Part shown: in pieces, positions 1-36,142 of the stretch
How the letters are laid out: the number at the start of each line of letters is the position of its first letter
How positions within the stretch are numbered: position 1 is the stretch's first letter
Source: Croceitalea sp.
Lineage (GTDB): Bacteria > Bacteroidota > Bacteroidia > Flavobacteriales > Flavobacteriaceae
Reading direction: 5' to 3'
DNA: 36,142 nucleotides
Assembly (NCBI GenBank): GCA_013001145.1
Contig: JABDND010000188.1
Span: 1 to 36,142, forward strand
The notes under the pieces: generated by a model
What the model was told of the DNA's origin: nothing
Seen by the model: only the letters and a program-made list of their open reading frames with translations
The model's database searches: none
Program-made: the position numbers and the translations under genes

Positions 1-250
1 AATAAATCAAAAACACCAATTGAATGGGCAGGGTGCCATATAGAATGTAATCGTAGATTTTTTTGTTCTTTTCATCATCGGCCAACTTCTTGTCCATATT
101 GACCCTGTCCGGCTTGACCATTAATTCTAATAAAGGAACTATACCAAAGAATACGATCAGGGGTAAAAACGTCAATATACCCTCGGTGTTAAAAGCTATA
201 AAAACCGTTACGGGAATGGTATAAACAAATAAATATTTCAGCCTTTTCAT
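1..250 (-). CDS. AlkB-like alkane 1-monooxygenase, N-terminal fragment (partial)
   Basis: Only the first 83 codons lie in the window; the rest runs off the left edge. The start is ATG at 250-248. The protein begins MKRLKYLFVYTIPVTVF and has two hydrophobic segments (about residues 5-22 and 26-44) followed by a polar stretch (KPDRVNMDKKLADDEKNKK) and the start of a third membrane segment. This pattern (two helices, a KPD motif, an Asp/Glu/Lys-rich loop, then YDYILYGTLP) resembles the N-terminus of membrane di-iron alkane 1-monooxygenases of Bacteroidota, which hydroxylate terminal carbons of alkanes or fatty acyl chains in the inner membrane. The diagnostic histidine boxes are outside the window, so a related fatty-acid hydroxylase or desaturase-fold enzyme is possible. 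It lies 63 nt downstream of mfd on the same strand, and no clear terminator or promoter was seen in that gap. Confidence 0.62.
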   Translation of the reverse strand, partial: MKRLKYLFVYTIPVTVFIAFNTEGILTFLPLIVFFGIVPLLELMVKPDRVNMDKKLADDEKNKKIYDYILYGTLPIQLVFLIY

Positions 251-313
251 AAGCAACAATCATCAGGAAAGTTAAATAAAAGAAACAAGAGCTTAAAAAA
301 CCTATACAGGAAA

Positions 314-3300
314 TTATGATGAAGCTGTACTTTGGACCATCAAAGGCTCTAAAACCTTCAATGCCTCATCAACAGAATTGATTCTGTCAAAGACCAGCAA
401 TAAACGAAGTCCATTGCGGGTCTGTTTTTCTTTGAGTTTACATTGCTGGGGATGGCTTTGCACGTATTGAAGTACGTGGGTGAAAACTGGGCTTTGATAG
501 AATTCAGATTGTTGGTCGGCGATAAAGTAGCCCAAAAATTTATGTTTTTTGAGTACCACTTTTTCAAGCCCAAGATGATTGGCCATCCATTTTACGCGCA
601 CCGAATTGAGCAGATCAACCGCTTGGGTGGGCAAATCACCAAAACGATCTACCAATTCTGCTTCAAATTGTTGAAGCGCCTCTTCTTCTTCAATTTCGTT
701 TAATTTGGTATATAGATTGAGCCGTTCTGTGATATTATTGATGTAGTCGTCGGGGAACAACAATTCAAAATCGGTATCAAGTTGTGTGTCTTTTACATAG
801 TGTTTTTCATGTTTGCCCTCTACTTCTTCATATAGTTCTTTAAATTCGTTTTCTTTCAATTCTTCAATGGCTTCAGCCAATATTTTTTGATAGGTTTCAA
901 AACCAATCTCGTTGATAAAGCCACTTTGTTCACCTCCCAACAGGTCTCCAGCACCCCTTATCTCCAAATCTTTCATGGCAATATTAAAACCACTGCCTAA
1001 CTCGGTAAACTGTTCCAGGGCTTCAATACGTTTGCGGGCATCTGTGGTCATGACTTCATAGGGTGGCGTGATAAAATAGCAAAAAGCTTTTTTGTTGCTT
1101 CTGCCCACACGACCGCGCATTTGGTATAGATCGCTTAGACCAAAATTGTTGGCATTGTGAATGAATATGGTGTTGGCGTTGGTCACATCCAAACCACTTT
1201 CGACAATGGTCGTAGAGACCAACACATCAAATTCACCGTTCATAAAGGCGAGCATTAAGGTCTCCAATTTTTTGCCTTCCATTTGCCCGTGGCCAATTCC
1301 AATTTTGGCATCGGGAACCAAGCGTTGGATCATGCCGGCGACTTCTTTGATATTTTCAATGCGGTTGTGGATAAAAAATACCTGCCCACCACGTTGTATT
1401 TCATAGGAAACGGCATCACGAATAATTTCTTCATTAAAGCGAATGACCCTACTTTCTATAGGATACCTATTCGGAGGGGGTGTATTGATCACTGAGAGGT
1501 CACGGGCCGCCATCAAACTAAATTGAAGGGTTCTTGGGATGGGGGTTGCCGTAAGGGTAAGTACATCTACATTTTCTTTGATGGACTTCAATTTGTCTTT
1601 TACGGCCACACCAAATTTTTGTTCTTCATCAACAATCAACAGACCCAAATCTTTGAATTTGACGTTTTTGTTGACCAATTGATGGGTTCCGATAATTATG
1701 TCCACTTTGCCGCTGGCCAAGCCTTCCAAGGTCTCCCGCTTTTCCTTTGCTGTTCTGAATCTATTTAGGTAATCAACGGTTACCGGCATTTCGGCCAAAC
1801 GTTCCTTAAAAGTACGATTATGCTGAAAGGCCAAAATAGTGGTAGGCACCAATACGGCCACTTGTTTACCATTGTCAACCGCTTTAAAGGCGGCACGTAT
1901 GGCGACCTCTGTCTTTCCAAAACCAACATCACCACAAATTAGACGGTCCATGGGCCGTTCGCTCTCCATATCTTTTTTGACATCCAATGTTGATTTTTCT
2001 TGATCTGGAGTATCTTCATAAATGAACGAGGCTTCCAGTTCGTGCTGCAAATAACTGTCTGGAGCGTATTGAAACCCTTTGTCCAATCTGCGTTTGGCAT
2101 ATACTTTTATAAGATCAAAGGCGATTTTTTTGACCCTGCTTTTTGTTTTTTGCTTTAATTTTTTCCAAGCGGCGGAACCTAATTTATAGATTTTAGGAGG
2201 CGCTCCATCCTTACCGTTATATTTTGAAATTTTGTGAAGGGAATGAATACTAACATACAAAATATCACGGTCGCCATACATTAGTTTTATGGCTTCTTGT
2301 TTTTTGCCCTCCACATCTATTTTTTGCAAGCCACCAAATTTGCCAATGCCATGGTCAATGTGGGTAACATAATCCCCAATCTCCAATTTGTTCAGTTCCT
2401 TTAAAGTGATGGCCTGTTTTTTGGCATAACCGTTTTTAAGGTGGAATTTGTGGTAGCGTTCAAAAATTTGGTGATCGGTATAGCAAATCAGTTTTTGTTC
2501 ATTGTCAATAAAACCTTGATATAAGGGAAATACAACAGTTTGGTAGTGGACCGTTTTTCCTACCTCGTCAAAAATATCATGAAAACGTTGTGCCTGTGAT
2601 TCTGTGGAACAGAAAATATAATTGGTGTAACCCAGTTCTTGATTTTCGTTGAGGTTTTCAATGAGCAAATCAAATTTTTTGTTGAACGAAGGCTGGGGTT
2701 TGGTATTGAATTCAATTTTCAAATCGTCGACCAGAGCGCCATTTGAACTGTTCAAGATAAGAGATGGCTTGCCAATTTCGATCAAGTCAAATTCGGGCAA
2801 CTGCTTTTTTAACAAGGTCGAACTCACAAAGAGTTCTTCGGGCTTGGCGTGCTTTATTTCTTCGCTGAGCTTCATAAAGCTTTCTCCGGCCTTGGCAAAA
2901 AAATCATCGATGCGATCAAAAACCAAATCTAAATTTTTGGTCAATACCACTGTTTTGGGAGAAATATATTTTAGAAAACTCTCTCGTGACTCTTGAAGAA
3001 ATTTGTTTTCTACATTGGGGATTATCGTAATTTTTTTGACCTTTTCGGTAGACAATTGGGTTTCAACATCAAAGGTTCTAATGCTCTCGACCTCGTCACC
3101 AAAAAATTCAATCCGATAAGGCTCGTCATGTGAAAAAGAGAAAACATCAACAATGCCCCCGCGCACGGAAAATTCGCCCGGTTCCGTTACAAAATCAACC
3201 CGTTTAAATTGGTATTCAAAAAGCACCTCGTTCAAAAAATCGAGTGATAAGGTGTCTTCCAACTTAATTTTCAAGGTATTCTTATCGAGCTCTTTTCGTG

Positions 3301-3733
3301 TGACCACTTTTTCAAACAAAGCATCAGGATAGGTGACAATTATGGCTGGTTTTTTACGGGAGTTAATGCGGTTGAGCACTTCTGCCCGCAACAACACATT
3401 GGCATTGTCTGTTTCTTCAATCTGATATGGCCTGCGATAACTGCCGGGATAAAAAAGCACTTCTTTTTCACCGATCAATTGTTCCAAATCATTAAGATAG
3501 TAGGCCGCCTCTTCCTTGTCATTCAGCAACACCAAGAAAGGTTGGTCGGCCGATTTAAATAGGTCTGAAATCACAAAGGAAAGTGCAGACCCCGTAAGTC
3601 CGGTAAGGTTGAGATGAATGGCTTTTGATGGATGCTCAAAATCACCAGAGGCTACCAAAGGGGCAAAACCTGTCCTCAATTTCCCTTGCGTGGGAGATTG
3701 TTCAAACAAGTTTACTATTGCGGCTTTGGTCAA
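314..3733 (-). CDS. mfd: Transcription-repair coupling factor Mfd
   Basis: Mfd removes RNA polymerase stalled at DNA lesions and recruits UvrA for nucleotide excision repair. The full family layout is visible: a UvrB-like N-terminal module with YPGSYRRPYQIEETDN; the RNA polymerase-interaction (CarD-like) domain around residue 450 (IGDYVTHIDHGIGKFGG); RecG-like helicase motor with Walker A GDVGFGKTEVA near residue 601, DEEQ box near 699, TATPIPRTL, and the QMRGRVGRS motif; then a C-terminal TRCF domain. About 1139 aa, close to E. coli Mfd (1148). Start choice: reading frames open further upstream (ATG at 3760, TTG at 3793), but a strong flavobacterial promoter (TTG-20 nt-TATATTTG, 3749-3779) overlaps those starts. 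The TTG at 3733 gives an N-terminus TKAAIVNLFEQSP that resembles other flavobacterial Mfd proteins. It follows pdeM, so damage-response genes sit side by side, but the promoter implies independent expression. Confidence 0.95.
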   Translation of the reverse strand: MTKAAIVNLFEQSPTQGKLRTGFAPLVASGDFEHPSKAIHLNLTGLTGSALSFVISDLFKSADQPFLVLLNDKEEAAYYLNDLEQLIGEKEVLFYPGSYRRPYQIEETDNANVLLRAEVLNRINSRKKPAIIVTYPDALFEKVVTRKELDKNTLKIKLEDTLSLDFLNEVLFEYQFKRVDFVTEPGEFSVRGGIVDVFSFSHDEPYRIEFFGDEVESIRTFDVETQLSTEKVKKITIIPNVENKFLQESRESFLKYISPKTVVLTKNLDLVFDRIDDFFAKAGESFMKLSEEIKHAKPEELFVSSTLLKKQLPEFDLIEIGKPSLILNSSNGALVDDLKIEFNTKPQPSFNKKFDLLIENLNENQELGYTNYIFCSTESQAQRFHDIFDEVGKTVHYQTVVFPLYQGFIDNEQKLICYTDHQIFERYHKFHLKNGYAKKQAITLKELNKLEIGDYVTHIDHGIGKFGGLQKIDVEGKKQEAIKLMYGDRDILYVSIHSLHKISKYNGKDGAPPKIYKLGSAAWKKLKQKTKSRVKKIAFDLIKVYAKRRLDKGFQYAPDSYLQHELEASFIYEDTPDQEKSTLDVKKDMESERPMDRLICGDVGFGKTEVAIRAAFKAVDNGKQVAVLVPTTILAFQHNRTFKERLAEMPVTVDYLNRFRTAKEKRETLEGLASGKVDIIIGTHQLVNKNVKFKDLGLLIVDEEQKFGVAVKDKLKSIKENVDVLTLTATPIPRTLQFSLMAARDLSVINTPPPNRYPIESRVIRFNEEIIRDAVSYEIQRGGQVFFIHNRIENIKEVAGMIQRLVPDAKIGIGHGQMEGKKLETLMLAFMNGEFDVLVSTTIVESGLDVTNANTIFIHNANNFGLSDLYQMRGRVGRSNKKAFCYFITPPYEVMTTDARKRIEALEQFTELGSGFNIAMKDLEIRGAGDLLGGEQSGFINEIGFETYQKILAEAIEELKENEFKELYEEVEGKHEKHYVKDTQLDTDFELLFPDDYINNITERLNLYTKLNEIEEEEALQQFEAELVDRFGDLPTQAVDLLNSVRVKWMANHLGLEKVVLKKHKFLGYFIADQQSEFYQSPVFTHVLQYVQSHPQQCKLKEKQTRNGLRLLLVFDRINSVDEALKVLEPLMVQSTASS

Positions 3734-3748
3734 TCCAAAAACTTTGTG

Positions 3749-3779
3749 CAAATATATCATTGCAAGTTCAGGGATACAA
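3749..3779 (-). promoter_or_regulatory. Promoter of mfd (TTG / TATATTTG)
   Basis: On the minus strand a TTG (3779-3777) lies 20 nt before a perfect TAnnTTTG box, TATATTTG (3756-3749). This matches the Bacteroidota primary sigma factor consensus. It lies downstream of the two upstream possible mfd starts, so it argues that translation starts at TTG 3733. Confidence 0.6.
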
Positions 3780-3826
3780 TCCCTTTCTTCCAATAATGAT
3801 TATTTAGTGATCAATTGAAGTAGACC

Positions 3827-4459
3827 TCAGACTTTTACCACCTCATTTTCGACAATGACATATACCTCATCACTTTTGTTGGGCTTGAGCACATGGGTAC
3901 CTGTAAATTCACCAAAAGCGGGCAAAATAAGTTGATGGGTCGATTTAAAAAAGCACGGCAAACGAAGTCGTTGGCGCCCAAAACCTTGTAAGCGAATTGC
4001 CGGATGAATATGACCACAAAAATTGAAATACGATTCCCTTTCTTCAGGATGGTGGGTCAATAGGAAATCTTTTACAATCAACTCTTGGTACTGTTCGATT
4101 TCCAATGCGTCAAATTTTTCAGGTGCGATGATATCATGGTTGCCAGTGACCAAACTGATTTTTGATGGTGTCTTGGCCACCCAATTTTCAAAGAGTTGCC
4201 ATTCTTTGTTTAGGGAGGAGTGAAACAAATCGCCCAAAAAACAAATATGAAAAGGTTTAAAATGGGCCACCAATTTATCCAATAACATAAAATTTTTGTG
4301 CACCGCTTTACGGGGTACGGCAGCGCCAAACTTTCTAAAATGGGCCACCTTGCCCAAATGCACATCGCTGATGAGCAAGAGTGATTGGTCTATCCAAAAA
4401 ACACCCCCCAAAGGATGTAGCACAAATTCGGTATTTAGAATATGTAGGGTTTGGGTCAT
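3827..4459 (-). CDS. pdeM: Ligase-associated DNA damage response endonuclease PdeM
   Basis: A 210-aa calcineurin-like binuclear metallophosphoesterase. Metal-binding motifs appear in order: D32-V-H34, G-D77 in GDLFHS, G-N107-H108-D in GNHD, H136-H in LTHHP, and G-H150-I-H152 in GHIHP. Family members (Pseudomonas putida MPE) are manganese-dependent single-strand DNA endonucleases encoded with an Lhr-type helicase, an exonuclease and an ATP-dependent ligase. The same partners are directly upstream here. The start ATG overlaps the helicase stop by 4 nt (ATGA, 4456-4459), implying translational coupling. It is the last gene of the operon before the mfd promoter. The family call rests on motifs and context; biochemical activity is inferred from homologues. 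Confidence 0.9.
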   Translation of the reverse strand: MTQTLHILNTEFVLHPLGGVFWIDQSLLLISDVHLGKVAHFRKFGAAVPRKAVHKNFMLLDKLVAHFKPFHICFLGDLFHSSLNKEWQLFENWVAKTPSKISLVTGNHDIIAPEKFDALEIEQYQELIVKDFLLTHHPEERESYFNFCGHIHPAIRLQGFGRQRLRLPCFFKSTHQLILPAFGEFTGTHVLKPNKSDEVYVIVENEVVKV

Positions 4460-6918
4460 TTGTTCAGAATCTTGGTCATGCGTTTAATGCGGTCAGCCAG
4501 TTTTTCAGTCGATAACTTTTCGCGTAATCTATCTGTAATGATGGGGAACGAAAAAGGTGTCGGATTTTGACAGGCCTGCCATTTGATTTTTTGAGATGCG
4601 ATACGCTCCAAAGCCATGCGCAAACGTCCTTCTTCCAATTGGTGTTCAAAGGTTTCTGTAAACGCTTGTTGAAACAGCAGGTTGTCCGCCTCAAAATCTT
4701 TAAAAACATCAAAAAGCAACTGAGAGCTACTCTGTAAATGCTTCATTTTTATACCCTTATCTGGGTAGCCTGTAAAAACCATCCCACTTATCACGGCAAT
4801 ATCCCTGAATCTGCGGCGTGCCATTTCGTTTGAATTGAGGCTTTTTTGCAAATCGTCCAACATATATTGGGTAGTGAACAGGTTATTGTCCAAGATGGCT
4901 TGAATATCAATTACTTTATCTGATAGCAGTTCAAAGCCATAGTCATTGAAAGCAAGTGAACAGGTGATTGGCGACAATAAACTGATTCGATAGGCCAATA
5001 GGCTGCTCATGGCCTCATGCACCCCACGGCCTTCAAAAGGATAAAAAATATGGTGGTACCCATCTCGTGTTTTGAAGGTTTCAATCAAAAATTCATCGGG
5101 CTTCGGAACAATACTTTCAGTTCGCTGCTTAGCGAACAGTGGGGCCAAAGCCTTAATTTCTTTTGATTGTTTGGAGGCGTCCCGTTCGGCGGTATAAAGC
5201 TCTTCACGCAGTAATTTGGACATTTGGGCCGAAAAACTCAAACGACCACCCATCCAACTGGGTATTTTATTGGTGCGTTTGCTCGAATTGCGAACATGCG
5301 CCTGCATGCCCTTGATTCTGATAAATTCTAGATTTCTACCCGCAAAGGTAAATACATCGCCAGCGGTCAATTTTGATATGAAGGATTCTTCAATAGAACC
5401 GATATAACCTCCTTTTTGATAGCGTACCGCAATATTGGCATCGCCCACAATTGTGCCAATTTGAAATCGATGTCGCATGGCCATCCCTCGGTTATTGACC
5501 TTGAATTTACCATCATCTTCAACTTCAACTTTTTTGTATTCATCATAGGAGGAAAGACTTTGACTGCCCATGACCAAAAAGTTCAATAACCATTGCCATT
5601 GTTCTTCCGTCACCGCTTGATAGCAAAAAGTCTGTTTGATTTCTGGGTATATCTCATGGGGGTAAAAACCATCTGATACGGCCAGGGTGGTCAGGTATTG
5701 AATTAATACATCATAGCTGTTTAAATAAGGCAAACGATCTTCTACGGCCTCGGTCTTCACCGCCTTTTGTAAGGCCGATGCTTCAATCAATTCAATGGCA
5801 TGGGTAGGCATAAAGTAAATCACGCTTTCTTTACCTGGGCTGTGTCCACTTCTACCCGCTCGTTGTAAAAAGCGGGCGACCCCCTTTGGTCCGCCTATCT
5901 GAATCACGGTTTCCACAGGTGCAAAATCAACCCCTAAATCCAAGCTTGATGTGCAGACAACTGCTTTAAGACTTTCATTGCGTATGGCCTGCTCTACCCA
6001 GAGTCGCGTCTCTTTATTGATACTGCCATGGTGCATGGCTATTTCACCCGCATATTCCGGATGCTTTTCCAGTATTTTTTGAAACCATATTTCGCATTGA
6101 CTGCGCGTATTGGTGAACAACAAGGTCGTTTTGCTGTTATTGATGATGGGCACTACGGCTTCCAAAAGGTGAAGGCCCAAATGCCCGCGCCAAGGAAAAG
6201 TTTCCATCTTTTTGGGGATGATACTTTTAACGGTTATTTTTTTGTTCAATTTGGCTTTGATCAAAACGGAATTGTCCAAAGCTCCAGTGTTTGGTCCCAA
6301 TAGTACTTCCCTGGCTTGTTCCAAATTGCCAATAGTGGCCGAAATGCCCCAAACTCGTAAGTCATTGCAGATGGTTTTTAGTCGTGACAGGCCCAGTTCC
6401 ATCTGAATACCACGTTTGGTGCCCAGCAGTTCATGCCATTCGTCAACCACGATGGCCTCACAGTTTTTAAATACCTTTTCATAGCCTTTAGAAGACAATA
6501 ATAATTGTAGGCTTTCTGGGGTGGTGATTAATAGGTCGGGCATGGTAGTTTTTTGTCGTGCCCTTTCTTTGGTTGAGGTGTCCCCGGTACGTATGCCAAC
6601 CGTCATTTGGGTACCCAGCTCGTTGGTAATGCGTTCTGCCGATTGTTTGATTTCTTGTGAGAGGGCTCTGAGCGGCGTAATCCAGATGGCTTTAAGCCCC
6701 TTTTGATGTTTGGTTTTGTAATTGGGATTGTTTTTGATGTAACTCAGCACAATAGGAAACCACAGTGCATAGGTTTTTCCGCTGCCTGTGGGCGCGTTCA
6801 AAAGTCCATGCTGGCCTTTTAAATAGGCCGCCCAGGTTTCTTTTTGAAATGCAAAAGGTTTCCAGCCCTGTAGGTGGAACCAATTTTCTGCGGTTTCAAA
6901 AAGTTGTTTCTTGGTCAT
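4456..6918 (-). CDS. Ligase-associated DNA damage response DEXH-box helicase (Lhr-Core type)
   Basis: An 820-aa superfamily 2 helicase, the usual length of Lhr-Core proteins without the long C-terminal extension of full Lhr. Walker A is APTGSGKT (K48), DEXH box VVDEWHELLG near residue 158, motif III SATIGN, a helicase C domain with TSSLDLGVDF and QRAGRSGHSPGK near residue 350, then winged-helix and Lhr-specific beta-barrel domains in the C-terminal half. Lhr-Core enzymes are 3'-5' single-strand DNA translocases that unwind RNA:DNA hybrids and DNA. The gene starts 10 nt after the ligase stop and overlaps pdeM by 4 nt. Context with exonuclease, ligase and PdeM gives the specific family call. 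The exact lesion processed is not established for the family. Confidence 0.92.
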   Translation of the reverse strand: MTKKQLFETAENWFHLQGWKPFAFQKETWAAYLKGQHGLLNAPTGSGKTYALWFPIVLSYIKNNPNYKTKHQKGLKAIWITPLRALSQEIKQSAERITNELGTQMTVGIRTGDTSTKERARQKTTMPDLLITTPESLQLLLSSKGYEKVFKNCEAIVVDEWHELLGTKRGIQMELGLSRLKTICNDLRVWGISATIGNLEQAREVLLGPNTGALDNSVLIKAKLNKKITVKSIIPKKMETFPWRGHLGLHLLEAVVPIINNSKTTLLFTNTRSQCEIWFQKILEKHPEYAGEIAMHHGSINKETRLWVEQAIRNESLKAVVCTSSLDLGVDFAPVETVIQIGGPKGVARFLQRAGRSGHSPGKESVIYFMPTHAIELIEASALQKAVKTEAVEDRLPYLNSYDVLIQYLTTLAVSDGFYPHEIYPEIKQTFCYQAVTEEQWQWLLNFLVMGSQSLSSYDEYKKVEVEDDGKFKVNNRGMAMRHRFQIGTIVGDANIAVRYQKGGYIGSIEESFISKLTAGDVFTFAGRNLEFIRIKGMQAHVRNSSKRTNKIPSWMGGRLSFSAQMSKLLREELYTAERDASKQSKEIKALAPLFAKQRTESIVPKPDEFLIETFKTRDGYHHIFYPFEGRGVHEAMSSLLAYRISLLSPITCSLAFNDYGFELLSDKVIDIQAILDNNLFTTQYMLDDLQKSLNSNEMARRRFRDIAVISGMVFTGYPDKGIKMKHLQSSSQLLFDVFKDFEADNLLFQQAFTETFEHQLEEGRLRMALERIASQKIKWQACQNPTPFSFPIITDRLREKLSTEKLADRIKRMTKILNK

Positions 6919-6928
6919 AAAGCCTCAA

Positions 6929-8533
6929 TTAAGGGATAAGGTTCTTCAATTCTTCCAAAGTATTCGCATCTTCTATTCTTTTGTCCTTTCGCCACCTTAA
7001 AATTCTCGGAAAACGTGTAGCCACACCGCTTTTATGTCTTTTGGAGAAGGCGATGCCTTCAAAAGCAATTTCAAATACATGATGGGGGGTAACACTACGT
7101 ACCGGGCCAAAACGCTCCAAAGTATTTTTTTTGATCCAAGCATCGACTTCCCTAAACTCGGCATCAGTCAATCCTGAATAAGCTTTGGCAAAGGTTACCA
7201 ATTCTTTATTGCCATTTTCATTAGTCTGCCAAAGTGCAAAAGTGTAGTCCGTAAATAAATTACTGCGTCGGCCATGCCCTCGCATGGCATAGGTCAAGAC
7301 GGCATCAATGGTAAGGGGGTCCACTTTCCATTTCCACCAATCTCCTTTTTTACGTCCAACTTTATAACTGGAATTCTTATGCTTTATCATTAATCCTTCA
7401 CTGCGCATTTCACGCGACCGTTCTCGTTCAGCGCCTACGTCATCCCAAGAAGAAAAATCAAGGCGCTCGGATAAGTGCAAGGGAATATTATCGCCTTTAT
7501 TCTTAGTCGTAAATAATTCTTCCAAGAGTTGCCTGCGTTCAAGAAAACTTTTTCCACGAATATCATCTCCTTGCCATTCCAACAAATCGTATGCCATAAG
7601 AATAACGGGTGTTTTTTCCAATAATGCTCTTGATACCGTTTTACGGCCTATTCGGGTTTGGAGTTCATTAAAACTGCCAATTGCACCTTTGGGGTATGGC
7701 AGTATTTCACCGTCAAGAACAGTGCCATTGGGTAACACACCAATAAATTGTTCAAATTCTGGGTATTTGTCAGTTACCAGTTCTTCGCCTCTGCTCCATA
7801 CAAATAGCTCATCATTTCTAATGATTATCTGAGCTCTTATGCCGTCCCATTTATGTTCTATGCTCCAATCATCAACTGCGCCAAGCGATGCTGCTTGATC
7901 TTCAATGGCATAGGCCAAATAGAAAGGGTAAGGCTTACTCAAATAATCGCTGGCCCTTTCCTTTAAAACCAAGTCTTCAAACGAAATGGTAGTTGGGTCC
8001 CAATTGCCCATCAATTTATAGGCCAGCACATCTTCATCCAATTGGGTGGCTTTGGCCAATGCCCTGGTCATTAATTTTTGGCTGATGCCTATTCTAAAAC
8101 CCCCAGTTATCAATTTGGTGAATACAAAGCGCTCATAGTAATTTAAACACTTCCAATTTTCAAAGAGGTAGGTTTTTTTTTCTTCATCCGTTTTGGCCTT
8201 GAGGGCTTTCATTTCCTCTAAAAACAGGGTCAAACTTTTGGTAGTGGATTTTTGTGTTGAAGGAACTACCAGAGCGATGGTTTCGGCCAGATCGCCGACA
8301 ATATGATAGCTTTCTTCAAATAACCAAAGCGGAATTTTGGCCAGTTGCGAAGCCCATTCCCTTAATAAAGTGGTATTTACAGGCCGTGTGGGTCTGCGAT
8401 GTGATAGTATGGCAATGGTCCATACTTTATCGGTATCGTTGGCTTCATTAAAATACGTCGTCAATGCCTGCACTTTTATAGTGGTCTTATTCGTGCTGTC
8501 CAAGGTTTTTATGAGCTGGGCGAATTGTTTCAT
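6929..8533 (-). CDS. ATP-dependent DNA ligase (ligase-associated repair operon)
   Basis: A 534-aa ATP-dependent ligase, separate from the NAD-dependent LigA used in replication. It has an N-terminal DNA-binding domain (residues 1-200, with GGFRIGIS), the adenylation domain with motif I EHKWDGIR (predicted AMP-accepting Lys228), VLDGEIL, and the motif GLMIKHKNSSYKVGRKKGDWWKWK, then an OB-fold with RFPRILRWRKDK. The length and layout match the LigB/LigC-like bacterial ligases of about 530 aa found with beta-CASP exonucleases. The start ATG overlaps the upstream exonuclease stop by 4 nt (8530-8533). Its role is probably nick sealing at the end of the pathway carried out by this operon. Confidence 0.94.
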   Translation of the reverse strand: MKQFAQLIKTLDSTNKTTIKVQALTTYFNEANDTDKVWTIAILSHRRPTRPVNTTLLREWASQLAKIPLWLFEESYHIVGDLAETIALVVPSTQKSTTKSLTLFLEEMKALKAKTDEEKKTYLFENWKCLNYYERFVFTKLITGGFRIGISQKLMTRALAKATQLDEDVLAYKLMGNWDPTTISFEDLVLKERASDYLSKPYPFYLAYAIEDQAASLGAVDDWSIEHKWDGIRAQIIIRNDELFVWSRGEELVTDKYPEFEQFIGVLPNGTVLDGEILPYPKGAIGSFNELQTRIGRKTVSRALLEKTPVILMAYDLLEWQGDDIRGKSFLERRQLLEELFTTKNKGDNIPLHLSERLDFSSWDDVGAERERSREMRSEGLMIKHKNSSYKVGRKKGDWWKWKVDPLTIDAVLTYAMRGHGRRSNLFTDYTFALWQTNENGNKELVTFAKAYSGLTDAEFREVDAWIKKNTLERFGPVRSVTPHHVFEIAFEGIAFSKRHKSGVATRFPRILRWRKDKRIEDANTLEELKNLIP

Positions 8534-9558
8534 TCCAGTTCGTTTTTTGAAGAATCAGTAGAATTGATTTCTGCCAATTCGCCCTCATACTGGGTTTGTT
8601 CCGTTCGGGCATCATAACCCAATTCCCTTAAATATCTTGAAAAGATATCGGTGTAGCCATGTGTACAAATAATTTTTTCGGCCCCTGTTGATTTTATGGC
8701 CTGCAATAATCCAGGCCAATCACAATGATCGCTTAGTACAAAGCCCTTATCTATGGCACGCCTTCGGCGTGCACCCCTAAAGGCCATCCAGCCACTGGCC
8801 GAGGCCGTTACAAAGGGTACCATTTTGCGAATCCAAGTACTGCCATGGGCAGAAGGAGGGGCAATAACGATGTTGCCTTTTAAGGCATCTTTTTTTGTAT
8901 CTCTGGTAATCAATTCTGTTTCTGGAAATTTAGCTAAGGAACGAAGCACCTGGGTCATGTTTTCAACAGCACCGTGAGTGTAAATCTTGCCAATTGAAGG
9001 GTCTAAATGTTTTAAGAGGCGTTGTGCCTTGCCCAATGAATAACCAAATAGGACAGAAGTTTGCCCTTGGGCCTTATTCTCTGCCCACCAATTATTGATA
9101 TCGTTCATGACCTGCTTTTGGGGTGTCCATAAAAAAGCGGGTAACCCAAAGGTACATTCGGTAATGAAGGTATGGCATTTTACAGTTTCATAAGGCGTGG
9201 CCAATCCGTCGTCCTCAATTTTATAATCTCCTGTAAAAACCCAAATCTCACCTTTATGTTCAACTCGTATTTGTGATGAACCCAAAATATGACCTGCAGG
9301 ATGCAAGCTAAAAACAACCCCATTTATGGTAAAGGTTTCTCCCCAATCCTTGCCCGCAATATTGACATCGCCAAGGCGATGCTTTACGATGGGTACGTTC
9401 TTGTGATGGGTAATATAGCTTTTATGTCCCCAGCGACTGTGATCGGCATGGCCATGCGATATAATGGCCTTATCTACAGGTTTCCATGGGTCTAAATAAA
9501 CCTTGGCGGGTTCGCAGTATATTCCTTTAGATGTAAATTGAAGCAAAGGGGCATTCAT
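8530..9558 (-). CDS. Ligase-associated DNA damage response exonuclease (MBL/beta-CASP)
   Basis: A 342-aa metallo-beta-lactamase fold nuclease with beta-CASP features. The zinc motif HGHADHSRWG (H35, H37, D39, H40) is intact. Further motifs are HPAGHILGSSQ, the FTGDYK segment, and the late DHCDWPGL and CTHGYT histidine motifs. Homologues (LAE family; P. putida Exo) are encoded first in operons with an ATP-dependent ligase, an Lhr-like helicase and PdeM, exactly as here. The likely role is trimming DNA ends before sealing. It is the first gene of the operon. The 87 nt to the divergent TerB-like gene must hold its promoter, but no clean TAnnTTTG box was found on this strand. Confidence 0.92.
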   Translation of the reverse strand: MNAPLLQFTSKGIYCEPAKVYLDPWKPVDKAIISHGHADHSRWGHKSYITHHKNVPIVKHRLGDVNIAGKDWGETFTINGVVFSLHPAGHILGSSQIRVEHKGEIWVFTGDYKIEDDGLATPYETVKCHTFITECTFGLPAFLWTPQKQVMNDINNWWAENKAQGQTSVLFGYSLGKAQRLLKHLDPSIGKIYTHGAVENMTQVLRSLAKFPETELITRDTKKDALKGNIVIAPPSAHGSTWIRKMVPFVTASASGWMAFRGARRRRAIDKGFVLSDHCDWPGLLQAIKSTGAEKIICTHGYTDIFSRYLRELGYDARTEQTQYEGELAEINSTDSSKNELE

Positions 9559-9593
9559 AGCTGTGTGAATTTACAATTTCTTTTGGCTTTAAT

Positions 9594-9627
9594 TTGCCTT
9601 CTTTTTTTACATTAAGATTTATATTTG
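9594..9627 (+). promoter_or_regulatory. Promoter of the TerB-like gene (TTG / TATATTTG)
   Basis: TTG at 9594-9596 is followed after 23 nt by a perfect TATATTTG box (9620-9627). The last three bases of the box are an in-frame TTG that could be mistaken for a start codon; the ATG at 9646 lies 18 nt downstream and fits as the real start. Confidence 0.6.
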
Positions 9628-9645
9628 CCATACAAACTTTTACAA

Positions 9646-10068
9646 ATGCCCATAATAGACTTATACGAGCACGGCGAAAAAAAGAGAAATCTAGCGCACT
9701 TTGCCACTTTGGCAAGTTTGGCCGCGGTAGACGGTGCCATCAATCCGAAGGAAAAAGCCATTCTTGATAAATTTGCCGCTAAATTGAACATTACTGAATC
9801 AGAGTACAAAGAGGTGATGAAAAAGGAAAACAAATATCCTATAGAAACGCCTCACAGCGGGGAAAAAAGATATAAGCGGTTATATGATTTTTTCAAAATC
9901 ATATTTGTGGACCATGATATTGATGAAGAAGAACGAATTCTCGTTGAAAAGTATGCTATAGGCCTAGGTTTTCCAACCAAATCGGCATCAGAGATAATAG
10001 ATAAATCCATTGCCATTTTTACCGGTAAATTTGATTTTGAAGACTATTACGAATTAGTGCAAAAATAG
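9646..10068 (+). CDS. TerB-family (tellurite resistance TerB-like) protein
   Basis: A 140-aa soluble, all-helical protein with acidic and lysine-rich helices. Recognisable TerB-fold features are the paired segments LASLAAVDGAINPKEKAILD and FVDHDIDEEERILVEKYA, each with an acidic D-G/D-I-x-x-x-E loop as in the TerB repeat. TerB-like domains bind divalent metal, and many family members have no direct link to tellurite. The ATG start at 9646 is chosen because the frame extension upstream (TTG 9625) is part of the promoter -7 box. It is a single gene, divergent from the DNA-repair operon and convergent with fbp (4 nt between stops). Function unknown beyond family. Confidence 0.75.
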   Translation: MPIIDLYEHGEKKRNLAHFATLASLAAVDGAINPKEKAILDKFAAKLNITESEYKEVMKKENKYPIETPHSGEKRYKRLYDFFKIIFVDHDIDEEERILVEKYAIGLGFPTKSASEIIDKSIAIFTGKFDFEDYYELVQK

Positions 10069-10072
10069 GGTG

Positions 10073-11077
10073 TTATTGAGCCATAAATTCTTCGGCTTTT
10101 TCCACCATTTTTTTACTGCCACAGAAAAAAGGCACCCTTTCATGAAGTTCTTCAGGCTGTATGTCCATAATCCGTTTATAGCCATCGCTGGCTTTTCCAT
10201 TTGCCTGTTCGGCTAAAAATGCCATGGGATTACATTCGTACAACAGGCGCAATTTGCCATTGGAAGCCATACTGCTTTTGGGGTACATATAAATGCCGCC
10301 CTTGATCATATTTCGATGAAAATCAGACACCAAAGACCCAATATATCTTGAAGTATATGGCCTGTCTCCCTCTTCTTGTTGGCAATATTTGATATAGTTT
10401 TTAACCCCTTGTGGAAAATGTGTGTAATTACCCTCGTTGACTGAGTATATTTTACCAGTTTCGGGGAATTGCATGTTAGGGTGCGATAAGTAAAAGGTAC
10501 CTAAAGCAGGATTTAAAGTAAAGCCATTCACGCCATCGCCTGTGGTATAGACCAACATGGTAGAGGTGCCATAGATAATATAGCCAGCGGCAATTTGATT
10601 TTTACCGGGTTGTAAAAAGTCTTTTAATTCGACAGGTGCTCCAACCGGGGTGACCCTTCTGTAAATGGAAAATATGGTCCCTACCGAAACGTTTACATCT
10701 ATATTGGAAGAACCATCCAAAGGGTCAATTAACACCACATATTTGTTTTGATGGTTGTCATCTAAACTGTTGATGGATATAAAATCATCCTCTTCTTCTG
10801 AGGCAATACCACAAACAATTTCGCGGTTTTTTAGTGTTTGAATAAACTTTTCATTGGCCAAAACATCCAATTTTTGCTGGTCTTCACCCTGTATATTTGT
10901 GTCACCTGCTTCTCCTAAAATATCCACCAATCCTGCCTTGTTGACTTCATGGTTGACCACTTTTGCCGCTAAGCGGAGACCGTTTAACAGTCTTGAAAGT
11001 TCTCCTGAAGAATATTGAAAAGAATCTTGGTTCGCAATTATAAACTCCCCTAAGGTTATATGCTGTTTGCCAAACAT
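10073..11077 (-). CDS. fbp: Class I fructose-1,6-bisphosphatase
   Basis: A 334-aa cytosolic enzyme that hydrolyses fructose 1,6-bisphosphate to fructose 6-phosphate in gluconeogenesis. The class I signature is clear: metal site [10 protein letters not shown], then [28 protein letters not shown], the [14 protein letters not shown] segment, substrate-site [12 protein letters not shown] and GGIYMYP, and a C-terminal [21 protein letters not shown]. Length and motif order are normal and complete. It starts at ATG 11077, 22 nt after a near-consensus promoter, and is divergent from the GNAT/aspartate kinase pair. It ends 4 nt from the TerB-like gene. Confidence 0.97.
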
Positions 11078-11099
11078 GAAAAGTCGTTTTATTTAGATA

Positions 11100-11128
11100 C
11101 AAATATCGCCCATTTTGTGAAACTACAA
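11100..11128 (-). promoter_or_regulatory. Promoter of fbp (TTG / GATATTTG)
   Basis: On the minus strand TTG (11128-11126) precedes GATATTTG (11107-11100) by 18 nt. Seven of eight positions match TAnnTTTG. The box ends 22 nt before the fbp start. Confidence 0.45.
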
Positions 11129-11147
11129 CGATTTCGGCTGTGGATTG

Positions 11148-11179
11148 TTGCGTAGTTTTATAACTATGTGTTTTATTTG
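11148..11179 (+). promoter_or_regulatory. Promoter of GNAT-aspartate kinase pair (TTG / TTTATTTG)
   Basis: TTG at 11148-11150, 21 nt spacer, then TTTATTTG at 11172-11179 (seven of eight positions match TAnnTTTG). The GNAT start follows 8 nt later. It sits back to back with the fbp promoter. Confidence 0.4.
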
Positions 11180-11187
11180 TAACAATT

Positions 11188-11667
11188 ATGGATTATACAA
11201 TACGAACAGCTAAAAAGTCAGATATGCCACAGGTCTTGAAACTGATTCAAGAACTGGCTGTTTTTGAGAAAGAGGAACAAGAAGTGGAAGTAACCGTGGC
11301 CGATTTGGAAAACGATGGATTTGGTGCGGAAAAAAAGTTTCATTGTTTTGTTGCGGATTCAGAAGTGGGCATAATAGGACTGGCACTCTTGTATCCAAGA
11401 TATTCAACTTGGAAAGGGCCTGTAATACACCTCGAAGATTTAATAGTCAATGCTTCTTATCGCGGCAGTGGATTGGGTACCGCCTTATTGGATGAAGTTG
11501 TGAAATACGGTCATAGTTTAGGTGTGAAAAGAATAAGTTGGGAAGTATTGGATTGGAACGAAGCCGCCATAAAGTTTTATGAAAGTAAGGGTGCCCGGGT
11601 CATGCGCGATTGGGATGTGGTACAGTTGAATGAAGCAGCAATGAAGAATTATTTAGAAAATTTATGA
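11188..11667 (+). CDS. GNAT N-acetyltransferase, diamine/thialysine acetyltransferase-like
   Basis: A 159-aa single-domain GNAT. It starts MDYTIRTAKKSDMPQVLKLIQELAVFE, which resembles the N-terminus of the spermidine/spermine or thialysine acetyltransferase (SSAT) group. HLEDLIVNASYRGSGLGTALL gives the acetyl-CoA binding motif A (Y-R-G-S-G-L-G), and WNEAAIKFYESKGA is the usual C-terminal element. The enzyme should transfer an acetyl group from acetyl-CoA to an amine; polyamines or lysine analogues are the likely substrates in this subgroup, but this is inferred from similarity only. Its stop overlaps the start of the aspartate kinase by 4 nt (ATGA, 11664-11667), so the two are probably translated together. 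Confidence 0.85.
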   Translation: MDYTIRTAKKSDMPQVLKLIQELAVFEKEEQEVEVTVADLENDGFGAEKKFHCFVADSEVGIIGLALLYPRYSTWKGPVIHLEDLIVNASYRGSGLGTALLDEVVKYGHSLGVKRISWEVLDWNEAAIKFYESKGARVMRDWDVVQLNEAAMKNYLENL

Positions 11668-12914
11668 GAATATTTAAGTTCGGAGGGGCATCGGTCAAAG
11701 ATGCCGATGGGGTCAAGAATGTGGTAAAAGTATTGAAAGAAGTTGGTCATTCAGACACGCTTCTGGTGATTTCTGCCATGGGCAAGACCACCAATGCCAT
11801 GGAGAAAATCGTGGATGCCTATTTCAATAAAAAGGACGGCCTTGAGTTGGCTATTAGGCAAGTTGTGGATGACCATAAGGCGATCATCAACGATTTATTT
11901 GAGGTCAAAAATCATGAGATACATGGCAGGGTAAATGCCCTAATCGAAGAATTCAAGGGGTTTTTAATGTGGAACAAATCGCCCAAATATGGTTTTGTCT
12001 ATGACCAAGTGGTGGGTTACGGTGAACTCATGGCCACCACCATTGTCAGTGCATATTTGAACGAAGCTGGGTTGAACAACCAATGGGTTGATGTACGTGA
12101 GTTGATCAAGACAGACAACAGTTATAGAGACGCCAAAGTCAATTGGGAGCGCACCCAAGTTGAGGTGTTGTCACATATCAACAAAAATAAATTGAATATC
12201 ACTCAAGGATTTTTGGGAAGCGATGAGAACAATTTTACGACCACTTTAGGTCGCGAAGGCTCGGATTATACGGCAGCCATTTTAGGTTATTGTTTGGATG
12301 CCGAATCGGTAACCATTTGGAAAGATGTGCCTGGCGTTTTGAATGCCGATCCACGCAATTTTGAAGACCCTCAATTATTACATCATATATCTTATAGAGA
12401 AGCCATAGAGTTGGCATTTTATGGAGCATCTGTAATTCACCCTAAAACATTGCAACCCCTTCAACGCAAAGAGATACCGCTGCATGTCAAATCATTTATT
12501 GAGCCAAAGGGAGCGGGTACAACAGTGGGCAAAGGGGTGAAACTATCGCCCAATGTGCCCTGTTTTATTGTTAAAAAAGACCAGGTGTTGGTAAAGCTTT
12601 CTTCTCTGGATTTCTCTTTTATCGTAGAGAACAATATCAGCGAAATCTTCAAATTGTTCCATGATTTTAATCTAAAGGTAGATTTGATTCAGAATTCGGC
12701 CATTAGTTTTTCGGTCTGTTTGGATAATAAATTCGGTGGTCTTCGACCTCTTTTGTCGGAGTTGGAAAAGAAATTCAAAGTTACTTGTCACGAAGGGGTT
12801 TCATTGTATACCATAAGGCACTTTGATGAAAACTCTGTGGCCAAATTACAAAACGGTCACACTGTATTAGTTGAACAGCGGGGAAAAGAAACCCTGCAAC
12901 TAGTAGTAAAATGA
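11664..12914 (+). CDS. Aspartate kinase (monofunctional)
   Basis: A 416-aa enzyme that phosphorylates aspartate, the first step toward lysine, threonine, methionine and diaminopimelate. The kinase domain begins MRIFKFGGASVKDADGV (FGGAS where many enzymes have FGGTS), with later motifs FLGSDENNFTTTLGREGSDYTAAILG and VPGVLNADPRN, and IELAFYGASVIHPKTLQPL. A C-terminal ACT region (about 305-400, VLVKLSSLDFSFIVENNISE) suggests allosteric control. There is no homoserine dehydrogenase fusion, so this is the lone LysC-type form rather than ThrA. The start overlaps the GNAT gene by 4 nt. A 61-nt gap separates it from the acyltransferase gene downstream. Confidence 0.95.
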   Translation: MRIFKFGGASVKDADGVKNVVKVLKEVGHSDTLLVISAMGKTTNAMEKIVDAYFNKKDGLELAIRQVVDDHKAIINDLFEVKNHEIHGRVNALIEEFKGFLMWNKSPKYGFVYDQVVGYGELMATTIVSAYLNEAGLNNQWVDVRELIKTDNSYRDAKVNWERTQVEVLSHINKNKLNITQGFLGSDENNFTTTLGREGSDYTAAILGYCLDAESVTIWKDVPGVLNADPRNFEDPQLLHHISYREAIELAFYGASVIHPKTLQPLQRKEIPLHVKSFIEPKGAGTTVGKGVKLSPNVPCFIVKKDQVLVKLSSLDFSFIVENNISEIFKLFHDFNLKVDLIQNSAISFSVCLDNKFGGLRPLLSELEKKFKVTCHEGVSLYTIRHFDENSVAKLQNGHTVLVEQRGKETLQLVVK

Positions 12915-12963
12915 CGTAACAAAACCGTTTCGGTGCGTCTATTTTTCTATATTTACCCTTACC

Positions 12964-12971
12964 TAATTTTG
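12964..12971 (+). promoter_or_regulatory. Possible -7 box TAATTTTG just before the OlsF-like gene
   Basis: A perfect TAnnTTTG match ends 4 nt before the ATG at 12976, which would give a leaderless or nearly leaderless mRNA. No TTG is found 17-23 nt upstream, and a second near match, TATATTTA, lies at 12948-12955. It is therefore only a candidate. Confidence 0.3.
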
Positions 12972-12975
12972 TGTT

Positions 12976-14781
12976 ATGGGGCTGGTATCGGCGAAAGAAG
13001 TTGCAAAAGTCATACACCTGGATAAGTATGGGCCAATAGGTACCTTCATTGGGTGGTTACTTATGGTGACAACACGTATAACGACCATCAATAGATTTTA
13101 CGATAAAAACAAATCTTTGCCCGGGCCTGAATTTTTGGATGCCATATTAAAGCATTATGAAATTCATTTTGATATACCTGAGGAAGACCTAAAACGTTTG
13201 CCCAAAACAGGGCCTTTTATCACAATATCCAATCACCCATTGGGAGGCATTGACGGCGTACTTTTGTTAAAGTTAATGCTCAAAGAACATCCAAACTTTA
13301 AGATAATAGCCAATTTTTTATTGCACCGAATAGAGCCCTTAAAGCCCTTTATTATGCCGGTCAACCCCTTTGAAACACATAAGGATGCCAAAAGTAGTGT
13401 TATGGGATTCAAAAATGCGCTACTGCATTTGCGTGAAGGTCATCCCTTGGGTATTTTCCCAGCGGGCGAGGTATCTACCTATAGGGATGGTAAATTGGTA
13501 GTGGATCGTCCTTGGGAGGAAGCTGTCATTAAATTGATACGCAAAGCAGAAGTACCTGTGGTGCCCATTTATTTTCACGCCAAAAACAGCAAGCTCTTTT
13601 ATAGGTTGTCTAAAATTAACGATGTGTTCAGAACGGCCAAATTACCCTCTGAGCTAACGACCCAAAGCCGAAGGCCCATAAAGGTACGCATTGGCCAACC
13701 CATATCAGTGGCCGCACAAAAGGAAGAAACAAGTCTGGAAGATTTTACAGAACTTTTACGTAAAAAAACCTATTTGCTGGCCAACGTTTACGAAAAAGGA
13801 AGGTTGATAGATAAAGTGCCCACCAGTTTAAAAATACCCATGCCCCCTAAAAAAATTGCCACGGCTGTGCGCACGGAGGTTATTCAGGGTGAAATTGAAA
13901 AATTACGTGAAAAAGATTGCCGTTTGCTTCAGAGCAAAAATTACGAAGTGTTCTTGGCGCAAGAAAAAGACATGCCCTTTATTTTAAAGGAAATTGGCAG
14001 ACAACGAGAAGTTACGTTTAGGGCCATAGGTGAGGGTACCAATAATTCCATTGATCTAGATAAGTTTGACTCCTATTACCATCACCTTTTTCTTTGGGAC
14101 GATGAAGACAAGGCCATTGTAGGTGCTTATAGAATGGGTCTAGGTTCACAAATATTCAAAGCATATGGCATTGATGGTTTCTACCTTCAAGATTTGTTCG
14201 GATTTGAGCCCGAATTGTATGACATGATGGAAAAATCAATAGAAATGGGTCGTGCATATATCGTCAAGGAGTACCAGCAGAAACCAATGCCTCTATTTTT
14301 ACTATGGAAGGGAATCGTTCATACCACCTTGCGATATCCTGAACATAAATATTTAATAGGTGGGGTAAGTATTAGCAATCAATTTTCAAATTTCTCCAAA
14401 TCATTGATGATTGAATTTATGAAGTCGCATTACTGGGATCCATATGTGGCCCAGTATGTTCGACCCAAAAAAGAATTCAAGGTGAAATTGAGTGATGCCG
14501 ACAAGGAGTTTGTTTTTGATGAAACGCAAGCCGATTTGAACAAGTTCGATAGATTGATCGAAGAGGTTGAGCCCGGGTCTTTACGTTTGCCCGTATTGAT
14601 AAAAAAATACATTAAACAAAATGCTAGAGTGGTCGCTTTCAACGTAGATCCGCTCTTTAACAATTCTGTTGACGGATTAATGTACATTAAAATAGCCGAT
14701 TTGCCCGAAAGCACGGTAAAGCCCGTTATGGAAGAATTTCAGGCCGAATTGGAACGCAAGTTGAACGAATCACACGATTAA
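12976..14781 (+). CDS. Bifunctional OlsF-like aminolipid synthase (PlsC + OlsB-like acyltransferases)
   Basis: A 601-aa two-domain membrane-associated acyltransferase. The N-terminal half (about 1-290) is a PlsC-like O-acyltransferase with the NHX4D motif N-H87-PLGGI-D93, FPAGEVST, and VPVVPIYFH. The C-terminal half (about 310-600) is an OlsB/hemolysin-like GNAT N-acyltransferase with VGAYRMGLG, a GRAYIVKEYQ segment and KYLIGGVSISNQF. This fusion matches OlsF, shown in Serratia and homologues to make ornithine lipids by N-acylation then O-acylation. Bacteroidota also make glycine and lysine lipids, so the head group cannot be set from sequence. A WLLM hydrophobic segment near residue 27 may anchor it. 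Its TAA stop shares a TTAA with the convergent arsC stop. Confidence 0.75.
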   Translation: MGLVSAKEVAKVIHLDKYGPIGTFIGWLLMVTTRITTINRFYDKNKSLPGPEFLDAILKHYEIHFDIPEEDLKRLPKTGPFITISNHPLGGIDGVLLLKLMLKEHPNFKIIANFLLHRIEPLKPFIMPVNPFETHKDAKSSVMGFKNALLHLREGHPLGIFPAGEVSTYRDGKLVVDRPWEEAVIKLIRKAEVPVVPIYFHAKNSKLFYRLSKINDVFRTAKLPSELTTQSRRPIKVRIGQPISVAAQKEETSLEDFTELLRKKTYLLANVYEKGRLIDKVPTSLKIPMPPKKIATAVRTEVIQGEIEKLREKDCRLLQSKNYEVFLAQEKDMPFILKEIGRQREVTFRAIGEGTNNSIDLDKFDSYYHHLFLWDDEDKAIVGAYRMGLGSQIFKAYGIDGFYLQDLFGFEPELYDMMEKSIEMGRAYIVKEYQQKPMPLFLLWKGIVHTTLRYPEHKYLIGGVSISNQFSNFSKSLMIEFMKSHYWDPYVAQYVRPKKEFKVKLSDADKEFVFDETQADLNKFDRLIEEVEPGSLRLPVLIKKYIKQNARVVAFNVDPLFNNSVDGLMYIKIADLPESTVKPVMEEFQAELERKLNESHD

Positions 14782-15200
14782 TTGACCAATTCTTCTTTGA
14801 TAAAGGTTTCACAGAATTCCTTCACTTCCTCCCTAGTTTTTAGAAATGCCTCGTGAATTTCTTCATCGGTACCTTGTACTTTCGATGGGTCTATAAAATT
14901 GTGATGTAATCGTTGTGCATTTTTAGCGGGAATGTAAGGACAATGTTCTTTGGCATGGTCACAAACGGTTATGATGAAGTCCCACTCAATGTCTTTGTAC
15001 TCGTCAACATGATTAGAGGTATGATGTGATATATCAACCCCGTCTTCTTTCATAATGGCCACTGCCCCTGGATTGAGCCCATGAGTCTCAATACCCGCAC
15101 TATAAATTTTTGCAAGGTCACGTTGATAGCTTTCCAGATACCCATGAACCATTTGGCTTCTGCATGAATTGCCAGTACACAAAACCAAAATATTTTTCAT
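14778..15200 (-). CDS. arsC: Thioredoxin-coupled arsenate reductase (LMW-PTP fold)
   Basis: A 140-aa reductase of the low-molecular-weight phosphatase fold. It carries the P-loop CTGNSCR with nucleophile C8 and C13, plus C80 and C87 in VCDHAKEHC, the redox shuttle pair whose spacing matches Staphylococcus aureus ArsC (C82/C89). An FIDPSK motif with D104 supplies the general acid. It converts arsenate to arsenite using thioredoxin. It is the last gene of an arsR-led group, with 22 nt to the acetyltransferase upstream, which supports an arsenic role over a tyrosine phosphatase role. The stop overlaps the stop of the convergent acyltransferase gene. Confidence 0.93.
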   Translation of the reverse strand: MKNILVLCTGNSCRSQMVHGYLESYQRDLAKIYSAGIETHGLNPGAVAIMKEDGVDISHHTSNHVDEYKDIEWDFIITVCDHAKEHCPYIPAKNAQRLHHNFIDPSKVQGTDEEIHEAFLKTREEVKEFCETFIKEELVN

Positions 15201-15222
15201 TATTAACTATTTACTTGTGAAA

Positions 15223-15717
15223 TTAATCTATTCCTACAATTTTACTGCGCCTCTCATACAATAAATTGTCTTTCCAAAGTCCATCTTTAGTTTTGCCCAC
15301 TCGTTCTCGTTTGCCTATAAAGCGGAACCCAACTTTCTCATGCAACACAATACTGCCCATATTTTCTGGAAAGATTCCCGACTGCAATGTCCAATAGCCT
15401 CCTGCCTCACTTTGAGTTATCAATTCGTGCATCAAAGCTTTGCCAACACCCTTGCCTTGGCTGTCAGCTGCGATATACACACTTACTTCGGCAACACCAC
15501 CATAAACACAGCGGCTTGAAACAGGTGATAGAGCGGCCCACCCCAATATCTGACCGTTTTTTTCGGCGACCAAGCGGCATATTTTCAAATGGCCTTGATC
15601 CCAGTTTTTAAATTCTGGTACTGTTGATTCAAAAGTGGCATAACCCGTGTCCATGCCTTGGGCATAAATTTTGGCCACTGCTCCCCAGTCATATGAAGTC
15701 ATCGGTCGAATTCGCAT
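15223..15717 (-). CDS. GNAT acetyltransferase, phosphinothricin/arsinothricin (ArsN1)-like
   Basis: A 164-aa GNAT of the phosphinothricin acetyltransferase type: RIRPMTSYDWGAVAKIYAQG at the N-terminus, GWAALSPVSSRCVYGGVAEVSVYI in the core, the acetyl-CoA loop S-Q-G-K-G-V-G-K-A, and HEKVGFRFIGKRERVGK near the end. Relatives in ars operons (ArsN1) acetylate arsinothricin, an arsenical analogue of phosphinothricin. Placement between an arsR-led operon head and arsC supports that role here, but substrate is inferred. ATG 15717 is preferred over ATG 15759 because it lies after the stop of the upstream gene and starts on the conserved RIRPM. Confidence 0.8.
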   Translation of the reverse strand: MRIRPMTSYDWGAVAKIYAQGMDTGYATFESTVPEFKNWDQGHLKICRLVAEKNGQILGWAALSPVSSRCVYGGVAEVSVYIAADSQGKGVGKALMHELITQSEAGGYWTLQSGIFPENMGSIVLHEKVGFRFIGKRERVGKTKDGLWKDNLLYERRSKIVGID

Positions 15718-15731
15718 AACCACAATTTTAG

Positions 15732-16220
15732 TTAGCAACAACCGCTGCCAGGCGCACATTGTTCTTGGGTGGTTGCGCCTACTTCAACTGGTACACCACA
15801 GGTTTCTTTGGCTTTGCAATCTGTTTTTTCTACCGCAAGTTTTATTATAAGCCGTTCATTGTTCCAAATAAAATCATCCACGAACAGTTGTGCTGTGTGA
15901 AAATGAGGATTGCTGTACTCAAATTTAACCTCAGCGTCGCCTTCCATGGCCTTTATCCTGTTCACTTTGTTCAAAATGCCCAATGCCTTAAATCCACTCA
16001 TAAACGCCTTCTTATCTTTTTCTTCCGGACTTTCCCACAATTGAATAATGGTTTCTTTCCAAAAATCGGTCCCGGCTCCACAGTCAACGGAATCAATAGT
16101 GATGTTTTTTATTTCTGTAATGTGGTAATTCGGCGCGACAAAATGGCCTGGTTTGTATTCAAAGAGTAATTCTTTGTTTTTATGGGTATTCAATAATGTC
16201 AATAATTCTTTTGTTTTCAT
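15732..16220 (-). CDS. DUF6428 protein of an arsenic operon, Cys-rich tail
   Basis: A 162-aa protein of a family (DUF6428) seen in Bacteroidota arsenic operons. It has the conserved block NYHITEIKNITIDSVDCGAG followed by FWKETIIQLWES, then VKFEYSNPHFHTAQLFVDDF. The C-terminal 35 residues are cysteine-rich: TDCKAKETCGVPV, then QCAPGSGCC at the end. Six cysteines in this tail suggest binding of a soft metal or metalloid such as arsenite, but no function has been shown that I know of. Start ATG 16220 is chosen over an in-frame TTG at 16229, which would overlap arsR. It follows arsR by 2 nt, so it is co-transcribed with it. Confidence 0.78.
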   Translation of the reverse strand: MKTKELLTLLNTHKNKELLFEYKPGHFVAPNYHITEIKNITIDSVDCGAGTDFWKETIIQLWESPEEKDKKAFMSGFKALGILNKVNRIKAMEGDAEVKFEYSNPHFHTAQLFVDDFIWNNERLIIKLAVEKTDCKAKETCGVPVEVGATTQEQCAPGSGCC

Positions 16221-16222
16221 AA

Positions 16223-16546
16223 TTAGCAACAGTTTTGATTAATATTGGAAAAGAAGGCATTGAAGTATTGCTGCAGGGCCTCCCATTTTTCTCGATTGAT
16301 ACAATAACAAAGGTTTTTGCCTTCAAAAGTTCCTTTTAAAAGCCCTATTTTTTTTATTTCATTCAAATGTTGTGAGATAGTTGGCTGTGCCAAACCAATT
16401 ACGTCGACCAAATCGGTACAGATACAATTTTCTTGTTTGCTGATATACTCTAAAATGGCAATACGTGCCGGGTGGGCCAGTACTTTAGCGGCTTGGGCAA
16501 GTTCATTCTCGGCGATTGAAAAAATATGTGTTTTGGACGCTCCCAA
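16223..16546 (-). CDS. arsR: ArsR-family repressor
   Basis: A 107-aa winged-helix metalloregulator. The sequence VLAHPARIAILEYISKQENCICTDLV is the ArsR core, with C41-I-C43 in the helix that forms the arsenite sensor in many ArsR proteins (typical motif ELCVCDL). The recognition helix is LAQPTISQHLNEIKKIGL. Extra cysteine pairs occur at C80/C82 and at the very end (C106/C107). The start appears to be TTG at 16546; no in-frame ATG was found upstream. A 16-bp palindrome lies 16 nt before the start. The protein likely represses its own operon (DUF6428, GNAT, arsC) and releases DNA on arsenite binding. Confidence 0.9.
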   Translation of the reverse strand: MGASKTHIFSIAENELAQAAKVLAHPARIAILEYISKQENCICTDLVDVIGLAQPTISQHLNEIKKIGLLKGTFEGKNLCYCINREKWEALQQYFNAFFSNINQNCC

Positions 16547-16562
16547 CAGATAACATTTATAT

Positions 16563-16578
16563 ATCGCAATATTACGAT
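16563..16578. promoter_or_regulatory. Palindromic ArsR operator
   Basis: ATCGCAATATTACGAT is a 16-bp near-perfect palindrome (14 of 16 positions symmetric) in AT-rich flanks, 16 nt before the arsR start. Autoregulatory ArsR repressors bind imperfect inverted repeats in this position. Assignment is inferred from place and symmetry. Confidence 0.55.
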
Positions 16579-16594
16579 TATATATTGAAATAAA

Positions 16595-16623
16595 AAAGGC
16601 CAGAGTTAAATTCTCTGGCCTTT
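16595..16623 (-). terminator. Rho-independent terminator after the TM2 gene
   Basis: An 11-bp perfect stem, AAAGGCCAGAG paired with CTCTGGCCTTT, around a 7-nt loop. On the minus strand it is followed by TTTTTT (6 T, then ATTT). It begins 4 nt after the TM2 gene stop and separates that gene from the ars operon. Confidence 0.85.
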
Positions 16624-16626
16624 AAA

Positions 16627-17052
16627 TTAAAACCAAGGTTTTTTGCCTACTTGATATGTGTTATAAAACTCCTCATCAGACTTGGTCAAATAAATGATTC
16701 CTTCTATAAGTCCAATTATCCACGCGGCAGATGCCCCAATACCACAGGTAACGGCCCCTAACACAATGGTGACCAAGAGTAAGATGATGCCCTCTTTGTT
16801 ATAGCCCAAGATAAACTTGTGAATACCAAAACCACCCAAAACAATGGCCAGGACCCCTGCCAAAATCTTTTTGTTATCGGCATTGAGGGTTTCTTGCGCC
16901 CCTTTGCTAAATTCACTGGCCGTTTTTTTGGCTTCTTCAGCAAAATCACCGGCAGCTTCTTTGGCTTCATCAGCGGCGTTTTTTGCTGTATTCTTAGCTT
17001 TATCAAAGGCGTCTTCAGCTTTGTCGCCCAAATCTTTTTTATCGTCTGACAT
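16627..17052 (-). CDS. TM2 domain-containing membrane protein
   Basis: A 141-aa protein. The first 60 residues are a charged, alanine-rich helix (repeated AKNTAKNAADEAKEAAG-type heptads, LEA-like or amphipathic). The C-terminal half holds two membrane helices in the TM2 pattern: KKILAGVLAIVLGGFGIHKFILGYNKEG then IILLLVTIVLGAVTCGIGASAAWIIGLIEGIIYL. TM2 proteins are small two-helix membrane proteins with a conserved G-x-H-x-F/Y-x-L-G-x-x-x-x-G turn, seen here as G-I-H-K-F. No function is established. It ends just before a strong terminator and has 52 nt to the VOC gene upstream. Confidence 0.9.
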   Translation of the reverse strand: MSDDKKDLGDKAEDAFDKAKNTAKNAADEAKEAAGDFAEEAKKTASEFSKGAQETLNADNKKILAGVLAIVLGGFGIHKFILGYNKEGIILLLVTIVLGAVTCGIGASAAWIIGLIEGIIYLTKSDEEFYNTYQVGKKPWF

Positions 17053-17104
17053 AGTATTTACGAATTGATTAATAGTGTCTTAAATGTAACAATTAATTAC
17101 ATAT

Positions 17105-17491
17105 TTATAAAAAGGCTTTATCAATTGGTTCCCAAAGTTCCAATTTGTTCCCCTCGGGATCCAATATCCAGCCAAATTTACCGTATTCATATTCTTCTAT
17201 CTCACCCACGATTGTCACTCCTTCTTTCTTGAGCGCTACTAAAAGATCTTTCAGATTTTCAACCCTAAAGTTCATCATAAACTGTTTTTCACTGGGTTCA
17301 AAGTATGTGGTTTTCTCGTTCATGGGACTCCATTGGGTAGAACAATCATTGCCTTCTTTATCCTTCCACCAAAAGGTACAGCCATATTGGTCGGTATTTA
17401 GGCCCAAATGATTTTTGTACCATTCTTTGATTTTATCCGGATTTTTGGTTTTAAAGAAAAATCCACCCAAGCCAGTAACTCTTTTTTTCAT
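17105..17491 (-). CDS. VOC-family (glyoxalase/bleomycin-resistance fold) protein
   Basis: A 128-aa single vicinal-oxygen-chelate module. It begins with GGFFFKTKNPDKIKEWYKNHLGL, typical of the first beta-alpha-beta unit, and ends with GWILDPEGNKLELWEP, typical of the second unit (D-P-E-G-N-x-x-E-L-W). E in the last motif is a likely metal ligand; the usual N-terminal His is not evident (a Phe-rich strand replaces it). The substrate is unknown, and such proteins include dioxygenases, lactoylglutathione lyase relatives and drug-binding proteins. It is 35 nt from the DUF1801 gene upstream and may be the tail of that operon. Confidence 0.85.
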   Translation of the reverse strand: MKKRVTGLGGFFFKTKNPDKIKEWYKNHLGLNTDQYGCTFWWKDKEGNDCSTQWSPMNEKTTYFEPSEKQFMMNFRVENLKDLLVALKKEGVTIVGEIEEYEYGKFGWILDPEGNKLELWEPIDKAFL

Positions 17492-17525
17492 GTTTCGGTT
17501 TTAGAAAATTATGGATACTTATAAA

Positions 17526-17981
17526 TTATCTTTTTATTTTTTCCTCATAAAGGGAAATCCAGTCATCTACGGTCATTTTTTGACACAATTCTTTGATTAA
17601 ATCAAAAGGGATGTGTTCCACTTTTTTAAAGCGGATACAGCTTTTGCCCATGTCCAATTTTGTGGGCACATGTTTTGGAAATTCCCCCACGAACCAATCT
17701 GATAGTTTTTTGTCGGCGTAAATGCCCGAATGGTATAGTGCGACAAAATTTTTCTGTGATGCTATGTTCATAAAGGGAAGGGGTAATTTAGGAGTACAGT
17801 GATAACCGGCAGGATACCGACTGTGAGGCACCACATAGCCTATCATACCATAGCTAATGCGTTCTTCAAAACCTTTGGGCAGGTTTGACTTAATGGTATC
17901 CCTTAATTTAGAGAATTGGGCTCGACGTTCATCAGGTACCTTTGAAATGTATTCATCGGGTGTATTGGCCTTGATGGTCAT
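17526..17981 (-). CDS. DUF1801 (YdhG-like) domain protein
   Basis: A 151-aa soluble protein. The conserved DUF1801 pattern is present: PDERRAQFSKLRDTIKSNLP, GFEERISYGMIGYVVP, PLPFMNIASQKNFVALYHSG, and LDMGKSCIRFKKVEHIPFDLI. The fold is shared with frataxin-like YdhG proteins; the biochemical role is not known. ATG 17981 is preferred to the GTG two codons upstream. It lies 29 nt after the 2-hydroxyacid dehydrogenase gene, with a small hairpin in the gap. Confidence 0.85.
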   Translation of the reverse strand: MTIKANTPDEYISKVPDERRAQFSKLRDTIKSNLPKGFEERISYGMIGYVVPHSRYPAGYHCTPKLPLPFMNIASQKNFVALYHSGIYADKKLSDWFVGEFPKHVPTKLDMGKSCIRFKKVEHIPFDLIKELCQKMTVDDWISLYEEKIKR

Positions 17982-17989
17982 AAGCACTA

Positions 17990-18009
17990 TTTATTGGTTG
18001 CCCAATAAA
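17990..18009 (-). other. Small hairpin between dehydrogenase and DUF1801 genes
   Basis: Eight-bp perfect stem TTTATTGG/CCAATAAA with a 4-nt loop. It lacks a following T-run on the minus strand, so it is not a standard terminator; it could be an mRNA stability or attenuation element, or chance. Confidence 0.3.
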
Positions 18010-18010
18010 G

Positions 18011-18943
18011 TTAGCAAAATTCTGCTTTGATCTTATCAACGATGGTTTGGGCCAATTTTTCTTTGCTCTCGATGGTCCAGCCGGCCACATGTGGCGTCAA
18101 TAGCACATTGGTAGCTTTTTTAAGATATTCAAATGCCTTTGGCTTGGACGCAAACATGGTTTCAAAGCTTGCTTTTTCATATTCCAATACATCGAGACCT
18201 GCACCCCTTATTTTTCCAGTTTTTAATGCCTGGACCAAATCTTCGGTTACCACACATTTACCGCGGGCAGTGTTTAAAAGCCAGAATGGATTATGAAATT
18301 TCTCAATAAATTCTAAATTGACCATACCAGTGGTCAATTCGGTTTCCGGCACGTGAAGGCTCACAATATCCGATTTTTGCTGAAATTCAAGTATGCCGAC
18401 CTGTCTGGCGAAATCGTCTTCTACACCGCCGACAATATCATAGCATATGACCTCAACATCGAAACCACTTATTTTCTTGGCAAAGGCCTTGCCCATATTT
18501 CCATAGCCCAAAATACCCACCGTTTTACCATTCACTTCTACGCCACGATTGCCCTCACGGTCCCAGATTCCTTTTTTAACCTCGCTATTGGCCTTGTCAA
18601 AATTGTTCATTAAGCTCAATAACATACCTAGCGTATGTTCGGCCACAGCATTGCTGTTGCCTTCTGGGGCGGCGGCGATAAAGATATTTTTTTGGCGAGC
18701 ATATCTCACATCAATATTCTCCAGTCCTGCCCCTACACGACCTATAAACTTTAAGTTTGTTGCCTTTTCTAAAAACTGTTCGTCAATGGAAAAACGACTT
18801 CTAATGATCAAGCCGTCATAAAGATGAATATTCTTGGCAATTTGCTCCTTTGTTGAGGTATAATCTTCGGTATTTTCAAAACCCAACTCGGCAAGTTGCT
18901 CTAAAAGTAGGGGGTGATTGGTATCTACATGCAGTACTTTCAT
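18011..18943 (-). CDS. D-2-hydroxyacid dehydrogenase (phosphoglycerate dehydrogenase-like)
   Basis: A 310-aa NAD-dependent dehydrogenase of the formate/glycerate dehydrogenase family. The N-terminal substrate domain holds IRSRFSIDEQFLEKATNLKFIGRVGAGLENIDV. The Rossmann motif is GKTVGILGYGNMGKAFAKK (G-x-G-x-x-G). The catalytic set is visible: R in NTARGK, acidic residues after GAGLDVLEYE, and H in LTPHVAGWT. It has no ACT or other regulatory domain, unlike full-length SerA, so it may act on 3-phosphoglycerate or another 2-hydroxy acid. Its ATG overlaps the cupin stop by 4 nt (18940-18943). Confidence 0.88.
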   Translation of the reverse strand: MKVLHVDTNHPLLLEQLAELGFENTEDYTSTKEQIAKNIHLYDGLIIRSRFSIDEQFLEKATNLKFIGRVGAGLENIDVRYARQKNIFIAAAPEGNSNAVAEHTLGMLLSLMNNFDKANSEVKKGIWDREGNRGVEVNGKTVGILGYGNMGKAFAKKISGFDVEVICYDIVGGVEDDFARQVGILEFQQKSDIVSLHVPETELTTGMVNLEFIEKFHNPFWLLNTARGKCVVTEDLVQALKTGKIRGAGLDVLEYEKASFETMFASKPKAFEYLKKATNVLLTPHVAGWTIESKEKLAQTIVDKIKAEFC

Positions 18944-19305
18944 ATTTTCGGGTACTCGGTTTTTGTGAGTTCATGTTGCACATTGCCTGTATGTGCGGTA
19001 TTTGTTTTTTCAAAAAGCAACAGATGTACTTCTTCGCCATCTTTGGTCGATGGGCAATGTTCAATGCCTTTGGGAACTACAATAATTTCACCTTGCTGAA
19101 CAACCGCTGTTCTGTCTCTAAATTGCATATATAATGTGCCTTTGAGAACATGGAACAATTCATCTTCATTTTCGTGGGCATGCCACACAAATTCACCCTT
19201 TATTTTAGCCAGGATCACCTGCATATCATCGACCACGGTTATTTGGTGCGGGTGCCAATGGCTCTTTACATGCCGTAGTTTCTCTTTAAGGTTAATGGAA
19301 TTCAT
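18940..19305 (-). CDS. Single-domain cupin protein
   Basis: A 121-aa cupin. The first metal-binding motif is W-H-A-H-E-N-E-D-E-L-F-H-V-L-K-G (two His and a Glu in the normal spacing), and the second is V-V-P-K-G-I-E-H-C-P. The protein is a beta-barrel with a presumptive metal site; substrate unknown. It is translationally coupled to the downstream hydroxyacid dehydrogenase by a 4-nt overlap and starts 10 nt after the mgtE stop, making it part of the same long operon. Confidence 0.87.
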   Translation of the reverse strand: MNSINLKEKLRHVKSHWHPHQITVVDDMQVILAKIKGEFVWHAHENEDELFHVLKGTLYMQFRDRTAVVQQGEIIVVPKGIEHCPSTKDGEEVHLLLFEKTNTAHTGNVQHELTKTEYPKI

Positions 19306-19315
19306 GGCTTACATT

Positions 19316-20668
19316 TTATATGCCCAAAACTAATTTAGCAATCCAGAAATAGATGAGAATACCAAAAATATCGTTGCTGGTTGTGATAAAAGGACCCGTG
19401 GCAATCGCAGGGTCGATCCCTCTTTTATCTAAAAACAAGGGTATGAACGTACCTATGATGCCAGCTACCACGATAACTGCAACCAGGGACAATGAGATGG
19501 CCAATGCCGTGCTGAAATCTCCTTTCCAAAACCAAGTAAATAATAATAAGATGATTGCCAAAATGATTCCGTTTAGTAGGGCCAGGAGCATTTCTTTGAC
19601 CAAACGGTTGCTAATGCTCCCCTTTAAATCGTCGTTGGCCAGGCCTTGGACTATAATGGCACTTGATTGCACCCCAACATTACCTGCCATTGCAGCTATC
19701 AATGGGGTAAAGAAAAAAAGAATGGCATGTTTGGCGATCATTTCTTCAAACCCTCCCATAATGGCCGCAGCGCCCAATCCGCCAAACAGTCCTAAAATAA
19801 GCCACGGAATCCTTGCGCGGGTCAATTGCCAGATACTATCATCGGCCTCAACATCTTGAGATATACCGGCAGCTAATTGATAATCTTTATCAGCTTCTTC
19901 ACGAATTACATCGACGATATCATCAATGGTGATTCTACCTACCAATCTGCCGATTTCATCTACCACAGGAATGGCCTCCAAATCATATTTTGACATAATT
20001 TTGGCCACCTCTTCGGGGTTTTCGTTCACATTTACATAGTCTACTTTGGGTATGTAAACGTCTTTGATGTGGGTTTTGGTCGATGTGGTCAATAAATCTT
20101 TCAACGAAAGCCTTCCCTTTAATTTATCTTCATCGTCAACAACGTAAATAGAATGTACCCGGGTCACATTTTCGGCTTGAGCACGCATTTCTTTAACACA
20201 GGTAAGCACATTCCAATTTTCATTCACCTTGACCAATTCTTTGGCCATAAGACCGCCTGCCGAATACTCATCATATCGCAACAATTCGACAATATCTTTG
20301 GCATGGTCTTTATCTTCAATTTGTGAAATGACACTCTGAACAATTTCTTTAGGAAGCTCGCCTACAATATCAGCGGCATCATCTGTATCCAATTCTTCAA
20401 TTTCACCCGCGATTTCTTTGGCCGACAAATTGCTCAAAATACGCTCACGCACATCTTCATCAAGTTCAATTAGAATGTCTGATGTCTTTTCGCTGTTTAA
20501 AAGTTTGATGATGTAAGTTGCCTCTTCCTCCTCCAGTTCATTGGCAATTTCGGCCACATCGGCATAATGTAGTTCTTTCATCAATTCACGCAACTCACCA
20601 TCATTCTGATTTTCAATCAAAAGCTGAATTTGGCTTACCAGTTCATCTGTGAGCTTAAAAGGGGTCAT
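19316..20668 (-). CDS. mgtE: Magnesium transporter MgtE
   Basis: A 450-aa Mg2+ channel of the MgtE/SLC41 family. The N domain (about 1-130) holds acidic helical repeats ([16 protein letters not shown]), followed by two CBS domains (about 130-255, with [27 protein letters not shown]), a plug-helix region and five transmembrane helices from about residue 280. The pore signature is [27 protein letters not shown]. In the family, CBS and N domains sense cytosolic Mg2+ and close the channel. The start overlaps rsmA by 14 nt, so the gene is coupled to rsmA. No magnesium riboswitch leader is present because the start lies within rsmA. Confidence 0.96.
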
Positions 20669-21524
20669 CTGCTATCTTCTTTGTTAGTGAAATAAAATCA
20701 CTGACCGCCAATTGTTCTGGGCGAAGGTCAAATATAGCATCTTCTTTAAGATTATCGGAAAGATTAAAGCTTTTGAGACTATTGCGCATGGTCTTTCTTC
20801 TCTGATTGAAAGCGGTCTTCACCACTTTAAAAAATAAGACCTCGTCACAGGGCAGTGTAAAAGTAGCTTTTCGGGTTAAACGCAATACACCCGATTGCAC
20901 TTTGGGCGGTGGGTCAAAAACCTCTGGGTGTACTGTAAATAGGTATTCTGCATCATAATATGCCTGTACCAAAACAGATAGTATGCCATAGCTCTTATTG
21001 CCTGGCTCGCCGCAAATTCTTTGGGCGACCTCCTTTTGGAACATTCCTGAAAATTCGGGTACTTGGTTACGAAGGTCCAGCATTTTAAAAACGATTTGGG
21101 TTGATATATTATATGGAAAGTTGCCCGTTATGGCAAATTGGTCGTCACCATAAAGCTTTTTTAGGTCGTATTTTAAAAAATCGGCTTGAATAATTTTCAA
21201 TCGGTTGTTTTGTGCCACTATTTTAGGGTGGTCCAAGGCAAAACTATGGTTTAGATACACAATGGACTCTTCATCTAAATCCATCGCCACTAAATCAATA
21301 TTACGCTGTAGCAGGTATTTAGTGAGTACACCTGTACCCGGGCCAATCTCAATTACATGGGAGTAGTCTTTAAGGGTCAGCGTATCTGAGATTCGTTTTG
21401 CCACATCTTCATCTTTCAAGAAATGTTGACCTAGGTGTTTTTTGGCCTTTACAGGTGAAGTTTCACGCCCCGAATTTCTTTTTGATCCGTAGTGATTACG
21501 CTTATTTTTCTCTTTTTTATGCAT
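20655..21524 (-). CDS. rsmA: 16S rRNA dimethyladenosine transferase RsmA (KsgA)
   Basis: A 289-aa methyltransferase that dimethylates A1518 and A1519 of 16S rRNA late in 30S assembly. The family hallmark [18 protein letters not shown] is present after a basic extension of about 27 residues ([16 protein letters not shown]). S-adenosylmethionine motif I is [16 protein letters not shown]; the catalytic motif is [10 protein letters not shown] (N-F-P-Y). C-terminal [12 protein letters not shown] and [13 protein letters not shown] are also typical. ATG 21524 is chosen over an in-frame TTG at 21542. It follows the gamma-glutamylcyclotransferase-like gene by 28 nt and overlaps mgtE by 14 nt. Confidence 0.96.
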
Positions 21525-21552
21525 GGGGCATTTTGAGCACAAGATAATGAGT

Positions 21553-21870
21553 TCAGCGGGAATTTCTCACATATACCCATGCCTGTGGATGTAAAGGCAA
21601 AACAATATTGATACGTTTGTAATAATCGGTTTCATATTGATCACATAAACTCAGTTCGGTTTTTGTGATTTCATAGACCATACCTTTAACTGTATTTTGC
21701 GAATTGGTTGAGGCATAAATGACCGGAAATTTGCCCAAGTATTCATTTTCCACTAAATGATAACCATATAAAATAGCCGCGATGCCTATTAGCTTACGTT
21801 TAAATATGCGCAATTGAACCGCTTCGTCTTGAAGGCTACCATAGCTAAATAGGTAATGTGGCACTTTCAA
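21553..21870 (-). CDS. Gamma-glutamylcyclotransferase-like (AIG2-like) protein
   Basis: A 105-aa protein with the AIG2/GGCT fold. The substrate-binding loop is L-F-S-Y-G-S-L-Q near residues 7-14, and the catalytic Glu is probably the one in [10 protein letters not shown] near residue 80. It may cyclise gamma-glutamyl amines or peptides; exact substrate unknown. The start appears to be TTG at 21870, overlapping the DUF4286 stop in a TTGA junction of 4 nt; an alternative GTG two codons later is also possible. Part of the TPR-to-mgtE operon. Confidence 0.83.
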
Positions 21871-22184
21871 ATATTTTGCTCATCAATTAACTGAAGTTCT
21901 GTTCTAAAGGCAACAAATCTTTTGGGAAAAAGAGATTGCCCCTCGGCACGTATATTTTCTGCGTCCTCCGCATAATAACGATTGAGGGTGGCTCTATTTT
22001 TTGTTGTGTATTGCACCGAGTAGGTAAATCCGCCCATTTCTTCTTCAACCAGAACTCGACACATTTTGGCTTGTGTGAACTTACCTGTCGCCAGCATTGC
22101 AGGAATATGTCTTGTTTTCATCCAAGCTAGCCATTCATCGTGTATAGCTTCGTCGATATTCGTGGTTACATTGTAGATGATCAT
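21867..22184 (-). CDS. DUF4286 family protein
   Basis: A 105-aa small cytosolic protein typical of Bacteroidota (DUF4286). The recognisable core is MIIYNVTTNIDEAIHDEWLAWM and KTRHIPAMLATGKFTQAKMCRV. The predicted fold is a dimeric alpha-beta (ferredoxin-like) barrel. No function is known. It sits 9 nt after the TPR gene and overlaps the AIG2-like gene by 4 nt. DUF4286 commonly neighbours rsmA in this phylum, so it may belong to the same expression unit rather than a shared pathway. Confidence 0.85.
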   Translation of the reverse strand: MIIYNVTTNIDEAIHDEWLAWMKTRHIPAMLATGKFTQAKMCRVLVEEEMGGFTYSVQYTTKNRATLNRYYAEDAENIRAEGQSLFPKRFVAFRTELQLIDEQNI

Positions 22185-22193
22185 GAATTCAAG

Positions 22194-23978
22194 TTAATTG
22201 ATGGTATCACCCCTAAGTCTCCTGTAGTTTTTGCGGGCTTGCGGAAAGTAGTAACTGTCTTGATAGTTATAGATAATTTTTTCGTAGTGAATTTTTGCAT
22301 TATCCGGTTCTTGAAAAACACGCTCATACAAATCGGCAAGGGCAAAATGGGCATCGTCGGCTAGAATACCTTCACTATAGAACTCTACAATTTTTTGATA
22401 ATTGAATTTTGCAGCGTCATACTTTTTTTGGCCTTCCAATAATTTACCCTGCTTTAAAAGAGCCTCGTCTTCTATTTTTTCGCCTTTATGGTTTTGTAAA
22501 ATATCTTCCAGAACTTCCACTGCCTCTTGTGTTTTGTTCTGATATGCCAATAGGTCTGCCCTTGCATATTTTTTCAAAGCTGTTTGGGTAGAATCTTCCA
22601 AAGAGTTGTCCGATATCAATAGGCTCAACTGCATGGCATCATTTGCCATTAATTGTGATGTTGAGCTGCGAAGTACTTTTAATTGGGTCAAAGCCCAGTC
22701 AAAATCACTTTTATAAAAACTTGTTTGGGCCACCTTAAAACGGGCATCTTGCCCTATTACATCATTTTTTAGGCTCTTTTGAACCTGAGAAAAATAGATT
22801 AAAGCTTGATTAAATTTTTGGTCGAACACCAAAATATCTCCCAGAGCCATTTTTAAATAGGCCTGGCCAAATCTGCTCAGCGGTTCTTCCAAACTGCGTT
22901 TGAGCATGGCAATGGCAGGTGCCGGAATCCCTTTTTTAAAGGCTAAAAAGTTGGCATAGGCAATTTGCAACTGCAGCGTTTTATTGTCATAACCATAAAT
23001 CTCCAATAGGGTCTCAAATTGTTTTTCAACTGCATTCAATCTTTTATCATTGGCATCGATCAAGTCGATATCAATAAGACTCAACTGGGCATTCAACTTG
23101 GTGCTTGGGTCTTGTGTATTGTCTACAATGTACTCAAACACCTCGGTAGCAGTATCAATATCACCACCATCCATAGCCACTTCACCCAGATTGCTCATTC
23201 GGTCTAGGGAAGGGGATTCTTTCCTTTTAAAAATGGCTTTTTCTTGGGCAAAAGCACTGCTATACTGTCTTTGTTGAACAAAAAGCCAACTCAAAAGCTC
23301 GTTCCATAATAGATTGGGGTTTTTCTGTGCATTCTGTAACAGTATTTTACGCAGCTTGATATTATTGTCATCCGAAGGGTCTTCACTTATAAAATCATCG
23401 ATGTTCCGCAGTACGTTGGTTCGCGTTGATTTGCCTTCGTAGATTAGGTTCAAATACGACTGGTACATCTTTTCTATATCGCCCTGTTCTCCATAAATTC
23501 GAGCTAACTGAAAGTCGTAATTCAACTCAGGTTTTAAGGACATGGCTCGGGTATAAGCTGCGATGGCCTCGTCTAAGAGTGCGTATTTTTGAAAGCGATA
23601 GCCAACACTGTACCCAAAATTTGGGTTCTCATCAATTTTTTCAATGGCCTTTTGAAAGTATAAAGTAGCCTTATCGGGTTGTTCTTGAAGCGTATAATTA
23701 TAGCCTAATTCTACAAAAAAGGTCGGAAATGCATAACTGTCTTCTATTTTGTTGAGCAAAAAAGTCTCGGCATCCAAATATCGTTCAAGTTGCTGATAAC
23801 ATGCCACCAGGGCTTCAGAATAATCTGTACGACGTGGATTGTCACTTACCAATTTTTCATAAAAAACGACAGCTTTGTCGAATTCACCGTCATTGAAATA
23901 TTGTTTTGCCAAGAAGTCATCTTGGGCTTGAAGAGCCATCGCTGTAAAACAAAAGAATAGGATAAAAAGAAACTGCAA
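22194..23978 (-). CDS. Secreted/periplasmic tetratricopeptide-repeat protein
   Basis: A 594-aa protein with an N-terminal signal peptide (FLFILFFCFTAMALQAQ; probable cleavage after AMALQA) and helical TPR repeats along its length, for example FNDGEFDKAVVFYEKLVSDNP and PDKATLYFQKAIEKIDENP. The last repeats, with KKYDAAKFNYQKIVEFYS and DNAKIHYEKIIYNYQDSYY, resemble the repeats of cell-envelope coordinators. No catalytic motif was found; the role is probably protein-protein scaffolding in the periplasm. The start is a TTG at 23978; no ATG is available in frame before the signal peptide. It is the first gene of the run to mgtE and has a candidate -7 box at 23995-24002. Confidence 0.82.
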   Translation of the reverse strand: MQFLFILFFCFTAMALQAQDDFLAKQYFNDGEFDKAVVFYEKLVSDNPRRTDYSEALVACYQQLERYLDAETFLLNKIEDSYAFPTFFVELGYNYTLQEQPDKATLYFQKAIEKIDENPNFGYSVGYRFQKYALLDEAIAAYTRAMSLKPELNYDFQLARIYGEQGDIEKMYQSYLNLIYEGKSTRTNVLRNIDDFISEDPSDDNNIKLRKILLQNAQKNPNLLWNELLSWLFVQQRQYSSAFAQEKAIFKRKESPSLDRMSNLGEVAMDGGDIDTATEVFEYIVDNTQDPSTKLNAQLSLIDIDLIDANDKRLNAVEKQFETLLEIYGYDNKTLQLQIAYANFLAFKKGIPAPAIAMLKRSLEEPLSRFGQAYLKMALGDILVFDQKFNQALIYFSQVQKSLKNDVIGQDARFKVAQTSFYKSDFDWALTQLKVLRSSTSQLMANDAMQLSLLISDNSLEDSTQTALKKYARADLLAYQNKTQEAVEVLEDILQNHKGEKIEDEALLKQGKLLEGQKKYDAAKFNYQKIVEFYSEGILADDAHFALADLYERVFQEPDNAKIHYEKIIYNYQDSYYFPQARKNYRRLRGDTIN

Positions 23979-23994
23979 TTTGTTGATTTTACTT

Positions 23995-24002
23995 CAAAGA
24001 TA
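23995..24002 (-). promoter_or_regulatory. -7 box TATCTTTG before the TPR gene
   Basis: A perfect TAnnTTTG match on the minus strand, 16 nt before the TPR start. No TTG at the expected upstream spacing, so only half of the promoter is visible. Confidence 0.4.
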
Positions 24003-24047
24003 AGAGAGATAGTGGCACGCCCTTGTTAAGTGCATCAGAAATTCACT

Positions 24048-25319
24048 TTAGTCAATAAATTCAAACCCGCAATAGGGAACCAATGCTTTTGGAACTTGAA
24101 TTCCTTTCTCAGTTTGGTAATTTTCTAAAATACCGGCGAGAACCCGCGGCAAGGCCAACGCACTTCCATTTAAGGTATGGGCCAATTGGTTTTTGCCGTT
24201 CTCATCTTTAAAGCGCAACTTAAGTCGATTTGCCTGAAAGGTTTCAAAATTGGATACAGAACTAATTTCAAGCCAACGGTCTTGAGCTGTTGAAAACACC
24301 TCAAAATCATATGTCAAGGCCGACGTAAAGCCTAAGTCTCCACCACAAAGCCTTAAAACACGATAGGGCAACTCCAGTTCCCTAAGAATGCTTTTAACGT
24401 GTTCAACCATCTCATCCAGTGCCTGGTACGAATGCTCGGGGTGTTCTACCCTAACAATTTCAACTTTGTCAAATTGGTGAAGGCGGTTCAAACCTCGTAC
24501 ATGGGCACCATAACTGCCAGCCTCTCTTCTAAAACAAGGCGTATAGCCGGTATATTTTATTGGAAATTCATCTTTGTTGACTATTTCGTCTCGAAAGATA
24601 TTGGTTACTGGCACCTCGGCCGTGGGAATCAAATACAAATTGTCTGCCTGTACATGGTACATTTGCCCTTCTTTATCTGGTAATTGCCCCGTTCCATAGC
24701 CCGAAGCTTCATTTACCAAATGGGGCACTTGAATTTCGGTATAACCGGCCTGGGTGTTTTTATCTAAAAAGTATGCGATCAGCGCACGTTGTAAACGGGC
24801 CCCTTTGCCTTTATAGACAGGAAACCCAGCTCCTGTAATCTTTACACCCAACTCAAAATCTATGATGTCATATTTTTTGGCCAATTCCCAATGCGGGAGG
24901 GCATTTTGCATTAATTTGGGTATAGCACCTTCTTTAAAAACCTCTTCATTGTCAGTATCTGAGCTTCCTTTGGCGACCGACTCATGGGGTATGTTCGGAA
25001 TTTGATACAAAAGTTCTTGCAATTGATCGGCAATCACATTCAATTGCTCCCCTAAATTCTTTGAAGATTCCTTTAATTCAACCGTTTTGGCTTTCATGGC
25101 ATTGGCTTCGGCCACTTTGCCCGTTTTGAACAATTGTCCAATTTCCTTTGAGAGAGAATTGGATGTCGCCAAAGTATTGTCAAGCTCCGTTTGGGTCGCT
25201 CGACGATGTTCGTCCAGTTTGATAATTTGATCAAAATGAGGCGCGGCATCGATGTTGCGCTTTTTTAACGCAATTATATAATTGGCCTTGTGTTCTCTTA
25301 TTTGTGATAGTTGAAGCAT
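24048..25319 (-). CDS. serS: Seryl-tRNA synthetase
   Basis: A 423-aa class II aminoacyl-tRNA synthetase that charges tRNA-Ser. The N-terminal long antiparallel coiled coil (about residues 25-105) is present, followed by the catalytic core with TEIQVPHLVNEASGYGTGQLP, TAEVPVTNIF, motif 2 (FRREAGSYGAHVRGLNRLHQF), and motif 3 with NGSALALPRVLAGILENYQ near the C-terminus. Complete and of normal length. ATG 25319 is chosen because it gives the family-typical MLQLSQIREHK and because the frame extension to 25340 (TTG) is the promoter -7 box itself. Separated from the upstream HTTM gene by its own promoter. Confidence 0.97.
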   Translation of the reverse strand: MLQLSQIREHKANYIIALKKRNIDAAPHFDQIIKLDEHRRATQTELDNTLATSNSLSKEIGQLFKTGKVAEANAMKAKTVELKESSKNLGEQLNVIADQLQELLYQIPNIPHESVAKGSSDTDNEEVFKEGAIPKLMQNALPHWELAKKYDIIDFELGVKITGAGFPVYKGKGARLQRALIAYFLDKNTQAGYTEIQVPHLVNEASGYGTGQLPDKEGQMYHVQADNLYLIPTAEVPVTNIFRDEIVNKDEFPIKYTGYTPCFRREAGSYGAHVRGLNRLHQFDKVEIVRVEHPEHSYQALDEMVEHVKSILRELELPYRVLRLCGGDLGFTSALTYDFEVFSTAQDRWLEISSVSNFETFQANRLKLRFKDENGKNQLAHTLNGSALALPRVLAGILENYQTEKGIQVPKALVPYCGFEFID

Positions 25320-25337
25320 GAAAGAGTATTTGCAAGG

Positions 25338-25369
25338 CAAATTTAAATGATTGCGATCAGTGCTGCCAA
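25338..25369 (-). promoter_or_regulatory. Promoter of serS (TTG / TAAATTTG)
   Basis: TTG at 25369-25367 and a perfect TAAATTTG at 25345-25338, spaced by 21 nt on the minus strand. It lies entirely in the gap between the HTTM stop and serS ATG, giving serS independent expression. Confidence 0.65.
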
Positions 25370-25372
25370 TGA

Positions 25373-26689
25373 TTATTCTTTTTCTTGAGGTAAAATCCAG
25401 GCGTTATGTGAAAAATGCTTCCATGGAACCGCAGCCAGGTCAATTTGGGGGTCTATAAAAGGTTTATAACGGCTTTGGTTGATTTTGACACTCGAAGTCA
25501 CATACACGCTAATGTCTACTCCTTTTCTTTGGTATTCATCTTTCAAGTATTGGGCAAATTGCCAAGCAAAATCTGGATAGGCGCTCACTTTGCCCCGTTG
25601 TTTTTTGGTCAAATAATTATCCAAATTAATAGCTGTTTCTTCACCATTTAATTTGTTGACGACCTTGTATTGTATTCTGCCCTGGCGACTGCGCAACATC
25701 ATGCGCCAACTTAAACGATGCCCTTCTTCGGTCCATAATACATCATCTTTAAAAAAGTGATGTCTTATAGGCAACGCCAATTGAACGGTAAAATAAATAC
25801 CTAGAACCCAGAGCAGTGGCCTTTGGTATTTTGGTGGTTTTGCTTTTTGAATACTGTTCACGATTTTATTTTGCCTAAACAACTTGCGGATGGTCTCGGG
25901 TTCAAAAAAGAACACACAGAAGGCAAGTGATAAATAGGGAAAAATCCCGATTCTAAAAACGATGCTGTTGAACAAATGAAAGAAAATGGATAAGGCAAAA
26001 GCATATTTTCGAGTGGGTTTGTAAAGAAGGGCGGGCACCACTAATAGGTCAAAGGCGATACCAAAAACGGCAACAATCTTATGTACCCATTTTTCTTGCA
26101 ATAATTCACCGATCAAAAAATAATCGGCTTTGGAACGCATTAGCAAATCAATAATGCTAAAATCAAGCCAATCGCCATATAATTTAGCGACCGATGCATA
26201 GGTGTAGACAATGAGCAACTGAAAAATAATAATCCAGCGAACAAAATTGTACATATGGTCACTTTTTATTTTGGGGTCTAATTTGGCGTCAAGAGATAAA
26301 TTTTTGTTGGCGGGTAAGAATGCCATGATGTATGCCAACAACATTAATAAATAGTAGTGATTGTTGTACGATGTTTTTTGCATTAGATAAACACCTGTCC
26401 ACATTAGGGCGAAGGTCATTGCACTAAATCTGTATTTATAGCCTATACTGATCAAAAGGCCCAAACAGCCCATGGCAAAAAAGTAATAGTACATGCCATT
26501 GCCTGACAAAGGTTGCAACCATTCGAATCCGATGAAGGAAAAGGTAAACTTGGGTTCAATCAAAGTTCTTCTGACCCAACCGGTGCCTATGGCGCCAAAA
26601 CATTCTGCACTGACCAAAAGCCCATATAAGACCCTAAAAATGAGCAGTTGAATATTGTCTATTTTTTTAAAAAGAAATTGATTGATCAC
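25373..26689 (-). CDS. HTTM (vitamin K-dependent gamma-carboxylase-like) membrane protein
   Basis: A 438-aa protein whose first about 300 residues hold several hydrophobic helices with the HTTM pattern (FRVLYGLLVSAECFGAIGTGW; KTSYNNHYYLLMLLAYIMAFLPAN; VYTYASVAKLYGDWL). The last, with K169 followed by L-Y-G-D-W, resembles the VKKLDADW region of human gamma-glutamyl carboxylase, whose Lys218 is the catalytic base. The C-terminal 130 residues form a soluble domain (HRLSWRMMLRSRQGRIQYKV). Bacterial relatives have no proven substrate. The start is GTG, one nucleotide after the ribF stop, so it is coupled to ribF. Confidence 0.83.
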   Translation of the reverse strand: MINQFLFKKIDNIQLLIFRVLYGLLVSAECFGAIGTGWVRRTLIEPKFTFSFIGFEWLQPLSGNGMYYYFFAMGCLGLLISIGYKYRFSAMTFALMWTGVYLMQKTSYNNHYYLLMLLAYIMAFLPANKNLSLDAKLDPKIKSDHMYNFVRWIIIFQLLIVYTYASVAKLYGDWLDFSIIDLLMRSKADYFLIGELLQEKWVHKIVAVFGIAFDLLVVPALLYKPTRKYAFALSIFFHLFNSIVFRIGIFPYLSLAFCVFFFEPETIRKLFRQNKIVNSIQKAKPPKYQRPLLWVLGIYFTVQLALPIRHHFFKDDVLWTEEGHRLSWRMMLRSRQGRIQYKVVNKLNGEETAINLDNYLTKKQRGKVSAYPDFAWQFAQYLKDEYQRKGVDISVYVTSSVKINQSRYKPFIDPQIDLAAVPWKHFSHNAWILPQEKE

Positions 26690-26690
26690 G

Positions 26691-27617
26691 TTATCCTGGT
26701 CTAAGGCCTTGTGCGTTGGCCTTATCGGCCATTAACTGTTTTTGAAGGTCTTCTATGGAGTCAAATTTATGTTCGTCCCTTAATTTGCGCACCAATTGTA
26801 CCTGTATTTTTTCGTTGTAAAGGTTTTTATCGAAATCGAAAAAATGGACTTCAATACTGCGTGCTTTTCCATCGACCGTGGGATTGACCCCTATATTCAT
26901 CATGCCATGGACCGTTTTTTGATCAAGGGTGCTTTTAACCACATATACCCCATTTTGGGGAATGAGCTTATATTCTTCGGCAATTTTGAGATTTGCTGTA
27001 GGAAAACCAATTTTTTTGCCAAGGCCTTTTCCTTTGGTAACGGTACCGGTCAACATATACTGGTAACCCAAATATAAATTGGCCTGTTCAATTTCGCCGT
27101 GCATCAGTGCTTTTCTAATTTTGGTGGAACTCACCGAAACTTCGTCAATTTCTTGTGCGGGAATTTCTTCGACTTCAAATTCAAAGGTGTTGCCAAAATG
27201 GATGAGGTCGGTGATGTTCGCATTTCTATTACGACCAAATCTATGATCATAACCAATGATGACTTTTTTGGCCTTTAAGCGGTTCACAAGTATGTCACGT
27301 ACAAAGGCTATGGCCGATAATCGTGAAAATTCTTTGGTAAAGGGATGTACAATTAAATAATTTAGCCCCAATGCGTCCAATATTTGTTTTTTCTCTTCAA
27401 CGGTATTCAACATCTTGATATCGGTGTCTTTTTGAAGCACCATCCGTGGATGAGGAAAAAAAGTGAGCACGGTGGATTTTAACCCAGATTGTTCGGCAAT
27501 ATTAATGAGATGTTCCAATATTTTACGGTGCCCAATATGAACACCATCAAAAGTGCCAATGGTCACCATTGTTGATGAATTCATTGTAAATTGAGAAATA
27601 CCTTGGATTGTTTCCAC
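26691..27617 (-). CDS. ribF: Bifunctional riboflavin kinase / FAD synthetase
   Basis: A 308-aa enzyme that makes FMN from riboflavin and FAD from FMN. The N-terminal nucleotidyltransferase domain has VTIGTFDGVHIGHRKIL (the HxGH-like GVHIGH motif), LTFFPHPRMVL, and VIIGYDHRFGRNRNA. The C-terminal riboflavin kinase domain has VTKGKGLGKKIGFPTANL, NGVYVV and the GMMNIGVNPT motif. Normal length and complete. Start is GTG at 27617, with an N-terminus (ETIQGISQF) as expected for the family. It shares a 54-nt divergent gap with the protease gene and leads the HTTM gene. Confidence 0.95.
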   Translation of the reverse strand: METIQGISQFTMNSSTMVTIGTFDGVHIGHRKILEHLINIAEQSGLKSTVLTFFPHPRMVLQKDTDIKMLNTVEEKKQILDALGLNYLIVHPFTKEFSRLSAIAFVRDILVNRLKAKKVIIGYDHRFGRNRNANITDLIHFGNTFEFEVEEIPAQEIDEVSVSSTKIRKALMHGEIEQANLYLGYQYMLTGTVTKGKGLGKKIGFPTANLKIAEEYKLIPQNGVYVVKSTLDQKTVHGMMNIGVNPTVDGKARSIEVHFFDFDKNLYNEKIQVQLVRKLRDEHKFDSIEDLQKQLMADKANAQGLRPG

Positions 27618-27638
27618 AGTGTAAAAAATAAAAAGGCT

Positions 27639-27646
27639 TACTTTTG
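27639..27646 (+). promoter_or_regulatory. -7 box TACTTTTG before the protease gene
   Basis: Perfect TAnnTTTG match 25 nt before the protease ATG at 27672. The nearest TTG upstream is 28 nt away, beyond the usual 17-23 nt spacing, so the -33 element is unclear. Confidence 0.4.
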
Positions 27647-27671
27647 ATAACCGTTACGCCCCTTTTTTTGG

Positions 27672-30600
27672 ATGAGAGCTAAATTACATTTTGTTTTATC
27701 AATTTCCATATTTTTTAGCTGGTTTTACGGATTCTCCCAAATTGATTATTGGAAATCTAGGTCAGCCAGTAGTATGGCAAGTGCGTTGCCATCAGGTAGG
27801 GTAGCTCCCGTCTTCGAATTGCGACAAGACCTCTTCGAACGAGCGCTCAACATAGTTGGCGATGATGGCCAACAACAGATTTATTTGCCAAATGAATCAG
27901 GTAACTTAGAAGGCTTTGCGGTACTTGAAACGCCGGTTTTTCATCCAAAGTTAGCGGCCAAATATCCAGCTATTAAATCATATACAGGATGGAGCGACAG
28001 CGGTTTGCGCAAAGTCCGCTTCAGCTATTCGCCCAAGGGATTACAGGTCATGCTCATTGACCGAAGAAAAGGAAAGACATTTTTTATTGAACAGATTGGC
28101 TCGCAAGCCGATACCTATGGTATTAAGGATAATCGCTCTAAGACCCGTGAATTTATTTGTAAAACCCAGGCATTGGCCGAGAAATTTCAAAATAGGCCCT
28201 CTGTGTTAATCGATGATCAAACTCTAAGAAAGTTTAGGATTGCGGTTTCAGCCACCGGGGAATATACAACTTACCATGGGGGTACTGTTGAAGATGCTTT
28301 GGCAGCAATAAATGCCACGTTAACAAGGGTAAACGAAGTATTTGAATCGGACTTGGGCGTTGTATTGGAATTGATTGGCAATAATGATCAGGTGATTTTT
28401 GTAAGTGCAGGAGCAGACCCCTATGGAAACAATCTTAATGCAGAAGTGCAGAGTACTCTTACCAGTACCATTGGAGAAAGTAATTATGATGTAGGGCATT
28501 TATTCCATAGGGACAATGATAATGGCAATGCTGGTTTTATAGGGTCCGTATGCTCAGATAATAGAAAAGGCAGTGCTTTTTCTTCTGCGATGGAACCCGA
28601 AGGCGATGATTTTGATTTGGATTATGTTGCCCACGAACTGGGCCATCAATTTGGGGCCAACCATACCTGGTCTTTTGAATCGGAAAATACAGGTGTGCAA
28701 GCAGAACCTGGCAGTGGCACTACCATTATGGGCTATGCTGGCATCGTAGATGGGAGCAATGTTGCCCCTGATGGTGATGAGTATTTTCATTACAACAGTA
28801 TTTTACAAATTGGTAACTATTTACAGACAATAGCTTGCGCTCAGACCAGTCCGTTAACAAATACGCCACCTGTAGTCGCACCTTTGAATGACCAAATAAT
28901 CCCTAAGGGAACGCCCTTTTTGCTTACGGCCAATGCCTTTGACCCTGATTTGGACGATGTGCTCACCTATACTTGGGAACAAATCGACGATGGGGTTGTC
29001 ACTGCCGCCAATTTTGGTCCTGACAATGCATCTGGGGCCAATTTCAGGTCCTTGTTGCCAACAACTTCGCCAACCCGTTTTTTTCCAAAACTTTCAAGGG
29101 TGGTTTCCGGTCAATTGACCCAAGTGAACCCTGTTCTCAATTCGGCTTGGGAAACGGTATCTAATGTTGAGCGTGAACTTAATTTTGCCATTACGGTTAG
29201 GGACAATGCCATAGGCGGTGGCCAAGTTGCCTCTGAAATTGTCAAAGTTCAAGTTACCAATAGCGCTGGCCCATTTGTGGTGAATTCCCAGAATGGCAAT
29301 GAAACTTATATCGGAGGGAGTGTTCAAGAAATTAGCTGGGATGTGGCCAATACCAATAGGGCTCCCATAAATGCGACCCAAGTAGATGTTTATTTTTCTT
29401 TGGATGGTGGGGCCACTTTTCCCTTATTGATTGCAGAAGGCATTATAAATAATGGTACAGCCAATGTTCAATTGCCAGGTATCGCCACTTCAACCGGGCG
29501 AATTATGATTAGAGCTGCCAACAATATATTTTTTGCAATGAATGGGGCAAATATCACCATTGAAGAATCTCCCTTCCTTTTATCATTTGACCAATTGATT
29601 TATGACATTTGCCAACCCAACGATGTCACTATTCCCTTCGAGTATGAAACCAATGGTGATTTTGCCGAAGAGGTAACTTTTGCCGCAACCTTGCCCGCCG
29701 GGTTGACCGCAGTTTTTACGCCACCTAATGTAAATGGGAGTAGTAGCCCGGTAAATATGGATATCAATGGAATATCGACTTTGGATACCGGTAATTATCC
29801 CATAAGTGTGACCGCTACTTCCGCCAGCGAAACACGAACAATTCCACTTGAAATCAACGTATATGATGGTAATTTCGAAGCAGTTACTTTAGAAGAGCCC
29901 TTGGATAATGCCACTAATACGGCATTGAAACCAGAGCTGCGGTGGATGATGAATCCAAATTTCACCATGTATCAAGTTCAAATTGCCACGGATGTGGATT
30001 TTACAACAATTGTAGAAGATGTAATGGTGGCTTTTAATACATATGAACCCACCAATTTGATGGCCGAAACAACCTATTATTGGCGCGTAAAACCCAGTAA
30101 TGAATGTGGTGAGGGAACGTTTGGATTGCCTTTTAGCTTTACCACGTCCATTATTGATTGTGGTTTATTTGATACCGACCAGCAACCCCTTGAGATTTCG
30201 GCAAACGGTATGCCCACGCTGACCTCGGTCATCAGTGTGGCCCAAGATTTTGTGCTTTTCGATGTCAATGTAATACTCGAGATTTCCCATACTTATTTGG
30301 AAGACTTGGTCATAAGCCTAATATCACCTTCAGGAACAACCGTTGTACTTACTTCTAAAAATTGCGGCAGTCTCAATAATCTCAACGCAACATTTGATGA
30401 TGCGGGAAGCCCAATTGCCTGTAGTGGCAACCCGGCCATCAGCGGAGTTTTACAACCGGTAGGGTCCCTTGCCGCTTTCAATGGAGAGTCGATATTGGGA
30501 GAGTGGACCCTGCAAATTGAAGACACAGCATCTAGTGATGGAGGCTCTTTGGATGCTTTTTCACTTGAATTTTGTGTAGAAGGTATTCTGAGGCCCGATG

Positions 30601-31415
30601 ATGACAATGATGGTGTTTTTGATGATGGTGACGACCTGTGTTTGGGCACACCCAAAGGGCAACAAGTAGATACTTCGGGCTGTCCGGTTTACAGTTTGGC
30701 GCAGGATAACTTCAATATTTCCATTCAAAGTGAAACTTGCGCTAGCAATAACGATGGCTCTATTGAAATTTTGGCCAGTGACAACACTATCGACTATGAG
30801 GCCACTTTAACGGGCAATGGAATTGATCAAACATTCAATTTTATTGACCAACAAATATTCAACAATCTGACTGCCGGCGATTATCGTCTTTGTTTGAGTG
30901 GAACAAAAGGCACTATCGATTATAGAGACACTTGTTTTGATATCAATATCACTGAACCGGAACCCTTGCAGGTGGGTACTACCTTGTTGGCCACAACCCA
31001 GCAATTGCGAATTGACCTCAATGGGGGTATGCTGTATAATATAGAATTGGACGGCATTTTGACCCAGACTACGGAAAACGATATAATTATTGATCTAAAA
31101 GATGGACAGAATACACTTAAGGTCTATACAAATTTAAGTTGCCAGGGTGTGTACAGCGAACAATTATATGTAAGCCAAATACCAGTGGTATTTCCAAATC
31201 CGGTCAATGACCTGGCCTTTGTTCGCACAAATAGGGGCACGGGTATTGTAAATTATGACATTTATGCCGCCAATGGGCAATTGGTAGCTAAAGGTAAGCG
31301 TTCTATTGAGGGTAATGAAATAGCCATCAATATGGCCGTATTGCCAACAGGACTCTATTATTTGGTGTTAAAGACCAATAGCAACAAGAGCACCATTAAA
31401 TTGGTTAAAAAATGA
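27672..31415 (+). CDS. Secreted reprolysin-type zinc metalloprotease with P-domain and T9SS sorting tail
   Basis: A 1247-aa multidomain exoprotein. Residues 1-23 are a signal peptide (MRAKLHFVLSISIFFSWFYG). A prodomain of about 170 residues precedes a metzincin catalytic domain with H321-E-L-G-H325-Q-F-G-A-N-H331 and a Met-turn IMGYAG near 355. Downstream come Ig/cadherin-like and fibronectin type III modules (YYWRVKPSNECG), a proprotein-convertase P-domain-like region (ISHTYLEDLVISLISPSG to DAFSLEFC), a thrombospondin-type 3 calcium loop (DDDNDGVFDDGDDLC), and a C-terminal T9SS type A sorting domain (VFPNPVNDLAFV to IKLVKK). It should be exported through Sec and the type IX system and either released or fixed to the cell surface. 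Its stop overlaps the lipoprotein start by 4 nt. Confidence 0.9.
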   Translation: MRAKLHFVLSISIFFSWFYGFSQIDYWKSRSASSMASALPSGRVAPVFELRQDLFERALNIVGDDGQQQIYLPNESGNLEGFAVLETPVFHPKLAAKYPAIKSYTGWSDSGLRKVRFSYSPKGLQVMLIDRRKGKTFFIEQIGSQADTYGIKDNRSKTREFICKTQALAEKFQNRPSVLIDDQTLRKFRIAVSATGEYTTYHGGTVEDALAAINATLTRVNEVFESDLGVVLELIGNNDQVIFVSAGADPYGNNLNAEVQSTLTSTIGESNYDVGHLFHRDNDNGNAGFIGSVCSDNRKGSAFSSAMEPEGDDFDLDYVAHELGHQFGANHTWSFESENTGVQAEPGSGTTIMGYAGIVDGSNVAPDGDEYFHYNSILQIGNYLQTIACAQTSPLTNTPPVVAPLNDQIIPKGTPFLLTANAFDPDLDDVLTYTWEQIDDGVVTAANFGPDNASGANFRSLLPTTSPTRFFPKLSRVVSGQLTQVNPVLNSAWETVSNVERELNFAITVRDNAIGGGQVASEIVKVQVTNSAGPFVVNSQNGNETYIGGSVQEISWDVANTNRAPINATQVDVYFSLDGGATFPLLIAEGIINNGTANVQLPGIATSTGRIMIRAANNIFFAMNGANITIEESPFLLSFDQLIYDICQPNDVTIPFEYETNGDFAEEVTFAATLPAGLTAVFTPPNVNGSSSPVNMDINGISTLDTGNYPISVTATSASETRTIPLEINVYDGNFEAVTLEEPLDNATNTALKPELRWMMNPNFTMYQVQIATDVDFTTIVEDVMVAFNTYEPTNLMAETTYYWRVKPSNECGEGTFGLPFSFTTSIIDCGLFDTDQQPLEISANGMPTLTSVISVAQDFVLFDVNVILEISHTYLEDLVISLISPSGTTVVLTSKNCGSLNNLNATFDDAGSPIACSGNPAISGVLQPVGSLAAFNGESILGEWTLQIEDTASSDGGSLDAFSLEFCVEGILRPDDDNDGVFDDGDDLCLGTPKGQQVDTSGCPVYSLAQDNFNISIQSETCASNNDGSIEILASDNTIDYEATLTGNGIDQTFNFIDQQIFNNLTAGDYRLCLSGTKGTIDYRDTCFDINITEPEPLQVGTTLLATTQQLRIDLNGGMLYNIELDGILTQTTENDIIIDLKDGQNTLKVYTNLSCQGVYSEQLYVSQIPVVFPNPVNDLAFVRTNRGTGIVNYDIYAANGQLVAKGKRSIEGNEIAINMAVLPTGLYYLVLKTNSNKSTIKLVKK

Positions 31416-32095
31416 AAAAATACCTTCTTTTCCTTATGGTTGCCCTTGTCGGCTGTGGAAAGGGAGACGATGGCCCACCTCCCGCCCCAGAAGGCGCTGT
31501 TTTGACATTTCCCCTACAGAACTCCGAATGTACCACCGGTATTGATTTGGGCAATAATTTGAGCCAAGTTACTTTTCAATGGGAAGCTTCTAAAAACACT
31601 AATTTATATACGTTAACGGTGATTAACTTGAACACCAATATTCCATTGGCCGTGGCAACAGCCTCTACTTCAGTGGCATTGGCTATTGAGAAAGGAGCAC
31701 CTTTTTTATGGAATGTACTCTCTAGTAACAATGATTCTGACGCAACCGCGACCAGTGGAAACAATCTCTTCTACAACGCCGGTGCGCTCACAAGTTTTCC
31801 ACCTTTTCCAGCTCAGATAATAACACCAAAATCAGGTTCCACAGTACAAATGGGACAAACAGGAGAGGTGGTTTTAAGCTGGTCTGGAACAGATATTGAA
31901 AATGATATTGAAAGTTACGAGGTTTATTTTTCTGATGAGAATCCGCCAAGCGACATATTGGTTACCTTGAATAATACCACTGAACAAACAAGTGTCGTTG
32001 TGGCCAACGGCACCACCTATTATTGGCGGGTAATAACAATCGATGCCAAGGGAAACTCTTCCGATACAGGTATTTATGATTTTAAGGTGTATTGA
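31412..32095 (+). CDS. Surface-type lipoprotein with fibronectin type III-like modules
   Basis: A 227-aa lipoprotein. The signal peptide MKKYLLFLMVALVG-C15 ends in a lipobox (LVGC). C15 is followed by G-K-G-D-D, an acidic/lysine patch resembling the surface-export signal of Bacteroidota lipoproteins, so the protein may sit on the cell exterior. Two beta-sandwich modules follow (about 30-115 and 120-227); the second ends in TTYYWRVITIDAKGNSSDTG, very like the module YYWRVKPS in the adjacent protease. It overlaps the protease stop by 4 nt (ATGA), so both are made together; an accessory or anchoring role for the protease is inferred. It ends 3 nt from the convergent pth stop. Confidence 0.82.
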   Translation: MKKYLLFLMVALVGCGKGDDGPPPAPEGAVLTFPLQNSECTTGIDLGNNLSQVTFQWEASKNTNLYTLTVINLNTNIPLAVATASTSVALAIEKGAPFLWNVLSSNNDSDATATSGNNLFYNAGALTSFPPFPAQIITPKSGSTVQMGQTGEVVLSWSGTDIENDIESYEVYFSDENPPSDILVTLNNTTEQTSVVVANGTTYYWRVITIDAKGNSSDTGIYDFKVY

Positions 32096-32098
32096 AAT

Positions 32099-32728
32099 TT
32101 AGGTACCGTTAAATTGGTTCATGGTATTCTTAAGTCCGGCAAAAACAAAAGAACGGATAAGTTGTGTGGCCTTTTGTAGTCTGTTGGGCAATGTTGTCAA
32201 TTCTTCCTCATTCCATTCGCCAAGAACATAGTCCACCTGCCTTCCCTTTCCAAAATCAGAACCTACCCCAAATCGGAACCGATTATAGTTAACCGTTTCG
32301 AGGGTGTTCTGAATATCCTTTAGGCCGTTGTGCCCTCCATCACTGCCCTTGCCTTTAAGACGAATGGTGCCAAATTGTAAATTGATGTCATCGGTGATCA
32401 CCAGGAGATTCTCAAGGGGAATTTTTTCTTTGTCCAACCAGTAGCGCACAGCTTTGCCGCTTAAGTTCATAAAGGTTGATGGTTTAAGGCACAAAATGCT
32501 GCGACCTTTGTATTTGAAAGTCGTAATGGCCCCTAATTTAGCATCTTCAAAAACAATGTTTTCTTCAACAGCTAGGGCATCTAATATCTTAAAGCCAATA
32601 TTGTGACGGGTTTCTTGGTATTTTTCACCAATATTGCCCAAACCAACTATTAAAAATTTCTTCATAATATCAGTTTCTTTGAGAACGTTGGATTTTGAAC
32701 TAAAAAGGGATGTAAACCAATGGAACAT
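32099..32728 (-). CDS. pth: Peptidyl-tRNA hydrolase
   Basis: A 209-aa enzyme that releases tRNA from prematurely dropped peptidyl-tRNA. The catalytic domain starts with [28 protein letters not shown] (catalytic His in RHNIGF), with [43 protein letters not shown] and the [12 protein letters not shown] segment. There is an N-terminal stretch of about 22 residues ([19 protein letters not shown]), seen in several flavobacterial Pth. The start is taken as ATG 32728; an in-frame TTG at 32746 is the end of the -7 box. An internal ATG at the MKKF position is a second possible start. It follows the rplY terminator. Confidence 0.95.
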
Positions 32729-32743
32729 GATTTCAGCTTTGCC

Positions 32744-32751
32744 CAAAAATA
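32744..32751 (-). promoter_or_regulatory. -7 box TATTTTTG before pth
   Basis: Perfect TAnnTTTG box on the minus strand directly after the terminator stem of rplY, within its T-tract. The nearest TTG upstream is 15 nt away, slightly too close, so the promoter is possible rather than sure. Confidence 0.4.
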
Positions 32752-32755
32752 CAAA

Positions 32756-32795
32756 AGCATCCCTATCAATTTGATCCTAAATTGACAGGGATGCT
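32756..32795 (-). terminator. Rho-independent terminator after rplY
   Basis: A 17-bp stem (AGCATCCCTGTCAATTT with AAATTGATAGGGATGCT on the minus strand, one G-T pair) around a 6-nt loop, followed by TTTTGTATTTTT. It lies between the rplY stop (32816) and pth. Confidence 0.8.
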
Positions 32796-32815
32796 ATTAC
32801 TGGATTCAGAATAAT

Positions 32816-33475
32816 TTATTCTGCTTCTTTTTCAGCTGGGGCCTCAGCACCTTCTGCTCCTGCAGACTCAGCACCTTCTGCACCCTCAGCACCTTCTTCT
32901 AGTTCTTCATCTTCCTCATCTTCAATGATGTTTCTAGATGCTTTAACTTGAACAACAGCAGTACTGTCTGGGTGTAAAATGGTATAATCATCATTTAACA
33001 AGGTTTCAACCGCAATTGTCTGGCCAATTTTCAACTTTGAAATATCAATGGTGATAAAATCTGGCAATAAATCTGGCAAGGCCTTGATTGATAATTTTCG
33101 TTTTCTAAATAACAAACGACCACCGTTACGAACACCTGGCGAATTTCCTTCCAATCGAACAGGGATCCTCATGGTCACTGGCTTGTCTTTAAACAGCTGG
33201 TAAAAATCGATATGTAAAATCTTATCGGTTACAGGGTGAAATTGAATGTCCTGCAGTACAGCATGTAATTTTTCACCACTTTCCAATTCAATTACTGCCG
33301 TAAATGCGTTGGGGGTGTACACTAGGTTTTTGAACGCTAGTTCATCTGCTGAAAAGTGTAATGGTTTTTCCCCTCCGTATAATACGCAAGGGACCTTTCC
33401 AGCATTACGTAAGGCTTTGGTTGAGACCTTGCCCACGCTTTCTCTTTGAGATCCTTTGATGGTAATTGACTTCAT
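32816..33475 (-). CDS. rplY: 50S ribosomal protein L25/general stress protein Ctc
   Basis: A 219-aa protein of the long TL5/Ctc form, which binds 5S rRNA in the 50S subunit. The N-terminal L25 domain begins [35 protein letters not shown] and holds [21 protein letters not shown]; the C-terminal domain contains [38 protein letters not shown]. The final 40 residues are very acidic and Ala/Gly-rich ([20 protein letters not shown]). It is transcribed after prs with 64 nt between, which holds a palindrome at 33511-33528. It ends at a strong terminator. Confidence 0.96.
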
Positions 33476-33510
33476 TATTGAATTTTAATTGTTTCTATTT
33501 ATTCCGAATT

Positions 33511-33528
33511 GCAAATTGTTCAATTTGC
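33511..33528. repeat. Perfect 8-bp inverted repeat between prs and rplY
   Basis: GCAAATTG, TT, CAATTTGC: perfect 8+2+8 palindrome located 36 nt before the rplY start. It could be a protein operator or an mRNA hairpin; a 2-nt loop disfavours a stable hairpin. Confidence 0.5.
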
Positions 33529-33539
33529 GTAGTCGAAGG

Positions 33540-34481
33540 CTACATTAAAAATTTTGATGCTATTGAAGTGTTGTGGTGTACCCTGTGCATTACATCGGCA
33601 AACAAATGGGCACAACTCAACACTTTTATTTTTTTACTTTCTTTGCCCAAAGGAATGGAATCGGTAATGATCAATTCTTCAAGCATAGATTTTTCTATTT
33701 TCTTGTTGGCATCACCCGAAAGCAAGCCATGGGTGGTAATGGCTCGTACGCTCAACGCCCCACGCTCAATCATTAGATCGGCAGCTTTTGTCAATGTCCC
33801 TGCCGTATCGACCATATCATCAACAAGCACAACATTTTTGTTGGTCACATCGCCAATGAGCTCCATATGCGAAATGATGTTTGCTTTCGCTCGTTGTTTG
33901 TAACATATGACCACATCACTTTCCAGCGCTTTGGAATAAGCATAGGCACGTTTTGACCCACCCATATCGGGCGAGGCGATACAAAGATTATCGAGGTTCA
34001 AGTTTCTCAAATAGGGTAAAAACAAAGTCGATGCAAACAAATGGTCGACAGGTTTTTCAAAAAAGCCTTGAATTTGATCGGCGTGTAGGTCCATGGTGAT
34101 GATTCGTGTGGCCCCGGCGCTCTCCAACATCTTTGCAATCAACTTGGCGGCAATGGGCACCCTCGGTTTATCTTTACGGTCTTGCCTTGCCCATCCAAAA
34201 TAGGGCATAACGGCTGTGATATGACGTGCTGATGCTCTTTTGGCCGCATCGATCATCAACAACATTTCCATCAAATTTTCAGAACTGGGATTGGTGGAAC
34301 CTATGATGAAAATACGTGTGCCACGTATAGACTCTTCAAATGATGGTTGAAATTCACCATCGCTATATCTTGAAATTTTAACTTTGCCCAATTCCGTTCC
34401 ATAAGACGCAGCAATTTTCTCACCGAGGGCAGTGCTCTGGGTGCAGGCGAAAATTTTTGGTTCTGGTACTTGATAGGGCAT
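33540..34481 (-). CDS. prs: Ribose-phosphate pyrophosphokinase (PRPP synthetase)
   Basis: A 313-aa enzyme that makes PRPP from ribose 5-phosphate and ATP for nucleotide, histidine and tryptophan synthesis. Motifs are DGEFQPSFEESIRG, the ATP-binding loop VMPYFGWARQDRKDKPRVPI, DLHADQIQGFF, and the PRPP-binding site NVVLVDDMVDTAGTLTKAADLM. Full length and normal. It is upstream of rplY on the same strand. A TAAATTTG -7 box lies 52 nt before its start. Confidence 0.97.
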   Translation of the reverse strand: MPYQVPEPKIFACTQSTALGEKIAASYGTELGKVKISRYSDGEFQPSFEESIRGTRIFIIGSTNPSSENLMEMLLMIDAAKRASARHITAVMPYFGWARQDRKDKPRVPIAAKLIAKMLESAGATRIITMDLHADQIQGFFEKPVDHLFASTLFLPYLRNLNLDNLCIASPDMGGSKRAYAYSKALESDVVICYKQRAKANIISHMELIGDVTNKNVVLVDDMVDTAGTLTKAADLMIERGALSVRAITTHGLLSGDANKKIEKSMLEELIITDSIPLGKESKKIKVLSCAHLFADVMHRVHHNTSIASKFLM

Positions 34482-34532
34482 TCCAATCTATTATTTGCGA
34501 GCTTATTAAAGCGGTTTCTTTTTAAGCAGGTG

Positions 34533-34540
34533 CAAATTTA
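34533..34540 (-). promoter_or_regulatory. -7 box TAAATTTG before prs
   Basis: Perfect TAnnTTTG on the minus strand, 51 nt before the prs ATG. The expected TTG is replaced by TTA/TAG at the right spacing, so the -33 element is weak. Confidence 0.4.
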
Positions 34541-34579
34541 GAAATTAATCTGGCTTGCTAAAGGATAATTGTTACAATT

Positions 34580-34613
34580 TTGGTTTTTGAAACGAAAATA
34601 TTTTTTAGCTTTG
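34580..34613 (+). promoter_or_regulatory. Promoter of tRNA-Leu (TTG / TAGCTTTG)
   Basis: TTG at 34580-34582 is 23 nt before a perfect TAGCTTTG (34606-34613); a second TTG at 34587-34589 gives 16 nt. The box ends 12 nt before the tRNA, as expected for a stable RNA gene. Confidence 0.6.
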
Positions 34614-34625
34614 CAGTCCGGTTTT

Positions 34626-34707
34626 GCCTTGGTGGCGGAATTGGTAGACGCGCTGGATTCAAAATCCAGTTCTTTCGGGAGTGTGGGTTCGATTCCCACC
34701 CAAGGTA
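34626..34707 (+). tRNA. tRNA-Leu (anticodon CAA)
   Basis: An 82-nt tRNA with acceptor stem GCCTTGG/CCAAGGT (G-U closing pair), D-arm GGCGGAATTGGTAGACGC, anticodon stem-loop CTGGA-TTCAAAA-TCCAG giving anticodon CAA, a long variable arm (TTCTTTCGGGAGT) as in class II tRNAs, and T-arm GTGGG-TTCGATT-CCCAC. The 3' CCA is not encoded. It reads UUG codons. Its own promoter and terminator flank it, so it is a single-gene unit. Confidence 0.96.
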
Positions 34708-34711
34708 CTTT

Positions 34712-34743
34712 AAAGCCCTCAATGAATTTTGAGGGCTTTTTTT
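34712..34743 (+). terminator. Terminator of tRNA-Leu
   Basis: 11-bp perfect stem AAAGCCCTCAA/TTGAGGGCTTT around a 6-nt loop, ending in seven T. It starts 5 nt after the tRNA. Confidence 0.9.
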
Positions 34744-34996
34744 AATGGTATCAGGCCCAATGGACAATGGCAGCTTTATTAGTAAAAGACTTGATGGGGC
34801 AAGCTCCAGGCCATTTTTCAAAAATGCTTATAATCACTAAAGGATTGATTTTAAGAAACATCATTATCGTTTATAAAAAGCCAATTATTATCTTAGTACA
34901 TAATTGAATTGTCGATATCTACCTGATTTTCTTTTCGGTCCAAGGCTTAATTTTTAAGTGCGAATGGAATCATGGCACTTAAATCATAAATTATTG
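34744..34996. other. Non-coding gap before the signalling gene
   Basis: About 250 nt with no gene that I can support. The only clear structure is the inverted repeat at 34953-34983. The longest plus-strand reading frame starting ATG near 34745 is only 31 codons and resembles nothing known. Confidence 0.5.
34953..34983. repeat. 9-bp inverted repeat before the signalling gene
   Basis: TTTAAGTGC (34953-34961) and GCACTTAAA (34975-34983), perfect, spaced by 13 nt, ending 13 nt before the ATG at 34997. Spacing (22 nt centre to centre) suits a dimeric regulator on adjacent major-groove faces, or an mRNA hairpin over the ribosome entry site. Confidence 0.55.
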
Positions 34997-36142
34997 ATGA
35001 AAACTGCAGTCGTAACCCCCTTGGAAACTCGAATATTGCTCATTGCTGATGATTCGTTTTTTTTGAACAAATTAAAACAATCGTTGGAAAATCTAGTATC
35101 CGATGTTCAAGTGCTACAAGATACACAAAAGGCAATCGCATACCTGAAAACTACAGACCTTGACATAATTGTTATGGATGTAGCATCGCACTACGCCATT
35201 GAACTTATTCAATCTTTGAAAAAAAATACGGCGACCAAGAATATCCCCATTATAGCGGTAGGAAACCAAGAACAAGAAGGTCAATTGGAAATAGCGTTGC
35301 AATATGGGGCCAATGACATTTTGAGCGCTCCTTTTCTACCTATTGAATTACAGCAACGTATTAATTTCCAACATCAATTTTTGAAATTGAAAAGAGACGA
35401 TGTTGAATCACTACAGACCGATAAGGACTATTTTTTGGCTGTTGACATTTTGAATGAGGGCCATATGGTTCAAAATTTAGACGATATCATCATTTCTGCT
35501 AATAAAGCGGCCGGCACTATTTTAAAGTATGAAGTCAATGACCTCGTAGGTAAAACTATGGACAGTTCATATTTTAGGGTAGCACACGAAAACGGCACTG
35601 CTTTTACCAATGATGAATATCCATGGGTCATCGCCAAAAAAACCGGCACAAAGGTCACTGATATGGTCATGAACGTTTTAAATGGCAATGGAAAAAAAAC
35701 AACATTGACAGTAAATGCCGCTCCTGTATTGAGCAAGGGTGAAACCCTTACAGGAACCGTTATCACTTTTCAAGATATAACGCCGATCAAACTGGCAGAG
35801 AAGCAGTACAAAAGTTTTTTTAAGGAAAACATAATGCCATTGTATTGGTTGGAAATGACCAATCCCATACCCACCAGTCTGCCGATCAAAGAACAGGTAA
35901 AGGCTCTCTTTAGAGAAGCCATTATTAAAGACTTGAGCTTGCCCATGCTGCCCTTATATGAATTTGAAAACCCAGAAGACATCATCGGCAAACCAATGAC
36001 CAACGCATTTAGCCCAGAATCGGTAAAACCTGGAAGCCCTGTCGTTTCTTTTTTTGAAACCATGTTTGATAATGGCTATGTGGCAAAAGATGTGGAACGC
36101 TTTGGCAAGAACCAAAATAACGTAGAAAAATGTTTTCTCAAC
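34997..36142 (+). CDS. Receiver-PAS signalling protein (N-terminal part; partial)
   Basis: Open for 382 codons to the window end without a stop. The start ATG is followed by KTAVVTPLETRILLIADDS. Residues about 12-135 form a response-regulator receiver domain: acidic pair in IADDS, phospho-acceptor Asp in DIIVMDVAS, PIIAVGNQEQEG, and GANDILSAPF. The conserved Thr/Ser of strand 4 is Gly and the conserved Lys of K-P-F is Ala, so switching may be impaired. Residues about 150-270 are a PAS domain (ILKYEVNDLVGKTM and VITFQDITPIKLAEKQ); a second PAS-like unit follows from about 275 (FENPEDIIGKPMTNAF). The output (histidine kinase, GGDEF or other) is beyond the edge. Confidence 0.8.
   Translation, partial: MKTAVVTPLETRILLIADDSFFLNKLKQSLENLVSDVQVLQDTQKAIAYLKTTDLDIIVMDVASHYAIELIQSLKKNTATKNIPIIAVGNQEQEGQLEIALQYGANDILSAPFLPIELQQRINFQHQFLKLKRDDVESLQTDKDYFLAVDILNEGHMVQNLDDIIISANKAAGTILKYEVNDLVGKTMDSSYFRVAHENGTAFTNDEYPWVIAKKTGTKVTDMVMNVLNGNGKKTTLTVNAAPVLSKGETLTGTVITFQDITPIKLAEKQYKSFFKENIMPLYWLEMTNPIPTSLPIKEQVKALFREAIIKDLSLPMLPLYEFENPEDIIGKPMTNAFSPESVKPGSPVVSFFETMFDNGYVAKDVERFGKNQNNVEKCFLN

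Follow-up and report, generated by a model that had tools for sequence, protein, structure and literature searches.

A contig of Croceitalea sp. carries an intact four-gene DNA repair operon, exo-lig-lhr-pdeM, and the reading that we consider probable joins a promoter upstream of exo, an Lhr-PdeM core with Exo and Lig as accessory enzymes, a mechanism of lesion processing, and a neighbouring mfd gene that is separate and linked by synteny. The window analysed here is the whole contig of 36,142 bases, from an assembly of 2.6 Mb that is 88% complete, and its closest named relatives by Lhr are Flavobacteriaceae, for example Muricauda and Maribacter. The four-gene cluster and the association of Lhr with the metallophosphoesterase MPE were known beforehand, both from published work; a literature search joining Flavobacter, ATP-dependent DNA ligase and Lhr, with most subscription papers outside its scope, found no paper. 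Genomes that keep Lhr and PdeM after losing Exo and Lig provide a ready natural comparison, from which it can be predicted which deletions should matter and which should be backed up, and the promoter result for mfd makes the attractive case for a transcription-coupled pathway weaker.

An intact exo-lig-lhr-pdeM locus

The four-gene repair operon noticed in a first-pass annotation of this DNA is confirmed at positions 3827-9558, where the ORFs follow one another head to tail, all on the minus strand (Table 1). Read directly at the three junctions, exo and lig share a 4-nt overlap (ATGA), lhr and pdeM do likewise, and lig and lhr are separated by a 10-nt gap, the layout that the annotation had given. 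Its identification of an exonuclease, an ATP-dependent ligase, an Lhr-like helicase and PdeM also holds: all four genes score above the curated NCBIfam cut-offs of TIGR04120-04123, in contiguous and co-directional order. Because this order repeats in many Bacteroidota loci and in two pseudomonadotal plasmid records, the arrangement is not a product of chance. Judged from its sequence, the locus is a further member of a known cluster, the published Lhr-Core/MPE/Exo/Lig family to which the annotation had referred it, carried as an intact chromosomal copy.

Table 1 Operon genes, the neighbouring mfd gene and promoter-like elements in the window
Feature	Position	Strand	Length	Family score	Description
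exo	8530..9558	-	342 aa	TIGR04122 466.7 bits (cut-off 325)	ligase-associated exonuclease, predicted MBL/beta-CASP
lig	6929..8533	-	534 aa	TIGR04120 621.5 bits (cut-off 400)	ATP-dependent DNA ligase (LigB type), nucleotidyl lysine K228
lhr	4456..6918	-	820 aa	TIGR04121 1131.1 bits (cut-off 850)	Lhr-Core SF2 helicase without C-terminal extension
pdeM	3827..4459	-	210 aa	TIGR04123 223.7 bits (cut-off 150)	manganese-type metallophosphoesterase nuclease (MPE)
mfd	314..3733	-		TIGR00580 987.6 bits (cut-off 800)	downstream neighbour, outside the four-gene unit
mfd box	3749..3756	-			TATATTTG, candidate Bacteroidota -7 promoter box of mfd in the pdeM-mfd gap; TAnnTTTG match
exo element	9568..9574	-			GTAAATT, promoter-like, proposed operon transcript start region; -16 from exo ATG

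The catalytic motifs, described earlier as intact, were all located. Exo carries HGHADH at residue 35, and H35, H37, D39, H40, D111, H278 and H300 are invariant across 13 sequences. The protein has no Pfam match at an E value of 0.001 and, by sequence, no close relative among solved structures (best E value 2.6e-07); beta-CASP nucleases make up all of the best 50 structural matches listed for its AlphaFold model (pLDDT 84, pTM 0.82), at Z 25-29 and nearly full length. Foldseek matches to the model include DCLRE1A (8cg9; TM 0.66/0.68), the human protein that we take to be SNM1A. On this model Exo is predicted to adopt an MBL/beta-CASP fold over nearly its whole length, as do the CPSF73 and RNase J beta-CASP nucleases and DCLRE1A, but it is at most 21% identical to them among the alignments listed, and the modelled likeness is one of fold only. 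Lig has KWDGIR at 228 and the Pfam domains DNA_ligase_A_N/M/C. Lhr, with GSGKT at 45 and DEWH at 159, matches DEAD, Helicase_C, WH_Lhr and DEAD_assoc in Pfam and, in two stretches over the core, the Mycobacterium smegmatis Lhr core structure (PDB 5v9x). It shows the Lhr-Core architecture of two RecA domains, a winged helix and domain 4 with no C-terminal domain, and it is not of the Lhr-HTH type of mycobacteria and E. coli, which has a C-terminal winged-helix domain of about 600 aa: the protein stops at residue 820 with no further domain. PdeM carries DVHLGK (32), GDLFHS (76), GNHD (106), HHP (136) and GHIHP (149) and matches the solved P. putida nuclease MPE (PDB 6nvo, 6nvp; E value 4e-30); with its motifs aligned to 6nvo, it is predicted to keep the binuclear metal site of MPE.

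The Pseudomonas putida Lhr-Core/MPE/Exo/Lig cluster was reportedly described by Ejaz and Shuman in 2018. As excerpts of the literature present that cluster, the window shares with it all four families, an Lhr-Core without C-terminal extension and an MPE homologous to 6nvo; the exo-lig-lhr-pdeM order is a further likeness, judged from pseudomonadotal plasmid records and not from the P. putida locus, and the difference lies in the flavobacterial context of the window's operon, between fbp/terB-like genes and mfd. The M. smegmatis lhr-nei2 crosslink-repair operon also places the gene of a DNA-processing enzyme downstream of that of an Lhr-family helicase, but according to passages of PMC11323726 its Lhr is a tetrameric protein of 1507 aa with a C-terminal domain, and the Nei2 glycosylase stands in place of MPE, Exo and Lig. 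In the same passages, loss of full-length Lhr sensitised M. smegmatis and the Lhr core alone failed to complement. A phage search returned two partial matches at 28-29% identity.

Lhr and PdeM occur without Exo and Lig

Across 149 same-family genomes, one per genus, Lhr was above cut-off in 49, including one listed with an in-frame TAG (G073), and was broken in one more (G104), giving 50 carriers; PdeM was present in the same 50. Lig was found in 43 of the 149, all 43 with lhr and pdeM, and none of the 149 had lig without lhr or lhr without pdeM. Seven carriers (G018, G026, G037, G102, G104, G106 and G126), searched genome-wide, have lhr (broken in one) and pdeM and lack lig and an above-cut-off exo, with weak exo matches of 34 bits in G126 and 28 bits in G037; lhr and pdeM in these seven still lie downstream of fbp and a terB-like gene. 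A set of 50 locus neighbourhoods contains lig in 41, each time with exo, and lhr and pdeM only in seven; the remaining two are G010, with parts on three contigs, and G072, with a distant helicase only. On a quickly built Lhr tree of 49 rows, which has SH-aLRT support only and omits G104 and G072, the state of lig changes at least five times, gains and losses taken together, while lhr and pdeM persist, and the six lig-less rows all fall inside one 16-row group that includes the window. The pattern suggests that Exo and Lig can be lost while Lhr and PdeM stay.

In a phylum sample of 296 genomes, Lhr was above cut-off in 74, and PdeM was present in all of these plus three in which Lhr was not above cut-off. 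Of 49 Lhr carriers in the window's class, eight were without lig and exo above cut-off, and lig above cut-off without Lhr occurred only in G407, at a contig end. The 25 Lhr genomes of other classes comprise 20 with only a divergent, below-cut-off lig, three with an above-cut-off lig and two with none. Since 23 of the 43 other-class genomes with a divergent lig are without an above-cut-off Lhr, and nine genomes of other classes have exo above cut-off without lig above cut-off, the dependence of Exo-Lig on Lhr-PdeM is not universal and fails outside the class. The divergent lig of these 43 genomes often lies near a divergent exo, both below the curated cut-offs, and the two possibly represent a separate family. 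Plasmid records from Comamonas and Paracoccus (L091, L093) have the complete exo-lig-lhr-pdeM order, and those from Paraburkholderia and Sinorhizobium have lhr-pdeM, with neither exo nor lig among the annotated genes within 6 kb. According to passages of PMC8301817, 276 of 319 genomes have an MPE close to blhr.

These distributions bear on two other explanations. The four proteins might form an obligate complex of fixed stoichiometry, which would agree with the conservation of the overlaps, above all at exo-lig: spacing there is exactly -4 in 45 of 82 loci and tight (-30 to 60) in 71, and is tight at lig-lhr in 65 of 87 and at lhr-pdeM in 66 of 99, versus 9 of 39 at pdeM-mfd (all counts including two duplicate loci). 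Such a complex is nevertheless highly unlikely, given that lig and an above-cut-off exo are missing genome-wide from seven of 50 carriers, that ORFs are inserted in a number of relatives, and that only 23 of the 44 phylum-sample genomes with all four genes above cut-off keep all three junctions on one strand within 3 kb (exo-lig 39, lig-lhr 29, lhr-pdeM 29). The description of the operon as a fixed stoichiometric unit in the first-pass annotation is not supported, in view of the same seven carriers and of three in which pdeM is far from lhr (G010, G031 and G100). Alternatively, loci without exo and lig might be decaying remnants, uninformative on a functional Lhr-PdeM core. G104, one of the seven, does have a broken lhr, one lig-less pair shows the highest pN among six pairs tested, and pN/pS is uninformative on constraint after Exo-Lig loss because pS is saturated (0.74-0.89). 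The other six genomes, however, have intact PdeM motifs and intact Lhr motifs (with two conservative variants), pN in three lig-less pairs is 0.110-0.158 for Lhr and 0.223-0.317 for PdeM versus 0.088-0.127 and 0.236-0.265 in three carrier pairs, and both genes persist through the repeated changes of lig state on the tree. We therefore regard decay as unlikely and retain a functional Lhr-PdeM core as the preferred reading.

Inserted ORFs were also considered as a hidden fifth component and set aside. Four of the 50 neighbourhoods (L037, L042, L051 and L067) share a related ORF of 120-155 aa that separates lig from lhr, and three sizes of ORF are found repeatedly in the pdeM-mfd interval, about 265 aa in 17, 380 aa in 10 and 450 aa in 13 of 50 loci; the other inserts are mostly singletons or small groups.

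A promoter-like element upstream of exo

Bacteroidota sigma factors recognize a -7 box, TAnnTTTG, according to passages of PMC9723704 and PMC6847099. In loci of the Flavobacteriaceae range (L036-L084 and L094-L119, minus two duplicates), we scanned the 100 nt preceding each gene and found the box before exo in 3 of 55 loci, before lig in 2 of 55 and before lhr in 3 of 73. It occurs upstream of pdeM in 22 of 64 loci versus 19 of 190 in-gene control windows, more commonly where pdeM is over 30 nt from lhr (14/25) than where it is closer (8/39). The window itself has no TAnnTTTG upstream of pdeM, no -7 box at any of the three operon junctions and no full box before exo. TAnnTTTG has 47 matches in the window, both strands together, and because matches on the operon strand fall within exo (9154) and lhr (5350), internal transcription starts may exist. 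Sigma-70 and terminator scans stayed near shuffle level (18 versus 15.8 and 12 versus 9.4), and a single tRNA is the only Rfam match above cut-off in the window.

A different element, GTAnnTT, stands before exo at exactly -16 in the window, as it does in 12 of 13 hand-chosen clade loci. Its strict form, TTnGTAnnTT, which the window does not fit, precedes exo in 18 of 55 loci versus 5 of 165 in-gene windows, a control that is post hoc because the element was noticed by eye before counting. Of 11 loci that lack exo and lig, six have the strict form before lhr (control 0/33); it is found there in none of the 62 others, among which lig is mostly present. A looser form, counted with no control, is present in nine of the 11, and two lack even this; seven of the 11 come from wholly searched genomes, and four are without both genes at the locus only. 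From these patterns we infer a single operon promoter just upstream of exo, and we read the element before lhr as a putative exo promoter that survived the excision of exo and lig. Because seven of 50 carriers lack lig and an above-cut-off exo, and an exo-type element precedes lhr in six of the 11 loci, Lhr-PdeM looks like the core and Exo-Lig like an optional part. A stronger version for Bacteroidia would have nested modules, a self-sufficient Lhr-PdeM and a dispensable Exo-Lig that was excised several times in the window's clade and left the exo promoter driving lhr; our judgement on this version is evenly balanced.

mfd as a syntenic neighbour

Immediately downstream of pdeM, on the same strand, lies mfd. 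Many relatives carry an in-frame stop right before the TTG homologous to TTG 3733 of the window, so mfd probably starts at 3733; the alternative starts, 3793 (longest ORF) and 3760 (first ATG), are both upstream of the mfd promoter box. The re-assigned start therefore sets the pdeM-mfd gap at about 93 nt. TAnnTTTG precedes mfd in 26 of 35 relatives' loci (26 of 41 with six uncertain-start loci included) versus 3 of 105 in-gene control windows, and mfd appears to be a separately switched-on transcription unit, into which readthrough from pdeM may occur. A hairpin predicted over the gap (z -3.05) would lie upstream of the mfd transcript if the mfd box is its promoter; by eye nothing similar is seen in segments of six relatives (L059, L060, L064, L084, L094 and L097), and the hairpin was set aside.

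Of the 50 family carriers, 35 have mfd downstream of pdeM in the same orientation and no more than 10 kb away, seven of them with less than 150 nt between matched stretches, and 15 are unlinked. Eight of the unlinked carriers form a divergent clade; compared with the genes of the window, identity there is 46-52% for exo, lig and lhr and 31-36% for pdeM. The median pdeM-mfd interval is 1172 nt (39 loci), often with other ORFs inside; in L097 the two genes are separated by some 40 nt. In 37 of the 83 non-carriers that have both mfd and fbp, a same-strand fbp precedes mfd at a distance of up to 10 kb, and in 25 of these less than 900 nt separate the two, distances that would fit a terB-like gene or nothing; 46 are without this arrangement, 20 of them with both genes on one contig. 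The fbp-terB-mfd block that surrounds the operon therefore also occurs in its absence. In a named set of 80 loci, with flanks of at most 10 kb that small contigs cut shorter, mfd adjoins the operon in 14. All are Flavobacteriaceae-type records, titled with the family name, in one case with Flavobacteriales only, or with a genus that we presume to belong to the family; L099 and L118 among them come from contigs already present in the first locus set. Within flanks of at most 10 kb, the set's Saprospiraceae, Chitinophaga, Pedobacter, Mucilaginibacter, Sphingobacterium and Chryseobacterium records have no such linkage, and in these 80 loci the adjacency is not conserved beyond one family.

The first-pass annotation had proposed from the position of mfd a link to transcription-coupled repair, and in its full form this explanation makes operon and mfd one functional, co-transcribed unit, a transcription-coupled branch of the repair pathway. 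The same-strand gap of about 93 nt and the linkage in 35 of 50 carriers speak for it, as does the location of pdeM within 7 kb of mfd in the three carriers where it is far from lhr. Its best point is the tight adjacency in divergent marine MAGs (L114-L119), which suggests that the arrangement is old in the family, yet needs no functional link. The -7 box of mfd itself, present here and in most relatives' loci, the loose spacing and patchy linkage all speak against mfd as a fifth operon member, and the occurrence of fbp-mfd without the operon and the confinement of linkage to Flavobacteriaceae-type records weigh further against a common unit, which we consider improbable. Conserved adjacency to mfd, whose absence in relatives the annotation had named as refuting its reading, holds by half: linkage within 10 kb is kept in most family carriers, near-direct adjacency in few, and the transcription-coupled link is weak. 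The adjacency appears to be mostly inherited family-level synteny and is no evidence for transcription-coupled repair; passages of a Caulobacter paper give mfd and lhr as separate repair genes.

Proposed mechanism of lesion processing

By analogy with characterized enzymes, we infer a pathway for adducts or crosslinks in which Lhr opens, PdeM cuts, Exo resects and Lig seals. Lhr-Core would track 3'-to-5' along one strand and open the duplex at a lesion, PdeM would incise the single strand so exposed, Exo would resect from the PdeM nick, and Lig would seal after housekeeping resynthesis. The pattern of gene loss suggests that Exo and Lig are replaceable steps, and they may serve as accessory clean-up for which other exonucleases and the NAD-dependent ligase could substitute. 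A bulky adduct or inter-strand crosslink would be the favoured lesion, a type borrowed from M. smegmatis Lhr, whose C-terminal domain the window's Lhr lacks. The title of one paper is said to call MPE a single-strand DNA endonuclease. Passages of another term it a manganese-dependent exonuclease and state that Lhr-Core proteins translocate 3' to 5' (PMC7437997). The enzyme roles are drawn from passages of PMC7437997, PMC8301817, PMC10140301 and PMC11323726, and those of PMC10140301 describe the lesion and biological role of the cluster as unknown.

Other features of the window

Elsewhere in the window, genes for an ArsR-type regulator, a DUF6428 protein, a GNAT acetyltransferase and an LMWPc (arsenate-reductase-like) protein stand in a row at 14778-16546 on the minus strand and look like a small arsenic-response operon. 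A gene at 25373-26689 (minus strand) encodes an HTTM protein with a vitamin K-dependent gamma-carboxylase lumenal domain and adjoins a FAD synthetase/riboflavin kinase gene. On the plus strand, 27672-32095 holds a reprolysin-like metalloprotease of 1247 aa with a P-domain and a type IX sorting tail, whose ORF shares a 4-nt overlap with a 227-aa ORF that has an fn3 match.
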